Source: Sphingomonas sp. S2-65
Lineage (GTDB): Bacteria > Pseudomonadota > Alphaproteobacteria > Sphingomonadales > Sphingomonadaceae
Length of the DNA: 64,000 nucleotides
Assembly: GCF_021513175.1 (NCBI RefSeq)
Contig: NZ_CP090953.1
Coordinates: 1,359,001 to 1,423,000 of the forward strand
Reading direction: 5' to 3'
In this document: piece after piece, positions 1 to 64,000 of the stretch
How positions within the stretch are numbered: position 1 is the stretch's first letter
How the letters are laid out: each line of letters starts with the position of its first letter
The notes under the pieces: model-generated
The model's database searches: none
Seen by the model: the letters and a program-made list of their open reading frames with translations, nothing else
What the model was told of the DNA's origin: nothing
Position numbers and translations under genes: made by a program

Positions 1-1697
1 CGCGGCGCAGTGTTGGTCAGGCGGTCCCCGTCGAAATTGGTGGGTACGAAGTTGCTTGCTCCAGGCAGTCCGTTGGCCAGCGTCGCTGCCGGAAGCGCCT
101 GTGCCGAAATGGCCGCCTGGGCTTCCGCGACTACGCGGGTTAGCTGCGCAGTTGCCGCGCCCTCGAGCGTTCCAGCCGATAACTGGGCTGCGTTGTTGGT
201 CGCCCCACCTGCCAGCGTGGTCGTGCTGACCGTGGCTTTGTCATTGTCTGCCGAACCGACCGGCCCAGCGCGGACCGTCTCAACACCAGTCGCGACGTCA
301 TAGCAGTCGCTGACGCCGCCCGACTGGTAGCACGCCTGGCCGTAACCCGGCTGATCTGTGTTCTTCGTGCCCGCATCTGTCGGTACGCCGTTTACCAGCT
401 GGCCGCTGGCATTCAGCACATAATAATTGGGATCGAGGTTGGTTACCCAGTGCGCCGCGTCGTTCCAATTGCCGTTCCCGGCCTTGGCGGAGACATAGTG
501 ATACGGGTTGTTGGCCGCGATCCAGTCCCAATAGAGGTACAGCGGCTGATAGAAGCTGGCGGTGCCATAGCCGTTGTTCGGCGCGCCGTTGAAGAACTGG
601 GTATAGCCGCCTGACAGGACGCCGATCACCAGCTGCTTGGCATAGCCGCGGTCGAGGATCAGCGGCCCGCCGGAATCCCCGGCGGCGGTGATGCCTTCGT
701 TCGGCGTCGGCTGGTCGCGCCACGCGTTGAAGTCGCGCGGATCGGCGGCGGCAGTGCCCCGGCGGGGATCGTCAAAATCGATCCAGTAGAGGTTTTGCGG
801 GAGGCCGCCGGATTCCCCGAACAGGAAGCCCTCGAAATCGTCGATCGAGGCAAGCGCGCCCAGCATGTTCTCGGCAATGCGCCGCCGATAGTCGCTCCCG
901 ATCGAACCGGTGGTGCCGGTCCCGTTGCGGCCATAGCCGTCCAGCACGACATGATAGCCGGTGCCCGCGGCCCCGATCGCGCCGGGGTTCGGCAACTGGG
1001 AGAACATCAGTGCCCAGGTCGGGACATTCTCGGCAGGCGTGTCGAGCGAGGCCAGCGCAACGTCGCCGTAAAGGAAGCTGTTCGCCGCGGGCTCCGTCGA
1101 CAATGGGTTATACGCGACGTAGTTCGCGTCATACATGTTGCGCGAAACGGTGGTGGCGTAGCGAACGCCATTGACGCCGTTCAGCCATCCGCCGAACGCA
1201 CTCGCCCCGGCCCGATTGTTGTCGTTGCCAAACCCGAAGCCGATCGGCTGGCCGCCCGAATTTTGCCCATAGGCATTGGCCGCACGATCGTTGACGCAAT
1301 GGGCGGCAAAGATCACGGTTCGCGGATTGATAAGCGTGCCGGTACAGGTGCCGATAAAGCCATCCTGCTGGTCGACGATCATCTGACCGACCCCGGTCAC
1401 GTTGTTCGGGTCCTGCGCCGTCGTGGGCGTGCCCGGCGCACCGATCACGATCTGCGGTGTCGGTGCCGCGATGATCTCGCGACCGCGCGGTGCATAGGCT
1501 TCACGAAGGCTCTGGTTCTCATCGATCAGCGGAGACCCGGCGCCTTGCGCCGCGCGCTGCGCCTGATCGATGACCGGCCGGTCGACGGGGCCTGCGACTT
1601 CCTGCGCGATCGCGGAAGGCGCGAAGCTGATGCCAAACGCGGCCGCTGAAGTCAGTAATGCCGCACGGAACGTACGTGATTCCCGAACCACCGTCAT
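1..1697 (-). CDS. Secreted S1-family (trypsin-like) serine protease, probable autotransporter passenger, C-terminus cut by window edge
   Basis: The frame runs from an ATG at 1697 (preceded by AAGGGG) off the left edge, about 565 codons without a stop. A signal peptide is visible (Arg residues, a hydrophobic stretch, then an A-I-A-Q cleavage region near residue 31). The chymotrypsin-fold triad can be read as TVIFAAHC (His), GDVAL (Asp) and AAGDSGGPL (Ser), so it should be an active endopeptidase outside the cytoplasm. After the protease domain comes a Gly/Asn/Ala-rich region including NGNWNDAAHW, typical of autotransporter passenger repeats; the expected beta-barrel would lie beyond the window. 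The gene stands alone with an AT-rich region upstream. The protease assignment is firm; the autotransporter assignment is inferred from the extension. Confidence 0.8.
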   Translation of the reverse strand, partial: MTVVRESRTFRAALLTSAAAFGISFAPSAIAQEVAGPVDRPVIDQAQRAAQGAGSPLIDENQSLREAYAPRGREIIAAPTPQIVIGAPGTPTTAQDPNNVTGVGQMIVDQQDGFIGTCTGTLINPRTVIFAAHCVNDRAANAYGQNSGGQPIGFGFGNDNNRAGASAFGGWLNGVNGVRYATTVSRNMYDANYVAYNPLSTEPAANSFLYGDVALASLDTPAENVPTWALMFSQLPNPGAIGAAGTGYHVVLDGYGRNGTGTTGSIGSDYRRRIAENMLGALASIDDFEGFLFGESGGLPQNLYWIDFDDPRRGTAAADPRDFNAWRDQPTPNEGITAAGDSGGPLILDRGYAKQLVIGVLSGGYTQFFNGAPNNGYGTASFYQPLYLYWDWIAANNPYHYVSAKAGNGNWNDAAHWVTNLDPNYYVLNASGQLVNGVPTDAGTKNTDQPGYGQACYQSGGVSDCYDVATGVETVRAGPVGSADNDKATVSTTTLAGGATNNAAQLSAGTLEGAATAQLTRVVAEAQAAISAQALPAATLANGLPGASNFVPTNFDGDRLTNTAP

Positions 1698-2000
1698 GAG
1701 TATCCCCTTTTGGCGCGGAGTCCCCTTAGACGTTCCGCAAGATCGCAGGCTATTGCTTCAAACTTTCCCGTCAAGCAGAATAGTTCTGCTTCGACAAGTT
1801 TATCGCCAGCTAAACATTTGTCGTACCTGGAAAAACAAGTCGATACCGATACGCACCCGTAATGATACGATGATCTAATCCATAACGTGCAAACATACAT
1901 TAAGTCTGATTTATCCACTCATAGTAAGCAGGAACATATAATATCTAGAGCACGTTGTTGTGCTACTTAGGATGTGTAAGATTAAAGAGGGAGAATAACG
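1698..2000. other. AT-rich intergenic region with an inverted repeat
   Basis: This 303-bp stretch separates the divergent protease gene and small ORF and is much richer in A/T than its surroundings, as expected for a promoter region. It contains an 8-bp inverted repeat with a 3-nt loop, AAGCAGAA-TAG-TTCTGCTT, at 1773-1791, about 80 bp upstream of the protease start, which could be an operator. No convincing coding frame is seen. Confidence 0.45.
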
Positions 2001-2180
2001 ATGTCCGGCCCGCTCAGCGATTTGTTCGCTTTGAAACCGGAGTTCAGCGAGGACATGGCTCCTGCCTCGGCACTTGATGGAACTCGGGACGATACGCCGA
2101 GCTTCCACCATTCCGAAGGTTCAGACGAAGTCTTCGCTGCGCCTAATGCCGGCGGCCCGGACGCACCTTCCGGCGATTAG
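2001..2180 (+). CDS. Small acidic protein of 59 aa, unknown function
   Basis: An ATG at 2001 is preceded by a strong purine-rich ribosome binding site (AGAGGGAGA, about 6 nt upstream) and opens a 59-codon frame ending in TAG. The product starts MSGPLSDLFALKPEFSEDM and is rich in Asp, Glu, Ser, Pro and Gly with no membrane segment, signal peptide or cysteine. It lies downstream of the AT-rich region, divergent from the protease gene. No family is recognised. A precursor-peptide role is conceivable but no maturation enzymes are adjacent. Support is the ribosome binding site and position only. Confidence 0.45.
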   Translation: MSGPLSDLFALKPEFSEDMAPASALDGTRDDTPSFHHSEGSDEVFAAPNAGGPDAPSGD

Positions 2181-2238
2181 CGAGAGCCACTGGCGGCGTC
2201 GGCGCACGCTGAATATCGCGCGACGCCTACACAAAAAA

Positions 2239-2266
2239 GGGACGGCGCACTCGAGTGCGCCGTCCC
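2239..2266 (-). terminator. Intrinsic terminator of the sugar-porter gene
   Basis: A perfect inverted repeat of 28 bp (12-bp arms GGGACGGCGCAC around TCGA) is followed on the minus strand by six T residues (2233-2238). It lies 40 bp past the stop of the MFS gene at 2306, so it is a textbook rho-independent terminator for that minus-strand transcript. Confidence 0.9.
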
Positions 2267-2305
2267 CATAGTTCAAGCACCTATCAGTAGACGCAAACGG
2301 AAAGC

Positions 2306-3709
2306 TCAGCCCTCCATCGCCTCCAGTTCCTTGCCCTTGGTCTCCTTGATGAACTTCTGCACCAGGAAGAAGCTGATCACGGCGCAAACCGCGTAGAAGG
2401 TATAGCTGGTGGCGAGCCCAAGCCCCGACAGCATGAGCGGGAAGCTCTGCGCGATCAGGTAATTGGAGAACCACTGCGCAAACCCGCAAACCGCCAGCGC
2501 CGAACCGCGCATCTGGTTGGGGAACATCTCGCCGAGCATGACCCACATCACGGGGCCCCAGCTGATGTTGAAGAACGCAGAATAAGCGAGCGCCGCGACG
2601 ACCGCTACCTGCCCCATATGGCCCGGCAGGTTCAACTGCGTGCCCACCAAGGTACCGGTCGAGAAGGCGTAGACCATCACGAACAGCGTGACAGCCATCC
2701 CGGCCGAACCGATCAGCAGCAGCGGTTTGCGGCCGATCTTGTCGACCAGCGCCACCGTCACGAAGCAGGCAAGGATCGACACGGTTCCGGAGATGATGTT
2801 CGTCGTCAGCGCCTGCGATTCCGTGAAGCCCGCGGCCTGCCACAGCGTCGATCCGTAATAGAAGATGACGTTGATGCCGACGAGCTGCTGGAATACGGCG
2901 ATGACCAGCCCCGCCCAGACGATCGGACGCACACCGCCCTTTACCGGGTCGATCAGGTCGCGGAAGCTCGGACGATGATCGGCGGTAAAGCTTCCGCGGA
3001 TCTCCTCGAGCTTGGTGCGAGCCACGGTTTCACCGAACAAACGGGTCAGCACGGCGCTCGCATGCTCGTGACGCCCCTTCGACACCAGGAAGCGCGGGCT
3101 TTCCGGAATGAAGAAGAGCGCGACGAGGAACACGGCAGCCGGAATCGCCTGCATCAGGTACATCCAGCGCCACGCCTCCAGCCCCAGCCAAAGCTCGTTG
3201 GTCGACTGTCCGGCGACTCCGGCGAGCGCTGCGTTCACGACGAACGCGGCGGTAAGGCCGGCGATGATCATGATCTGCTGCACGGTGGTCATCCGACCGC
3301 GAATGTTCGCCGGGGCGACCTCCGAGATATACGCGGGCGACAAGACGCTTGCCGCGCCGACCGCCATGCCGCCGATGATCCGGGCGATCACGAACAACCA
3401 GTGCTCGTGCGCGAAGCCCTGCACCAGCGCGCCGGCCAGGAACAGCACCGCGGCAACCCGCATGACGTTCCGCCGCCCGAGGCGGTCAGCCAGCGTTCCG
3501 GCGAAAAAGGCGCCGATGAAACAGCCGATCAGCAGCGAGCCCACCGTGAAGCCAAGCCCTGCATCGTCGAGCGAGAACGCCGCCCGTAGTCCCGGCTGGG
3601 TCCCGTTCACCGCGCCGCTGTCGTATCCGAACAACAAACCACCGATCGTGGCCACTGCCACGATCGCGCTGATCAGGCCGATATTGGCCCGCCCCGCACT
3701 TGCATCCAT
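2306..3709 (-). CDS. MFS sugar porter (sugar:H+ symporter family)
   Basis: This 467-aa protein has the twelve hydrophobic segments of the major facilitator superfamily and sugar-porter signatures: GGLLFGYDSGAVNG in the first segment, DRLGRR in the 2-3 loop, PESPRFL before the central loop and KIGRKPLL in the second half. It should import a monosaccharide or small sugar across the inner membrane by proton symport. The ATG at 3709 has AGGGG just upstream. It lies directly downstream, on the same strand, of a LacI-family regulator, with a LacI-type operator between them at 3749-3762, so sugar-dependent derepression is likely. The substrate cannot be read from sequence. A strong terminator follows the gene. 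Confidence 0.92.
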   Translation of the reverse strand: MDASAGRANIGLISAIVAVATIGGLLFGYDSGAVNGTQPGLRAAFSLDDAGLGFTVGSLLIGCFIGAFFAGTLADRLGRRNVMRVAAVLFLAGALVQGFAHEHWLFVIARIIGGMAVGAASVLSPAYISEVAPANIRGRMTTVQQIMIIAGLTAAFVVNAALAGVAGQSTNELWLGLEAWRWMYLMQAIPAAVFLVALFFIPESPRFLVSKGRHEHASAVLTRLFGETVARTKLEEIRGSFTADHRPSFRDLIDPVKGGVRPIVWAGLVIAVFQQLVGINVIFYYGSTLWQAAGFTESQALTTNIISGTVSILACFVTVALVDKIGRKPLLLIGSAGMAVTLFVMVYAFSTGTLVGTQLNLPGHMGQVAVVAALAYSAFFNISWGPVMWVMLGEMFPNQMRGSALAVCGFAQWFSNYLIAQSFPLMLSGLGLATSYTFYAVCAVISFFLVQKFIKETKGKELEAMEG

Positions 3710-3748
3710 CCCCTAGTCCTCTTGCCAGGGCGCACCTAGCTGTGCGCC

Positions 3749-3762
3749 TGTTACCGCTAACG
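3749..3762. promoter_or_regulatory. Probable LacI-family operator upstream of the sugar porter
   Basis: TGTTACCGCTAACG fits the LacI/GalR operator pattern TGnnAnCGnTnnC with a central CG and near-perfect dyad symmetry. It sits 40 bp upstream of the MFS start and 38 bp after the LacI gene end, where a repressor site is expected. Confidence 0.6.
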
Positions 3763-3799
3763 GTGACCCGCTTGGCGTCTAAAAGCAAGGCGGGTTGCG

Positions 3800-4852
3800 T
3801 TAGGCCAGCGGTGGGCCTGAGGACCCTCGCACCACCAACTTGTGCTTCAACACCTGTTCCTGCAACGCTTCTGCTTCCGGAAGCCGATCCGCGCGGATCC
3901 TTGCCAGCAGCAGGTTCAACGCCGCCACCGCCATCGGCGCGATCGGTTGCCGGACGGTAGTGAGCTCTGGCCAGACCGTCGTCGCGAGCGAGGTGTCGTC
4001 AAAGCCGACGACGCTCAGGTCCTGCGGGACGTGAAGCCCTTTGCGATGCGCAACACCGACTGCCGCTGCCGCCATGTCGTCGTTGCTCGCGAAAATGGCT
4101 GTGGGCGGTTCTGGCCGCTCCAGCAGGCGCTCCGCGGCGGCAATGCCTGAGCGGAAAGTGAAATATCCCTGCTCAACAGGAGCCGCCGCGGGATCGATGC
4201 CGGCCTGATCCAATGCAGACGCGAAGCCGCGGAAGCGTTCGTCGCTCGCGCTTTGATTCGGGTTGCCGCGAATGAAGCCGATGCGGCGATGCCCCAGGTC
4301 GAGCAAATGGCGCGTCATCGCCTCTGATGCGCCGAAGTCATCGATCCGGACGTTCAGACATCCCTCGGGCGGCAGCCCCATCGCAACCGATACCCATGGA
4401 ATGCCCGCAGCTTCCAATTCGTCGCGAACCGCTCCGGACTCGGATAAGGGCGGCGGCAGGATGACACCGCCGACATTGGTCGCCGCAAACTGTCGCGTCG
4501 CCTCTGCCTGTTCGGCCGGGGTCTCACCCTCGCATAGTTCCAGCACCAGGTGGCAGCCGGCGCGGCGTGCAGCCGCCAGCGCACCGATCAAAAACTGCGA
4601 AAGATATGCCGCGGACGGGTTCGAATACAGCAATCCGATCTGCACCGCGCTGCCGGCGGCCAAACTACGGGCTGCACTATTGGGCGAATAGTTCAACGCC
4701 TCGATAGCGTGGCGCACTGCACTGCGCGTGCTTTCCCGCACATTGGTCGCGCCATTCACCACGCGCGAGACCGTCATCGCGGAAACGCCCGCTGCGCGCG
4801 CAACGTCCTGCACCGTCGCGATCCCGCGGCTTCTGCGGTTTAGTTTCGTCAT
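3800..4852 (-). CDS. LacI-family transcriptional regulator
   Basis: The 350-aa protein begins with a LacI helix-turn-helix and hinge (ATVQDVARAAGVSAMTVSRV at residues 12-31, then NYSPNSAARSLA) and continues with a periplasmic-binding-protein-like effector domain (IGLLYSNP, GHRRIGFIRG, AIFASNDDMA, DLSVVGFDDT). It should bind operator DNA as a dimer and respond to a sugar or sugar phosphate. The ATG at 4852 has GGGAGCAGG upstream. The next gene on the strand is the sugar porter, its likely target. Effector identity is unknown. Confidence 0.93.
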   Translation of the reverse strand: MTKLNRRSRGIATVQDVARAAGVSAMTVSRVVNGATNVRESTRSAVRHAIEALNYSPNSAARSLAAGSAVQIGLLYSNPSAAYLSQFLIGALAAARRAGCHLVLELCEGETPAEQAEATRQFAATNVGGVILPPPLSESGAVRDELEAAGIPWVSVAMGLPPEGCLNVRIDDFGASEAMTRHLLDLGHRRIGFIRGNPNQSASDERFRGFASALDQAGIDPAAAPVEQGYFTFRSGIAAAERLLERPEPPTAIFASNDDMAAAAVGVAHRKGLHVPQDLSVVGFDDTSLATTVWPELTTVRQPIAPMAVAALNLLLARIRADRLPEAEALQEQVLKHKLVVRGSSGPPLA

Positions 4853-5004
4853 CCTGCTCCCACGCGCCGCGGCCTAACTTGCCGCGCGGCTCAGCGCAAC
4901 GGCCCAACATGGTGGACGCTTGCGCGCAAATCGTCACTCCAGGTTCAGAAAGCAGGTGCCAGTCATGGTCGCTCGGCAGTAGAAAAAGCTGGAGGAGAAA
5001 GGCC

Positions 5005-6024
5005 ATGACGGCGACAGCCGCGATCGCGCCGACATTGTCGAGAACTCCGCTTGATGAGGCGAATGCCGATCCGAAAGAGCTGCGGCAAGCCGCCGACGAT
5101 CTCGCCAGACGGCACGCCGCCGCTTCTGTCGCCTCACCGCACGCCTTTATCGAAGGGCTTGCCGCGCTCGCCCTGCGTGTCGACCAACAGGCGGAATTGA
5201 ACCGCCAAAGGGCTAGTTTGAAGCGGCGGGGGGAGTCGGGACGGGTTCGAGCAGTGCGTGACGAGGGTGCCGAGGACGTGCTGTTCGACCTCGCACGGGT
5301 GGCAGCCAGACTGCTGGAACGTGGCCGCGTGGCGGAAGCGAGCGTGCTGGCGAACCGGTATTTCGATGTAGCACCTCAAGGTGCGGCCGGCTGGGCGGTA
5401 TTACCGCTGTTCCTGTCGCTGCACGCTGGCGCTGTCGGCAATCCCGTCTTGGCTGAGACACTCCTGACGCCTGCGCCGGCGCGGTTGATCGTGATCGGCG
5501 GCCTTTCCGGCACCGGGAAATCAACTCTCTCGCAGCGGCTTGCCAGCCGCGCTGGGCGGATCCCAGGCGCCCGGATCATTCGCTCCGACGTCTTCCGGAA
5601 AAGACTGGCTGGAGCCCTCCCCGAAACCCGCCTGCCCCCGGCCCACTATACCCAACGAAATGACCGCAACACTTACGAGGCGATGTTCGAATCCGCCTAC
5701 GACCATCTCGCCTGCGGCTCCGCGGTGATCCTGGACGCGGTGTTCATGAACCGTAGCGAACGCGAGGTTGCTCATGCACTGGCCGTGAGGGCACGTGTGC
5801 CGTTCGTGGGCATATGGCTCGAAGCACCTGAGCAGAACCGCATCGAGCGGGTCGCCGGGCGGAGCGACGACGCCTCGGATGCAACCGTGCAGGTCGTGCG
5901 CGATCAGTCACGCCACTCGGTGGGCGAGTTGTCCACCTGGCACAGGATACGCGCTAACCGGCCAATGGAACTGATCGTCGCCGCCGCACGCGGCGCAATC
6001 GACCGAAGCGCGGCTCATGCGTGA
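5005..6024 (+). CDS. P-loop kinase/ATPase with a shortened aminoglycoside-phosphotransferase-like N-terminal part
   Basis: The ATG at 5005 is preceded by GGAGGAGAAAGGCC, a strong ribosome binding site; the upstream in-frame codons are probably untranslated. The 339-aa product has a Walker A GLSGTGKST and a following IIRSDVFRKRL and AVILDAVFMNRSER, the pattern of the zeta-toxin/gluconate-kinase-like P-loop domain that forms the C-terminal half of proteins annotated as bifunctional aminoglycoside phosphotransferase/ATP-binding protein. The N-terminal part keeps only the FDLARVAARLLERGRV and LLPLFLSLHAG-type helices of the kinase C-lobe; the catalytic HGDLHxGN loop is missing. It may therefore act only through the P-loop domain. 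Substrate unknown. Confidence 0.75.
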   Translation: MTATAAIAPTLSRTPLDEANADPKELRQAADDLARRHAAASVASPHAFIEGLAALALRVDQQAELNRQRASLKRRGESGRVRAVRDEGAEDVLFDLARVAARLLERGRVAEASVLANRYFDVAPQGAAGWAVLPLFLSLHAGAVGNPVLAETLLTPAPARLIVIGGLSGTGKSTLSQRLASRAGRIPGARIIRSDVFRKRLAGALPETRLPPAHYTQRNDRNTYEAMFESAYDHLACGSAVILDAVFMNRSEREVAHALAVRARVPFVGIWLEAPEQNRIERVAGRSDDASDATVQVVRDQSRHSVGELSTWHRIRANRPMELIVAAARGAIDRSAAHA

Positions 6025-6081
6025 TGATCGGCGCGAGCCGCGGTCCATCGACGACGTGCACCGCCGCGGTTCTGGACTAGG

Positions 6082-6384
6082 TTACGCGGCTGCTTCGATT
6101 GGCGGGGTTGCGCAGAACAGGTCCTGCAGCGACTCCAGCATGCGCCGTGCCTCGGCGCTCGCCAGGGAGTAGAAAATCATTTGGCCGGCGCGGCGTGCAC
6201 TAACCATCCCCTCTCGCCGGAGCAGCGCTAGCTGCTGCGAAACCGCGGTATCACGCGCACCTGTGAGCCTGGCGAGCTCGCCAACAGACTTCTCGCCTTC
6301 CCAAAGATGGCACAGCAGCAAAAGGCGGCTCCTGCCAGAGAGGGCCTTCAGAAAAAGCGACGCACGGTCGACTTGAGCAATCAT
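6082..6384 (-). CDS. ArsR-family regulator of the SqrR/BigR (persulfide-sensing) type
   Basis: This is a 100-aa winged helix-turn-helix protein (SVGELARLTGARDTAVSQQL recognition region, then GQMIFYSLAS wing). It lacks the ELCVCDL metal site but has the two cysteines typical of the SqrR/BigR/YgaV branch: C25 in LLLLCHLWEG and C91 in LQDLFCATP, which in family members form a di- or tetrasulfide on exposure to reactive sulfur. The ATG at 6384 has GAAGGATC just upstream; a GTG 12 nt earlier is possible but has no ribosome binding site. No sulfide-oxidation gene is adjacent; the gene is divergent from the alkB-like gene. The sensing role is inferred from the cysteines. Confidence 0.72.
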   Translation of the reverse strand: MIAQVDRASLFLKALSGRSRLLLLCHLWEGEKSVGELARLTGARDTAVSQQLALLRREGMVSARRAGQMIFYSLASAEARRMLESLQDLFCATPPIEAAA

Positions 6385-6549
6385 TTGATCCTTCACACCG
6401 TATCGCTATGCGCGGATCGGATGGCTTGCAAGCCTGTAAGCGACGGACAGGACATAAACGGGTATTTACAAACCACCTGTTTTAGCGACACCGAACACTG
6501 AGAAATGAAATGGAAACTCGCTTCTGCTGTCCACACAACATAAGTTAAC

Positions 6550-7140
6550 ATGAACAAGTCGCCGAGTAACCTAGAGCTGTTCGCAAAGCCGTTACCGCCA
6601 GGATGTGCCTATCGAGCGGGGATCCTGAGCGAGGCCGAAGAGCAGGCGCTGATCGAATCGCTCAGACGCACGGATCTTACGCCCTTCCGTTTTCAGGGCT
6701 GGCTGGGAAAGCGGCTTACGGCGAGTTTCGGATGGCGGTACGATTTTGACTCTGGCAGCTTCGAAGAGGCGGAGCCGCTGCCTGATTGGCTGTTGCCGCT
6801 GCGTGAACGCGCAGCCGCCGTTGCAGGACTGAAGCCGGAGGCGCTCGCCCAGGCGCTACTCATTCGCTACGATCCGGGTGCGGGGATCGGCTGGCACAAG
6901 GATCGGCCTGTATTTGAGGACGTGCTTGGTATCTCGTTGGGGACCGAAGCCACCCTGCGGCTTCGGCGGAGACTCGAAAAGGGGTTCGAGCGGCACTCGG
7001 TGCCCCTTGCCCCGCGGTCGATCTACCATCTGTCCGGCGCCGCCCGGTATGTTTGGGAACACAGCATTGCTCCCATTGATGCCGCCCGCTGGTCGATCAC
7101 CTTTCGCAGTCTCGCATCGCCACTTCCGCCTCAGCGCTGA
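6550..7140 (+). CDS. AlkB-type 2-oxoglutarate/Fe(II) dioxygenase (alkylated nucleic-acid repair)
   Basis: The 196-aa protein carries the AlkB core: LIRYDPGAGIGWHKDRP with Fe ligands H116 and D118, SLGTEATLRLR, and WEHSIAP...RWSITFRS with the distal His H171 and the 2-oxoglutarate-binding Arg near residues 180-186. It should oxidatively remove methyl groups such as 1-methyladenine or 3-methylcytosine from DNA or RNA. Length and motif spacing match the short bacterial AlkB-like branch rather than E. coli AlkB itself. No clear ribosome binding site is seen before the ATG at 6550. The 3' end overlaps the convergent MFS gene by 10 bp. Confidence 0.85.
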   Translation: MNKSPSNLELFAKPLPPGCAYRAGILSEAEEQALIESLRRTDLTPFRFQGWLGKRLTASFGWRYDFDSGSFEEAEPLPDWLLPLRERAAAVAGLKPEALAQALLIRYDPGAGIGWHKDRPVFEDVLGISLGTEATLRLRRRLEKGFERHSVPLAPRSIYHLSGAARYVWEHSIAPIDAARWSITFRSLASPLPPQR

Positions 7141-8336
7141 CTACGCACGGCCATCGCCACACCGCCGCCAGCCAGCGTGCCGATCGCGAGTGTGATCAAC
7201 CAGGGCGCATAGCCTAGTTGCTCCGGCGTAAGCGCAAGCGCCAGCAATGGGGCAGCCATGGCTGGCAGCGTGTTGGTAAGGTTCACCAGGCCAAGATCGC
7301 GGCCGCGATGTGCAGGCGAAGGCAGAAGCTGCATTGCCAGCGCGGATTGAAGGGCGAGAAACACCGACATCCCGCATATCGCCATTGCGAAGCCAACCGC
7401 CGCCGCCATCAGGCTTTCGGCACATGCCATGATCACCAAGCCGCTCGCCATCACAAGCGACGCAATGGCAAGGAACGGTTTGCGGCGCATGCACCTGTCT
7501 GAAAGGTGGCCGACTGCGATGGTGACCAGAAGGGCTAGAATTGTCACCACGGCGAAGATCGCAGCGATGCTCTCGCTCCTCTCCTCCAACTGAAGCGTCA
7601 TGCGGCGACTGGCGGGTAACGACAGGAAATAGAACAAGCCGAACGTCATCAGGCCGTTACCGGCGACCTGCACCAAAAGGCGGGCGAGCCAAACCGAGGC
7701 AAAATCGAGGCGTTGCCGCGCGGGCGGCGACAAAACGACATGAAGATCCCTTGGTCGCTCCCGTATCATCAGCAGCATGGGCGAAACCAGCGCCACCATG
7801 ATCAGGCATAACAGCCCGTAGCGCGTGGCTTCGCTGCCCAGGCTCCGTATGCTGACGCCTATTGCGACCAGTGAGGCAAAAGGCTGGGCAGCGCCCAGCA
7901 GGCCCGACACCATTCCCTTCCGGCCGTCCGGCACTTCATCGGCCATCACCGCCACGAGCGGCGCAAAGGTCATGTTGATCGCGATTTGAAGCGCGGCGAC
8001 CGCACACAACAGGGTGGTGCCGTCATGCGCCAGCAGGAAGAAAACGTATGACAGAACCAGAAGGCTCAATCCCCCCGCAATCCAGGGGCGCCTCGTGCCA
8101 CCACTACGATACGTCCTGTCGCTGAGCGCGCCGAAAGCAAGGTTGGCGATGCTGGCCACCGCCGCGCCGCTCAACGCTGCCGAGCTCAATAAGTCGACGC
8201 GCTCGCCCGCTTTTGCCACGGCGGCAACCTTCAGCGGCAGCAAAACCGTGACGAACGGGATGAAGCTGACGAAAACCCCCGCAAAGGCAGCAACGTAGAG
8301 GTAGATGAAGCCGCGGCTGGGCGAAACGAAACGCAT
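7131..8336 (-). CDS. MFS transporter, last gene of the receptor/halogenase operon
   Basis: The 401-aa product has the repeated hydrophobic segments of the major facilitator superfamily and loops such as GALSDRTYRSGGTRRPW and GHLSDRCMRRKPFL, resembling GPH/sugar-type MFS carriers found in sphingomonad carbohydrate loci. The ATG at 8336 is chosen because GGAGGG lies about 10 nt upstream; a TTG at 8369 abutting the preceding stop is an alternative. It follows a LacI regulator on the same strand with a 34-bp gap and is probably cotranscribed with it. It likely carries into the cytoplasm the sugar imported across the outer membrane by the TonB receptor of the same locus. Confidence 0.85.
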   Translation of the reverse strand: MRFVSPSRGFIYLYVAAFAGVFVSFIPFVTVLLPLKVAAVAKAGERVDLLSSAALSGAAVASIANLAFGALSDRTYRSGGTRRPWIAGGLSLLVLSYVFFLLAHDGTTLLCAVAALQIAINMTFAPLVAVMADEVPDGRKGMVSGLLGAAQPFASLVAIGVSIRSLGSEATRYGLLCLIMVALVSPMLLMIRERPRDLHVVLSPPARQRLDFASVWLARLLVQVAGNGLMTFGLFYFLSLPASRRMTLQLEERSESIAAIFAVVTILALLVTIAVGHLSDRCMRRKPFLAIASLVMASGLVIMACAESLMAAAVGFAMAICGMSVFLALQSALAMQLLPSPAHRGRDLGLVNLTNTLPAMAAPLLALALTPEQLGYAPWLITLAIGTLAGGGVAMAVRSQR

Positions 8337-8370
8337 GCCCGATTGACCCTCCGCGCGACGGAGTGCCAAG

Positions 8371-9423
8371 TCAACGGGGCGCGCCGCTCGAGGCTCTCAC
8401 GATGAAGTCGAACGGCAGGAGGTGGCGGGTTTCCTCAGGCGATCCCTTGGCTTTTGCGTCGATCAGCAACTCAGCGGCGCGAGCGGTCATCGCCGCGATC
8501 GGCTGACGTACCGCTGTGAGCGATGGAACCGACATCCGCACTGTGGGCGTATCGTCGAAGCTGACGACCGAAAGATCGGACGGCACTTGGAAGCCGAGCG
8601 GCGCGGCGGAGTGAAGCACCCCGAGTGCCATTTCGTCGCTGCTGGCAAGGATTGCCGTGGGCGGCGTGTCTAAGCCCGCAAGTGCCCGCATCGCTGCTGC
8701 TCCGGCCTCATAGGTAAAGTCGCCGGGCTGGATATATTCGGGTTGCACGGAAAACCCTCGAGCCTCGATAGCAGCCCGGAAGCCGCGGAGGCGATCCTCG
8801 GAAATAGAGTAGTTCGGATGCCCCTGAACACAAGCGACCCGCGTGTGTCCATGATCAAGCAGATAGTCAGTCGCGATCCGTGCCGCGGCTTCGTCATCCA
8901 TGAAGACCGCGAAACCGGCGCCCTCGCGCCGCGACCCCAATCTTGCGAACGGGATACCGCTTCGATCGAGCAGGGTTGTAATCCGCTCATCGTCGCTGTG
9001 CGGCGGGGTCAGGATGACGCCATCCGGATGGAGGGCGGACAAGGCCGCCTGAACCTGCGCCTCTAGCTTATCCGAATGCGAGTCGACGAGTTCGAACAAC
9101 ATTCGGTAGCCATGCTCGGCACACTTCAACATACCGCCGAACAGCATCTGATCGACCCAATCATTGCCACGGCGCGAGCGCCAGCCGTCCAGCGTCGGAC
9201 GCTCATCGTTGAAGGCAAGAATCAAATAGGAGCGTGAGCCGCCTAGCCTTCGTGCGGCCAGGCTTGGGACATAGCCTAGCTTGCCGATCGCCGCGATCAC
9301 TCTGTCGCGCACCTTCGCGGTTACATTCGGCCCGTCGTTGATCACGCGCGATACCGTCTGCAGCGAAACGCCGGCTTCCGCGGCCACATCCTTGATGGTT
9401 ATCGCGCGCTGCCGCTCGGTCAT
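8371..9423 (-). CDS. LacI-family transcriptional regulator of the receptor/halogenase locus
   Basis: The 350-aa protein starts with a LacI DNA-binding domain (TIKDVAAEAGVSLQTVSRV, hinge GYVPSLAARRLGG) followed by a sugar-binding-protein-like sensor domain (LILAFNDERP, HTRVACVQGHPNY, AILASSDEMALG, DLSVVSFDDTP). It overlaps the upstream halogenase by four bases (ATGA), so it is translated from the same mRNA as that gene. It is the probable local repressor of the TonB receptor promoter, where two LacI-type operators are found (16236-16249 and 16362-16375). Confidence 0.93.
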   Translation of the reverse strand: MTERQRAITIKDVAAEAGVSLQTVSRVINDGPNVTAKVRDRVIAAIGKLGYVPSLAARRLGGSRSYLILAFNDERPTLDGWRSRRGNDWVDQMLFGGMLKCAEHGYRMLFELVDSHSDKLEAQVQAALSALHPDGVILTPPHSDDERITTLLDRSGIPFARLGSRREGAGFAVFMDDEAAARIATDYLLDHGHTRVACVQGHPNYSISEDRLRGFRAAIEARGFSVQPEYIQPGDFTYEAGAAAMRALAGLDTPPTAILASSDEMALGVLHSAAPLGFQVPSDLSVVSFDDTPTVRMSVPSLTAVRQPIAAMTARAAELLIDAKAKGSPEETRHLLPFDFIVRASSGAPR

Positions 9424-10940
9424 TGGCCGCTAAGCTCGGCGCGGCAGTGCGCGTCGATAAAGTCCTGATGAGTAGGCAAGGTACGAACCAATTCGGCGAG
9501 TTGCCCGCGAGCCTGATCCAAGGCTCGAAGAAGCGGGGGCTCATCGATGCGGTCGACCAGTGGGTGGTAGGCGCCGGGGCGTAGGCCCATCCCCTCCAGC
9601 ACCGACCACCAGCTTACAGGACGAAATAGTTCGTCGAGACCTTCGCGAAGCGCACCGTTGCCACGGAACAGCGCAATACGCTCCTGCAGGCTGTCGGGAA
9701 CCTGCATGTCGCGGCAAGCGCGCCAGAACGGCGTGTCGTCCCGCTGCGTCGTGCAATAGTGGAGGATGATGAAGTCCCGGATCTCGCGATAATCAGCGAT
9801 CATGCGCCGGTTGTACTCGGCGGCGAGGTGAGGGTCGCAATTACGGTCAGGCAGATAGCGGAAGAAGAAATCCATTCCGCGGTAGATCAAGTGGATGGCC
9901 GTGGATTCGAGCGGCTCGATGAAGCCGGCGGACAGCCCGAGTGACAGGACGTTCTTGTGCCATATCTGGTCGCGAACCCCGGTCTTGAATGGCACGACCA
10001 TTGGTCCTGCCACCAGTTCTCCCTCCGCTTGATCCATGAGGATGCGCGTGGCTTCGTCGTCACTCATGAAGGCGGAGGAGAATACATGACCGTTGCCGGT
10101 GCGATGTTGGAGCGGAATGCGCCAGCGCCACCCGGCGTCCTGCGCTTGGGCGAGCGTATAGGGTCGTGGTGGCCCGACATTCTGCGTCTGCGCAGCAATC
10201 GCTCGATCGCAGAGAAGCCACTCCGACCAGTCCTCGTAGCCGACGCCCAGCGCCTTCCCGATGAGGAGGGCGCGGAAGCCTGAGCAGTCGATGAAGAAGT
10301 CTGCCGTGAGTTCGCGGCCGTCCTTGAGAGCCAGGCGTTCGACAAAGCCGCGACCGTCCAGCTGTGCATCCACGACGATGCCCTCGGTGCGGCGGACGCC
10401 GCGAGCCTCGGCGTGCGTCCGCAGATATCGAGCGACTCGTTTGGCATCGACGTGAAGGGCGTAGGCCGCCCCGCCGACCGGCGTGTTGCGCGCCTTGAAC
10501 GGAAGCATGAAGCGTCCTTCGCGGGCCATGACCGCGGCGGGAGCGAAATCCATGAGGTTGCTGTCATGGCCGGACAGCTTGGCCTTGAGCCAGCATTGAT
10601 AGAAGTCGCTGAGTTCAATCTGCTGGCCGATAACGCCGAACGGGTGGAAGTAGCGTTCGCCCTTTCGGCTCCAATCCTGGAACTCGATGCCAAGCTTGAA
10701 GCTGGCCTGGGTCGCTCGAATGAATTCCTGCTCGTTGATGTCGAGTTTGGCGATCAGCTCCATGAAGGGTGGGATGGTGGACTCGCCAACGCCTATCGTG
10801 CCGATGTCGTCGCTCTCGATGAGCTCGATCTCGAACAGCTTGCCGCGGAAGTGGTGCGCCATGATTGCGGCCGCGATCCAGCCGGCGGTGCCGCCGCCGA
10901 CGATGCAGATCTTGCGGAGAGCGTCGGGCGCGGCGGTCAT
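9420..10940 (-). CDS. Flavin-dependent tryptophan halogenase-like protein (first of two)
   Basis: The 506-aa protein has the FAD fold start CIVGGGTAGWIAA, the loop GVGESTIPP, the halogenase signature GWRWRIPL (W-x-W-x-I-P), the active-site lysine equivalent K82 in SFKLGIEF and the glutamate in IEPLESTAIHLI near residue 350. In characterised enzymes such as PrnA these residues form and deliver hypochlorous acid to tryptophan, using reduced flavin. Homologues in sphingomonads and Caulobacter are often linked to TonB receptors for carbohydrates, where the substrate is unknown. It overlaps the next gene (LacI) and the preceding halogenase by four bases each, so all three are translationally coupled. 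Confidence 0.88.
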   Translation of the reverse strand: MTAAPDALRKICIVGGGTAGWIAAAIMAHHFRGKLFEIELIESDDIGTIGVGESTIPPFMELIAKLDINEQEFIRATQASFKLGIEFQDWSRKGERYFHPFGVIGQQIELSDFYQCWLKAKLSGHDSNLMDFAPAAVMAREGRFMLPFKARNTPVGGAAYALHVDAKRVARYLRTHAEARGVRRTEGIVVDAQLDGRGFVERLALKDGRELTADFFIDCSGFRALLIGKALGVGYEDWSEWLLCDRAIAAQTQNVGPPRPYTLAQAQDAGWRWRIPLQHRTGNGHVFSSAFMSDDEATRILMDQAEGELVAGPMVVPFKTGVRDQIWHKNVLSLGLSAGFIEPLESTAIHLIYRGMDFFFRYLPDRNCDPHLAAEYNRRMIADYREIRDFIILHYCTTQRDDTPFWRACRDMQVPDSLQERIALFRGNGALREGLDELFRPVSWWSVLEGMGLRPGAYHPLVDRIDEPPLLRALDQARGQLAELVRTLPTHQDFIDAHCRAELSGQ

Positions 10941-12451
10941 GCGGTGGCTTCCATGATCTCGAGGAACTCGGCGTGGGTCGGCGTGTCGGTGACTGCGGCG
11001 CGGATCGATTGGCGCATCGCGTGGAGGCTTCGAGTGAGCTGGGCGGTGTTGGTGCCGGTCAACGCGGGATCAATGGACGCGGGCAGGCAGTCAAAGCCGG
11101 CATAGATGGCCAGCCAACTGGCGGGAGAGAACATTTCCCAACGATATCTGAGGAATGCGCCGCGCGTGCGCCACAATTTGAGCTTCTTGTTGACGCTGAA
11201 GGGCATGTCCAGCGACCCACATGCCTTCCAAAAGGGTTCGGATCGGCCATTTAGCGCGTAATGCAGGATGAGGAAGTCGCGGACGCGCTCCATTTCTTCG
11301 GCAGTTTGCTCGTTATATTCGTCCAAAAGCGCCGTATTGCAGCTTGAATCGGGGAAAAGCTGCTTCAGGCGCTCGATTCCGGTCTCGATCAACGCGATGC
11401 TGGTCGACTCCAGGGGCTCCAAAAAACCCGATGCGAGACCGAGTGCGACGCAGTTCTTCGACCAGGCCGCGTCGCGGCGGCCGGGCGTGAAACGCAGGCG
11501 GCGCGGTTCGGTGGTAGGGCTGCCGGGCAGGTTGGCGAGCAACTCGTCCAGGGCCTCCCGCTCCGACTGGAAGCGGCTGGAAAAGACGATGCCATTGCCT
11601 TCGCGGTGACGCAGGGGAATGCGCCACTGCCAGCCGGCGGTGCGCGCGGTGACGGCGGTACAGGAAGGCGGGTCCCCTACCCGCTCGCTCTGCACCGCCC
11701 AGGCGCCGTCGCAGAACAGCCAGTGCGACCAGTCCTGATAGCCGACGCCGAGCGCCTCGCCGAGCAGGAGCGAGCGGAAGCCCGAGCAGTCGATGAAGAA
11801 GTCGCCGTCGATCCGGCGGCCATCGTCGAGGATGACGGCATCGATGAAGCCGTCCTCGCCACGCAGCGCGACATCGCCGATGCGCGCGTCAATGCGCGTG
11901 ACGCCGAGCCCTTCGGCAAAGCGGCGCATGTGCTGCGCGAACAAGGCGGCGTCGAAGTGCAGCGCCCAGTCGAAGATCGATAGCTGCGACGGCGGGTTGG
12001 GCGCGGGCAAGGTCGCATGCCCTTCCTGCGCGAGCATCGCGCCGAGCGAATAATCGCCAAGCGGCGCCGTGTCGCCGGCCGCGCGGGCGGCGAGCCAATA
12101 TTGATGGAACTCGACGCCGTTCAGATCCTGGCCGAACCGGCCGAAGGGATGGACGAAGCTGTGGCCGGGACGCAGCCAGTCGTTGAAGCGGATGCCGAGC
12201 TTGGCAGTGGCGCTGCACGCCTTCATGACGTCGGCATCCGACATGCCGAGCGCGGCGTAGAAGCGGCGGATGGTGGGGATCGTCGCCTCGCCTACGCCGA
12301 CGGTGCCGATTTCGGAGCTTTCGATCAGCGTGAAGCGGATCGGCGCGTTGCGGAAATGGTGCGCGAGCGCGGCGGCGGCCATCCAGCCGGCGGTGCCGCC
12401 ACCGACGATGACGACGTTGCGGATCGGGTGTGGAAGGCCGGGGTTCGCCAT
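10937..12451 (-). CDS. Flavin-dependent tryptophan halogenase-like protein (second of two)
   Basis: The 504-aa protein shows the same family marks as its neighbour: VVIVGGGTAGWMAA, GVGEATIPT, K84 in TAKLGIRFNDW, GWQWRIPLRHR and LEPLESTSIALI. All catalytic residues are kept. The ATG at 12451 starts the conserved Rossmann region with the usual short lead; the open frame continues upstream but that part overlaps the intergenic terminator region. Only a weak ribosome binding site (AGAAGA) is seen. The two halogenases are clearly paralogous yet quite different in sequence, so the duplication is old or they were recruited separately. Confidence 0.87.
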   Translation of the reverse strand: MANPGLPHPIRNVVIVGGGTAGWMAAAALAHHFRNAPIRFTLIESSEIGTVGVGEATIPTIRRFYAALGMSDADVMKACSATAKLGIRFNDWLRPGHSFVHPFGRFGQDLNGVEFHQYWLAARAAGDTAPLGDYSLGAMLAQEGHATLPAPNPPSQLSIFDWALHFDAALFAQHMRRFAEGLGVTRIDARIGDVALRGEDGFIDAVILDDGRRIDGDFFIDCSGFRSLLLGEALGVGYQDWSHWLFCDGAWAVQSERVGDPPSCTAVTARTAGWQWRIPLRHREGNGIVFSSRFQSEREALDELLANLPGSPTTEPRRLRFTPGRRDAAWSKNCVALGLASGFLEPLESTSIALIETGIERLKQLFPDSSCNTALLDEYNEQTAEEMERVRDFLILHYALNGRSEPFWKACGSLDMPFSVNKKLKLWRTRGAFLRYRWEMFSPASWLAIYAGFDCLPASIDPALTGTNTAQLTRSLHAMRQSIRAAVTDTPTHAEFLEIMEATA

Positions 12452-12504
12452 GGGGGTATCTGATCTTCTGATTGGCCGCTCGGCAAGGGCCCGGGCGTGA
12501 AAAT

Positions 12505-12533
12505 GGCCGGCAGCTGTTGGGGAGCTGCCGGCC
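12505..12533 (-). terminator. Intercistronic terminator-like hairpin between receptor and halogenase genes
   Basis: An 11-bp perfect stem (GGCCGGCAGCT / AGCTGCCGGCC) with a 7-nt loop is followed on the minus strand by ATTTTC. It lies between the TonB receptor stop and the halogenase start and should terminate part of the transcripts, giving more receptor than halogenase. Confidence 0.65.
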
Positions 12534-12624
12534 GAGGTCGGTCGAAGGGTGAGGAGAAAGGAGGGGGAACTCCACAACCGGATGGCCCGCGGCGCTCCCC
12601 CTCCACCATGCTTTGCATGGTCCC

Positions 12625-12643
12625 CCTCCCCGAACCGGGGAGG
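12625..12643 (-). terminator. Second stem-loop just after the TonB receptor gene
   Basis: CCTCCCC-GAACC-GGGGAGG forms a 7-bp stem 11 bp beyond the receptor stop codon. No T run follows on the minus strand, so it more likely protects the 3' end of the receptor mRNA than terminates by itself. A further small hairpin (ACCATGC-TTT-GCATGGT) lies next to it at 12606-12622. Confidence 0.4.
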
Positions 12644-12653
12644 ATTTAGATCG

Positions 12654-15600
12654 TCAGAACCGGACGCGGACGCCGGCGGAGTAGCGCGGCTCGAAGCGAT
12701 TCTGCGACGCGTACTGCCGCGAGTTCTCATCCAACTGGTAGAAGTAGCGCTCCCGCTCGCCCAACACGTTCGATCCGTTCGCATAGACGGCGAACTGATC
12801 GTTGATGTTGTAGGTGAGGTTCACGTCGACATACTGGCTGGTGTCCTGGAACAACGGGATCGTCCCGTTGATCGCCGTCGTCCCATCCATGCCGATCTGA
12901 TAGTTGCCGACCGTCGAGGCCAGACGCGCGGTGCGGTAGTTATACGCGACACGTGCCTGGAAATGATCGTCCTGATACCAGCCGACCAAGTTCACCTGAT
13001 GCTTCGAATTGTCCTGGAACGGCAGTTTCTCGCCGGTGAGGTCGAGGCGCTGCTGCTCGGAGTCCGAGAAGGTGTAGTTGGCGTCGATGCCGAAGTTGCG
13101 CAGGAACGACATGCCCGGAAGCACATCGCTGAACGCGATCTTGGCACCGGCTTCGAGACCCTGGAGCGAACCGCCATCGCCCTGGATCGGCTGGCTTACC
13201 GGCACGGTACGGCGAACCACGCCGTCCTGGTCGGCGAACTCGCCGGTGGTCTGGCCGGTAGTCACGAAGCTGTTGATGTTGAGCTTGAACAGACCAACGT
13301 TGAACAGCGTCGCGCGGCCCAGATAATATTCCAGCGACAAGTCATAGTTGTTCGAGCGCCACGGATTCAGGCCCGGGTTACCGCTGGAGCTGGCGCCAGT
13401 GACCTGACGGATGCCGCACGGTGCATCCGTCGGCCCCGGCGTTGCGGTGCACGGCGAGTCCGCGGTCGAGATGGTGAGACCGCCGCCATAGTTGCCGAGA
13501 TCCAGCGGGATCATCGTCTTGGCAAAGGCCGCACGCACGCGGAACTGCGGCGTGATGTCGTACGACGCGATGACCGTCGGCAGCCAGTCGGTGTAGGACC
13601 GCCGCGTCACCACATCGCCGGTGTCGAGGTTGGTGTCGCCATAGTTGCGGGTCTCGCCCGTCAGGTTCTGCTTCACCGTCAGCTTGGTGTTGATGACCTT
13701 CACGCCGCCGTTGATCTTGAACCCGCCGGTGGCCCAGGCGGTGTTGATGTAGGCGCTCTCTTCGATCAGATCGACGTCATAGGTGTTGCCGGGGATGATC
13801 ACTTCCTCGGTGCCGCCGAACACGCGGTTCTGGAAATCGACGACATCGTCAAAGTCGCGCGGATCGACCACCCACATGCCCGGCATGCCGCTCACAACAC
13901 CACCCCAGTTGGTCTGGAAGTGGACGTTGTTATACTGGTTGAGCTTAGTCGGCCGGTTGACGGTGTAGCCCTGGAAACAGGTCGGCGTGTTGGCCAGTCC
14001 GTCCGCACCGCAATTGCCGGGCGTGGCCCCTACGGCAGCCGCCGGATTGAACTGGGGATTGGAGACGAACTCGCCAGCCTGACACTGGTTCTGGTTCATC
14101 ACGACGTCGATCGCCTTCCACTGCGCCGAGCAGCCTTCGGCCTCACTGGCGCCGTTACCGGCGTAGAAGTTCGAGAACAGGTGGAAGTTGCGGATCTGCG
14201 TGGAGCGGTCCGAACGGCGGACGCCGACATCGACCCGGCCAAGCAGACCGAACAGGCCGCCTTCCTCGAACTCATAGGCGCCATCGGCGCGGAAGACGCC
14301 GAGATCCGAATGGTTCTCCTGGTTACCCTCCGACGAGAAGGCCGCGACCGCGTAGCTGTCGAGGTTGGACATATAGTCCTTCAGCGTCGAATTCGGGCCC
14401 AAGCCGCCGCCGATCACGCGGTCGAAGCCGCTGATCGCCGGGTTCTTGCCGCTGATGTCCAAGTGGAGCAGCGGGTCCGAGCCATAGCCGAGCGGATTCG
14501 GATTGATGTACCGCCCGCCGTTCGAGCCCACTACGCCGTTCGACAGCTGAGACGCGGGATATTGCGACGCGATGTTCGCCGGATAGAAGGGACCGCGGGT
14601 GCGGTCGGCGGGATTGCGGAACAGCGTGAAGGCACGATCAGGGCCGTATTGCCAGTTGCTGAGATCGCCCTGCACCTGACCGTTCATGCTGCGCATGTTG
14701 GCGTTCGCCTTCAGCGCACGCGCCGAGAAGGTGAAGGGGCCGTCATCGTCATAGTCGATCGACAGGTTGTAGTTGGTCGCATTGTTGCGCGCGGTGCGGT
14801 TGACCGAGAAGGAATTGAACCACCACACGTCGAGGTCGTATTCATTGACGTCGAGCCAAGGCGTGCCATTGGGCCCGTTGACGCTGGTCGGGGTGGAATC
14901 GGTCGGGCTGGTCCAGCCCAGGCCGTTCCAGCGGTTGGAGATGTTCACGCCAGACGCGCGGTTATGCTCGACTAGTTCGGTGTGGAAGACTTCGCCGGTG
15001 ACGGTGAAGCCGTCGGCGACCTTCAGCTGGATCGCGCCGTTGATGCCGAAGCGGTCGCGCTCAACCTCGCGGTTGAAGAACTCGTAGCCGTGCGGCTCGA
15101 TATAGTTCGGGCGAGTGCCGCCCCAATCGTTGACGCCGAAGATGCTGCCGCCGGTGCCGGCATAGCTGTTGCCCAGGTTCGCCTTGCTCTTCGCGGCGCT
15201 GACCATCACGCCGATGGTGTCGTTGCGCCAGCTCGCGAGGCCGCTGAACAGATAGTCGTTATGCTTGGTCTGGGTGCCGCGGGCATATTCGCCCTGACCC
15301 GAGAGCGTCAGGCCGCTGTGCAGATCGAACGGACGGCGCGTGCGCAAGTCGATCGTGCCCGAGATGCCGGACAGCGCGTTGCGCAGTTCCTGCGTCTTGT
15401 AGACCACGACCGCGTTCATCAGCTGCGCGGGCACGTCGTTCAGGTTCGGCTGCGCCGAACCGAGATTGCCCGGCGACAGATATTGTTCGCCGTTGAGCAG
15501 CGTGATCACCTGCGGCAGGCCGCGGATGTTGACGCTGGTACCCTCGCCCGCGTTGCGCTGGATCTGGACGCCGGAGATGCGCTGAAGCGCGTCGACGATG

Positions 15601-15872
15601 GTGACGTCGGGCAGCTTGCCGATGTCTTCGGCCGAGATCGCGTCGACGATCGCGGTTTCATCGCGCTTGATGTCGATCGCGGCCTGCTGCGACGCGCGGA
15701 TGCCGGTGACGACGATCGTTTCCTCTTCGCCGACCTGCGGCGCCGTGGCGGCCTGATCGGCGGGTGCGCCGGCGTTCTGCGCCACGACGCCCGCATCCTG
15801 GGACCATGCCGGCGCCGACAGCGCGGTGCTGGCAAGCAGCCCCAGCATGGTGGTGGACAACCCCTTCTTCAT
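12654..15872 (-). CDS. TonB-dependent outer-membrane receptor, probable carbohydrate receptor
   Basis: The 1072-aa protein has a signal peptide (MKKGLSTTMLGLLASTALS to APAWSQD), a TonB-box region EETIVVTGIRAS near residue 52, a plug domain (AISAEDIGKLPDVTIVDALQ, GVQIQRNAGEGTSVNIRGL) and a long barrel ending in R-V-R-F. The large size and plug sequence match the Caulobacter/sphingomonad/Xanthomonas receptors for oligosaccharides, which take the substrate through the outer membrane using TonB-ExbBD energy. It is the first gene of the locus, with GGGAGGAAG before the ATG at 15872. LacI-type operators upstream suggest sugar induction. The actual ligand is unknown. Confidence 0.92.
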   Translation of the reverse strand: MKKGLSTTMLGLLASTALSAPAWSQDAGVVAQNAGAPADQAATAPQVGEEETIVVTGIRASQQAAIDIKRDETAIVDAISAEDIGKLPDVTIVDALQRISGVQIQRNAGEGTSVNIRGLPQVITLLNGEQYLSPGNLGSAQPNLNDVPAQLMNAVVVYKTQELRNALSGISGTIDLRTRRPFDLHSGLTLSGQGEYARGTQTKHNDYLFSGLASWRNDTIGVMVSAAKSKANLGNSYAGTGGSIFGVNDWGGTRPNYIEPHGYEFFNREVERDRFGINGAIQLKVADGFTVTGEVFHTELVEHNRASGVNISNRWNGLGWTSPTDSTPTSVNGPNGTPWLDVNEYDLDVWWFNSFSVNRTARNNATNYNLSIDYDDDGPFTFSARALKANANMRSMNGQVQGDLSNWQYGPDRAFTLFRNPADRTRGPFYPANIASQYPASQLSNGVVGSNGGRYINPNPLGYGSDPLLHLDISGKNPAISGFDRVIGGGLGPNSTLKDYMSNLDSYAVAAFSSEGNQENHSDLGVFRADGAYEFEEGGLFGLLGRVDVGVRRSDRSTQIRNFHLFSNFYAGNGASEAEGCSAQWKAIDVVMNQNQCQAGEFVSNPQFNPAAAVGATPGNCGADGLANTPTCFQGYTVNRPTKLNQYNNVHFQTNWGGVVSGMPGMWVVDPRDFDDVVDFQNRVFGGTEEVIIPGNTYDVDLIEESAYINTAWATGGFKINGGVKVINTKLTVKQNLTGETRNYGDTNLDTGDVVTRRSYTDWLPTVIASYDITPQFRVRAAFAKTMIPLDLGNYGGGLTISTADSPCTATPGPTDAPCGIRQVTGASSSGNPGLNPWRSNNYDLSLEYYLGRATLFNVGLFKLNINSFVTTGQTTGEFADQDGVVRRTVPVSQPIQGDGGSLQGLEAGAKIAFSDVLPGMSFLRNFGIDANYTFSDSEQQRLDLTGEKLPFQDNSKHQVNLVGWYQDDHFQARVAYNYRTARLASTVGNYQIGMDGTTAINGTIPLFQDTSQYVDVNLTYNINDQFAVYANGSNVLGERERYFYQLDENSRQYASQNRFEPRYSAGVRVRF

Positions 15873-16235
15873 TCCGTCTTCCTCCCAAAATCACCGGGTC
15901 GGCCTGTTCGGCACGCCCAGCTTGCTTGTTCAGGCCGCCTGGCGGCGGGCCCGGTAGTTCGCGCAACACCCCGGCGCCGGTCGTTCGGCGTCGCGGAGCA
16001 TCGGCACGCGATTCTGTTGCTGGTTCGATGTCGTTGTGCGCGCGCGCGAGCGGCGTACCGAGCGGAGGCCAGTCGAAGCGTACGCACGACCATGTCGGAG
16101 TGCTGGCGCGCGCAATGAGGCTGCCAAAAACCGGTGAGCGAAATGGCGCTGCCGCGAACGCATACGAAACCCTCTCCCCTGTCCGGCAGCCTTACGGCTG
16201 CGCTTGCTGTTGCAGAGGGGGATCACTCCGGGCGC

Positions 16236-16249
16236 TGACAACGCTGTCC
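16236..16249. promoter_or_regulatory. Probable LacI-family operator 1 of the TonB receptor locus
   Basis: TGACAACGCTGTCC matches TGnnAnCGnTnnC with dyad symmetry around the central CG (GACA-ACGC-TGTC). It lies between the divergent receptor and kinase genes. Confidence 0.5.
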
Positions 16250-16361
16250 AGCGACCTCCGGGAGAAACGCGACGACGGCGCACCAGCGCCGACCCGCGTC
16301 TTTCCGACACCCCTCTTAACCGCGGAGTCTTGTGCTCCGTGCGCAGGCTTAAAGCATAGAT

Positions 16362-16375
16362 TGAGAGCGTTCTCA
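16362..16375. promoter_or_regulatory. Probable LacI-family operator 2 of the TonB receptor locus
   Basis: TGAGAGCGTTCTCA is an almost perfect palindrome matching TGnnAnCGnTnnCA, and symmetry extends one base further on each side. It is 60 bp before the hybrid kinase start and 126 bp from operator 1, a spacing compatible with repression looping. It could control either divergent gene. Confidence 0.55.
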
Positions 16376-16434
16376 AGAACGATCTCAGCGGGCGCTGGGG
16401 GGCGAATAGAGTTGAAGCGCCGGTCGGTGGATGT

Positions 16435-19400
16435 ATGGTCCCGGGCGAGCCGGGGGGCTTGGATCGGATACCGAACGGCGAGATGACCGGCGTGGGTGCG
16501 GACTTTCTGACAGGCGGCGGCGAAATGGGCGCGCGGATCCGCGCGTTCGACTGGGCGGCCCACCCGTTGGGCCTTCCCGAGCAATGGCCGCCGGCGCTGC
16601 GCACGGTGGTGCGGCTGATGCTGACGACGCAGCACCCCACGGTGATCTTCTGGGGTCCGGCGCTGCACTGCCTGTACAACGACGCGCTGGCGCAGTCGCT
16701 GGGGCCAGAGCGGCATCCGGCGCTGCTGGGCGCGCCGGCACGCGAGGCGCTGGCGGATAGCTGGGCAATCGTGGGCGCCGATCTCGAGAGCGTGCTGGCC
16801 GGCGAGGGTTCGGTCTTCCGAGAGGATCAGCCGGTTACCGTGCCGCGCCGCGGGCGGCCCGAAGCGGTGTACTGGACCTATAGCTTCAGCCCGATCGACA
16901 GCCTGGCCGACGGCGCCGTCGCCGCCCATACAGACGGCAGTGCCGCGATCGGCGGCGTGCTGGCGCTGTGCACCGAGACCACCGGGCGCGTGCGGGAACA
17001 TGCCCGGCGCGCCGCCGAGCGCGACCGGCAGCATCGGATGTTCGAGCAGGCGCCGGGCTTCATCATGGTGACGCGGGGACCCGCGCATCTGGTGGAGTTC
17101 GTGAACGATGCCCACCGCGCGCTGTTCGGCAGCGAGGAATGGGTGGGACGGACGCTGCGCGGCGCCTTTCCGGGACTGGAGGGGCAGGACTTTGTCGAGC
17201 AGATCGACCGCGTGTTCGAGACCGGAGAAAGCTATACCGCCGAAGGGGTGGCGGTGCATTATCGCAGAACGGCCGGAGGGCCGGAGGAAACGCGCTATCT
17301 GAGCTTCATCTTCGCGCCGGTGCACGACGATGGCGGGCGCGTGAGCGGCGTTTTCTGCGAAGGCTTCGACGTCACCGGGATACGCCAGGCCGAGCGGCGC
17401 CACGCGGTGCTGGCCGAGCTGGGCGACCGGCTGCGCGAGCTGGACGATCCCGAGGCGATCGCCTTCGCCGCCGCCGAAACGCTGGGCCGCGCATTGGACG
17501 TGAGCCGGGCGGGATATGGCACGATCGACAAGGCGGCCGAGACGATCACCATCGGCCGCGACTGGAATGCGCCCGGCGTGCAGACGCTCTCGGGCGTGCT
17601 GCACTTCCGCGATTATGGCAGCTATATCGAGGATTTGAAGGCGGGCCGGACCGTGGTGGTGCCCGACGCGCGGCTCGACCCGCGTACCGCCGCGACCGCC
17701 GCGAGCCTGGAGGGCATCACCGCCCGCGCCTTCGTCAACATGCCCGTGACCGAGCAGGGCGGGTTCGTCGCGCTGCTGTTCCTCAACCATGCCGAGACGC
17801 GCAGCTGGACGCAGGAGGAACTGGCGCTGATCCGCGACGTCGCCGAGCGGACGCGGACATCGGTGGAGCGGCGGCGGGCGGAGCAGGCGCTCCGGGTGAA
17901 CGAGGCGCGGCTGCGGTTCCTGGACGCGCTGGGCAGCGCGACCGCCGAAGCCCGCGATGCCGACGCGGTGATGGCGGTGACCACGCGGATGCTGGGCGAG
18001 CATCTGGCAGTATCCGACTGCGCCTATGCCGACATGGAAGCCGATCAGGACATGTTCAACATCCGCGGCGACTGGCACGTCCCGGGCATGGCGAGCATCG
18101 TCGGGCGCTATAGCCTGACCTCCTTCGGCTCGCTGGCGGTGGCGAACCTGCGCGCGGGCAAGCCGCTGATCGTCAACGACAACGTCGCCGAACTGGGCGA
18201 TGACGGGGCGCGGGCGTTCCTCGACATCGGCATCCGCGCGACGCTGTGCATGCCCTTCGTCAAGGAAGGGCGCCTGACCGCACTGATGGCGATCCACCAC
18301 GCCCGGCCGCACCGCTGGAGCGAGGCGGAACTGGGGCTGCTGCGCGAAGTGACCGACCAGTCCTGGGCACATATCGAGCGGGTGCGCGCGGAGGCGGCAC
18401 TGCGCGAAAGCGAGGCGCGGCTGCGGCTGGCGATGGAAGGCGCGCGGATCGGCACCTGGGACTGGGACCTGGAGGCGCGGCAGGGCAGCATGTCGGCGCG
18501 CACGGCGGCGATGATCGGCGCGGACCCGGACGCCCCGGTGACCCGCGACCTGATCTTCCGCCTGCTCCATCCCGACGACCGCGACTGGGTGGCGGCGGCG
18601 TATCGGCGGTCGATCGACAGCGGCGAGGCGTTCTCCGCCGAATACCGCCTGTGCCGCGAGGATGGCGCGCTGTGCTGGATCTCGGCGCGCGGGGTGGTGC
18701 AAAAGGACGAGCGCGGGCGGGCGAAGCGCATCACCGGCACGGTCCGCGACGTGACCGCGAGGCGGCGTGCGCAGGAGGCCCTGCACGCATTGAACGAGAC
18801 GCTGGAGCAGCAGGTCGCGCGGCGCACCGCCGAACGCGACCGCATGTGGCGGCTGAGCGGGGATGTGTTCCTGGTGATCGGCCTGCGCTGGGACGTGCGC
18901 GCGCTCAACCCGGCGGTGACCGCGCTGCTGGGCTACACGCCCGAGGAAGTGCTGGGCGACCGGTTCAGCCGGTATTTCCATCCCGACGATCTGCGCGCGG
19001 TGTCCGAGGGGATCCGCGCGGCGGCGCGCGGGCCGGTGCGCGACGTGATCGGGCGCGTGCGCGCGAAGGACGGACGCTGGCGCCATTTCGCGTGGAGCGC
19101 GGCGCCGGCCGAGGGCGAAGCCTATGTCATCGGCCGCGACGTGACCGAGGAACTGGAACAGCGCGCGGAACTGGAACGCGCGCAGGACGCACTGCGCCAG
19201 GCGCAGAAGGTGGAGTCGCTGGGCCAACTGACCGGGGGCGTCGCGCACGACTTCAACAACCTGCTGACGCCGATCATCGGCGGGCTGGACCTGCTACGCC
19301 GGGGCGCCGGCACGGGGCCAAGGGAGCAGCGGCTGATCGGCGGGGCGCTCGAGTCCGCCGAGCGCGCCCGCACGCTGGTCCAGCGGCTGCTGGCCTTTGC

Positions 19401-20328
19401 GCGCCGTCAGCCGCTCCAGCCCGGACCGGTCGACCTGGCCGAGCTGATTCTCGGCATGCAGGCGCTGATCGAGAGCACCTGCGGCCCGCAGATCGATGTC
19501 GTGGTGTCGGTCGAGGAGGGGCTGCCCCCTGCCCTGGCCGATCCCAACCAGATCGAAATGGCGATCCTCAACCTGAGCGTCAATTCGCGCGACGCGATGC
19601 CCGACGGTGGCCGGCTGACGCTGACGGCGCGGCGCGAAGCGGTCGAACGCGACCATGCCAGCGGCCTTGCACCCGGCGCCTATGTGAGCCTGTCCGTCGC
19701 CGACACCGGCTGCGGCATGGACGCCGACACGATGGCCCGCGCGATCGAGCCTTTCTTCTCCACCAAGGGGATCGGCAAGGGAACCGGGCTAGGGCTGTCG
19801 ATGGTGCACGGCCTTGCCCTGCAACTGGGCGGTTCGATGCAATTGCAGAGCATTCCGGAGATGGGCACGCGCGTGGAGCTGCTGTTGCCGGTCGCCAACG
19901 GCGCGGCGGAGGTGCGGTCGTCGGGCCCCGTCGGACAGCAGAGCGAGGCAAGCGGGCTGGTGCTGCTCGTCGACGACGAGCCAAGCGTCCGCGCGTCGAC
20001 CGCGGCTCTGCTTGCCGATCTGGGCTATAGCGTGAAGGAAGTGGAGAGCGGCCGCGACGCCCTGGCCTATCTCGACGCTGCCCATGCGGACTATGTGGTC
20101 ACCGATCACCTGATGCCGAGCATGACCGGCAGCGAACTCGCGGAGCGAGTGCGCCAGCGGTTTCCGGCGATGCCGGTACTGATCGTGTCGGGCTATGCCG
20201 AACTCGACGGGATCTCGCCCGACCTGCCGCGGCTGGCAAAGCCGTTCCGCCAGGACGAACTGGCGGCAAGCATGGCAGCGTTGGACGCCAAGGGCGGGCA
20301 TCTGCCCGCTAAAGCCCGGCGGACGTGA
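16435..20328 (+). CDS. Hybrid sensor histidine kinase (multiple PAS and GAF domains, HisKA, HATPase, receiver)
   Basis: The 1297-aa cytoplasmic protein has an N-terminal PAS-like region (ARIRAFDWAAHPLGLPEQW, typical of sphingomonad kinases), a PAS region near residue 200, two GAF regions (about 320-480 and 490-650), two PAS domains (about 660-780 and 800-910), a HisKA box GGVAHDFNNLL with H938, an HATPase with NSRDAMPDGG, ADTGCGMD and GTGLGLSM, and a C-terminal receiver with phospho-acceptor D1224 in VVTDHLMP. No membrane segment is seen, so it senses an internal signal. ATG codons at 16483 and 16525 are alternative starts. Its stop is close to the DUF4424 gene, suggesting an operon. The partner response regulator is not identifiable. 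Confidence 0.9.
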   Translation: MVPGEPGGLDRIPNGEMTGVGADFLTGGGEMGARIRAFDWAAHPLGLPEQWPPALRTVVRLMLTTQHPTVIFWGPALHCLYNDALAQSLGPERHPALLGAPAREALADSWAIVGADLESVLAGEGSVFREDQPVTVPRRGRPEAVYWTYSFSPIDSLADGAVAAHTDGSAAIGGVLALCTETTGRVREHARRAAERDRQHRMFEQAPGFIMVTRGPAHLVEFVNDAHRALFGSEEWVGRTLRGAFPGLEGQDFVEQIDRVFETGESYTAEGVAVHYRRTAGGPEETRYLSFIFAPVHDDGGRVSGVFCEGFDVTGIRQAERRHAVLAELGDRLRELDDPEAIAFAAAETLGRALDVSRAGYGTIDKAAETITIGRDWNAPGVQTLSGVLHFRDYGSYIEDLKAGRTVVVPDARLDPRTAATAASLEGITARAFVNMPVTEQGGFVALLFLNHAETRSWTQEELALIRDVAERTRTSVERRRAEQALRVNEARLRFLDALGSATAEARDADAVMAVTTRMLGEHLAVSDCAYADMEADQDMFNIRGDWHVPGMASIVGRYSLTSFGSLAVANLRAGKPLIVNDNVAELGDDGARAFLDIGIRATLCMPFVKEGRLTALMAIHHARPHRWSEAELGLLREVTDQSWAHIERVRAEAALRESEARLRLAMEGARIGTWDWDLEARQGSMSARTAAMIGADPDAPVTRDLIFRLLHPDDRDWVAAAYRRSIDSGEAFSAEYRLCREDGALCWISARGVVQKDERGRAKRITGTVRDVTARRRAQEALHALNETLEQQVARRTAERDRMWRLSGDVFLVIGLRWDVRALNPAVTALLGYTPEEVLGDRFSRYFHPDDLRAVSEGIRAAARGPVRDVIGRVRAKDGRWRHFAWSAAPAEGEAYVIGRDVTEELEQRAELERAQDALRQAQKVESLGQLTGGVAHDFNNLLTPIIGGLDLLRRGAGTGPREQRLIGGALESAERARTLVQRLLAFARRQPLQPGPVDLAELILGMQALIESTCGPQIDVVVSVEEGLPPALADPNQIEMAILNLSVNSRDAMPDGGRLTLTARREAVERDHASGLAPGAYVSLSVADTGCGMDADTMARAIEPFFSTKGIGKGTGLGLSMVHGLALQLGGSMQLQSIPEMGTRVELLLPVANGAAEVRSSGPVGQQSEASGLVLLVDDEPSVRASTAALLADLGYSVKEVESGRDALAYLDAAHADYVVTDHLMPSMTGSELAERVRQRFPAMPVLIVSGYAELDGISPDLPRLAKPFRQDELAASMAALDAKGGHLPAKARRT

Positions 20329-20342
20329 CGCAAAGGAAGCAG

Positions 20343-21305
20343 ATGAAGAAGATTGCCGTTTCGATAGCCGCAGCATGGCTCGTGGCCGCGCCGGCGGGCG
20401 CGAACGACAGCACGGCGGAGACGGCGGCGGGCGGGCTCGTCCTGACTCGCACCGACGCGATCGACATGGCTTCAGAGGATTTGTTCGTTTCCGCGGAGGA
20501 AGTGCGGGTGCGCTATGTCTTCCGGAACCGAACCGCGAAGGCGGTACGCACGATCGTGGCCTTCCCGCTGCCGGACGACAATCTAGCCGAGGGACACTAT
20601 GGCGATGTCGCCGTGCCGCACGACTTCGCGACGACGGTCGATGGCAAGCCGGTGCGGATGGCGGTAGAGCGCAAGGCTTTCGTGGCCGGCAAGGATCATA
20701 CCGCGCTGTTGGCAGCGCTGAAGGTGCCGCTGTCGGAGGACGCGGGACCTGCGCTGGACAGGCTGGGCAAGGCGGATCGGGCGCGGCTGATCGCATTGAA
20801 ACTGGCAGTTGCCGACGACGAACGCGGGGAGCCCTATCTGGCGCCAGGCTGGACGGTGAAGGAGACCTATCATTGGGAGCAGGTCTTTCCAGCCGGACGC
20901 GACTTGATCGTCGAGCATCGCTATGTGCCCGGGACCGGCGGAAGCGTCGGAACGTCGCTGGTGATCCCGGAGGTGCGCAACGGGGCGGAAGGGGCTGCCT
21001 ATGCCGCGCGATACTGTACCGATGCGGCATTCCTGTCCGGCGTGGACCGGCTCGCGCGAGAGGCTGGAGATGCCGCCGCGGCGCTGCCCGAATATCGGAT
21101 CGGCTATGTCCTGAAGACGGGGGCAAATTGGCGTTCCCCGATAGGGCGCTTCCGCCTTGTCGTGGACAAGGGTGCGCCGACCAATCTGGTGAGTTTCTGC
21201 GGCGACGGCGTGCGCAAAATCTCGCCTACCCGGTTCGAAGTGCGGCACGAGAATTGGCGGCCCGAGCGCGACCTGGACATCCTGATCGTGGCACCAAGAT
21301 CCTGA
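20343..21305 (+). CDS. Periplasmic DUF4424-family protein
   Basis: The ATG at 20343 has AAAGGAAG upstream and lies 14 bp after the kinase stop. The 320-aa product has a signal peptide (MKKIAVSIAAAWLVAAPAGA-N) and then a soluble beta-rich domain including ALVLTRTDAI-like and VRVRYVFRNRT sequence, GWTVKETYHWEQVFPA and a C-terminal half with two cysteines. This matches the DUF4424 family of exported proteins of unknown function. Cotranscription with the hybrid kinase suggests a link to envelope or stress signalling, but this is inference. Confidence 0.75.
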   Translation: MKKIAVSIAAAWLVAAPAGANDSTAETAAGGLVLTRTDAIDMASEDLFVSAEEVRVRYVFRNRTAKAVRTIVAFPLPDDNLAEGHYGDVAVPHDFATTVDGKPVRMAVERKAFVAGKDHTALLAALKVPLSEDAGPALDRLGKADRARLIALKLAVADDERGEPYLAPGWTVKETYHWEQVFPAGRDLIVEHRYVPGTGGSVGTSLVIPEVRNGAEGAAYAARYCTDAAFLSGVDRLAREAGDAAAALPEYRIGYVLKTGANWRSPIGRFRLVVDKGAPTNLVSFCGDGVRKISPTRFEVRHENWRPERDLDILIVAPRS

Positions 21306-21385
21306 CCGGCGCTCCTGCGGTGCGCCGTCTCGTCACATCCCACCCGGAGGCGCGGCGCCTGTAGCCGACGAGCGCCGCCCCCAGG

Positions 21386-23206
21386 TCAGGCGACAGCTGC
21401 CTCGTCATGCTTGAGAATAGCGGTGACTGCGCCGATCAGATGGGCACGGTCGAACGGTTTGCTGATGACTGGCACATGGCGGAAGCCGTCTGGAAGATGC
21501 TCACGGCCATAGCCGGTGACAAACACGAACGGCAGTTCCTGGCTGGCGAGCGTCTCAGCGACCGCCTCGACGCTGCTTCCCTGAAGGTTGCCATCGAGCA
21601 AAGCGGCGTCGGCGCGTCCGGTTCGCGCAGTCTCGATCGCCGCCTCCGCAGTGGCAGCGGGCCCGATTACCTCAGCCCCCGCCTCCTCCAGGATCGCGAT
21701 GAGATCGAGTGCCACCAGCGGCTCGTCCTCGATCACCAGGACTCGCCGGCCCGTCAGCGCGCCGACGGGGCCGCTGGGCTTGACCGCCCGTGGTGCGGGC
21801 GCTGCGGACCGGGCGAGCGCCGGTGCATGGACAGGGCCGGGACGCGGCAAGGTGAAGTGCCAACGGAGGCCCTCGGGCAGATATGCGGGCTCGGCAGTGC
21901 CGCCTTCGGCCTGGATGCTGCGCTGGATCAGCGCAGTGCCGAAGCCGCGACGGCTGGGCGGCTCGACCGGCGGGCCACCCTGCTCCACCCATTCGAGCGC
22001 CAGCCCGTCCGGTGTGATTTGCCAAGTGAAGCTCAGCCGCCCTTCGGGCGTGGAGAGCGCGCCATATTTGTTAGCGTTGGTGGCGAGTTCGTGGATCACC
22101 AGAGCCAGGTGCAGCGCCATTTCAGGCGGCAGGTCGACATCGGGGCCTTCCACGGTCAGGCGGCTTTCGTCGATCGTGCCGAGTTGGAGCTGGCCGTTGA
22201 CCAGTTCACGCAGGCTCGCACCTTGCCAGGTCGCGCTGCTGAGCAGCGAGTGCGCGCGGGCGAGCGCGTGGATGCGGCCGATAAAGGTCGGCGCGAACTC
22301 GGCTGGCGCGGCAGCGTGACGCAATGTCTGGGTGGCGATCGCCTGGACCGAGGCGAGCGTATTCTTCACCCGGTGATTGAGCTCGCCGATCAGCAGCTTC
22401 TGAGTCTCCTCGGCACGGCGGCGCTCGGACACGTCGAGGATCTGAACGTTGATCGAGCTGAGCTTGCCCGACGCATCACGCAGCGCAGAACAATACCATT
22501 CGGAGTGCAGCGCCTCGCCGCTTTGGCAGAAGACGCGCTGGGTCTGCATGTGCCGCGCCCGGTCCCCCGAGACGAATTCGTCGAGCAGTGCCGAAAGCTG
22601 CCCGGCATCTTCCTCGTTGATCCATTTCAGCGAAGGGAGGCAAACGCCCTCCACTTCCGCCGCGGTCCAGCCGAACAGGCGCTCGGCCCCCTTCGACCAC
22701 GTGCGGATGCAAAAGTCGGCGTCGAACTCGACCACGGCGAGTGGCGAATTGTCGCTATGTGCCTGGACGCGGCCGAGCGCAGCCGAGAGTTGATCGCGCT
22801 GTTCGGCGAGTTCCTGGCGCTGGCGGGCGAGCTCGACGAAGATGTCGACCTTGTTGCGCAGCAGCTGGGCGTCGACCGGCTTGAGGAGGTAATCGACCGC
22901 GCCGGTTTCGTACCCGCGGAAGCGGCGGCGTTCGTCGCCGGTGGCGGCGGTGAGGAAGATGATCGGAACGCGGCGGGTGCGATCCGTACCGCGCATGAAC
23001 TCGGCGATCTCGAATCCGTTCATGCCCGGCATGTTGACGTCGAGCAGCGCCAACGCGACGTCGTGGACCAGCAAGAGTTCGAGGGCCTCGGGACCCGAGC
23101 GCGCCTGGAGCAGTTCGAGCCCGTCGCGGCGGAGCAGTGCCTCCAGCGCGGTCAGGTTTCCCGGCACGTCGTCCACGGCCAGGATCTTCACGACGTCACC
23201 CGGCAT
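21386..23206 (-). CDS. Receiver-PAS-HWE histidine kinase-receiver protein
   Basis: The 606-aa protein has an N-terminal receiver (VKILAVDDVPGN; ALALLDVNMPGMNGFE; LLKPVD), a short coiled region, a PAS domain (NSPLAVVEFDADFCIRTW), an HWE-type kinase core (LIGELNHRVKNTLASVQAIA with H278; HELATNANKYGALS; LEWVEQGGPPV carrying the W-x-E motif) and a C-terminal receiver (VLVIEDEPLVALD; AALLDGNLQG). The ATG at 23206 overlaps the end of cheR by 11 bp. HWE kinases in alphaproteobacteria often feed the general stress response or light and chemosensory inputs; which output this one uses is unknown. It is the last gene of a three-gene minus-strand operon. Confidence 0.88.
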   Translation of the reverse strand: MPGDVVKILAVDDVPGNLTALEALLRRDGLELLQARSGPEALELLLVHDVALALLDVNMPGMNGFEIAEFMRGTDRTRRVPIIFLTAATGDERRRFRGYETGAVDYLLKPVDAQLLRNKVDIFVELARQRQELAEQRDQLSAALGRVQAHSDNSPLAVVEFDADFCIRTWSKGAERLFGWTAAEVEGVCLPSLKWINEEDAGQLSALLDEFVSGDRARHMQTQRVFCQSGEALHSEWYCSALRDASGKLSSINVQILDVSERRRAEETQKLLIGELNHRVKNTLASVQAIATQTLRHAAAPAEFAPTFIGRIHALARAHSLLSSATWQGASLRELVNGQLQLGTIDESRLTVEGPDVDLPPEMALHLALVIHELATNANKYGALSTPEGRLSFTWQITPDGLALEWVEQGGPPVEPPSRRGFGTALIQRSIQAEGGTAEPAYLPEGLRWHFTLPRPGPVHAPALARSAAPAPRAVKPSGPVGALTGRRVLVIEDEPLVALDLIAILEEAGAEVIGPAATAEAAIETARTGRADAALLDGNLQGSSVEAVAETLASQELPFVFVTGYGREHLPDGFRHVPVISKPFDRAHLIGAVTAILKHDEAAVA

Positions 23207-24067
23207 CGCGGAGTTCCCGAGCCGGGCTACGCGCCTCGGTGTTGCGGCGGTAAATCTTCTGACGCTCGTTGAAGTCGGCGAAACAGCCCGCCTGCGACGA
23301 GAAGCGGAGATTTTCCTTGGAGCCAAGTCCCAGGAAGCCGCCGCGGACCAGCGAATCCCCGAAAAGACCCAGGGCGCGATCCTGAAGATCGCGGTCGAAA
23401 TAGATCAGCACATTGCGGCTGGAGACGAGATGCGCCTCGGCAAAGACCTGGTCGGTGGCAAGGTTGTGCTCGGCGAAGACGGCGCGGGCGCGCAGGCTCT
23501 TGTCGAACACCGCCGCGCCATATGCCGCGGTATAATAGTCGGAGAGCGACGTGGTCGCACCCGAGCGGCGGTGGTTTTCGGTGAACAGCTGGATGCGATC
23601 GAGATCGTAGATGCCGGCCTTTGCGCGATCGAGCGCGGCGGGGCTGATGTCGGTGCAATAGAAGATCGTGCGCTCCTCCAGCCCCTCCTCGCGGAACAGG
23701 ATGGCCAGCGAATAGAATTCCTCGCCATTGGCGCAGCCGGCGATCCACACCTTGAGCGAGGGATAGGTGCGCAGGTGCGGGATCACTTCCTCGCGCAGCG
23801 CCCGAAAATAGTCGGGGTCGCGAAACATCTCGCTGACCTGGATGGTGAGGAAGCCCATCAGCTCCGACAGCATCGCGGGATCGTGGAGCACGCGGTCCTG
23901 AAGTTGCGAAAAGGTCGTACAGGCGAAGCGCTGGCGCGCGCGGCTAAGACGGCGCTCGATCGAGCCGCGGGCATAGCCGCGGAAATCGTAATGATAGCGC
24001 CGCCAGATCGCCTCCAGCAGCAAGTCCATCTCGATCGTCTCGACCGGGGTAAGCTGGGGGTCGGGCG

Positions 24068-24071
<4 letters not shown>
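23196..24071 (-). CDS. cheR: CheR-type protein-glutamate methyltransferase
   Basis: The 291-aa protein has the CheR N-terminal helical domain (FRGYARGSIERRLSRA) and the SAM-binding domain with WIAGCANGEEFYSLA, YCTDISPAALDRAK, and RNVLIYFDRDLQ. It should transfer methyl groups from S-adenosylmethionine to glutamates of a receptor or signalling protein. The ATG at 24071 overlaps the hybrid-kinase stop (ATGA), so translation is coupled. No cheB methylesterase or chemoreceptor gene is adjacent, so the target may be a coiled-coil segment of the neighbouring kinase rather than a flagellar chemotaxis receptor. That target is speculation. Confidence 0.88.
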
Positions 24072-27184
<3,113 letters not shown>

Positions 27185-27420
27185 CAAACAAGGTTCTCGG
27201 CAGCGGCGCGGGAGGCGGCCTTATTTCAGTGGCTGCGCACGCATGCAACCTGTGTGAATTAGACGCCCTCCGCGGCCGTCGGGTTGGATCGTTGGATCGT
27301 TGGACTTTCACATGGGGGTTTATCCGGAGTGTTTCCAGCGCGGATTTGGGCAGGAGACCGCCTTGGTGGCTCCGTCCGAACGCTCGCGCGCCTTCGGTCT
27401 GCTTTGGCATCGGTGCCTCC

Positions 27421-28446
27421 TCAGTCCGGCTTGAACGAGAACAGCGCGGTTGGCACCGCGGGCGGGGCGTCGGGCTTGAACCAATAGGTGTCCTGGATGT
27501 GGCTGGCGGTCACGTACAGCGTGCCGTCGGGACCTTCCGACATGGTGTCGGGCCAGCGCAGGCGGGCGTCGCTGACGACCTTCTCGGTACCCGCGCCGGT
27601 CCAGCGGGTGACCGAATTGTCGGTCGGTGACGTGACATAGAGCGTGTTGTTGCTGCTCATCCAGAGCCCGTCGGCGACATGGGTGGTGCCGACCTTCTCG
27701 ACCGAAGCCTCGACCACTTTCTCGCATGTGTCCGGGGTCAGGCGGGCGGTGTCGATCGCGTAGAGGGTGCGGCCGGTCAGCGCCTGCCAGTAGAGCTTGG
27801 AGCCATCATTGGCGATAGCGATGCCGTCGGCGGAAAAGGCCGGCTGGCGCCCATCCGGGCGGCGGAGCGGCGCGCCGTCCACTTCGACGGTGACGTCCTT
27901 CTCCATCTGGGTGGAGGCATGGCCATCCAGCGCGCGGAAAGACTCGCCGCTCTCCAGGTCGACGACGATGATCGCGCCGCGCGTGCCGCTATCGGTGATG
28001 TAGCCGGTGCGGCCGTCCGGGCTGAAGCGGATGTCGTTGAGATAGGTGCCCTGGAGCGCGACATCACCAGGGAAGCCGATGACCTTGGTCACCTGATCGG
28101 TCGCGAGATCGATGCGGACGAGCTTGGGGCCACCCTCCAGAATCTTCTCGTTACCGGGCGCCGCGGGGTCGAGCACCCAGAGCGCGCCATGGAGATCGGT
28201 GACGACCGACTGGACACAGACGAAATAGTCGCCGACCGGCATCTCGTTCTGCTTCGCGTTGCGCCAGCTGTTCCACTTTTCGTCCGGGTACGGCTTCAGC
28301 TCGCCACCCGGGAGCAGTTCGGCGACGGAGATGGGCGAGTCCTCGGTCCAGCGCGGAAAGTTGACGAAGATGCGCCCGTCCCGGCTGACGGTGATGCCGG
28401 TCACCTGGTGATCGAAGCGCGCGACTTCCTGCAGCTGGCCGGTCAT
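27421..28446 (-). CDS. Yellow/major-royal-jelly-protein-like beta-propeller protein
   Basis: The 341-aa product contains FVNFPRW near residue 30, a hallmark of bacterial Yellow/MRJP-like proteins, followed by propeller-type repeats such as GALWVLDPAAP, YLNDIRFSPDGRTGYITDSG, GIAIANDGSKLYWQALTGR and TLYVTASHIQDTYWF. It is related in fold to SMP-30/gluconolactonases. No signal peptide is seen, so it is probably cytoplasmic. CCAGGAG precedes the ATG at 28446. A LacI-type operator 24 bp upstream suggests sugar-dependent control. Enzymatic activity, if any, is unknown; a lactonase role is possible. Confidence 0.75.
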   Translation of the reverse strand: MTGQLQEVARFDHQVTGITVSRDGRIFVNFPRWTEDSPISVAELLPGGELKPYPDEKWNSWRNAKQNEMPVGDYFVCVQSVVTDLHGALWVLDPAAPGNEKILEGGPKLVRIDLATDQVTKVIGFPGDVALQGTYLNDIRFSPDGRTGYITDSGTRGAIIVVDLESGESFRALDGHASTQMEKDVTVEVDGAPLRRPDGRQPAFSADGIAIANDGSKLYWQALTGRTLYAIDTARLTPDTCEKVVEASVEKVGTTHVADGLWMSSNNTLYVTSPTDNSVTRWTGAGTEKVVSDARLRWPDTMSEGPDGTLYVTASHIQDTYWFKPDAPPAVPTALFSFKPD

Positions 28447-28469
28447 GATCCACTCCTGGAATTATTCCG

Positions 28470-28483
28470 TGTGAGCGCTAACC
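28470..28483. promoter_or_regulatory. Probable LacI-family operator upstream of the Yellow/MRJP-like gene
   Basis: TGTGAGCGCTAACC is close to the palindromic LacI-family operator TGTTAGCGCTAACA and shares the half-site CGCTAAC with the site at 3749-3762. It lies 24 bp upstream of the start codon, between the cyo operon end and this gene. Confidence 0.55.
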
Positions 28484-28519
28484 TGCGGGGCGCGGATCAG
28501 TTGCGTGCTGCCTTAAGCT

Positions 28520-28921
28520 TCACCGCATTCGGTGGATCATGTCGTCGGGGTTCATCGCGGCGTGGTTGAGGTGCGACATGATCCACAGCGATCCGAAGAT
28601 CACCAGCACCACGACCAGCACGCCGAAGGCGAGCGCCAGCACGTTGTTGGTGTTGTCGGGGCCCGTGGTGATGTGGAGGAAGAAGACGAGGTGCACGCCC
28701 ATTTGCGCCACCGCCAGCACGATCAGCGCGGCAGGTATCGACGGCTTCCAGAAGAAGTCCGATCCTGCCACCGTGAACGAGGCGGCGGTGAGAAGTGCCG
28801 CCAGGAACAGCCCGATCAGATAGCCGCGCAGCCCGCCGGCGGGCTCGCGGGCGTTGACATGTTCTTCGCCGGGCGCCGAGTCCCGCTCGTCGACCACCTC
28901 CTCTTCGGTGACGTCGCTCAT
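28520..28921 (-). CDS. cyoD: Cytochrome bo3 ubiquinol oxidase subunit IV
   Basis: The ATG at 28921 overlaps the cyoC stop (ATGA). The 133-aa protein has a polar N-terminus and three membrane helices with GYLIGLFLAALLTAASF, QMGVHLVFFLHI and LVIFGSLWIMSHLNHAAM, matching CyoD. This small subunit assists assembly and CuB binding in the quinol oxidase complex of the inner membrane. It is the last gene of the cyo operon. Confidence 0.92.
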   Translation of the reverse strand: MSDVTEEEVVDERDSAPGEEHVNAREPAGGLRGYLIGLFLAALLTAASFTVAGSDFFWKPSIPAALIVLAVAQMGVHLVFFLHITTGPDNTNNVLALAFGVLVVVLVIFGSLWIMSHLNHAAMNPDDMIHRMR

Positions 28922-29604
28922 ATGCCGGCTCCCAGCAGATAGACGATGGTGAATAGCCCGACCCAGACGATGTCGAGCGCGTGCCAGAACAGGTTGAAGC
29001 ACAGCAGGCGGCGCAGGATCGCGGGCCGGAACCCCTTCACCCGCAGCTGCGCCATCATCGTGCCGAGCCAGAGCAGCCCCACGCCGACATGGAGGCCGTG
29101 GCAGCCGACCAGCGCGAAGAATGCCGACAGGAACGCGCTGCGATGCGGCCCCGCGCCTTCGGCGATCATGTGACGGAATTCGAGGCCTTCCATGACGAGG
29201 AAGCCGGCGCCGAGCAGGCCCGTGACGAGCAGCCAAATCTGAGTCTGAGCCATGCTGCGCTTGTGCGTGGCGATGCTCGCGAGCCCGCATGCGAACGAAG
29301 AGGCCAGCAGCAGCACGGTCTCCCAGCCGACATAGGGCAGGCTGAACAGTTCGCGGCCGGTGGGACCTCCCGCGGTTTCGCCCACCAGCACGGCATAGGC
29401 CGCGAAAAATCCCGAAAAGAGGATGATGTCGCTGAGCAGGAAGATCCAGAAGCCATAGCCGACGATGATCCGCTTGGAGGCAGGACCGCCCTCGCCGCGG
29501 CCTGTCGCGTCGTTGCCGTTGCTGGCGCGCCCGAGATGGTGCGGGTCGCCGGCCTTTCCATGCCCGGTCTCATCCGTGCCGGGTTGCGCGGTGGCGGTGT
29601 TCAT
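28918..29604 (-). CDS. cyoC: Cytochrome bo3 ubiquinol oxidase subunit III
   Basis: The 228-aa protein has five membrane helices and the subunit III sequence [45 protein letters not shown] and [19 protein letters not shown]. It is a structural subunit of the proton-pumping quinol oxidase. The start overlaps the cyoB stop by four bases, showing coupled translation. Confidence 0.95.
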
Positions 29605-31601
29605 GCGCCGGCCCCCTGTGCGAGCCAGGCCTGACGCGCGGCGCGGCGGGCATGCTCCGCCTTGCGCAGATCCTCGACGGGAACCTCATATTCTTCCTGG
29701 TCGCGCCAGGCGAACGCGACGAAGGTCGCATAGGCGCCGATGAAGCCGACGATCGCCAGCCACCAGATGTGCCAGATCAGCGCGAAGCCGATTGCGGTGG
29801 TAAAGAAGGCGGTGATGAAGCCGGTCGGGCTGTTGCGGGGCATGTGGATCGGCTTGTACTCGGGCTCGTCGCCCAGCCGCTCGCGCTCGATCGCGCGCTG
29901 CTTGGTCGACCAATAGGCTTCCTCGCCATGCACGTCCGGCAGCACCGCGAAGTTGAAGTGCGGCGGCGGCGACAGCGTCGACCATTCCAGGCTGCGGCCA
30001 TCCCAGGGATCGCCGGTCTCGTCGCGCAACCGGTCGCGCTGGCGGATGCTGACGATCAGCTGGATGATCTGGCAGGCGACACCGAGGATCATCACGCCGA
30101 CACCCGCCACCGAGACCCAGAGCCAGGGCACCCATTCGTCGACTTCGACATGCTGGAGCCGGCGAGTCATGCCGTCCAGGCCGAGGATGTAGAGGCAGCC
30201 GAACACGATCACGAAGCCGGTGATCGAGGACCAAAAGGCAGCCTTGCCCCAGCCTTCGTGCAGGCGGAAGCCGAATGCCTTTGGAAACCAGTAGGTGATG
30301 CCGGCGAAGACGCCGAACACCACGCCGCCGATGATGACGTTGTGGAAATGCGCCACGAGGAACATCGAATTGTGGAGCATGAAATCGGCCGGGGGCACCG
30401 CCAGCAGCACGCCGGTCATGCCGCCGACCACGAAGGTGACCATGAAGCCGAGCGCCCACAGCATCGGCGTGTCGAAGCGGACGCGGCCGCCGTACATGGT
30501 GAACAGCCAGTTGTAGATCTTCACGCCGGTGCCGACCGCGATGATCGACGTGGCGATGCCGAAGGCGGCGTTGACGTCGGCCCCTGCCCCCATGGTGAAG
30601 AAATGGTGGAGCCAGACAGTGAAGCTCACCACGCAGATGAACAGGGTGGCCGCGACCATCGAGCGATAGCCGAACAGCGGCTTGGACGAGAAGGTCGAGA
30701 ACACTTCGGAAAAGATGCCGAAGGCCGGCAGGATGAGGATGTAGACCTCCGGATGGCCCCAGGCCCAGATGAGGTTGACGAACATCATCTGGTTGCCGCC
30801 GGCATCGTTGGTGAAGAAGTGGAAGCCGAGATAGCGGTCGAGCGTCAGCATCGCGAGGGTGGCGGTGAGGATCGGAAACGCCGCGACGATCAGCATGTTC
30901 GACGCAAGGCTGGTCCAGCAGAACATCGGCATGCGCAAATAGCTCATGCCAGGTGCACGCATCTTGAGGATGGTGGTGACCAGATTGACGCCGGCGGTGA
31001 GCGTGCCGACCCCCGAGATCTGAATCGCCCACAGATAATAGTCGACGCCCACCCCGGGCGAATAGGTGCCTTCGCTGAGCGGCGGATAGGGCAGCCAGCC
31101 GGCGCGCGAGAACTCGCCGACCACCAGGCTGAGATTGACCAGCAGCGCGCCCGAGGCGGTCAGCCAGAAGCCGGTCGAGTTGAGCGTGGGAAAGGCAACG
31201 TCGCGCACGCCGAGCTGGAGCGGGATCACGAAGTTCATGATGCCGATCACCAGCGGCATCGCGCCGAAGAAGATCATGATCGTGCCGTGGGCCGAGAAGA
31301 TCTGGTCGTAATGCTCGGGCGGGAGATAGCCGGGACCGTGCACCGCCACGGCCTGGTGCGTGCGCATCATGATCGCGTCGGCGAAGCCGCGGATCAACAT
31401 GACGACGCCGAGCAGGCAATACATGATGCCGATCCGCTTGTGGTCGACGCTGGTGATCCATTCGGTCCAGAGATACGGCCACCAACCCTTCACCGTGACC
31501 CAGGCGAGGACGCCCCCTGCCGCCAGCATGACGGCGAGCCCCGCCAGGATCGGGATCGGCTCGCTGAAAGGGATCGCCGACCAGTCGAGCTTACCAAGCA
31601 T
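29601..31601 (-). CDS. cyoB: Cytochrome bo3 ubiquinol oxidase subunit I
   Basis: The 666-aa catalytic subunit has about fifteen membrane helices and conserved heme-copper oxidase motifs: [12 protein letters not shown] (low-spin heme ligand region), [17 protein letters not shown] (CuB His and cross-linked Tyr), HHFFTMG and [18 protein letters not shown] (CuB and heme o3 ligands). It reduces oxygen to water with ubiquinol and pumps protons. The start lies 11 bases inside the end of cyoA, so the two are coupled. Confidence 0.97.
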
Positions 31602-32511
31602 GTTCTACTGTCCCTGGCGAAATGTTGTTGCCGCCGCCACGGCCCTGCGATGGTCCGGGCGCGGGCTTGAGCCGGTGGCTCAGGATCGCGTCGAAGAAAC
31701 CGGGGGCGACCGCGCCATAGCTATAGGGCTTCACGCCCTGGCTCTGCTGGGCGAGCAGGCGATACGCTTGCGCGTCGAGCGACGGGCCCTTGCCGCGCAG
31801 CCCGGTGGCCCAGGCGTTGAACTGCGCGACCGGTACCGCGTGCGTCCGGAAGTTCATGTCGGGGAAGCCGTCGCCGCTGAAATGGGCGGACTGGCCGTGG
31901 AAGGTTCCAGGCTTGTCGGCGCGCAGGTTGAGTTCGGTGCGCATGCCGTTCATCGCGTAGATCATGCTGCCGAGTTTGGGCACGAAGAACGCGTTCATCA
32001 CGCTGGCCGAGGTGATCGAGAAATGCACCGGCACGCCGGCCGGCACGACCAGCTGATTGACCGTGGCGACGCCCTGGTTCGGGTAGATGAACAGCCATTT
32101 CCAATCGAACGAGACGACCTGCACTTCGAGCGCGGGGGTGGCCGAGGCGATCGGCTTGCGGGGATCGAGCTGGTGGCTGCCGACCCAGATCACGCCGCCG
32201 AGGAACAGGATCACCAGAATCGGGATCGACCAGACCAGCAGCTCGATCCGCCCCGAATAGACGAAGTCCGGGCGGCGCTTCGCGTGCACGTTGCCGGCGC
32301 GGAACCACCAGGCGAAACCAAGCGTGGCAAGGATGGTCGGGATGACGATCGCCAGCATGATCGCCAGCGCGTTGAACAGGATGGTGCGGTTGGCGTCGCC
32401 GATCGGCCCGGCAGGCGCGAGGATGGTCGCGTCGCTGCACGCCGACAGCGTGGCACCGGTGAGCAGCAGGGACAGGGCACCGAGCCGCCGCAGGGCACCT
32501 TCCCGCTTCAT
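31591..32511 (-). CDS. cyoA: Cytochrome bo3 ubiquinol oxidase subunit II (lipoprotein)
   Basis: The 306-aa protein begins with a lipoprotein signal ending in the lipobox L-S-A-C (Cys25 from the ATG at 32511), has two membrane helices (about 40-65 and 85-105) and a cupredoxin domain ([51 protein letters not shown]). The CuA cysteine motif is absent, confirming a quinol rather than cytochrome c oxidase. The start codon has almost no ribosome binding site of its own; it overlaps the stop of a 16-codon ORF with a strong site (separate entry). A GTG two codons earlier (32517) is a less likely start. Confidence 0.94.
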
Positions 32512-32558
32512 CCGCACCGCATGCCGCCCGGCCGGGGCCGATGTCCGCGCTTGGGCAT
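32508..32558 (-). CDS. Putative 16-aa leader peptide coupled to cyoA
   Basis: A short frame encodes [16 protein letters not shown]. Its ATG at 32558 is preceded by GGGAGGTG with 7-nt spacing, the best ribosome binding site in the region, and its TGA overlaps the cyoA ATG (sequence GGATGAAG). This arrangement implies that ribosomes finishing the leader reinitiate at cyoA. The peptide is rich in Arg, Pro and Gly, with one Cys next to the end. It could modulate cyo expression or simply supply the translation entry site. No homologue is known to me. Confidence 0.5.
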   Translation of the reverse strand: MPKRGHRPRPGGMRCG

Positions 32559-32664
32559 GTACGCACCTCCCGTTCGGATCAGAATACCGGAACGCCCGGG
32601 GAGTTCATTAACCCGCCGGATTTCTTGTGCATAGCGCGGGCCACGGCTGCGCACCGGCGCAGTT

Positions 32665-32689
32665 GGAACGCCGCGACCGCTGAACTGTT
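32665..32689 (+). promoter_or_regulatory. EcfG-type (general stress sigma factor) promoter of the hemerythrin gene
   Basis: GGAAC at 32665-32669 and GTT at 32687-32689 are separated by 17 bp, matching the alphaproteobacterial EcfG promoter (GGAAC, N16-17, cGTT). It lies 33 bp upstream of the hemerythrin start codon, an appropriate distance for transcription initiation and a ribosome binding site. Confidence 0.55.
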
Positions 32690-32722
32690 CTGCTTCCGAT
32701 TCCATTTTCAACGGAGGCTGAC

Positions 32723-33349
32723 ATGGCACAGACCACGGCGACGCGGGACAAGAACGGGCGCTTCAAGCCCACGTCCACCACCAAATCGAGCGGCGGCAAG
32801 AGCGCCAACGGCAATCTGGGCATGATGGCCGGTGCAGTGGCAGGCGGCGCGGCGCTTGGCCTGCTCGCCATGCTGGGCCGCAAGGCCGCGGTACAGGCGC
32901 CGACCGCGCTGGCAGGCAATTGGGATGACGCGCTCAAGGCCGAACACGCCGCGACGCTGAAGGTGTTCGATGCCATCGAGGCAACCGACGAGAAGTCGAC
33001 GATCAAGCGCGGCATGCTGCTGTCGCACCTGAAGCACGCGCTGATGAAGCATGCAGTCGAAGAGGAAAACGTGATCTACCCCGCGCTGCGCGAGATCGGC
33101 CAGCGCGAGGGCGCCGACGAGCTCAACAAGGAGCACGGCTATGTGAAGCAGTATCTCTACGAGTTGGAGAACATGCCGAACAATTCGCCCGAGTGGATCG
33201 CCAAGGTCCGCGCGTTCCGCGCCGATATCGAGCACCACATGAAGGAAGAGGAAGAGAACCTGTTCCCGATGCTCCGCGCGCAGCTGTCCGAGGAAAAGAA
33301 CAAGCAGCTGACCGCGACGATGAACAAGGAAGGCTTCAAGGTCGCCTGA
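32723..33349 (+). CDS. Hemerythrin HHE-domain protein with a membrane-like N-terminal segment
   Basis: The 208-aa protein has a Lys/Ser/Thr-rich N-terminus, a Gly/Ala-rich hydrophobic segment (about residues 33-51) and an HHE domain from about 70: LKAEHAATLKVFDAIE, MLLSHLKHALMKHAVEEENVIYP, LNKEHGYVKQY and IEHHMKEEEENLFP, giving the His/Glu ligands of a di-iron site. Such proteins bind oxygen or NO, or store and sense iron. CGGAGG precedes the ATG. An EcfG-like promoter upstream suggests induction in the general stress response. It is divergent from the cyo operon. Confidence 0.88.
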   Translation: MAQTTATRDKNGRFKPTSTTKSSGGKSANGNLGMMAGAVAGGAALGLLAMLGRKAAVQAPTALAGNWDDALKAEHAATLKVFDAIEATDEKSTIKRGMLLSHLKHALMKHAVEEENVIYPALREIGQREGADELNKEHGYVKQYLYELENMPNNSPEWIAKVRAFRADIEHHMKEEEENLFPMLRAQLSEEKNKQLTATMNKEGFKVA

Positions 33350-33390
33350 GCCTTCGATCCTCCCTCGCCGCGAGCGGGGGAGGATTTCCG

Positions 33391-33885
33391 CTATCGGCGC
33401 AATGCGACGACGCGGCTTCGATCGGTTTCGGGCACCAGGCCCTCCAGCACTGCCCAAAATCCGCCTACCGCGCCTTGGCCGGCGCTGGAATAGGCAGCGG
33501 AGAGCTTCTCCCGGAGCGATTCGAACAACTGCCCCTCCAGCTCGGCACCCGCCGCCGTCAGCCGCAGCAGCCGCTGGCGCCGGTCACGGTCGCCGGTGCG
33601 GGTTTCCACCAGGCCGCGCTCGGACAGTTCGCCCAATACGCGCCCGAGCGACTGCTTGGTGATCGCCAGCAGCGCCAGCAGCTCGCTTACGGTCACGTCG
33701 GGCTTGCGTGCGATGAAATAGAGCGCGCGATGATGCGCGCGCCCCAGTCCCTGCTTGGCCAGCGCCGCATCGATCGACCGCGTCAGGTGCGCATAGCCGA
33801 AATAGAGCAACTCGACGCCTCGGCGGATCTCCGGCTCACGCAGGAACAGGGGAGAAGCGGGAATTGGGACAGCCATGTTGACCAT
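33391..33885 (-). CDS. MarR-family transcriptional regulator
   Basis: The roughly 164-aa protein has the MarR winged helix-turn-helix: AHHRALYFIARKPDVTVSEL, LLAITKQSLGRVLGELSERG and the wing VETRTGDRDRRQRLLRLT, with dimerisation helices at both ends. The start may be the ATG at 33885 or 33876; neither has a clear ribosome binding site. It is divergent from ilvE (46 bp between starts) and may control it or itself. The family responds to small phenolic or oxidant ligands, but the ligand here is unknown. The convergent hemerythrin gene ends 41 bp away. Confidence 0.85.
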   Translation of the reverse strand: MVNMAVPIPASPLFLREPEIRRGVELLYFGYAHLTRSIDAALAKQGLGRAHHRALYFIARKPDVTVSELLALLAITKQSLGRVLGELSERGLVETRTGDRDRRQRLLRLTAAGAELEGQLFESLREKLSAAYSSAGQGAVGGFWAVLEGLVPETDRSRVVALRR

Positions 33886-33930
33886 CTTTGCCACCGCGCC
33901 TAGGCCTTCGCAACCCGATGCCACCGGCCT

Positions 33931-35040
33931 ATGGATGCCTGCATGCAAGACACGACCATCCTGGATTTCGAGTTCGAGGCCCACGCACAGCCGGTGACGG
34001 AGGCGGACCGCACGGCCCTTCTCACCAATCCCGGCTTCGGCAAGATCTTCACCGATCATATGGTGGTCATCCGCTACTCGGCAGAGCGCGGCTGGCACGA
34101 TGCGCGGGTCCAGCCGCGCGGGCCGATCCAGATCGACCCGGCCTGCGCCGTGCTGCATTATGCGCAGGAGATCTTCGAGGGGCTCAAGGCCTATCGCCTC
34201 CCCGATGGTGGCGCGGCACTGTTCCGCGCCGGAGAGAATGCGCGCCGGTTCCGGGAATCGGCCGAGCGGATGGCCATGGCGCCTCTTCCGGAGGAGATGT
34301 TCCTGTCGTCGATCCGCGAGTTGGTACGCGTCGACCGTGACTGGATCCCCGAAGGCGACGGCGCGTCGCTCTATCTGCGCCCCTTCATGTTCGCGAGCGA
34401 GACCTTCCTGGGCGTGAAGCCGGCCAGCGAATATCTCTACATGGTGATCGCATCGCCGGCAGGCGCCTATTTCAAGGGCGGCGCTCCGTCGGTGACGCTT
34501 TGGACCTCCGAGCATTATACGCGGGCGGCGCGCGGCGGTACCGGCGCGGCAAAGTGCGGCGGCAACTACGCCGCAAGCCTGATCGCCCAGGCCGAGGCGA
34601 TCCGCGAAGGCTGCGACCAGGTGGTGTTCCTCGACGCGGTCGAGAACCGCTATGTCGAGGAGCTGGGCGGCATGAACGTGTTCTTCGTGTTCGAGGACGG
34701 ATCGGTCCAGACCCCTCCGCTGGGCGGGACGATCCTGCCGGGGATCACGCGCAACTCGTTGCTGACGCTCGCCCGTGATGCCGGGATCGACGTGCGCGAG
34801 GCGCCGTACAGCATGCAGGACTGGCAGAAGGATGCCGAAAGCGGACGGCTGCGGGAGGCATTCGCCTGCGGCACCGCGGCAGTGGTCACGCCGATCGGCC
34901 GGGTGCGCGGCCGCGGCTTCGACTTCACCATCGGCAATGGCGGCCCTGGCCTGCTTACCGAACGGCTGCGCGGCGCGCTTACGGCAATTCAGCGCGGAAC
35001 TGCGCCCGACCCGCATGGCTGGGTTGAACGTCTGTTCTAA
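33931..35040 (+). CDS. ilvE: Branched-chain amino-acid aminotransferase
   Basis: The 369-aa PLP enzyme of fold class IV shows the long BCAT form: FTDHMVVIRYSAERGWHDARV, LHYAQEIFEGLKAYR, LYLRPFMFASE, the PLP-lysine region GTGAAKCGGNYAASL, and VEELGGMNVFFVF. It transfers the amino group between glutamate and leucine, isoleucine or valine, the last biosynthetic and first catabolic step. An ATG at 33943 is an alternative start. The gene ends 23 bp before tRNA-Gln, the island insertion site, and is intact. Confidence 0.93.
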   Translation: MDACMQDTTILDFEFEAHAQPVTEADRTALLTNPGFGKIFTDHMVVIRYSAERGWHDARVQPRGPIQIDPACAVLHYAQEIFEGLKAYRLPDGGAALFRAGENARRFRESAERMAMAPLPEEMFLSSIRELVRVDRDWIPEGDGASLYLRPFMFASETFLGVKPASEYLYMVIASPAGAYFKGGAPSVTLWTSEHYTRAARGGTGAAKCGGNYAASLIAQAEAIREGCDQVVFLDAVENRYVEELGGMNVFFVFEDGSVQTPPLGGTILPGITRNSLLTLARDAGIDVREAPYSMQDWQKDAESGRLREAFACGTAAVVTPIGRVRGRGFDFTIGNGGPGLLTERLRGALTAIQRGTAPDPHGWVERLF

Positions 35041-35063
35041 GGGGCTATAAGCCCGCTTCCCGT

Positions 35064-35138
35064 TGGGGCGTCGCCAAGTGGTAAGGCACCGGTTTTTGGT
35101 ACCGGCATTCGTAGGTTCGAATCCTGCCGCCCCAGCCA
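35064..35138 (+). tRNA. tRNA-Gln (anticodon TTG)
   Basis: A full cloverleaf can be drawn: acceptor TGGGGCG/CGCCCCA, D-arm GCCAAGTGGTAAGGC, anticodon stem CCGGT/ACCGG around loop TTTTGGT giving anticodon TTG, T-arm GTAGG-TTCGAAT-CCTGC, discriminator G and encoded CCA. The gene remains complete because the island carries a copy of the 3' end. Confidence 0.97.
35116..35138 (+). repeat. attL: 23-bp direct repeat at the 3' end of tRNA-Gln
   Basis: The sequence from the T-loop to the CCA end of tRNA-Gln (starting TTCGAATCC, ending CCCCAGCCA) is identical over 23 bp to 51006-51028. Flanking bases differ on both sides, which defines the recombination core. Confidence 0.93.
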
Positions 35139-35180
35139 TTCATAAAATATCGTTTGTTATCAGGTGCTTACCGATGGTGC

Positions 35181-35212
35181 TGTAGCATTCGATTGTAGCA
35201 CTTATTGTAGCA
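35181..35212. repeat. Three TGTAGCA repeats near attL (possible integrase arm sites)
   Basis: TGTAGCA occurs at 35181-35187, 35194-35200 and 35206-35212, roughly one helical turn apart, 43-74 bp inside the left repeat. The same heptamer occurs twice at the right end (50917-50948). Such repeats at both ends of an element are typical arm-type binding sites of tyrosine integrases. Confidence 0.55.
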
Positions 35213-35240
35213 CCTCGCTGGAGTCGTCACGGCCAGATTC

Positions 35241-36041
35241 ATGACGAAGGTTGCACATCGAAAAAGTGTAAATCGGAAGGCTCGCATTAGGGAGGCGAGG
35301 CGGCGACGGCGAGATCAGAAAATCTACCGTTTTCTGCGGTTGATGGTCGACTATGCCGAGAGCCTGCATCGGTCCGCAGGGCATCCAGTCGAGTACCTAT
35401 CAGTATACCTTGGGAAAGAGGGAATCCCCCAGAGGACTCTGACTCCCTTTCCAATCACAGAGCAAGAAAACGGACGGCCTATGCCGCAATGGGATGATCT
35501 GTCCGATTGGATGAAGATCCAGGTGATGGCGCTCACCTATGACAAGGAGTTCCTGACCTTCAACATCCGCATCCACCCAAACCTTGAGGATAGGTGGGTG
35601 GCAGCCGCAGCGGATCCCCGCGCGAAGATGCGTGATCGGGTCCGCAGCGAGCTCGATAAGGCTGTAGGAACCGGTCGAGAGTTCTTCTTTATCATCGAGG
35701 GGTGGAGCAAAGACACGAATGGGCCGACATACCTTCATCTGCATGGTGGTGCGGCAATCCGGGCCGCCGGAGATCACGTCAAAGTAGAGGCGGCCGTTGC
35801 TCGAGCAGCTGGACACGGTCAGCGAGGTTTCTCAGCTGTCCCGCGCGCGATCCACTCTGCAATGTTCAGCACTCACCAAGCAGCGTACGCCACGTACTTA
35901 CTTAAAGCAGCCCGGCGGCCAGATCCACGTCTCCCTGACCGCCGAATGGCCGTCTCGAACTCCATGACGCAGACCGCTCGGCTATTCTGGGAGAGCATCA
36001 GCAGGCCGGTCTCGGAGTGGCGTGAACCGACTTCAATTTGA
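35241..36041 (+). CDS. Hypothetical protein with HUH-like and YxxK motifs, possible replication or nicking enzyme
   Basis: The 266-aa protein has a very basic N-terminus (KARIREARRRRRDQKIY) and a middle region FFFIIEGWSKD followed by YLHLHGG, where H166 and H168 with a hydrophobic residue between them resemble the metal-binding HUH motif of rolling-circle Rep proteins and relaxases. A tyrosine motif Y219-L-L-K222 (TYLLKA) follows 51 residues later, as in Rep motif 3. These make a Rep/nickase relation plausible but not proven. There is no strong ribosome binding site before the ATG at 35241. It is the first gene inside the island, next to attL. Confidence 0.6.
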   Translation: MTKVAHRKSVNRKARIREARRRRRDQKIYRFLRLMVDYAESLHRSAGHPVEYLSVYLGKEGIPQRTLTPFPITEQENGRPMPQWDDLSDWMKIQVMALTYDKEFLTFNIRIHPNLEDRWVAAAADPRAKMRDRVRSELDKAVGTGREFFFIIEGWSKDTNGPTYLHLHGGAAIRAAGDHVKVEAAVARAAGHGQRGFSAVPRAIHSAMFSTHQAAYATYLLKAARRPDPRLPDRRMAVSNSMTQTARLFWESISRPVSEWREPTSI

Positions 36042-36159
36042 GCGACTGACCGGGACTGGGTACTCGGGAAGAATAGCCCATGCTCCCTCTCACGAAGCCA
36101 CCCGACACGGGTCATCGTATCTCTCATAGTCGTGTCACTGACCACGAGAGAGGTGATTG

Positions 36160-36468
36160 ATGCGAGCTTTTCAGATTGAAGCGTATGACGGTTTCGAGGC
36201 GACGATATTTGCCAAGAACAGGGAGGAGGCATCACGCATCTTCCGTACGCATTATCAGACGTACATGGGCACCTACCCGGTGAAGCTCATGATAGCTCCG
36301 TACCGACGACTCAGGCTTGAGATGCCGCGCAGGCACCTTGCTGAGGCGAAGGCTCGCAAGATCAGCGGCGTCGGCTACCACGTTCCAGGGAGGGGCTGGG
36401 CAGTAATCGCCCCCGACCTTGTGGTGGTGCTGGTCCCCCAACCCGTAGGAAGCAGCGACCTTGGCTGA
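36160..36468 (+). CDS. Hypothetical protein, 102 aa
   Basis: An ATG at 36160 follows AGAGAGGTG. The product begins MRAFQIEAYDGFEATIFAK and contains REEASRIFRTHY and GVGYHVPGRGWAVIAPDL; it looks like a small soluble alpha/beta protein with no signal peptide or membrane segment. I do not recognise a family. It lies between the HUH-like gene and the restriction system, in the same direction. Confidence 0.6.
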   Translation: MRAFQIEAYDGFEATIFAKNREEASRIFRTHYQTYMGTYPVKLMIAPYRRLRLEMPRRHLAEAKARKISGVGYHVPGRGWAVIAPDLVVVLVPQPVGSSDLG

Positions 36469-36876
36469 AGCGGGTTCATGTTGGGGAGCGCGGTCGAACC
36501 GACGAGTTCTCTCAGTCAACCTACAGATTCTCCCGGCTACAGAGGCAGGCCAGAAAACAGCTGGCTTCCGTTATGGAGCGGAGACAGGTAACGTTGACCA
36601 ACCGTCCGGCAAATCTGCGCAAGGCCTATCAGCATCGAGAAGACGGTCGCCCTCGGTGCTGAATGCGCCGGGAGCTTATCGTATCAGTCGTAGGCCCTTC
36701 TTAGCACCAGGCCTGTAGCGCGCTTGGGATCAATAGCGCCGCGCAGAGAGTCGAGAAACTTGCCGCGAGAAAACTTGCGCTGAAGTGGCTTACCGGTAGG
36801 AGTAAGTCGCAGTGGCACAAGGTTGAGTGTCGGACCTCGGGTTGCTCAGTCTGCGGTAGCCAGCGATAAGGGCATT
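36469..36876. other. Gap between hypothetical gene and hsdR
   Basis: About 400 bp without a convincing gene. It should hold the promoter of the hsd operon. A TTG-initiated in-frame extension of hsdR begins at 36823, but the GTG at 36877 is better supported. No clear repeat or hairpin is seen. Confidence 0.4.
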
Positions 36877-39609
36877 GTGAACACGACGCCGGAAGCTCTA
36901 GCCCGCAAGGTCATCGATGGGCAGCTCGCGGCAGCGGGATGGGTGGTGCAGGATCGCGCCGAATTGAACCGAACTGCATCGCTGGGCGTCGCGGTACGCG
37001 AGTTTCCATTGGCGACTGGTCCGTGCGACTATCTGCTGCTAGTTGCTGGCAAAGCCTGCGGAGTTATCGAGGCGAAGGCGGCGGGTACCACCCTGTCCGG
37101 CGTTGCCGAACAGGCGCGCGGATACCAGCCGCAACCGCAACAGCCACTCGCAAAGTGGAGCGACCCGTTGCGCTTCGACTACGAAGCTTCAGGGACGGAG
37201 ATCCTGTTCGCGGATCGTGTCGATCCGCTACACCGCTCCAGGCATGTCTTTGCCTTCCACCGGCCGGAGACACTGCACGAGTGGCTGAAGGCGGGATCGT
37301 CGCTACGCGCACGGCTGACTGAGATGCCGGCGCTAGTATCCGACGGTCTGCGCGATTGCCAAGTCGAGGCGGTCGAGGGACTAGAGGCCTCGCTGGCCAG
37401 CGACCGACCGCGCGCGTTCGTGCGAATGGCGACGGGGGCGGGCAAGACCTTCACCGCCGCCACGCTCGCCTATCGCCTGCTCGCGCATGCCGATGCGCGG
37501 CGCATCCTGTTCCTGGTCGATCGCAACAATCTCGGGCGGCAGACGCTCAAGGAGTTCCAGACCTTTCGCCCGCCGGGCACCGGGCGGCTGTTTACCGAAC
37601 TCTACAACGTCCAGCGGCTCGGTCCCGCGGGACTCGATGCCCCCGCCAAGGTCGTCATCTCGACTATCCAGCGCGTCTTTGCGCAGCTGACCGGCACCGA
37701 CCTGTCCGAGGAGGACGAGGAAGCCAGCGATTTCGAACGCCGCTGGACCGCGCCGCCTAAGACCGTGACCTACAGCGCCACGCTCCCGCCCGAGACGTTC
37801 GACATCGTCGTGGTCGATGAATGTCACCGCTCGATCTATGGCAGCTGGCGCCAATTGCTCGACTATTTCGATGCGCAGATCATCGGGCTGACCGCCACGC
37901 CCACCGTGCAGACCGCCGCGTTCTTCGATGAGAATATCGTGGCCGACTACCCATATGAAAAATCGATCGCCGACGGCGTCAACGTGCCGTTCGACATCTA
38001 CCGCATCAGGACCCAGATCGGCGAACATGGCGGGCGCGTCGAGAAGGGCTACACGCTCCCCGTCCGCGATCGTCATACCCGTGCCCAGACCTATCGCCTG
38101 CTCGACGACGACCTGACCTATACGCCGCAGGATCTCGATCGCAGCGTGATCGCGCAGAACCAGATCCGCACCGTGCTGGAGGCGTATCGCGACACGCTGT
38201 TCACCGAACTCTTCCCCGGCCGCACCGAAGTCCCCAAGACGCTGATCTTCGCGAAGGACGACAACCACGCCGAGGAGATCGTCCGCACCGTCCGCGAAGT
38301 GTTCGACCAGGGCAATGATTTCGCCAAGAAGATCACCTACAAGGTCGGCGCGAAATATGCCGAGACGGTGATTGCCGAGTTCCGCAACGCCTACAACCCG
38401 CGCATCGCCGTCACCGTCGACATGATCGCCACCGGCACCGACGTGAAGGCGATCGAGGCGCTGATCTTTCTGCGCGACGTGCGCTCGGCGGTGTATTTCG
38501 AGCAGATGCGCGGGCGCGGCGTGCGGACGATCGATTCAGCGACGCTCGCCACGATCACGCCCGACGCGCGCGTCAAGGACCGGTTCGTGCTGATCGACGC
38601 GGTCGGCGTCACCGACAGCCTGAAGACGCAGGCGATCCCGCTGGAACGCGAGCACGGTGTCGCATTCGACAAGCTTCTCGAACAGATCGCCAGCGGCCGC
38701 AGCGACGAGGATGCCGTCGCCACGCTGGCCGGTCGCCTCGCCAGGCTCAACCGCAAGCTCGACGATGCGGGCAAGGCACGGATCGAGGCGATCGCCGGCA
38801 AGCCCCTGACGGCGCTGGCGGGGGAGCTGGTCGATTCGATCAATGCCGACGCCATCGAGGATGCCGCGCGCCAGCGGCACGGCGCCACCGTGACCGACGC
38901 CGAGATCGAGGCCGTCGCCACCGAACGGCGCGAGGCGGCGCTGGCCGCCTATAACAACCCGGCGCTGCGCCGCGTGCTGATCGAGCTGAAAAAGGCGTCG
39001 GAGGTGATCATCGACGACATCAGCCGCGACGTCGTCATCTCGTCCGCGTGGGACGCGGGGCAGGCGACGACGATGACGACCGATTTCGGCCGCTTCCTCG
39101 ACGAACACCGCAATGAACTGACCGCGCTGCGCATCCTCTACGGCCTGCCCGCCGCGACGAAGCGGCTGACCTATGACAGCCTGGTGGATCTGCGCGTCGC
39201 GATGATGCGGCCGCCCTGGCTGCTCGAGCCGCTCGCGCTGTGGAGCGCCTATCGCCGTCTGAGCGCCGACAAGGTGCGCGCCAACCCGGCAAAGACGCTG
39301 ACCGACATCGTCGCGCTGGTGCGCTTCGCCATGGGGACGAGCGAGACGCTGATACCGCTGTCCTCGGACATGGCGGGCCGGTTCAACCTGTGGCTGGGCC
39401 GCGAACAGCGCGCCGGGCGCATCTATACGCAGGAGCAGCTCGGCTGGCTGGAGGCGATCCGCGACTATCTCGCCGCCAACATCGAGCTGACCACGGCCGA
39501 CATCCAGGACCAGTTCGGCGCACGCGGCGGCATCCTCGGCGCACGCAGGGCTTTCGGTCCCCGACTCGATGTTCTACTCGACGAGCTTCAGGACGCGCTG
39601 GTGGCGTAA
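36877..39609 (+). CDS. hsdR: Type I restriction enzyme, R (endonuclease/translocase) subunit
   Basis: The 910-aa protein has an N-terminal nuclease core (GPCDYLLLVAG and GVIEAKAAG, the D...E-x-K catalytic pattern near residues 51-67), then a superfamily II helicase/translocase with Walker A MATGAGKTFT (about 190), DECHRSIYG (about 330), the later helicase motifs TVDMIATGTDVKAIEAL and MRGRGVRTID, and a C-terminal domain of the EcoEI-R type. It cleaves unmodified DNA after ATP-driven translocation as part of the HsdR2M2S complex. The GTG at 36877 with AAGGG upstream is preferred to the TTG at 36823. Codon use is GC-rich like the chromosome. Confidence 0.93.
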   Translation: MNTTPEALARKVIDGQLAAAGWVVQDRAELNRTASLGVAVREFPLATGPCDYLLLVAGKACGVIEAKAAGTTLSGVAEQARGYQPQPQQPLAKWSDPLRFDYEASGTEILFADRVDPLHRSRHVFAFHRPETLHEWLKAGSSLRARLTEMPALVSDGLRDCQVEAVEGLEASLASDRPRAFVRMATGAGKTFTAATLAYRLLAHADARRILFLVDRNNLGRQTLKEFQTFRPPGTGRLFTELYNVQRLGPAGLDAPAKVVISTIQRVFAQLTGTDLSEEDEEASDFERRWTAPPKTVTYSATLPPETFDIVVVDECHRSIYGSWRQLLDYFDAQIIGLTATPTVQTAAFFDENIVADYPYEKSIADGVNVPFDIYRIRTQIGEHGGRVEKGYTLPVRDRHTRAQTYRLLDDDLTYTPQDLDRSVIAQNQIRTVLEAYRDTLFTELFPGRTEVPKTLIFAKDDNHAEEIVRTVREVFDQGNDFAKKITYKVGAKYAETVIAEFRNAYNPRIAVTVDMIATGTDVKAIEALIFLRDVRSAVYFEQMRGRGVRTIDSATLATITPDARVKDRFVLIDAVGVTDSLKTQAIPLEREHGVAFDKLLEQIASGRSDEDAVATLAGRLARLNRKLDDAGKARIEAIAGKPLTALAGELVDSINADAIEDAARQRHGATVTDAEIEAVATERREAALAAYNNPALRRVLIELKKASEVIIDDISRDVVISSAWDAGQATTMTTDFGRFLDEHRNELTALRILYGLPAATKRLTYDSLVDLRVAMMRPPWLLEPLALWSAYRRLSADKVRANPAKTLTDIVALVRFAMGTSETLIPLSSDMAGRFNLWLGREQRAGRIYTQEQLGWLEAIRDYLAANIELTTADIQDQFGARGGILGARRAFGPRLDVLLDELQDALVA

Positions 39610-39624
39610 GTGGGGGCGCGTGAG

Positions 39625-41040
39625 ATGGCGAAGCGGGTGACGGCGGACGGGCCGGTCGATGGTCCTTGGACGTTGCCAAAGGAATGGTATTGGGAGCGGT
39701 TGGGCTCGTTTGTCTCGAAGGGTGGTACTTCGGTTACGCCAGGTCGAACACCAGATGAAAAATTTCAGCTTTACAGTGTTCCTAGCCATCCAACCGGTCA
39801 CCCAGAAAGTATCGTCGGTCGCGAGATAGGGTCGGCGAAGCAGGCCGTTGCCGCTAACGACATTCTACTCTGCAAGATCAACCCCAGAATCAATCGTGTA
39901 TGGAAGGTAATTGATCACGACACTGGTCGCTTGATCGCTTCTACGGAATGGATTCGATTTGCTCCTGATGAGCGGGTGGAGCCCGATTATCTTCGCTATT
40001 TTCTGATGCGAGACGCAGTTCGTAACTACCTTGCAGCGAACGCTTCGGGTGTAGGGGGATCGCTAACCCGTGTTCGACCATCGGTGGTTGAACCCATTCC
40101 TTTCCCGCTGACCTCAAGGGACCAACAGCGTCGGGTCGTTACCCGTATCGACGAACTGTTCGCCGAGATCGACGATGGCGAAGCGGCGCTGGCGCGGGCG
40201 CGAGACGATCTGGCGACGTGGCGCAAGGCGCTGCTTAAGGCCGCCGTCACCGGCGAGCTGACGGCCGACTGGCGGACCGCCAATGCGTCCACCGAGACGG
40301 GCGCAGACCTTTCTGACCGCATTCTCGCGGAGCGGGCACGTCTTGCATCTAAACGTCTCGGCAAGCGGCGCGACAAAGCGCCAGAAGAGATCACGCCTGC
40401 GCAGCAACGGCTTCTATGGCCTGCCCCAGACGGCTGGACTTGGATGCAGCTGGGAGCTTTTTCTTTCGTCACAAAGCTGGCTGGCTTCGAATATACGAAG
40501 TTCGTTCGATATGACGACGACGGTGACCTGCGGGTAATTAAGGCGGAAAATGCCGGCCCGCACGGGTTTAAGGAGACGAACTATTCACGCGTTCGATCTT
40601 CCTCCGTGGCTGAACTGACGCGCTCGCGCTTGCATGGTGGCGAACTGCTCATGGTGTTCGTGGGGGCGGGAACCGGAAACGTCGCGACAGTGCCAGAGGG
40701 TGAGGACTTTTTCCTAGGACCGAACATCGGCATGATGCGGGTGGAAACTGACACCGTCTCGCCTCGCTTCGTTGAGCTGTTCCTCAGATCGCCAGTCGGG
40801 AAGGCCCTCGCGACTGCAGCGATGAAGGCTGTAGCTCAGCCATCGCTCTCGATGGGGACGATCCGCCAAATACCGGTGCTGCTGCCGCCTGCGGCGGAAC
40901 AGGGAGAAATATTGCGCCGGGTGGAACAGGCCCTGACAGCTGCTGCCGATTGTGGAACTGACGTTCGCAACCAGCAAAGCGCCGCCGCCACCCTCCGCCA
41001 ATCCATTCTTGCCGCCGCCTTCCGTGGAGAACTCGCATGA
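39625..41040 (+). CDS. hsdS: Type I restriction enzyme, S (specificity) subunit
   Basis: The 471-aa protein has two target-recognition domains (about 10-160 and 255-425), each followed by the conserved helical spacer: LTSRDQQRRVVTRIDELFAE with LLKAAVTGELTADW, and LPPAAEQGEILRRVEQAL with SILAAAFRGELA. It sets the bipartite DNA target recognised by the methylase and nuclease. The recognition domains are visibly AT-richer than the spacers, as expected for domains exchanged by recombination. A GTG at 39610, right after the hsdR stop, is an alternative start. Its end overlaps hsdM by four bases. The order R-S-M is less common than M-S-R. Confidence 0.92.
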   Translation: MAKRVTADGPVDGPWTLPKEWYWERLGSFVSKGGTSVTPGRTPDEKFQLYSVPSHPTGHPESIVGREIGSAKQAVAANDILLCKINPRINRVWKVIDHDTGRLIASTEWIRFAPDERVEPDYLRYFLMRDAVRNYLAANASGVGGSLTRVRPSVVEPIPFPLTSRDQQRRVVTRIDELFAEIDDGEAALARARDDLATWRKALLKAAVTGELTADWRTANASTETGADLSDRILAERARLASKRLGKRRDKAPEEITPAQQRLLWPAPDGWTWMQLGAFSFVTKLAGFEYTKFVRYDDDGDLRVIKAENAGPHGFKETNYSRVRSSSVAELTRSRLHGGELLMVFVGAGTGNVATVPEGEDFFLGPNIGMMRVETDTVSPRFVELFLRSPVGKALATAAMKAVAQPSLSMGTIRQIPVLLPPAAEQGEILRRVEQALTAAADCGTDVRNQQSAAATLRQSILAAAFRGELA

Positions 41041-42494
41041 ACGAACAGGCGCTGGTCGCGAAGGTGTGGAACTACGCGCACGTCCTGCGCGACGACGGCG
41101 TGTCCTATGGCGACTATCTTGGCCAAATCAGCTTTCTGCTGTTTCTCAAGATGGACAAGGAGCGCACCGACGCGCTGGGCGAGGCCTCTGCGTTGCCGGC
41201 CGATGCCAACTGGGACACGCTGGCGGGTCGCGCGGGCGAGGATCTCGAGCGGACCTATCGCCGCATCCTCGACACACTGTCGAAGCGCACCGACATAGTC
41301 GGCACGCTGTTCCTGAAGGCCGAGAACAAGATCGGCGATCCGGCCAAGCTCCAGCGGCTGGTGACGCTGATCGGCGCCGAGACGTGGATGGGCCTCAACG
41401 TCGACGTGAAGGGCACGATCTACGAAGGGCTGCTGGAGCGTAACGCGGGCGAGGTGAAGTCAGGCGCTGGCCAGTATTTCACGCCGCGTCCCCTGATCGA
41501 AGTCATCACCCAGCTCGTCGATCCCGAGCCGGACGACACCGTCCACGATCCCGCGGTCGGCACCGGCGGCTTCCTGCTCGCCGCCTACGACCATATGAAG
41601 GCAAAGCCCGCTGCCAAGGACCGGCGGGTCGCCGCCGCGCTGCGCGCCGACAAGCTGTCGGGCACTGACATCGTCGCCGAGGTGGTGCGGCTGTGCGCGA
41701 TGAACCTCTACCTGCACGGAATCGGCGGCGCGACTTCACCGGTGCAGCAGAAGGACGCGCTGCTCGATCGCGGCGACAAGGCATTCGACGTCATCCTGAC
41801 CAACCCGCCCTTCGGCAAGCGCCAGTCGTTCCGCATTGTCCGCGAGGATGGCGGGATTGACAGCGAGCGCCAGGATTATGTCCGCGACGATTTCACCGTC
41901 ACCACGGGCAACAAGCAGCTGAACTTCCTCCAGCACATCATGTCGATCCTGAAGGTCGGCGGCAGTGCGGCCGTCGTGATGCCGGACAATGTTCTATTTG
42001 AAGGCGGTGCAGGCGAGACGCTGCGCAAGCGACTGCTCGAGGAGTTCGACTTTCACACTCTGCTGCGGCTTCCGACCGGCATCTTCTACAGCCAGGGAGT
42101 GAAGGCCAACGTACTATTCTTCGACCGCGCTACGCCCGGCACAGGCATCGCAACCCGCGCCCTGTGGGTATACGATCTGCGCACGAACCAGCGCTTCACC
42201 CTGCGCGAGCGCCCGCTGAAGCGGGCGGACCTCGACGATTTCGTAGTGAGCTACGGCTCCAAATACGGGCGCGCTAAGCGGGCAGAAACCGGGCACTTTC
42301 GGCGCTTCGAATACGAGGAACTTGTAAAGCGCGACAAGTTGAACCTCGACCTGTTCTGGCTGAAGGACGCCAGCGCCACCGACCCGGACACGCTGCCCCC
42401 TCCCGCCGAGATCGCCGCAGAGATCGTCGACAGCCTGGAGACAGCATTGGAGAAGTTTCGGAGCGTCGCCGCTAAGCTAAGTCCGCAGACCTGA
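41037..42494 (+). CDS. hsdM: Type I restriction enzyme, M (adenine-N6 methylase) subunit
   Basis: The 485-aa protein has the HsdM N-terminal helical domain (LRDDGVSYGDYLGQISFLLFL), the SAM motif DPAVGTGGFLLAAYDHM (about 177) and the catalytic NPPF at residues 256-259 (LTNPPFGKR). It methylates adenine in the target sequence to protect host DNA and forms the core of the restriction complex. The start overlaps hsdS (ATGA), showing coupling. It is the last hsd gene; a stem GGGGAGG/CCTCCCC at 42535-42555 may terminate the operon. Confidence 0.94.
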   Translation: MNEQALVAKVWNYAHVLRDDGVSYGDYLGQISFLLFLKMDKERTDALGEASALPADANWDTLAGRAGEDLERTYRRILDTLSKRTDIVGTLFLKAENKIGDPAKLQRLVTLIGAETWMGLNVDVKGTIYEGLLERNAGEVKSGAGQYFTPRPLIEVITQLVDPEPDDTVHDPAVGTGGFLLAAYDHMKAKPAAKDRRVAAALRADKLSGTDIVAEVVRLCAMNLYLHGIGGATSPVQQKDALLDRGDKAFDVILTNPPFGKRQSFRIVREDGGIDSERQDYVRDDFTVTTGNKQLNFLQHIMSILKVGGSAAVVMPDNVLFEGGAGETLRKRLLEEFDFHTLLRLPTGIFYSQGVKANVLFFDRATPGTGIATRALWVYDLRTNQRFTLRERPLKRADLDDFVVSYGSKYGRAKRAETGHFRRFEYEELVKRDKLNLDLFWLKDASATDPDTLPPPAEIAAEIVDSLETALEKFRSVAAKLSPQT

Positions 42495-42525
42495 CCGCGC
42501 GCTCCCTGAACGGCATTCGAAAAGA

Positions 42526-42553
42526 TGGAGTGGTGGGGAGGAATCGAACCTCC
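42526..42553 (-). other. tRNA 3'-end fragment (T-arm plus acceptor strand and CCA)
   Basis: On the minus strand the sequence reads as a perfect T-arm GGAGG-TTCGATT-CCTCC followed by a 7-nt acceptor strand CCACCAC, discriminator T, CCA and then TCTTTT. No matching 5' half (GTGGTGG) is found upstream, so it is a fragment, probably a relic of insertion of another element into a tRNA or tmRNA gene. The same hairpin could act as hsd operon terminator. Confidence 0.55.
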
Positions 42554-42572
42554 CCCTTCGGCGTCTCTCGGC

Positions 42573-42860
42573 TCAGATCGACCTGTTCCCGCTGAAGCCA
42601 TTGCTAACGTGTATCGCGCCCCCAACCAGGGACCACAGCGCCGTGCGCGTTACCACGTTCACAAAGCTACGTAGTGTTTCCATCTTCACCTCCATCGAGA
42701 ACTTGAGGGCCGTTAGGCTGATCTCAAGGGACATGGACTCTGTCAGGAGCACGACACACGCAACAATGGCCTTCAGAGGTTCGCTCAGTAACCCTAACGC
42801 CGAACTGAAGTGGTCATCTAAATGGGCGATCCCTTTGCGCCGTTCAAGGGAGCGTCTCAC
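42573..42860 (-). CDS. Possible small hypothetical protein, 95 aa
   Basis: A GTG-initiated frame encodes a protein with a hydrophobic helix (EPLKAIVACVVLLTESM) and regular amphipathic stretches. No good ribosome binding site is visible and no family is recognised. It is the only plausible gene in the 500 bp between hsdM and the broken resolvase; it may be spurious. Confidence 0.25.
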   Translation of the reverse strand: MRRSLERRKGIAHLDDHFSSALGLLSEPLKAIVACVVLLTESMSLEISLTALKFSMEVKMETLRSFVNVVTRTALWSLVGGAIHVSNGFSGNRSI

Positions 42861-42914
42861 TCGAGTATACTCTTTCGAGGCAAATTTGTCGGACAGCTGT
42901 TCTCCGCGTGGAGT

Positions 42915-42981
42915 GTCTCATTTGGGGTGATAATGGCGTTGTGAGACGACACTCATTGTTGGTCTAGAACCTAATGAGACA
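42915..42981. repeat. Inverted repeats upstream of the broken resolvase (possible res site)
   Basis: TGTCTCATT at 42915-42923 is repeated inverted as AATGAGACA at 42973-42981, with a related half-site TGAGACGACACTCA at 42942-42955 between them. Multiple dyads directly upstream of a serine resolvase gene are the usual arrangement of a res recombination site and autoregulatory operator. Confidence 0.45.
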
Positions 42982-42992
42982 GGTGTAGGATG

Positions 42993-43531
42993 TTGGTGGT
43001 TACGTTCGGGTCGGTTCAGTGGGTCAGTCGCTTGACGCGCAGCTCAAAGCGCTGGCGGAAGCTGGATGCGAAAAGGTGTTTTCAGAGGAGCGAAGCGGGA
43101 CCAGTACACTGGGACGCCAAGAGCTCGAGCATGCGCTCTCTTTCGTGCGAGAAGGCGATGCACTGGTGGTGACGCGTCTCGACGGTCTCGCGCGTTCTGC
43201 TGCTGATCTGCATGCTATCGTAAAGCGCCTGACCGAGTGAGGAGTGGCGTTCCGGTGCTTGCAACAATTGGGCATGGATACAGCCACGGGCACGGGCAAG
43301 CTATTGCTGAGGGTACTGGCGTCTATCGCAGAGTTCGAGGCCGACATCCACCGGGAGCGTCAGCGCGAAGGGATCGACCGGGCGAAAGCCAATGGTGTCT
43401 ATCGCGGCCGCAAGCCATCGATTGATCTCGCCGCCGTGCGTTCTCTGCGAAACGAGGGCATTGGACCATCGGAGATCGCAAAGCGCCTCGGAATTGGGCG
43501 CGCGAGCGTTTATCGCGTGTTGCGTGGCTGA
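42993..43531 (+). pseudogene. Serine resolvase/invertase, inactivated
   Basis: Translation in one frame gives GYVRVGSVGQSLDAQLKALA, then LVVTRLDGLARSAADLHAIV, a TGA at 43238-43240, and after it GVAFRCLQQLGMDTATGTGK, LASIAEFEADIHRERQREGI and a C-terminal helix-turn-helix RLGIGRASVYRVLRG. The family sequence at the stop is usually Arg, so CGA has become TGA. At the N-terminus the catalytic Ser of RVST is Gly, and no ATG is in frame (a TAG lies just upstream). Three lesions show the gene is dead. Confidence 0.8.
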
Positions 43532-43799
43532 ACATCTCAGGAAGTCAGAGTGTTCTAGCAGAGGTCCTAGTGATGATGTCAAGCGCTTACCCGGATGCCG
43601 CCTATCCGCCGGCGGTTCCAACACTCTGACCCATCCACAGCCGATGACAGCACTCCGATCTACCAGGTGCCGGGAGTGTCTCGACACCTTTACCCTTCCA
43701 GAGCCGCTAGGGTACGAGGCCCAGCGTGGGTGCCCGAGACCTTCTCCCGGCTGAGGCGCCGGAATCAGGCTTGCTTACCCTTCCATAGGAGAGATTTGC

Positions 43800-44327
43800 A
43801 TGGCTGACGTGCCTGCTTGGGTTCTTGTGCTCAACACCGCTCTTGCGGGTGGGCTTGGGTTTGGCGGCGCCTGGGTGGGGACGTTGACGCAGCGTCAGAC
43901 CCGTCGCGAGGACGCCAAACGTGCGGACGCAGCGCTCATGCGAGACAAGGCGGGCGAGATCTTCACGGAGATGCGGGCCATCGAAGGTCAAGCGTTCGTC
44001 GCGGTCATGGATATGGTCAAGCTGTCGGCCGGGCTCGACGAGGATCAATCCGTCGGGAGTATGCCGCGGCTGGACACTCTCTACGCGCTGGTCGCCGTCT
44101 ACTACCCCTCCATGCTGCCGATCCTTGATGCCCATGCGGAGACCGACGAACGCCATAGGAAAGAGGCGGTTGCGACCTTCCTACGCGGAAAGGATGGCGT
44201 CGAACCTACCCTAGCCTACAAGTTGCAGATCAACGCAGGCGCTCGCACCGCCCTCCTAGAGACGCTCGAAGCCATCCGAGCACAGCTCGTGATCGAGGTT
44301 CAGAAGTTCGTCCCTACGCCCGGATGA
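43800..44327 (+). CDS. Hypothetical membrane-anchored protein, 175 aa
   Basis: An ATG at 43800 follows AGGAGAG. The product has one N-terminal membrane segment (residues 5-28, VLVLNTALAGGLGFGGAWVG), then a basic/acidic helical region (RQTRREDAKRADAALMRDKAGE) and a mostly helical cytoplasmic part. Its architecture, a short membrane anchor with a helical body, recurs among small defence-island proteins, but I recognise no family. It stands alone between the resolvase relic and the toxin-antitoxin pair. Confidence 0.6.
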   Translation: MADVPAWVLVLNTALAGGLGFGGAWVGTLTQRQTRREDAKRADAALMRDKAGEIFTEMRAIEGQAFVAVMDMVKLSAGLDEDQSVGSMPRLDTLYALVAVYYPSMLPILDAHAETDERHRKEAVATFLRGKDGVEPTLAYKLQINAGARTALLETLEAIRAQLVIEVQKFVPTPG

Positions 44328-44609
44328 CTGGCCATCGATTAGCAGGGGGCGCGATCTCAGGGTGTGGTGCTTCCGCTGCGCGCGTGGTGAGCGGTTCGAC
44401 GCAATCATCTGGCAAGTGTTTGAAGCTCGGAGCTAGTCCATGCAGCTACCGGAGGCCAGGCGTTGCGTCATGTGCAGAGGATGCCGGTCGTCAGACGCTG
44501 TTCTGATCGTGCCTGCGATACGGCCGAAGAAGGATCACTCGTCACCGTCATGGACTAAATCGTGGGTAACTTCCATGTCGTGCGCTCCGCGCAGAATCGG
44601 AAGAAGTGA

Positions 44610-45194
44610 CTAGCCGCCTTGATCGTCTCGGTTGGACTTAGGCTTGCCGAAAAACTCTATAGTTGGGCGAGGTACGATCATGTCTGTGATGTCGCGACTC
44701 CCAAAGTTCGTCATGACCTTGTAAGCGGCTCGATAGCGATCTTCATGATCTACAATTTTCGCCGGCATTGAGTGAATAAGACCGGCAGGTAGCTCACCGC
44801 CATCGTGATCGATAATGAACGGGTCAAACAGGTCCACCAGATCATCCAGGCTGAGCTCTCCGTTGACAGCATCATAGACCGCTTGCGACATAGTGCGAAC
44901 GTCTGGAGCGTCGAAGGTGTATCCGTTGTTTCGGAGGAAGAGCTCCATGCCGATCAGAGCCACGCGCTTATTGCCCTGAATGAACGCGTGCGCCTCTGCG
45001 ATCGCCAGTAGCGTCATGCAGGCGAGGACAATAATGTCATCCTCGCCATAAGCATGAGCGTTGATAGGACGCCCACATGCAGCCTCAAGCGCACCTGGAA
45101 TCGCAATCATGTGCGGCTCACCAGTGCGCTCTACGATGCCTTTGTTGAGGGCGACCAGCTCAGGCGGCAGTAGCCAGACTGGCTCTTGGCTCAT
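44610..45194 (-). CDS. Fic/Doc-family toxin
   Basis: The 194-aa protein carries the Fic-domain active site H69-A-F-I-Q-G-N-K-R77, matching HxFx(D/N/G)xNKR. Upstream helices (LEAACGRPINAHAYGEDDII, LACMTLLAIAEA) match the Doc subgroup, which phosphorylates EF-Tu, while other Fic enzymes AMPylate targets. It overlaps the upstream 49-aa gene by four bases, so it is the toxin of a toxin-antitoxin pair. The C-terminal 60 residues beyond the Fic core are not typical of phage P1 Doc (126 aa). Autorepression by the antitoxin is likely through the palindrome upstream. Confidence 0.82.
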   Translation of the reverse strand: MSQEPVWLLPPELVALNKGIVERTGEPHMIAIPGALEAACGRPINAHAYGEDDIIVLACMTLLAIAEAHAFIQGNKRVALIGMELFLRNNGYTFDAPDVRTMSQAVYDAVNGELSLDDLVDLFDPFIIDHDGGELPAGLIHSMPAKIVDHEDRYRAAYKVMTNFGSRDITDMIVPRPTIEFFGKPKSNRDDQGG

Positions 45195-45340
45195 TCAGCC
45201 AAGTGGGCCATTACCGTTGGGAAGCGGTCGTGCATCTCTGCAACCAGTTGCACAGGATCGACACGCTTGCCGTTACCGCGAGCGACACGCTTCATGCGAC
45301 GCTTTACGGGAGCATCGGTGAGGATGTAGCGAGTTGCCAT
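45191..45340 (-). CDS. Small antitoxin partner of the Fic/Doc toxin, 49 aa
   Basis: The ATG at 45340 has a strong AGGAGGAG site upstream. The product MATRYILTDAPVKRRMKRVA... is basic in its first half (probable DNA-binding part) and ends with an amphipathic segment (AEMHDRFPTVMAHLAE) likely to contact the toxin. Its stop overlaps the toxin start, which is the normal antitoxin-first arrangement. Confidence 0.7.
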   Translation of the reverse strand: MATRYILTDAPVKRRMKRVARGNGKRVDPVQLVAEMHDRFPTVMAHLAE

Positions 45341-45358
45341 TCCGTGCTCCTCCTGTTG

Positions 45359-45374
45359 CAGGTGTGCACACCTG
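45359..45374. promoter_or_regulatory. Perfect palindromic operator of the toxin-antitoxin pair
   Basis: CAGGTGTGCACACCTG is a perfect 16-bp palindrome centred 27 bp upstream of the antitoxin start codon. Position and symmetry fit an autoregulatory operator. Confidence 0.65.
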
Positions 45375-45924
45375 TGTGATGACGGTTGTGTCAATATATC
45401 GAGTTAGACAACACTCGAGTCAAGAATTGATTGATAAAGTCAAAAAAGTCAGCGCGTCTGACTCAGGCCGGACACGTTTCGTCCTGTTGCGCACGCTTCG
45501 TATGAGAGCCACAGAATCACACCTGAGTGAGGCGCCGGCGAGCAGCCAAGAGCCGCTGCGCCATCAAGCGGCTGAACGCGTCCAGCAGGAGCTGAGTAGA
45601 CGCGCAATCGAACTCCCCCCATCTCAAGCGAACCTCACGTGTCTCGATCACAAGCCAAGGCCGACACTGGCAACATCGCTGACGCGAGGCTGGTTCGCCT
45701 TCATGGCCGTGCAACCCAGGAGTGCGTGTCCATACACGAACCCTGCGCAGCGCGTCCTGGCTGCCAGGCTATGAGGAAGCCAAGCGTACCGCGAGCGGGA
45801 ATGAGGGTGTATCGGAAACCACCGATTACGTGCCACTTACCCGACATGTATCGGAATATAGGTTGACGATAGTTCCGATACGCTGCTACTTACGAGCCAC
45901 ACTTTCGATACAGGAGTCGTTCGC
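45375..45924. other. 550-bp gap with a res-like site, no convincing gene
   Basis: The region between the toxin-antitoxin operator and the intact resolvase has no frame with a good start or recognisable family. Its last 120 bp hold the res-like repeats listed separately; the rest may be eroded sequence from an older insertion. Confidence 0.4.
45808..45912. repeat. res-like recombination site upstream of the intact resolvase
   Basis: TGTATCGGAA occurs at 45808-45817 and again at 45847-45856, where it pairs with inverted TTCCGATACG at 45873-45882 to form a 36-bp dyad; a further half-site TTTCGATACA lies at 45903-45912, just before the resolvase ATG. Three clustered sites of this kind match the subsite layout of resolvase res regions. 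Confidence 0.6.
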
Positions 45925-46500
45925 ATGGCCCGCACGTTCGCATACTGCCGCGTCAGCACCGCTGATCAGACCACCGAGAACCAAGTGCGGGAGATTGATG
46001 CAGCGGGGTTCAAGGTCGAACCTAAGCGCGTCATCACCGAGACTGTCTCAGGTTCCGTTGCAGCGATGGAGCGCAAGGGTTTCGCTAAGCTGGTAGATCG
46101 ACTTGAGGACGGTGACGTTCTGATCGTCACTAAGCTGGATCGCCTAGGCCGCAATGCCATGGACGTTCGTGCGACTGTGGAGGCGTTGGCAGCGCAAGGT
46201 GTAAGGGTGCACTGCCTTGCCCTTGGCGGGGTAGATCTCACTAGCGCAGCTGGGAAGATGACAATGGGCGTGCTGTCGGCGGTCGCTGAGTTCGAGCGGG
46301 ACCTGCTGATCGAACGGACACAAGCTGGCCTTTCGCGTGCCAAGGCAGAGGGTAAGGCATTGGGTCGTCCTTCTGCACTCAATATGGAACAGAAGCAGCT
46401 CGTGATTGCCAGCCGCAGAGAGGGTGTATCTCTCGGAGCATTGGCGAAGCAGTTTGGCGTTAGCCGTGCGGCGATTCAGCGAATCGAGAAGCAGACTTAG
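45925..46500 (+). CDS. Serine recombinase (resolvase/invertase family), intact
   Basis: The 191-aa protein has the resolvase catalytic domain with YCRVSTADQ (nucleophile S11), [35 protein letters not shown] and [20 protein letters not shown], then a C-terminal helix-turn-helix ([20 protein letters not shown]). It should cut and rejoin DNA at the adjacent res-like repeats and repress its own gene. CAGGAG precedes the ATG. It could be a transposon relic, since no transposase is nearby. Confidence 0.9.
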
Positions 46501-46706
46501 GTAGTCTAAGGATCAGGTAGGAACGGTATAGTCAATATGTCATACCTCAATCGCGACTAAAGGATGGGGCAAGCGCCCATTGATCCCAAATTAGTTGCCG
46601 CTCTCGGTTCAGGGCTGAATTTCATGCTAAATTTCGCCAGATTGCTACTTACAGTTGGTGCGGCGATCCGATAGCTTGTCACCCTGTCAACGTTGAAGGT
46701 AGCTCT
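46501..46706. other. 206-bp AT-rich gap upstream of the reverse transcriptase, possible ncRNA or promoter
   Basis: No coding frame is seen. A small hairpin ATGGG-GCAAGCG-CCCAT occurs at 46564-46580. Defence reverse transcriptases of several groups have a template or effector ncRNA immediately upstream, so this gap is a candidate place for one; the sequence alone does not show it. Confidence 0.3.
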
Positions 46707-48341
46707 ATGCCGGGGTTCGGTCTCGACAAGCCGATAGTGACTAAGATGGTCAACGACTTAGACGTTGCACACGTCCGTCAGGACCAATTTTCAGATTTTT
46801 TCATTCTGCCGCAGTTGGATGCGATTTATGCACACTGCGCAGACAAGCTGAAACAATCCGTTGCGACTAAGCTGAATGCCAGTAGTTACGGACCGAAACC
46901 ACCGATTGAGCTAGAGGTCCCGAAGTCGCTTCGTGTTTCGGCAAAAAGCGCATCGATAATTGGTCCGAACTATTTCCGACCAGGTACTGTGCTATACCCA
47001 GAAGACAGGATATTATATCATTTTATTGCGCAGGTGGCCGCGCCTGTAGTCGAAGCAGCTATGGATCGAACACGGGTTTTCAGCCACAAACCTTTGTCCA
47101 TCGCGGGAGCAGGTTTCGAGCAGGCTGCAACCCAGTGGGAGTCGCTGAAATCGAAATTCGAAAAATCTGTGAAAACGGGCAAATATACAATCGCGCTGAA
47201 GAGCGACGTTGCCCAGTACTTTACCAGCATAAATCAGCACGAATTAGTTAATCAGCTCGAACATCAAGGGCTCTCCCCTGAAATGGTCAAGTTTACCGAA
47301 AAGTTTTTGACGGGACTGACCCTTGATAGAAGCTCCAGGGGACTTCCGCAGGGGATATATGGGTCTGACCTGCTCGGAAACAGCTATCTTGCTGGTATAG
47401 ACGAGTTTATCTCAGATCAGGGCTTCGTTCACTTTCGCTATGTTGACGACATTTACATTCTATTTCAAACGGCAGAAGACTTTAAGTCTTTCTTTCCTGA
47501 GTATGTAAAACGCCTTCGGGAATATGATTTAGCGCTGAACGAAAGCAAAACGTTTGCTACTGCGCCGGCTAAGCTTCTCCGTGAAGAGACCGAGCTAGAT
47601 AAAGCTATTCAAGCAGCTAAAGAGGAGGCAGCCGAGAAGCTTACTGACTATGAAGTCACGGTAACTGAAAGCGGACCTTACGGCGACACCGTAGAAGACA
47701 TCCTCGAACTGTCACCTGATGAAGAGGAGGTGGAGCTCGAAGCAACGAAAGCGGTGTTCGAAAAGCTAGACGACTTCAGTGGGGAAGAACGACACCGGGC
47801 TGAAAGCTTTTGCCTGAGCTTCTTTCGAAGAGCTAATGACCCTATTGCCATCCCCTATGTCGCGAAGCGGTGGGCGCGTAATCCAGATCGGGCTAGAGAA
47901 TACGCGTTGTACCTCAATCGCTTTGCTCATGAAAAAAAGCACGCAAAGATCATCGATAAGATGATCTATAGCAGTGCTGAAACGATGATAGACTATCAAT
48001 GGGCTTGGGCGGCATTTGTGATGCGAAGAATGGTTAGTGTATCGTCAGAGCTACTCACTGCCACTTTTGAACTGAGTAAGGATGCTTCTAAAAACGAAGT
48101 AGTGCGGTCTCTGTTGGTTTATCCTGTTTGCGCTCATGGGTCAGCGCCGCGAAAGAAGCACGTCCGAGACCATTACAGCACGAGCCCTCTGCTAGTTCAA
48201 TTAGCCATCATCCATTGCGGCAGTCACTTCACTAGCGGTGAGCGGAGCGCGCTGATGGCCACGGCTCAAGGTCATGGAGAACTGCAAGCGATGATGTGCG
48301 ATGCATTCAAAGCTGAGCAGAAGGCTGCCGCTTCTGCCTGA
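46707..48341 (+). CDS. Reverse transcriptase of the Abi/UG (defence) type with a helical C-terminal domain
   Basis: The 544-aa protein has RT motifs LYPEDRILYHFIAQVAAP (N-terminal RT region), ALKSDVAQYFTSI (catalytic D167), RGLPQGIYGSDLLGNSYL, and FRYVDDIYILF (catalytic Y245-V-D-D248). The intron-associated maturase and retron VTG motifs are absent. From about residue 340 the protein is acidic then helix-rich (FFRRANDPIAIPYVAKRWAR, YALYLNRFAHEKKHAKII, WAWAAFVMRRM), resembling the alpha-helical repeats of abortive-infection RTs such as AbiA, AbiK and Abi-P2. It probably makes DNA in an anti-phage response. The gene is markedly AT-richer than the flanks. Exact RT group is not assigned. Confidence 0.82.
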   Translation: MPGFGLDKPIVTKMVNDLDVAHVRQDQFSDFFILPQLDAIYAHCADKLKQSVATKLNASSYGPKPPIELEVPKSLRVSAKSASIIGPNYFRPGTVLYPEDRILYHFIAQVAAPVVEAAMDRTRVFSHKPLSIAGAGFEQAATQWESLKSKFEKSVKTGKYTIALKSDVAQYFTSINQHELVNQLEHQGLSPEMVKFTEKFLTGLTLDRSSRGLPQGIYGSDLLGNSYLAGIDEFISDQGFVHFRYVDDIYILFQTAEDFKSFFPEYVKRLREYDLALNESKTFATAPAKLLREETELDKAIQAAKEEAAEKLTDYEVTVTESGPYGDTVEDILELSPDEEEVELEATKAVFEKLDDFSGEERHRAESFCLSFFRRANDPIAIPYVAKRWARNPDRAREYALYLNRFAHEKKHAKIIDKMIYSSAETMIDYQWAWAAFVMRRMVSVSSELLTATFELSKDASKNEVVRSLLVYPVCAHGSAPRKKHVRDHYSTSPLLVQLAIIHCGSHFTSGERSALMATAQGHGELQAMMCDAFKAEQKAAASA

Positions 48342-48555
48342 AGCCGTAGACTTCACGAAAGCGAGCGGAGCGCGACCGACCTCTCCCCAGGCGCTTAGAA
48401 GGACAGGCCAGAAATCATCTCATGGGCCTCTATTTTCAACCCTCTCGCCAACGGCGCTGGGAGTGTCCCTTCTACCTCACACGGTGCGAGCGCCACGCCG
48501 CAGGGCAGTTTCGTTCTACGTGACAATTGCGGCCTGACCGACACGGGGAAAGAAG

Positions 48556-49119
48556 ATGCTGAACCGAACCTCGCCTCTGCGGGTTGAAATAAACCCGTGG
48601 ACCTTAGACCACACATTGACGGAGGTGATGCAGCTCCGTGGTGCTTACGTCGCCGCAATGGGAACGGTGGAGACGATCTTAACCGAGCTGGCGATACGCG
48701 CCTCAAAGCACGAGACCTACGTCGGGCTACGCGATCGCTTTCCGTCTCGACGTACCCATCGGCTCAAGTATCTCGAAAACCTATGTGACGCATCCGGCCC
48801 GCTGACTGAGCACCGAATGCTCATACTCGGCATTATCCGGCGGTTCAGCGATGGTCTGGCTCTCCGTGACATTCTTGCCCACGGTCGAATGCAGGTGCTT
48901 ACCGGACCAGGGGACGATGCGAGTATCCAATTGGAAGATTACAGCGTGGCAGGCGAGTTCATCCAGTTCCGCCGAGACCAGTACACGCTAAAGACACTCC
49001 GTGCTCGGGTGTACAGCACTACGCGGCTGAGCCGCTGTGTCGACTCGCTATACGCGCGGTTGGGCGAACTGTTGCCGCCCGTTCACGGAGAGTACCAGGG
49101 GACCACATCCATACCCTGA
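48556..49119 (+). CDS. Hypothetical protein with a HEPN-like R-x4-H motif, likely partner of the reverse transcriptase
   Basis: The 187-aa protein is predicted mostly helical. R104-D-I-L-A-H109 (LALRDILAHGRM), in the second half of a helical bundle, matches the R-x4-6-H catalytic motif of HEPN ribonucleases, and the preceding TVETILTELAIRAS helix is in the usual place. GGGGAAAGAAG precedes the ATG. It lies 214 bp downstream of the RT on the same strand. HEPN domains serve as toxin effectors in many abortive systems, including RT-linked ones, so a toxin role is plausible; it is inferred from one motif and the context. Confidence 0.55.
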   Translation: MLNRTSPLRVEINPWTLDHTLTEVMQLRGAYVAAMGTVETILTELAIRASKHETYVGLRDRFPSRRTHRLKYLENLCDASGPLTEHRMLILGIIRRFSDGLALRDILAHGRMQVLTGPGDDASIQLEDYSVAGEFIQFRRDQYTLKTLRARVYSTTRLSRCVDSLYARLGELLPPVHGEYQGTTSIP

Positions 49120-49161
49120 TGAAGGGCACAGCCCGACTGTCAATTTATCTGTCAACAATCC

Positions 49162-49205
49162 AGCCCATGCGAATAGCTAAGGCTATGTTTTTGCTGGGCT
49201 TTCTC
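49162..49205 (+). terminator. Possible terminator after the HEPN-like gene
   Basis: An outer stem AGCCCA/TGGGCT and inner stem ATAGC/GCTAT form an imperfect hairpin followed by TTTCTC, 42 bp after the stop of the HEPN-like gene. The bulge makes this a moderate candidate. Confidence 0.4.
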
Positions 49206-49209
49206 ATGT

Positions 49210-49232
49210 TGGTCGGGGAGGCAGGATTCGAA
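49210..49232 (-). other. tRNA-Pro-like 3' fragment inside the island
   Basis: On the minus strand this reads TTCGAAT-CCTGC-CTCCCCG-A-CCA: T-loop, T-stem 3' strand, acceptor strand, discriminator and CCA. Beyond the T-loop the sequence no longer pairs, so only the T-loop-to-CCA part is present. That is exactly the segment kept as the attachment repeat of this island in tRNA-Gln, so it looks like an attachment relic of a related element that used a tRNA-Pro-like gene. Confidence 0.6.
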
Positions 49233-49245
49233 AGAGCAGTAGGGG

Positions 49246-50928
49246 TCAAGCTGCGGGATGTGGGACGTCGATACGGGGATATTCAATCAATGCGATAATC
49301 TCGGCGCGTCTTACCATTGCGATGCCGTCGGGATTGTAGACCTTGTAGGTGAAGCCGCGTTCGTGGCCAAATATCTGTGCCCAATCGTTTTCCGGTACTC
49401 CGGCACGCTCCATAATTCGGGTAACATTCTTGCGAAACGAGTGGAACGTCTTCGTATCGTCGTCGAACCCTTTCATCATCTTGAACCGGGAAAACTCTCG
49501 GCTTGCGTCGGCGCCCGGCTTCTTGCCAGGGCCTTCAGGGTTGAAAGTGGGCCACAGCCGGTCACCCTGAGCGCCACGATCTCGCGATAACAACCAGCGC
49601 AGTTCGGAGTGCACCGGGATCTTGCGGTTACCGGCCGGTGTCTTCGAGTCTTCGACTTGGAAGTAGTGGACAACCTGCCCACCTTCGTTGCTCTCGCGGA
49701 CCTGGCCCCAGGTCAACGAAGCAGCTTCGTCCATTCGCATGCCGGTGAACATGCCCACCAAGATGACCTCCAGAAGGTCTTGGCGTTTGGGACGTGGATC
49801 AAGCAGGCGTCGAAGTTCGTCATCCTCCCAAGCCACGTATGGCTTCACGTTAACGCCTGCGCGGAGCTTCTTGTGGAAGCCTTCGAAGGGATTTTCACCC
49901 TCGCAGTGCCCGCGCTTCTTGGACCAGAGCCAGAGCTCTTGAAGCACTTGGAGGTGGCGGTTCATGGTACCATCCGAGAGACCTCTGTCGCGGTTACCGT
50001 AGCGCTCGATCAACTTTGACCACGGCAGTTTCCGACCATCTGGCGACCGAGCCCAGTTCGGATCGAGCAATCGCACTGTGTCAAAGAAGGTGGCGGCGTC
50101 CTCGTGACGAACCAGTCGAATGGACTGGTCGTCGAAGAAGCCGCTGAACAGCCCAAAAGTGGCGCGCTTCTGCTGCTCGGTATTCGTGACCTTCCCACTG
50201 CTGCGGCCCGCCAGCCATTGCTTCATGAACTGGTCGACGAGCTCCGAGAAGGGCACGTCTCTGCGGCGGGCCGTGGGCACTCCATTGGCGAGAGCATGTC
50301 GAACGACTTCGGTGGTGGGCCGAGGATCAATCTCGCCTTCGTCGGCCCGGATACTGACGTCTCTTGCATCAAGCACAGCCGTGGCTGCATCGCGGGCGAG
50401 TTGACGGAACCAAAACGCGCTCCGATCGACCTCTTGGCCTCGGTTCGACAGCATGCGCTCGATTGGACCTTCAAACCGGTCGAGCTGACCGGCACGCACC
50501 TCCCGGTTCATTTCACGAAGTTCGGTCCGGCGTTTTGCGAGGCTTTCAAAGTGAGCGGCGCGATCCGCCTTAAAGGCTGCATTATCGCGTACCTCAAGCT
50601 CGCGTGAGACCTGTTCGTAGACTGCGCGGATGATTGCCTGCTTCAAATGTTCTGAAGGCTCGCTGGCAATCGACGAGCTAGTAGAGATCTCCAGAGGATG
50701 CACCGCTTCCCCTCGCCGCAGAGATGCCCATTGCTCTTCAAGTGAGTCGAGGAGCGCGATCGCCTTGGTGGTGGCAGCGCGATCATCAGTTGTCCCAAGC
50801 GACTTAGTGACAACGTCGCGCCCGAACGCCGCTTGAACATCGCTAGGTACATGCTTCCGAAACTGCCACATCGCAGAGTTCGGTCGCTTGAACATATAGC
50901 TTGTGAGTACGGTTGCTGTAGCAGTCAT
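49246..50928 (-). CDS. Tyrosine recombinase (island integrase)
   Basis: The roughly 560-aa protein has an N-terminal SAM-like DNA-binding region and the tyrosine recombinase catalytic domain: R398 in MFTGMRMDEAASLTW, H496-S-F-R499 in FHSFRKNVTRIM, a second His in FGHERG and the nucleophilic Tyr in YKVYNPDG. It should integrate and excise the island at tRNA-Gln. The ATG at 50928 (or GTG at 50949) has no Shine-Dalgarno sequence and sits among TGTAGCA repeats, so integrase binding could repress its own gene. It ends 14 bp from the tRNA-Pro-like fragment. Confidence 0.93.
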   Translation of the reverse strand: MTATATVLTSYMFKRPNSAMWQFRKHVPSDVQAAFGRDVVTKSLGTTDDRAATTKAIALLDSLEEQWASLRRGEAVHPLEISTSSSIASEPSEHLKQAIIRAVYEQVSRELEVRDNAAFKADRAAHFESLAKRRTELREMNREVRAGQLDRFEGPIERMLSNRGQEVDRSAFWFRQLARDAATAVLDARDVSIRADEGEIDPRPTTEVVRHALANGVPTARRRDVPFSELVDQFMKQWLAGRSSGKVTNTEQQKRATFGLFSGFFDDQSIRLVRHEDAATFFDTVRLLDPNWARSPDGRKLPWSKLIERYGNRDRGLSDGTMNRHLQVLQELWLWSKKRGHCEGENPFEGFHKKLRAGVNVKPYVAWEDDELRRLLDPRPKRQDLLEVILVGMFTGMRMDEAASLTWGQVRESNEGGQVVHYFQVEDSKTPAGNRKIPVHSELRWLLSRDRGAQGDRLWPTFNPEGPGKKPGADASREFSRFKMMKGFDDDTKTFHSFRKNVTRIMERAGVPENDWAQIFGHERGFTYKVYNPDGIAMVRRAEIIALIEYPRIDVPHPAA

Positions 50929-50948
50929 AGCAGCAGTCGATTGTAGCA
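50917..50948. repeat. Two TGTAGCA repeats near attR, overlapping the integrase start
   Basis: TGTAGCA occurs at 50917-50923 and 50942-50948, 58-90 bp inside the right repeat, matching the three copies near attL. Confidence 0.5.
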
Positions 50949-51005
50949 CCGATATTCGACTGTCAACCAGCGTAAGGCTCCCCAGAAGAACAGCGTTATA
51001 GCAGC

Positions 51006-51028
51006 TTCGAATCCTGCCGCCCCAGCCA
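51006..51028 (+). repeat. attR: second copy of the 23-bp tRNA-Gln 3' repeat
   Basis: Identical over 23 bp to 35116-35138 and in the same orientation. The bases before it (GCAGC) do not restore the tRNA T-stem, so only the left copy belongs to a functional tRNA. Confidence 0.93.
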
Positions 51029-51057
51029 ACGGGTTCTTCAAAGCGCCGACAAATGCG

Positions 51058-51888
51058 TCAGCGGCGTGCGGCGTCCGCCATTTCCGCGTTGCGGCGCGCG
51101 GCCGCTGCCAGCGTGTCGCGCAGCAGCCGCTTCAACGAATCTTCGTGATCCAGCACCTTCAGCCCCTCGCGGGTGGAGCCGCCCGGACTGGCGACGCGGT
51201 CGGCGAGTATCGCGGGAGAGTCATCGGCCTGGGCGGCGAGCAGCCCTGCCCCCTCTACCGTCGCCAGCGCGAGCCGCTGCGACTGATCTGCGGGTAAGCC
51301 GAGCGCGGCACCGGCGGCGGCAAGCGCGTCTATGAAACGGTACACGAAACCCGGGCCGCTTCCGGCGAGCGCGGTGACCGCGTCGAACAGCGCCTCATCG
51401 TTGATCCATTCGGCGAGGCCAAGCGGCGCCATCAGCGCGTCAATCGCCTGCGTGCGGGCGCCGTGCAGCGCGACGACTCCCTTTCCGAGCGCAACAGGCA
51501 GGTTGGGCATGGCGCGGATGATCGGGTAGCCGGGAAACTGGCTTTGGAGTGTCGCGGTGTCGACGCCGGCCAGAATGGAGATGAGGGGAGGCAAATCGCC
51601 CATTTCGCTGCCACCTCGCTCCTGCCGTAGCGACAGGGAGGTGGGTAGCTGGGGGATCGCGTCCAGCTGCTGCGGTTTGACCCCCAGCAGGAGGAAGGCA
51701 GGTGGCGCCGCATCGCTTGGAAAGGCCCTGCCCTGCCGCACGCCGGCGGGTAGATCGCGATCCTGGCGGTTGACTACGAAGACGGCCTCAGCGGCCAACG
51801 TGCCGGTTTCGAGCCAGCGGCGAAGCATCGCCCCGGCCATGTTGCCGCACCCGACCAGCCACATGCCAGCCGGCATGTCGCCACTCAT
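51058..51888 (-). CDS. proC: Pyrroline-5-carboxylate reductase
   Basis: The 276-aa enzyme has the NAD(P)-binding start MWLVGCGNMAGAMLRRWL, FLLLGVKPQQLD, IIRAMPNLPVALGKGVVAL and the C-terminal signature ALAGSGPGFVYRFIDALAAAG ... DRVASPGGSTREGLKVL. It reduces pyrroline-5-carboxylate to proline, the last step of proline synthesis. The ATG at 51888 overlaps the end of the YbjN-domain gene by four bases, so the two are coupled. Confidence 0.93.
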   Translation of the reverse strand: MSGDMPAGMWLVGCGNMAGAMLRRWLETGTLAAEAVFVVNRQDRDLPAGVRQGRAFPSDAAPPAFLLLGVKPQQLDAIPQLPTSLSLRQERGGSEMGDLPPLISILAGVDTATLQSQFPGYPIIRAMPNLPVALGKGVVALHGARTQAIDALMAPLGLAEWINDEALFDAVTALAGSGPGFVYRFIDALAAAGAALGLPADQSQRLALATVEGAGLLAAQADDSPAILADRVASPGGSTREGLKVLDHEDSLKRLLRDTLAAAARRNAEMADAARR

Positions 51889-52388
51889 GCCTCGCCCTGA
51901 GTCTCGATGAGCGCGGAGGCGAGCGCCTCTGCTGGCGTCTTGCCGCCCCACAGCACGAACTGGAAGACCGGATAAAACCGCTCGCACTCGTCGATCGCGC
52001 TCTCGATCAGCAGCTCGGCCTGATCGAGAGTCAGCGAGGGTTCGCCCGACCCGTCGATCATCGCGGCATGCCGGAACAACAGGATGCCGCTGGCCGACCA
52101 CAGCTCGAAGTGGCCGATCCAGAGCTGTTCGTTGACCAGGCCGATCGCCTCATAGATCGCTGCGCGCCGCTCGTCCGCAACGCGCACATCCGGGAAGGCG
52201 AGGAACTGGAGCACGCCGTCGTCTTCGCGCCAGATCGCGCGAAGCTCGTACTCGGTCCAGCTACCCTTGACCTTGGCGACAATCTCTTCGTCCTCGCGCT
52301 GGTGCGTCCAGCCATGCGCGGCGAAGTAATTCTCCAGCATGTCGATCGGCGCCGCATCGTCGCGGTCGAACTCCGCCTCATCCAGCAT
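51885..52388 (-). CDS. YbjN-domain protein
   Basis: The 167-aa protein (ATG at 52388 with GGAGGACCTG upstream) matches the YbjN family, with WTEYELRAIWREDDGVLQFL, YEAIGLVNEQLWIGHFELW and GEPSLTLDQAELLIESAIDE. The fold resembles type III secretion chaperones; in enterobacteria YbjN is linked to stress and motility control, but no reaction is known. It precedes proC on the same mRNA, an arrangement common in sphingomonads. Confidence 0.85.
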   Translation of the reverse strand: MLDEAEFDRDDAAPIDMLENYFAAHGWTHQREDEEIVAKVKGSWTEYELRAIWREDDGVLQFLAFPDVRVADERRAAIYEAIGLVNEQLWIGHFELWSASGILLFRHAAMIDGSGEPSLTLDQAELLIESAIDECERFYPVFQFVLWGGKTPAEALASALIETQGEA

Positions 52389-52506
52389 CAGGTCCTCCAC
52401 GCGCCGGCATTGGCGGAACGGATTCCTGCCAATGCTGCCTCGAGGGCACAAGCCGAGGGTTCGTGCCTGAGCCGAAAAGCTGTGGACAAGGCGGCGGCGC
52501 TATCGG

Positions 52507-52788
52507 TCAAGCGTTGCCCTGCGGCGTAGTACCAACGCTGGCGGTCCCGAGCTGGGCTTCGAGCGCGGCGATGCGTGCTTTCAGAACATCGGCCTCGTCA
52601 CGCGCGGCTGCGGCCATGGCCTTCACAGCCTCGAACTCGTCGCGCGCCACGAAATCGAGGCCGCCGATCCACTCGCGCGCGCGGTCACGCGCAGCGGACT
52701 CGGTCTCGCGCGCCATCCCGGCGACGGTACCCGCCGCGCCGTTCACGAACTTCACGAAATCGTCGAACAGGCGGTTGTCGGTCTGCAT
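52507..52788 (-). CDS. ubiK: UbiK-family accessory factor for ubiquinone synthesis
   Basis: The 93-aa protein has the UbiK/YqiC layout: an N-terminal amphipathic region (NRLFDDFVKFVNGAAGTVAGMA) and a C-terminal coiled coil (RDEFEAVKAMAAAARDEADVLKARIAALEAQLG, shown here only by position 50-82). Members bind lipids and help assemble the soluble Ubi complex. The ATG at 52788 is used; a TTG two codons earlier is possible. It is upstream of the YbjN and proC genes on the same strand. Confidence 0.8.
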   Translation of the reverse strand: MQTDNRLFDDFVKFVNGAAGTVAGMARETESAARDRAREWIGGLDFVARDEFEAVKAMAAAARDEADVLKARIAALEAQLGTASVGTTPQGNA

Positions 52789-52805
52789 CTTCAAATTCCT
52801 AAAAG

Positions 52806-53363
52806 CTATCGGATCTCAATTTGGTCGGTCATGCGCGAAGGTACAAGAGTTTGCGCATCCGGATTGAGCACATGGATCTGGAAGAGCAGCGCGAACGCGA
52901 AGCAGATCCAGGCGAGATAGGGCAGCAGCAGCAGCCCGGCTGTGCGGCGCACCTGCCAGAACAGCGCGATGGTGATGGCGACCAAGACGATCAGCGCGCC
53001 GATGATCACCAGCGCCGGGACGACGAGGTGCATGCCGAAGAACACCGGGGTCCAGGCGAGATTGAGCATCAACTGGATCCCGAAGACGATCAACGCCGGG
53101 ACGCGCTTGCGTGAGCCGCGGGCGTTGATGACGATGGCGAGCGCCAATCCCATCAGGATGTAGAGGATGCTCCACGCGACCGGGAAGGCCCAGCCCGGCG
53201 GCATGATCGCGGGCTTGTCGAGCGCCATGAACCAGGCGTTCTCGTCGCCGCTTGGCGCCGCGCGGCCCGAGGCAAAGCCCAGTAGCAGGATCAGCGGGAC
53301 GGTGACGATGGCCCAGCGAAAATAAGCGAGACGCAACTGACCCTTGGACGCGAGTTCACGCAA
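52806..53363 (-). CDS. tspO: TspO/MBR-family membrane protein
   Basis: The 185-aa protein has five membrane helices and the TspO pattern: WFMALDKPAIMPPGWAFP, VAWSILYILMGLALAIV, QLMLNLAWTPVFFGMH and LPYLAWICFAFAL. TspO proteins bind porphyrins and act in tetrapyrrole and stress signalling. A TTG at 53363 is chosen because GGGGAGA lies 7 nt upstream; the frame remains open to another TTG at 53426 with no ribosome binding site. An additional N-terminal basic stretch precedes the first helix. Confidence 0.88.
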   Translation of the reverse strand: MRELASKGQLRLAYFRWAIVTVPLILLLGFASGRAAPSGDENAWFMALDKPAIMPPGWAFPVAWSILYILMGLALAIVINARGSRKRVPALIVFGIQLMLNLAWTPVFFGMHLVVPALVIIGALIVLVAITIALFWQVRRTAGLLLLPYLAWICFAFALLFQIHVLNPDAQTLVPSRMTDQIEIR

Positions 53364-53439
53364 AACCGTATCTCCCCTTTTTCCAGGCGCACCCTTGCGG
53401 AAGACGGTTAGTATAGAGTTTCGCAATCGTGAAAAGATT

Positions 53440-54177
53440 TCAGGCCGGGCGCGTCGCCCCGATCAGGAACTCGACATTGCCCTCTGGCCCGGTGATCGGG
53501 CTCTGAGTGACGCCGAGTACTTCCCATTGGATCGAGCGCAGCCAGTCGGCGACTTCGGCGCAGACGCGTTCGTGGACGGCGGGATCGCGGACGACGCCGC
53601 CCTTCCCCACTTCCTCGCGGCCGGCCTCGAACTGGGGCTTGATCAGCGCGGCGAGACGCGCGCCGGGGCGCGTGAAGCGGAGCGGCACGTCGAGCACCTT
53701 GGCCAGGCCGATGAAGCTGGCGTCGCACACCACCAGGTCGACCGGCTCGGGAATGTGCGCGTCGGTGAGGATGCGGGCGCTGGTCTGTTCGTGGACGATC
53801 ACGCGCGGATCCTGGCGCAGCTTCCAGGCGAGCTGGTTGGTGCCGCTGTCGACCGCATAGACCTTGGCCGCGCCGCGGCTGAGCAGCACGTCGGTGAAGC
53901 CGCCGGTCGACGAGCCGACATCGATCGCCACCGCGCCATCGACGCTCCATCCGAAATGGTCGAGGGCATGCGCAAGCTTGATGCCGCCGCGCGACACCCA
54001 GGGGTGATCGCGGCCGCGAACGTCGAGCACGACGCTCTCGTTGACGCCGAAGCCGGGCTTTTCGACCTTGCGGTCGCCGATGAAGACCAGGCCGGCCATC
54101 ACCAGCGCCTGGGCGCGGCTGCGGCTTTCGGCGAGGCCGCGATCGACGAGCATCTGGTCTACGCGCTGCTTGGCCAT
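53440..54177 (-). CDS. tlyA: TlyA-family rRNA methyltransferase (2'-O-methylase)
   Basis: The 245-aa protein starts with an S4 RNA-binding domain (RVDQMLVDRGLAESRSRAQA) followed by a SAM-dependent methylase: WVSRGGIKLAHALDHF, AIDVGSSTGGFTDVLLSRGA, VVCDASFIGLAKVL and LIKPQFEAGREEVGKGGVV. In mycobacteria TlyA modifies 16S and 23S rRNA and confers capreomycin sensitivity. The ATG at 54177 starts the conserved MAKQRVDQ. The gene stands alone and is divergent from the lysozyme gene. Confidence 0.93.
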   Translation of the reverse strand: MAKQRVDQMLVDRGLAESRSRAQALVMAGLVFIGDRKVEKPGFGVNESVVLDVRGRDHPWVSRGGIKLAHALDHFGWSVDGAVAIDVGSSTGGFTDVLLSRGAAKVYAVDSGTNQLAWKLRQDPRVIVHEQTSARILTDAHIPEPVDLVVCDASFIGLAKVLDVPLRFTRPGARLAALIKPQFEAGREEVGKGGVVRDPAVHERVCAEVADWLRSIQWEVLGVTQSPITGPEGNVEFLIGATRPA

Positions 54178-54315
54178 GGCCGCGTTTAGGCGCGGCGCGC
54201 GCCGAGTTGCAACCGCAACGGAGCAGAGCCCCCGGCCGACACCGCAAAAGCCTGTTGCAATGTAGGATTTCAACGGCTTCATGGGTCGTCGGGATGCAAC
54301 GGGGGAGGCAGATCG

Positions 54316-54777
54316 ATGACGCCAAGTTCGGCATGCACGGCACTGATCGAGCAATTCGAAGGCTGTGCCAAGCGACAGGATGACGGCGGCTTCGCGGCCT
54401 ATCCGGACCCGGGGAGCGGCGGCGATCCCTGGACGATCGGATGGGGATCGACCGGCGCGGACATCGTGCCCGGCCTGGTGTGGACCCAGCAGCAATGCGA
54501 CGCGCGGCTGGCGCAGGACGTGACGCGGTTCGCCGCGCGGGTTTCCGCCGCGATCGGCGACGCACCGACCACCCAGCCCCAATTCGATGCGATGCTGAGC
54601 TTCGCCTACAATGTCGGCGTCGCCAACCTCGAGTCGAGCACGCTGCTCAGGCTCCACAAGGCGGGCGATTACCGAGGCGCGCAGGCGCAATTCGGCCATT
54701 GGGACCGGGCGCACGGCAAGGTGATGCCGGGGCTGGAACGCCGCCGCGCCGCCGAAGCGGCGCTTTACGCCAGCTGA
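54316..54777 (+). CDS. GH24 phage-type lysozyme
   Basis: The 153-aa protein has the T4-lysozyme-family active site: E15 in LIEQFEG, then Y29-P-D31 and TIGWGSTG (residues 40-47), followed by FDAMLSFAYNVG and GLERRRAAEAALY. It should cleave peptidoglycan glycan strands. There is no signal peptide, and no holin, spanin or phage structural gene is near, so it is a domesticated or relic endolysin. GGGGGAGG precedes the ATG. Confidence 0.9.
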   Translation: MTPSSACTALIEQFEGCAKRQDDGGFAAYPDPGSGGDPWTIGWGSTGADIVPGLVWTQQQCDARLAQDVTRFAARVSAAIGDAPTTQPQFDAMLSFAYNVGVANLESSTLLRLHKAGDYRGAQAQFGHWDRAHGKVMPGLERRRAAEAALYAS

Positions 54778-54898
54778 GAATTGCGACGCATGGACAGGCC
54801 GTCGCACCCGCGCGGCGGCCCATCGCAAGGCCATTGTCTACTTAGCTGATGGGAATTACAAAGAGGATCCGGCCATCTCCTCCCGCAGGAGCGGAAAC

Positions 54899-55576
54899 AT
54901 GACGATCTTCAGTCCGTTTGACGAACATTCGCCGATCATCCTCACCGTCCCCGGGCTCGGTGGCTCGGGCCCCTCGCACTGGCAGACGCTGTGGGAGCAA
55001 TCCCGCCCCGACACGGTCCGAGTCGAACTGGGCATGTGGGACACCCCGCACCGCAACAGCTGGGTAACGAAGCTGGACCAGGCGATCCGCGGCGCGCAGG
55101 CACCGGTGGTGCTGGCGGCGCACAGCCTGGGCTGCCTGGCCGTCGCGTGGTGGGCCTCGCTCTCGCCCCAGCCGTTCGGCTGGCCGGTCGCCGGGGCGCT
55201 GCTGGTGGCGCCGGCGGATGTGGACAAGCCGGACGTGCGGCCCGAGCTCGCCGCCTTCCAGCCCTCACCCAGCGCGCCGCTGCCCTTCCCTTCGATCGTG
55301 GTCGCGAGCAGCGACGATCCGTGGATCTCGCCCGACAAGGCGCAGTCGCTGGCAAAGGGCTGGGGCAGCGTCTTCGTCGATGCCGGTCCACAGGGGCATT
55401 TGAACGCCGCCAGCGGCATCGGCTGGTGGGAGGAAGGCCAGGCGCTGCTCGACCGCGTGCTGGATGCCGCATCGGACCGCGACGGATGGCCCCATTCGGC
55501 GGCGGATGCGCGGTCGGTGCTGGCGGTCAACGCCACCGATGCGGCGCATGCCCATTATCTGGGTGCCGGACGGTGA
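54899..55576 (+). CDS. RBBP9/YdeN-type alpha/beta hydrolase
   Basis: The 225-aa protein matches the serine hydrolase family of RBBP9/YdeN: ILTVPGLGGSGPSHWQTLWE, nucleophile elbow AAHSLGC, ALLVAPADVDKPD, IVVASSDDPWIS (acid) and GHLNAASG (His). The substrate is unknown. Beyond residue 190 the protein has an extra tail not needed for the fold. CAGGAG precedes the ATG. It follows the lysozyme gene on the same strand after 121 bp. Confidence 0.87.
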   Translation: MTIFSPFDEHSPIILTVPGLGGSGPSHWQTLWEQSRPDTVRVELGMWDTPHRNSWVTKLDQAIRGAQAPVVLAAHSLGCLAVAWWASLSPQPFGWPVAGALLVAPADVDKPDVRPELAAFQPSPSAPLPFPSIVVASSDDPWISPDKAQSLAKGWGSVFVDAGPQGHLNAASGIGWWEEGQALLDRVLDAASDRDGWPHSAADARSVLAVNATDAAHAHYLGAGR

Positions 55577-55926
55577 CGCCCGGTTCGGACTGCCGCGCCG
55601 ATACGACAAATCGGCGCAGCCCGGTTGGAATACGGCCGCAAAAGCCTAAATAGGTTAAGCGGGCGTGGCCGAGTGGCGTACCCTAGAGCGTCACTCGGCC
55701 TACCCGTATCGGCTCCGGAGCGGGAAGAGAGCCGGCACCATCGATACCCTGTCGATCTCACGCGATCCTAGCTCGCGTCCCTGCCCTTCTCACATCGCCG
55801 CCGATCGGTTCCGCGCAGGCACCAGGGTCCTCACGCCGCCGTCCTGACTTCGGCGTACCCGGCCGGCATCGCCAATGCGCGGCAATTTGCGAATGTTATA
55901 TTGTACCTTCCAGATGCGTGGCCTAT
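55577..55926. other. 350-bp gap with a stem-loop and a candidate Zur site
   Basis: No gene is supported. A 9-bp perfect stem GGCCGAGTG/CACTCGGCC lies at 55667-55700 and may end the hydrolase transcript, although no T run follows. Just before the MerC gene the sequence becomes AT-rich (55882-55910) and contains the candidate Zur site. Confidence 0.45.
55892..55909. promoter_or_regulatory. Candidate Zur-type box before the MerC-domain gene
   Basis: AATGTTATATTGTACCTT has a full left half-site (AATGTTATA) of alphaproteobacterial Zur boxes and a degenerate right half. A Zur-like regulator is encoded 1.9 kb downstream. The right half is weak, so this is tentative. Confidence 0.35.
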
Positions 55927-56322
55927 ATGCCGGCCATGACGTTGAGTCTCCCGCTTGCCCGCCTTTGGGGCGGCATCGATGCACGCTTCGATCGCCTGGC
56001 GATCGGGCTGAGCGGGTTGTGCCTGGTACACTGCGTGGCGACCACCGTCCTGCTCACTGTCATCTCCTCCGCCGGCGCGCTGGTGCATCCCACGATTCAC
56101 GAGATCGGGCTGATGCTGGCGATCGGCATGGGCATCCTGACGCTGGGCCGCGGCATCGTCAGCCATGGCTATATGATGCCGGCAGTGGTCGGTGCGTTCG
56201 GCCTCGGCATCATGGCGGGCGCGCTGAGCATCCCGCATGGCGGGTTCGAGACGTTCTGGACGCTGATGGGCGTCAGCCTGGTGGCGCTGGGCCACGACCT
56301 GAACCGGCGTGCGACCTACTAG
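55927..56322 (+). CDS. MerC-domain membrane protein, possible metal transporter
   Basis: The roughly 131-aa protein has four hydrophobic segments and LSGLCLVHCVATTVLL, the cysteine pair of the MerC domain (C-L-V-H-C). MerC proteins move mercuric ion, and chromosomal relatives near zur genes are thought to handle zinc. Start candidates in one frame are GTG 55918, ATG 55927 and ATG 55936, none with a clear ribosome binding site. No other mer gene is present, which argues against mercury resistance. Confidence 0.75.
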   Translation: MPAMTLSLPLARLWGGIDARFDRLAIGLSGLCLVHCVATTVLLTVISSAGALVHPTIHEIGLMLAIGMGILTLGRGIVSHGYMMPAVVGAFGLGIMAGALSIPHGGFETFWTLMGVSLVALGHDLNRRATY

Positions 56323-56400
56323 GCTGGGGACGGCTGGCGGCCAGCTGCTGGCGGCTAGCTGGAAGCAGCGGCGAACGAGACACTCGGCCTTGAGATTCGA

Positions 56401-56754
56401 CTAAAGTCGTACCGCCTTCGTCTCTGCAAGGCGGTCAAGCCAGGCCTGGGCTTGTTTGGGCTCACCCATGGCTTCCGGCCCCACTGGGCCGCGCGATGCG
56501 ACGAACTCCTGGTGGAGAACGTATGGCGGCAATCCCAGCTGGTCTCGTGCCTCGTCGATAGCTTCGCCAAGCGCGTTCAGATCGTCGACGACGGGCGCTG
56601 CCGCGGCGCGCATCGCACGATCGCCCTTGTGATCGAAAAGTCCCCATTTACCCGCTGCCGTCGTTCGCAAGGCCGCAACGAGCGCCTCGCCATATTCCGA
56701 TTCCAGTTCCGCCCTGCGAGCGTCGAGGCGAGCAAGTCGATCAGCCTTTGCCAT
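56401..56754 (-). CDS. Hypothetical helical protein, 117 aa
   Basis: The product is soluble and helical: a charged N-terminal coiled part (DRLARLDARRAELESEYGEA) followed by AALRTTAAGKWGLFDHKGDR and GLPPYVLHQEF. AGAGG lies about 10 nt before the ATG at 56754. I do not recognise a named family. It is divergent from the following 65-aa gene. Confidence 0.6.
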   Translation of the reverse strand: MAKADRLARLDARRAELESEYGEALVAALRTTAAGKWGLFDHKGDRAMRAAAAPVVDDLNALGEAIDEARDQLGLPPYVLHQEFVASRGPVGPEAMGEPKQAQAWLDRLAETKAVRL

Positions 56755-56920
56755 GGCCGACCTCTAGATCGCCGCATCGGCGCACGCAATTGCGGGGCGC
56801 CGGCAGCTTGCCGAGGATGCTCACTCTCGCGCGGTGACCGAAACAGCGACCGCACGGGGGATCCAGAAATCGTCCACTGAGGGTTGGTGGCAACGCCACG
56901 CCTCCGCTATTCCGACAACC

Positions 56921-57118
56921 ATGAACGACAAGAGCACCCTGGAGCGCGCGCTGGAACTCGCACGGCAGAGCAACTGCCGCACCGTCGAGGAGATCCGACG
57001 CACCCTTAAACTGGAAGGCTATTCCAACATCGAGCAGCACCTGCTGGGCGCCTCGATCAAGAAGCAGCTCAACGCCGCAATCTCCGCCCGATCAGTGGGT
57101 AACGCAGCCGGGGCGTAG
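56921..57118 (+). CDS. Small conserved-looking hypothetical protein, 65 aa
   Basis: The frame beginning MNDKSTLERALELARQ contains RTVEEIRRTLKLEGYSNIEQ and ends with a helix SIKKQLNAAISAR. The pattern recurs in short sphingomonad hypothetical proteins and looks like a small helix-turn-helix or helical dimer. The frame extends upstream to 56834 without a better start. Function unknown. Confidence 0.55.
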   Translation: MNDKSTLERALELARQSNCRTVEEIRRTLKLEGYSNIEQHLLGASIKKQLNAAISARSVGNAAGA

Positions 57119-57190
57119 GTGAATGTGGAGAGGAGGCCGGCGGGAAGTGGGGAGGAAGCGGAATGGCGGCTTTCGGGCGCGGAGGCGTCC

Positions 57191-57637
57191 TTAGTCGCGC
57201 GACTTCGAGGGGTATAAGCGCGTCAAAGTTCGTTTCAACAACTTCTCGCGCGCTTCAAAATCCCGTTCCTCATGTATGAAAAACCGGTCACCATCTCGCC
57301 AGAGCAAAACAGTGTACACCCTGCCGATACTTCCCGATCCAAAAATAAGGTAACATGTGTTTGGAGTCGCTATATCATAGAATGGCCTGACATCGCCCTT
57401 GTACACTCTGAGCGGTACTATTCGAGCCACGTCATCTTTACCCTCAACAGCTCGGACGACCGTTCCTGTGATTGCAGTCACCTCGGCTCTTTTTAGCTGC
57501 TCCTTAATGCTGGACACCTGCTTACGCACACTTGGTGTCGGACCTGGACGACAAGCGATGGCGTGCGGGACACACAAGCAGAGCAAGGAAGTCCCGAAGA
57601 CCGAGCCGATCCAAAACTGCGAGACCGATCGAAGCAT
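57191..57637 (-). CDS. Exported hypothetical protein, 148 aa
   Basis: From the ATG at 57637 the product begins with a signal peptide (MLRSVSQFWIGSVFGTSLLC, cleavage near HAIAC) followed by a small beta-rich domain (VTAITGTVVRAVEG, ARIVPLRVYKGDV, TCYLIFGSGSIGRVYTVLLW). The Cys after the signal could be a lipidation site or pair with the Cys in NTCYLIF. The region is more AT-rich than its neighbours. Not recognised. Confidence 0.55.
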   Translation of the reverse strand: MLRSVSQFWIGSVFGTSLLCLCVPHAIACRPGPTPSVRKQVSSIKEQLKRAEVTAITGTVVRAVEGKDDVARIVPLRVYKGDVRPFYDIATPNTCYLIFGSGSIGRVYTVLLWRDGDRFFIHEERDFEAREKLLKRTLTRLYPSKSRD

Positions 57638-57847
57638 GCGAAAGATCGTGCATGGCGGCGCCGTCGTCGTCAACTCCGCCCGTTTGGTGGCGGAAGCAGG
57701 CAGTATCTGTCGGAGGGTTCGCCGGCGCTTCTGCGTGGACGCCTCTCGATCTGTCTAGTGCTAGAACAGCAATCGCGACTTGCTGGTGGGTCGCCCTTTA
57801 GACGGAGGCCAGCTTGCGGCGGGGCCTTCGGAGGCTTAAATCAGGGT

Positions 57848-58306
57848 ATGCACGCGCACGATCATCATGAGCATCACGGCAGCGACCTGACCCGCGCGGC
57901 GCAATCCACGCTGGAGAAATCGGGCGAGCAGTGGACGTCGATGCGCGAGCGCGTGTTCGAGGCGCTGGCGGGGTTCGCCAAGCCGGCATCGGCCTATGAC
58001 ATCGCCGAGGCGGTGTCGAAGGCCGAGGGGCGCCGAGTCGCGGCCAACAGCGTGTACCGCATCCTGGACCTGTTCGTCGGCGCGAACCTGGCGCGGCGCG
58101 TGGAGAGCGCGAACGCCTATGTCGCCAACGCGCATCCGGACTGCCTGCACGACTGCATCTTCCTGGTGTGCGACAGCTGCGGGCAGACCACGCATATCGA
58201 CGACGACTCGATCACCCGCAACGTGCGCTCGGCTGCTACGGGCGCGGGATTCGCGCCGGTGCGCCCGGTGATCGAAGTGCGCGGCAAGTGCGGGGACTGC
58301 CAGTAA
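57848..58306 (+). CDS. zur: Fur-family regulator, Zur-like
   Basis: The 152-aa protein starts with a His-rich segment (MHAHDHHEHHG), has the Fur winged helix (MRERVFEALAGFAKPASAYD, SVYRILDLFVGANLARRVE) and a metal-binding half with HPDCLHDCIFLVCDSCGQTTHIDD and a C-terminal CGDC, giving the structural zinc CxxC pairs. The His-rich start and cysteine pattern favour Zur over Fur. It should repress zinc-uptake genes when zinc is sufficient, possibly including the MerC-domain gene nearby. Upstream 210 bp shows no other gene. Confidence 0.82.
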   Translation: MHAHDHHEHHGSDLTRAAQSTLEKSGEQWTSMRERVFEALAGFAKPASAYDIAEAVSKAEGRRVAANSVYRILDLFVGANLARRVESANAYVANAHPDCLHDCIFLVCDSCGQTTHIDDDSITRNVRSAATGAGFAPVRPVIEVRGKCGDCQ

Positions 58307-58392
58307 CGCGCTTGCGCCGGGCGGCTGAGCTGCACGCGTTCTGCACCACGCAAGCATTCGACACCTGCGAATGGCTGGAGTAACAGGGGCCG

Positions 58393-60321
58393 ATGTCCGA
58401 CCTGCCTACCACGCCGTTGCTCGACACCGTCGATACACCCGATGATCTTCGAAAGCTGAAGCCCGCCGACCTGCGCCAGCTCGCCGACGAGCTGCGCCAG
58501 GAGACCATTTCGGCGGTGGGATCGACCGGCGGGCATCTGGGGTCCGGGCTTGGCGTGGTCGAGCTGACCGTGGCGATCCATTATGTGTTCAACACCCCCG
58601 ACGACAAGCTGGTGTGGGACGTCGGCCACCAATGCTATCCGCACAAGATCCTGACCGGGCGGCGGTCGCGGATCCGCACGCTGCGCCAGGGCGGCGGGCT
58701 GTCGGGCTTCACCAAGCGCAGCGAGAGCGAATACGACCCGTTCGGGGCGGCGCATTCGTCGACGTCGATCTCGGCCGCGCTCGGCTTCGCGATGGCCAAC
58801 AAGCTGGCGGGAACGCCGGGCAAGGGCATCGCGGTGATCGGCGACGGCGCGATGAGCGCGGGCATGGCCTATGAGGCGATGAACAATGCCGAGGCCGCGG
58901 GAAACCGGCTGGTGGTGATCCTGAACGACAACGACATGTCGATCGCCCCGCCGGTGGGCGGGCTGTCGGCCTATCTGGCGCGGATGGTGTCGTCGTCCGA
59001 ATATCTGGGGCTGCGCGAGTTCGCCAAGAAGACGATCCGCAAGCTTTCCAAGCGCGTCCACAACGCCGCCGCCAAGGCCGAGGAATATGCCCGCGGCATG
59101 GCGACCGGGGGCACGCTGTTCGAGGAACTGGGCTTTTACTATGTCGGGCCGATCGACGGGCACAATCTGGAGCACCTGATCCCGGTGCTGGAGAATGTCC
59201 GCGACAGTGAGCACGGCCCGATCCTGGTCCATGTCGTCACCAAGAAGGGCAAGGGCTACGCCCCGGCCGAGGCGGCGGCGGACAAATATCACGGCGTGCA
59301 GAAGTTCGACGTGATCACCGGCACGCAGGACAAGGCGCCGCCGGGGCCGCCTTCCTACCAGAACGTGTTCGGCGAGACGCTGGCCAAGCTGGCGGAGACC
59401 GACAAGCGGATCGTGGCGATCACCGCGGCGATGCCATCGGGCACGGGCGTGGACAAGTTCGCCCAGGCGCACCCCGAGCGCGCGTTCGACGTGGGCATTG
59501 CCGAGCAGCATGCGGTGACCTTCGCCGCCGGGCTCGCGGCGCAGGGGATGCGACCGTTCTGCGCGATCTACTCGACGTTCCTGCAGCGCGCCTACGACCA
59601 GGTGGTGCACGACGTGGCGATCCAGAACCTTCCGGTGCGCTTCGCGATCGACCGTGCCGGGCTGGTGGGCGCGGACGGCGCGACGCATGCCGGCAGCTTC
59701 GACGTGACGTATCTGGCGACGCTGCCCAACATGGTGGTGATGGCGGCGGCGGACGAGGTCGAGCTGGTCCACATGACCTACACCGCCGCCGAATATGATG
59801 CGGGCCCGATCGCGCTGCGTTATCCGCGCGGCAATGGCGTCGGGCTGGCGTTGCCGGAGGTTCCGCAGAAGCTGGAGATCGGCAAGGGCCGAGTGGTCCG
59901 CGACGGCAAGACGGTGGCGATCCTGTCGCTCGGCACGCGCCTGGCCGAGGCGCTGAAGGCCGCCGACGCACTGGAGGCCAAGGGGCTTTCGACCACGGTG
60001 GCCGATTTGCGCTTCGCCAAGCCGCTGGACGAGGCGCTGATCCGCAAGCTGCTGACCAGCCATGAAGTGGCGGTGACGATCGAGGAAGGCGCGATCGGGG
60101 GCCTGGGCGCGCATGTGCTGACGCTGGCCAGCGACGAGGGGCTGATCGACAACGGGCTGAAGCTGCGCACGATGCGGCTGCCCGACCTGTTCCAGGACCA
60201 GGCGTCGCCGCAGAAGCAGTATGACGAGGCGCGGCTGAACGCCGAGCATATCGTCGACACGGTGCTCAAGGCGCTGCGCTGGAATGAGACCAGCGCTGCC
60301 GGGGGCGGCGCGCGGGCGTAA
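58393..60321 (+). CDS. dxs: 1-deoxy-D-xylulose-5-phosphate synthase
   Basis: The 642-aa protein matches DXS over its length: [36 protein letters not shown], the ThDP motif [17 protein letters not shown] to LNDNDMSI, the transketolase-like pyrimidine domain [15 protein letters not shown] and the C-terminal domain with LRFAKPLD. It condenses pyruvate and glyceraldehyde 3-phosphate, the first step of the MEP isoprenoid pathway that feeds carotenoids and ubiquinone. AGGGG precedes the ATG. It ends convergent to the next TonB receptor locus. Confidence 0.96.
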
Positions 60322-60403
60322 GCGGCGCCATCACTGGCCTGCGCAGGAAGCCGAGGCTAGGTCGGATCGAGACTGGCGAAGACTGCCATCGCGGCACAGT
60401 GGA

Positions 60404-60422
60404 CCCCGGCACAAGGCCGGGG
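60404..60422. terminator. Bidirectional stem-loop between dxs and the TonB receptor
   Basis: CCCCGGC-ACAAG-GCCGGGG is a 7-bp perfect stem placed between two convergent genes and followed by TGACTGTTTG on the plus strand. The motif looks like a dispersed sphingomonad repeat, but its copy number cannot be checked here. Confidence 0.5.
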
Positions 60423-60448
60423 TGACTGTTTGATCCAAGTCCCTGCCG

Positions 60449-63242
60449 TTAGAATTGCGCCGAGAAGCGGCCGTAGAGGAAGCGGCCGTTGAAGCCGAAG
60501 GGCGAGAAGCTGCTGTAGGGCTGGTAATAGGCGTCGACCGGATAGAAGCCGCCGACGCTGCTCGGACGGGCGCCGGTGGGGCGTGCGGTCGGGTAGACGT
60601 CGAACAGGTTGTTGGCGCCCACCGCGAACGTCGCGTGCTCCTGGAAGGTGAAGCGCACTTCGAGATCGGTGACCCATTTGGGCTCGAGGAACACGTCGTC
60701 GGGGCCATAAGCGGTCAGGCTCGTCGGGTCGGTGAGCGGCGTGGCGGCACCCGGCGCGATGACTTCGCCGTAGCGCGTGGTGCGCGCGGTGATGCCGAAA
60801 CCGCCCAGCGTGCCGTCGGCACTGAGCACCAGCTTGTCCTTGGGCTGGCCGTTGGTGAAGCGGATCCCCTCGACGCGGCCGAACAGGATCAGGCCGGGGA
60901 TTTGCGCCAGCGGGCCGACATCGGTGATGCGCCGGTCGATCTTGTTGGTGTTGCGGTTGTACGCCGCCGACAGCGACCAATTGCCCAGCCCTGCCACGCC
61001 GAAGCGGTAGGTGCCGACCACGTCGACGCCCTCGGTGGTGGTGTCGAGCCCGTTGATGAAGAAGCGCGCCGCGCCGACCGACTGGAAGCCGTTGGCGTCG
61101 AGGATCGCCTTCACCGCCGCATTCACCGCCGCGGTGCCGCTGCCGGCCGCGCCGAGGTTTTCCGTCAGGACGACGCGGTCGTCGATCTTGATGTGGTAAT
61201 AGTCGGCCGTGAAGTTGAAGCCGCGGAACGGGTTGAGCGTCGCGCCCGCCGTCCAGTTGAACGACTTTTCGGGCTCCAGCTCCTTCGCACCGAGCGCCTG
61301 CGCCACGGGGCTGGAAACCGGCTGCGTGCTGATTTCCACCGGCACGCCGCCGATGAAGTTGGTCGAGGTGGTGGTGAAATATTGCTGGTGAAGCGAGGGC
61401 GCGCGGAAGCCGTTCGATACCGATCCGCGCACCGCGAAGCCGGGGCTGAATTCGTAGCGGGCGGCAAGCTTGCCGTTCAGCGTCTCGCCGAAATCGGAGA
61501 AATGCTCGTAACGGCCGGCGGCGGTTACGGTGAAGCCGTCGAACAGGTCGGTGTCGAGTTCGACGTACCCGGCATAGCTGTGACGGCTGACATCGGTCGC
61601 GGCGCTTTCCGGGAAGCCGGGAAAGCCCTGGGCGCCGACCAGCGCGCCGCGTCCCGGGAAGCTGCAGATGCCGGTCGCGGCCGCGTAGACGCCGCCCTGG
61701 ACGCCGCAATTGGCAGCCGTGGTGGCGAAGGCAGAGCGGAAGTAGGGCCCGATCGCGTGGGACTGAGTCTCGCCCGGGCGGATGTTGAAATCGTCGTTGC
61801 GGTATTCGGCGCCGACCGCGAACGTCAGCGGCTTGGCGAGGCCCATGTCGAACTCATGGCTCACATCGAGATTGGCGGTGAGCTGGCCGAAGGCGAGGCC
61901 GCCGGAGTCGAAGTTGCTGAGCGAGGCCGGCCCGAACGAGGTGTTGAGGCTGTTCTCGGTGCGGTAGTCGAACTGGTTGTGGCCATAGACCAGCGAGAGA
62001 TCGGTGGACCATCCCGCCAGATCGCCGCGGATGCCGACCGCCAGCGAATAATCCTCGAGCTTGGAATGGATGAACGGCAGGAAGCCGTTGGCGCGCAGCG
62101 GCACGAAATTGCCGGCATTGGGCGTGGTGGCGGGAGTGATCGTCGACCAGTCGCGGTTGTTGGCCGAAGCGGATTGCCGGAAGTTCGCGGCACTGAGGCC
62201 GTCGCGCGAGGAATAGGAGCCGAACGCGTAGAGCTCGAAATCGCCGAGCGGCACGCCGGTGTTGACGAAGACGTTGTAATCCTCGGTCTGGGGATCGCCA
62301 TATTGGAAGTTGAGGCGGTTGAAGCCCGCCTCGCGCGCGTCGAACGCGGCGGTGGGGCGATTATAGTTGGGGCGCAGGTCGTAGCCGGCGCGGTTGGTGT
62401 TCTGGCGGTCGCGATACTCGCCGGTGACGTTCAGATAGCCCTCGGCACCGATCGGCAGGCCGACATTGAGGCCGATCGTCCACAGATCGCCATCGTTCAC
62501 CTTGCGCTCGCCGTCCCGGCTCGCCGCGAGGATGCGGGTATCGGCAGGGTCGAGGGCCGGCTGGCCGCCGGTCAGCAACAGGCCGCTGACATCGGGCACG
62601 CCCTGCATCGTGCTGATGTACTTGCCGTAGCTCACCTGGGCGCGGCCGCCGTGATTGGCGCGCTTGAGCTGGACGTTGATCACGCCCGCGATGGCGTCGG
62701 AGCCATATTGCGAGGAAGCGCCGTCGCGCAGCACTTCGATGCGCTCGATCGCCAAGGCCGGGATCGTGTTGAGATCGACCGCCGCCGAGCCGCGCCCGAC
62801 CGAGCCGTTGACGTTGAGCAGCGCGGAGACGTGGCGGCGCTTGCCGTTGACCAGCACCAAAGTCTGGTCCGGCGCGAGGCCGCGCAGCGAGGCGGGGCGG
62901 GATCACGTCGGTGCCGTCGGTGATCGAGGGCTGAGGGAAGTTGAACGAGGGGACGAGGTTGTTGAGGATCTTGTTGATCTCGCCAAGCCCCGAGCTTTGC
63001 AGCGCTTCGGACGAGATCACGTCGATCGGGACCGGACTGTCGGCGACGGTGCGGTTGGCGGCGCGGGTGCCGGTGACGACGACGGTGTTGGCGGGATCCT
63101 CGTCGGGCACCGCGTCCTGCGGCGTGGCGCCTTCCACCAAGTCCGTCGGAGGCGGAGTCGCGCTGGTCTGCGCCTGCGCGGAAGCGGCGAAGGCCAGCGT
63201 GGAAGCGGTGATCGAGAGCAGCGCGGTAGCCGAACGTCGCAT
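60449..63242 (-). pseudogene. TonB-dependent receptor with a one-base frameshift
   Basis: The start at 63242 (GGGGAGG upstream) gives a signal peptide (MRRSATALLSITASTLAFAA) and plug start (NTVVVTGTRAANRTVADSPV, IDVISSEALQSSGLGEINKI) up to PSITDGTDVI. There the frame is lost; the plug continues in another frame as LVLVNGKRRHVSALLNVNG, GASSQYGSDAIAGVINVQLK and a complete barrel ending LYGRFSAQF. One extra G in the run at 62899-62901 (plus strand) accounts for it; removing it yields a normal receptor of about 930 aa. It may be a true inactivation, phase variation or a sequencing error. Confidence 0.8.
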
Positions 63243-63391
63243 GGATGATCCTCCCCATGGGGGAGCCCCCTTCCCCGACGAAGACCATTATGGCCGCACT
63301 GTTCTGTAACGAAAGGGACACAATGCCGCACCGCAACGAAATTGCGCGCGATGTTGCTTCGCGGCAACAATGATGTCGGGCGGCCCGGCTT

Positions 63392-63949
63392 CTATTCGGC
63401 GGTCTGGCCGTAGTTCAGCACGAACAGCGGGCCGAGGTGGAGCGTCTGCTTTGCGGCATCGATGTGCAGCGCGGCGTTGAGCTGGCCGGGCGCATAGTCG
63501 CGGTCGGCATTGCCGGTCAGCTGGTACATCTTCCACTCCGGGCCGATATCGAAGGCCTTTTCGAAGATCGCGCGCACCACCGGAGTCGTTTCGAGCTGGA
63601 CGCGGCCGATCCTGCCGGGAGCCCCGTTCGCGGTATCGGTAGCCTTGGCCCAGAAGGCGATGACGATGCGGTCGCCTTTCTTGACCGGCTTGAGCGTCGG
63701 GCTGACGATGCCAAGCCGCCAGAAGTCCGCATGCCCCTGCAACGGGATGCGCAGCATCTTGCCGAACTGAACAGTCTTGTCGCTGCGCACCGGCGGCACG
63801 ATCGGAAAGCCGTAGGGCCGCAGCGCATCGACGCGGGGATCGTTGGCGAGCCGATCGGCCATGCTCGGCGCCTCCTGCGCCGCTCCCAAAGAGGGAGCGG
63901 CGAGGAAAGCCGGGATCAGGCAAAGCGCGGCGAGTGGAAGCATTCGCAT
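63392..63949 (-). CDS. Exported protein with a carbohydrate-binding-module-like beta domain
   Basis: The 185-aa product has a signal peptide (MRMLPLAALCLIPAFLAAPS, cleavage near LGAAQ) and a jelly-roll-like domain in which KKGDRIVIAFWAKATD, RIGRVQLETTPV, EWKMYQLTGNADRDYAPGQL and HLGPLFVLNYG follow the strand pattern of CBM4/9-type domains. It may bind a polysaccharide or help the neighbouring receptors. It lies between two TonB receptor genes on the same strand. Carbohydrate binding is inferred. Confidence 0.6.
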   Translation of the reverse strand: MRMLPLAALCLIPAFLAAPSLGAAQEAPSMADRLANDPRVDALRPYGFPIVPPVRSDKTVQFGKMLRIPLQGHADFWRLGIVSPTLKPVKKGDRIVIAFWAKATDTANGAPGRIGRVQLETTPVVRAIFEKAFDIGPEWKMYQLTGNADRDYAPGQLNAALHIDAAKQTLHLGPLFVLNYGQTAE

Positions 63950-63974
63950 GGCGTTTCTCCTGGCCCCGGGATCG

Positions 63975-64000
63975 TCAGAAGCGGAACCGCACGCCGAGCG
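63975..64000 (-). CDS. C-terminal end of another TonB-dependent receptor (partial)
   Basis: On the minus strand the last codons read L-G-V-R-F-R-F-stop, the usual TonB-receptor barrel ending with a terminal Phe. Only these seven codons are in the window. The next gene starts 25 bp after the stop, so the two are probably cotranscribed. Confidence 0.55.

Follow-up and report, generated by a model that had tools for sequence, protein, structure and literature searches.

The UG classes of reverse transcriptase (RT) were reportedly defined in one earlier study. Described enzymes close to the RT in this report include those of DRT4 (UG15), DRT6 (UG12), AbiK, Abi-P2, and AbiA, which share with it a predicted build of an RT domain joined to helical repeats; DRT4 and DRT6 are, like it, encoded by a single gene. 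The ncRNA-dependent systems DRT2, DRT9, and DRT10 share with it the RT catalytic core, which could be aligned for DRT9 and DRT2. Ribonucleases of the HEPN superfamily carry the motif R-x4-6-H. AbiA is reported to have a fused HEPN domain (PMC8934634).

The locus discussed here lies in a window of 64,000 nucleotides from Sphingomonas sp. S2-65 (contig NZ_CP090953.1, positions 1,359,001 to 1,423,000). An earlier note on this DNA, made from the letters and a list of open reading frames, proposed a new two-component anti-phage system, an RT with a HEPN-like protein encoded downstream. The two genes are present as that note described them, at 46707..48341 (+, 544 aa) and 48556..49119 (+, 187 aa). 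The analysis reported here supports a different arrangement, in which the RT stands alone and belongs to a known RT group, one for which we found no described function.

The 544-aa protein is annotated as a UG20 reverse transcriptase with C-terminal helical repeats on the basis of PADLOC, a predicted model, and a structural match. Its top PADLOC profile is RT_UG20 (546 bits, E = 2e-164, residues 4-534), and the runner-up, UG21, reaches 180 bits. By this wide margin over the whole length, sequence comparison places the window RT in a named group, UG20, where the earlier note could name no DRT type that the pairing matched. UG20 was likewise the best PADLOC model for each of ten further UG20-type RTs that we tested. 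The window gene shares with the group (PADLOC PDLC03758) its best whole-length profile and its stand-alone arrangement, along with the defence genes found near several members, but it belongs to a divergent clade: it is 29-35% identical to UG20 members outside that clade, and its 546 bits compare with 624-760 bits for eight RTs outside and with 568 and 526 bits for two inside. Close metagenomic relatives are 57-85% identical. In a midpoint-rooted tree restricted to UG20-type proteins (37 rows, i.e., 26 of the 58 RT database hits plus 11 loci, as in alignment A1), the window RT falls within a 23-row clade that has a long branch and full support. One row of the tree, L005, is flagged as a single long row and branch, and two loci are absent from it, L008 as partial and L054 as annotated with a shortened gene.

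The catalytic residues read in the earlier note, D167 and Y245-V-D-D248, are conserved in the group: all 37 of the UG20-type proteins that were aligned have D167, D247, and D248, and 36 of them have Y245. Its finding of no maturase or retron signature also stands: Pfam gives RVT_1 (E = 3.6e-17), with DUF1678 sub-threshold, and detects no maturase domain. A group II intron maturase was rejected with TIGR04416 at 72 bits against a cut-off of 300 and the maturase domain lacking, and a retron was rejected with the NCBIfam Retron St85 model at 39 bits against a cut-off of 235 (msr-msd RNA was sought through Rfam only). The remaining NCBIfam scores are likewise all under their cut-offs, with Drt5 at 88 bits, Drt3a at 63, Drt4 at 42, AbiA at 35, and Drt3b at 25.

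The predicted structure of the RT has a pLDDT of 87, and its C-terminal half is helical, as had been read from the translation. In this model a helical-repeat domain follows the RT domain, the build of the Class 1 UG/Abi enzymes (RT-alphaRep, AbiK/DRT4 type). The predicted fold aligns over nearly its full length with DRT6, AbiK, DRT4, AbiA, and Abi-P2 (385-459 residues) and over the RT domain only with DRT9 and DRT2 (252 and 256 residues).

The ncRNA-dependent DRTs suggest one alternative, namely that the RT is templated by RNA, either an ncRNA of its own or a cellular RNA, and that the helical domain serves as a scaffold. We consider this unlikely. Rfam gave no match over 45800-49400, and neither flank of the gene folds in excess of shuffled sequences (z = 0.12 for the 206-base gap upstream and 0.60 for the 214-base gap downstream). 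Three UG20 genes that are 71-72% identical at the DNA level had no better match in common within 600 bases on either side than one of 13 bases (E = 0.04); the flanks of L002 and L004 are alike because the two loci carry the same element. The gaps before and after UG20 genes are small, sometimes near zero, and the side is not constant among UG20 loci. An RNA within the gene or a fast-changing RNA could have escaped these searches.

UG20 is rare. Carriers numbered 1 of 397 family genomes, 2 of 385 from the class, 2 of 396 from the order, and 2 of 191 from the genus, in overlapping draws that each include the window's genome as one carrier. At other loci the RT has varied neighbours. In L004 it sits within a BREX operon (BrxC, PglZ, RT, BrxD, BrxHI; 1360-13131), between pglZ and brxD, and the PglZ-side part of that arrangement recurs, by its open reading frames, in L002; the near-identical RTs of these two loci come from metagenome-assembled genomes assigned to Betaproteobacteria and Planctomycetota. 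The Lamassu genes LmuA and LmuB (7593-11431, -) lie beside a plasmid UG20 RT of Sinorhizobium medicae (L053), and an HNH/type IV restriction gene lies near the RT of L051. By annotation, DarT, macro-domain, and SIR2 genes are near the RT of L054 and toxin-antitoxin genes near that of L052.

Four UG20 genes (L001, L003, L005, and L048) are found among genes that look chromosomal by eye, and our literature search found no phage test of UG20, nor any relevant paper on UG20 with reverse transcriptase or DRT terms. The ordinary setting of those genes and the lack of a phage test would fit an RT that is not a defence gene and travels as a neutral or element-serving passenger. Set against this are the rare and patchy occurrence of UG20 (1/397 in the family), the defence genes that adjoin it in several loci, the predicted full-length fold of Abi/DRT enzymes, and the active-site aspartates kept in every aligned protein, and we regard the passenger role as very improbable. 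The window RT is probably an anti-phage enzyme that makes DNA.

The product of the downstream gene (48556..49119, +) is a helical protein, with a pLDDT of 87 for its model, and has the R104-x4-H109 motif noticed earlier. R104 and H109 are invariant in 22 of 22 rows of aligned relatives and remain so in all 21 rows of a broader set that extends down to about 20% identity (alignment A4 comprises 15 of the 21 HEPN-like hits plus 5 loci). This invariance indicates that the motif is not a chance occurrence, and it fits the R-x4-6-H pattern of the superfamily. The protein thus resembles HEPN ribonucleases in having an R-x4-H at a helix end in a helical protein, but it differs from them in giving no profile or fold match to any HEPN family: none was found in Pfam (in single and 22-member scans), NCBIfam, PADLOC, PHROGs, PDB sequence searches, or fold searches, the last of these being limited to the folds retrieved by Foldseek. 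The motif and the helices of the earlier HEPN assignment are upheld and the family match is not, so that "HEPN-like" is the appropriate strength of claim. Two distant relatives of this protein have beside them a DUF4238-like protein, recognized by eye (L046, 2632-4299; L040, 73-1836); NCBIfam gave no match for the one in L046.

Whether the two genes form one module can be judged from their occurrence elsewhere. They are on the same strand with 214 bases between them, and a two-gene abortive-infection system, in which a HEPN RNase is triggered by DNA that the RT makes, would also find a parallel in the fused HEPN domain of AbiA (PMC8934634). Five genomes besides the window's match the 187-aa protein strongly (G104, G240, G236, G916, and G1145), and no UG20 RT was found in any of them by a query that did find UG20 in G000 and G867; seven genomes with weak matches (E from 8e-6 to 7e-4) were not counted as holders of the 187-aa gene. 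Conversely, neither of the other UG20 genomes (G867 and G538) has a member of the 187-aa family, the window's genome serving as the positive control. A profile of the family, used at E values up to 1, found no member near any of 13 other UG20 loci (6.9-19.9 kb read at each), and the same run recovered 8 of 8 positive loci. Ten of the 13 loci are from genomes (L001-L008, L048, and L051, with L008 partial) and three from plasmids (L052-L054); they amount to 12 independent loci, since the RTs of L002 and L004 are near-identical (94.5%). None of the 21 HEPN-like clusters has a longest contig equal in length to that of any of the 58 RT clusters (57 computed and the 58th checked by eye). That comparison, which matched contigs by size, is a weak one, in that most contigs are short and only the longest of each cluster is listed, and it is the sole view of context for the close metagenomic relatives of the RT. 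The neighbourhood of the two genes is accordingly not conserved in homologues, the outcome that the earlier note had named as counting against its proposal.

Base composition and transcription bear on the same question. The RT and the gap upstream of it have a GC content of 48-49%, compared with 58-60% for the HEPN-like gene, the recombinase gene, and the downstream gap, a break of the kind that an insert would produce. In its relatives at L043, L057, and L058, the HEPN-like gene is preceded by a shared leader some 93 bases long; in the window, BLAST picks up no more than the final 20 bases of this leader, and partial similarity emerges when the alignment is forced. The window gene may have lost its own leader, in which case read-through from the RT would be possible, a point in favour of the two-gene system; such read-through would be a local arrangement rather than a conserved module. 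Given that the partner was found in 0/5 and 0/2 genomes and at 0/13 loci, the difference in GC between the genes, and the other cargo found beside the HEPN-like gene in L043, L057, and L058, we judge a joint system to be very improbable.

The HEPN-like gene has characteristic surroundings of its own. In the window it is followed, at a distance of 90 bases, by a remnant of a tRNA-Pro 3' end (49210..49232, -; 23 bases, one mismatch to the genome's tRNA-Pro(TGG)). A 19-base tRNA-Pro remnant lies 90 bases past the HEPN-like gene of L043, and an intact tRNA-Pro 3' end is found 75 and 109 bases from the end of the gene in L057 and L058, respectively. The HEPN-like gene is thus the terminal gene of a tRNA-Pro element, at the end by which that element attaches, and is not a conserved partner of the RT. 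Three more distant members of the 187-aa family are without a tRNA-Pro site; tRNA-Asn and tRNA-Ala are beside those of L046 and L047, and no tRNA was found in the 19.9 kb read at L045.

On the other side of the RT is a serine recombinase gene (45925..46500, +; Pfam Resolvase, 2.8e-37), which with the HEPN-like gene bounds a variable cargo slot (46501..48555, no strand assigned), occupied here by the RT and its 206-base upstream gap. The closest locus is L043, a contig from a viral collection with phage head genes. The recombinase gene and its upstream sequence are 85% identical to those of L043 over 694 bases of DNA (window 45808-46501), and the HEPN-like gene with the 40 bases after it is 73% identical over 604 bases; between the recombinase and the HEPN-like gene nothing is alike. 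L057, which also has phage head genes, is the same as viral contig L042 (100% over 8,564 bases) and was counted once. At the other edge of the slot, L043 and L057 have a serine recombinase oriented as in the window (93% and 37% protein identity to the window's, respectively), and L058 has another serine recombinase, in the opposite orientation. The slot cargo is an SduA Shedu protein in L057 (8369-9996; E = 2.4e-125), PDC-M53A (1.5e-12) and PDC-M53B (5.8e-27) in L058 (10540-12943), and a 277-aa gene in L043 (slot 5871-8001).

The L043 gene (6760-7593, -) matches one PHROG of unknown function. It gives no Pfam, PADLOC, or NCBIfam match, and by its place it is a candidate defence gene.

Recombinase, slot, HEPN-like gene, and tRNA-Pro remnant correspond to an end of elements of prophage type that related bacteria carry, with cargo that differs among the four loci. 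The 187-aa protein and its three closest located relatives have their own niche, next to the tRNA-Pro site of attachment and following a slot whose cargo changes, and the spot seems to collect different defence genes, as judged from only these four loci. At what was once a prophage end, an RT of a known though little-studied group has come to adjoin a helical gene unrelated to it, and a new two-component RT-HEPN system is therefore not supported.

All of this is contained in a larger element. A tRNA-Gln(TTG) gene is at 35064-35138, and a 15.9-kb island extends between its 3' end (left attachment repeat, 23 bp, 35116..35138, +) and an identical 23-base copy (right attachment repeat, 51006..51028, +). 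The island holds type I restriction-modification genes (36823..42494, +; hsdR 36823-39609, hsdS 39610-41040, hsdM 41037-42494), a Fic/Doc-type protein (44610-45194, -; Pfam Fic, 1.6e-7, with DOC_P1 above the cut-off), the segment of recombinase, RT, and HEPN-like genes, and a tyrosine integrase (49246..50949, -; Pfam Phage_integrase, 1.2e-7, and DUF6538, 1.6e-14; PHROG integrase). The earlier description of an Abi/UG-type RT within a defence-rich integrative island agrees well with these contents. The end of the tRNA-Pro element lies within the tRNA-Gln island, which makes the island composite. A 95-aa open reading frame (43244-43531, +) resembles by eye the C-terminal region of a serine recombinase, which would be the second here, and is perhaps a remnant of another insertion.

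From the exchange of cargo and the lack of conserved pairing, the window is best seen as a lone UG20 RT carried as cargo in the 15.9-kb tRNA-Gln island, alongside type I restriction genes. Probably the genes for the RT and the HEPN-like protein are unconnected and came together in a shared cargo slot, the RT serving by itself as a single-gene DRT of RT-alphaRep build and the HEPN-like protein acting on its own. Under this reading, the RT would oligomerize and start DNA synthesis, without a template, from a tyrosine within its own chain; the candidates are Y325, conserved in 37 of 37 UG20-type proteins, and Y41, conserved in 35 of 37. By analogy with what is reported for DRT4, a phage factor would let the DNA product accumulate, and the infection would be stopped. 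The HEPN-like protein might be an RNase-type toxin or an exclusion factor of the prophage.

In the window's UG20 clade, a canonical RT core that resembles those of group II is joined to a predicted helical-repeat body of the Class 1 type. A bolder conjecture, which we hold to be improbable, is that this single-gene enzyme still uses an RNA template within an AbiK/DRT4 scaffold and so links the two known modes of DRT action. It would have spread through a defence hotspot, not described so far, where sphingomonad prophages end at tRNA-Pro, with a HEPN-like toxin as the fixed outer gene.

As a result of this analysis, a plausible but unsupported two-gene system is dropped from the candidates. A cleaner target takes its place in the UG20 group, whose RTs have helical repeats and probably work as single genes, and which includes a divergent sphingomonad clade. 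In the prophage-end slot by tRNA-Pro, a cargo gene of unknown kind, such as the 277-aa gene of L043, is worth testing for defence.

In comparison with known systems, the window RT differs from DRT2, DRT9, and DRT10 in that no partner RNA was found near UG20, and only the RT domains of DRT9 and DRT2 can be aligned with it. It differs from DRT4, DRT6, AbiK, Abi-P2, and AbiA in having 11-15% identity to them in structural alignments and an RT core that is closer to group II RTs. The cargo slot differs from the defence hotspots of P2-like phages and P4-like satellites (PMC9122126) in its phages and hosts, in its location at a tRNA-Pro end with the HEPN-like gene outside the slot, and in being represented by only four loci, but it shares with them a fixed site in a phage element at which anti-phage genes are exchanged.
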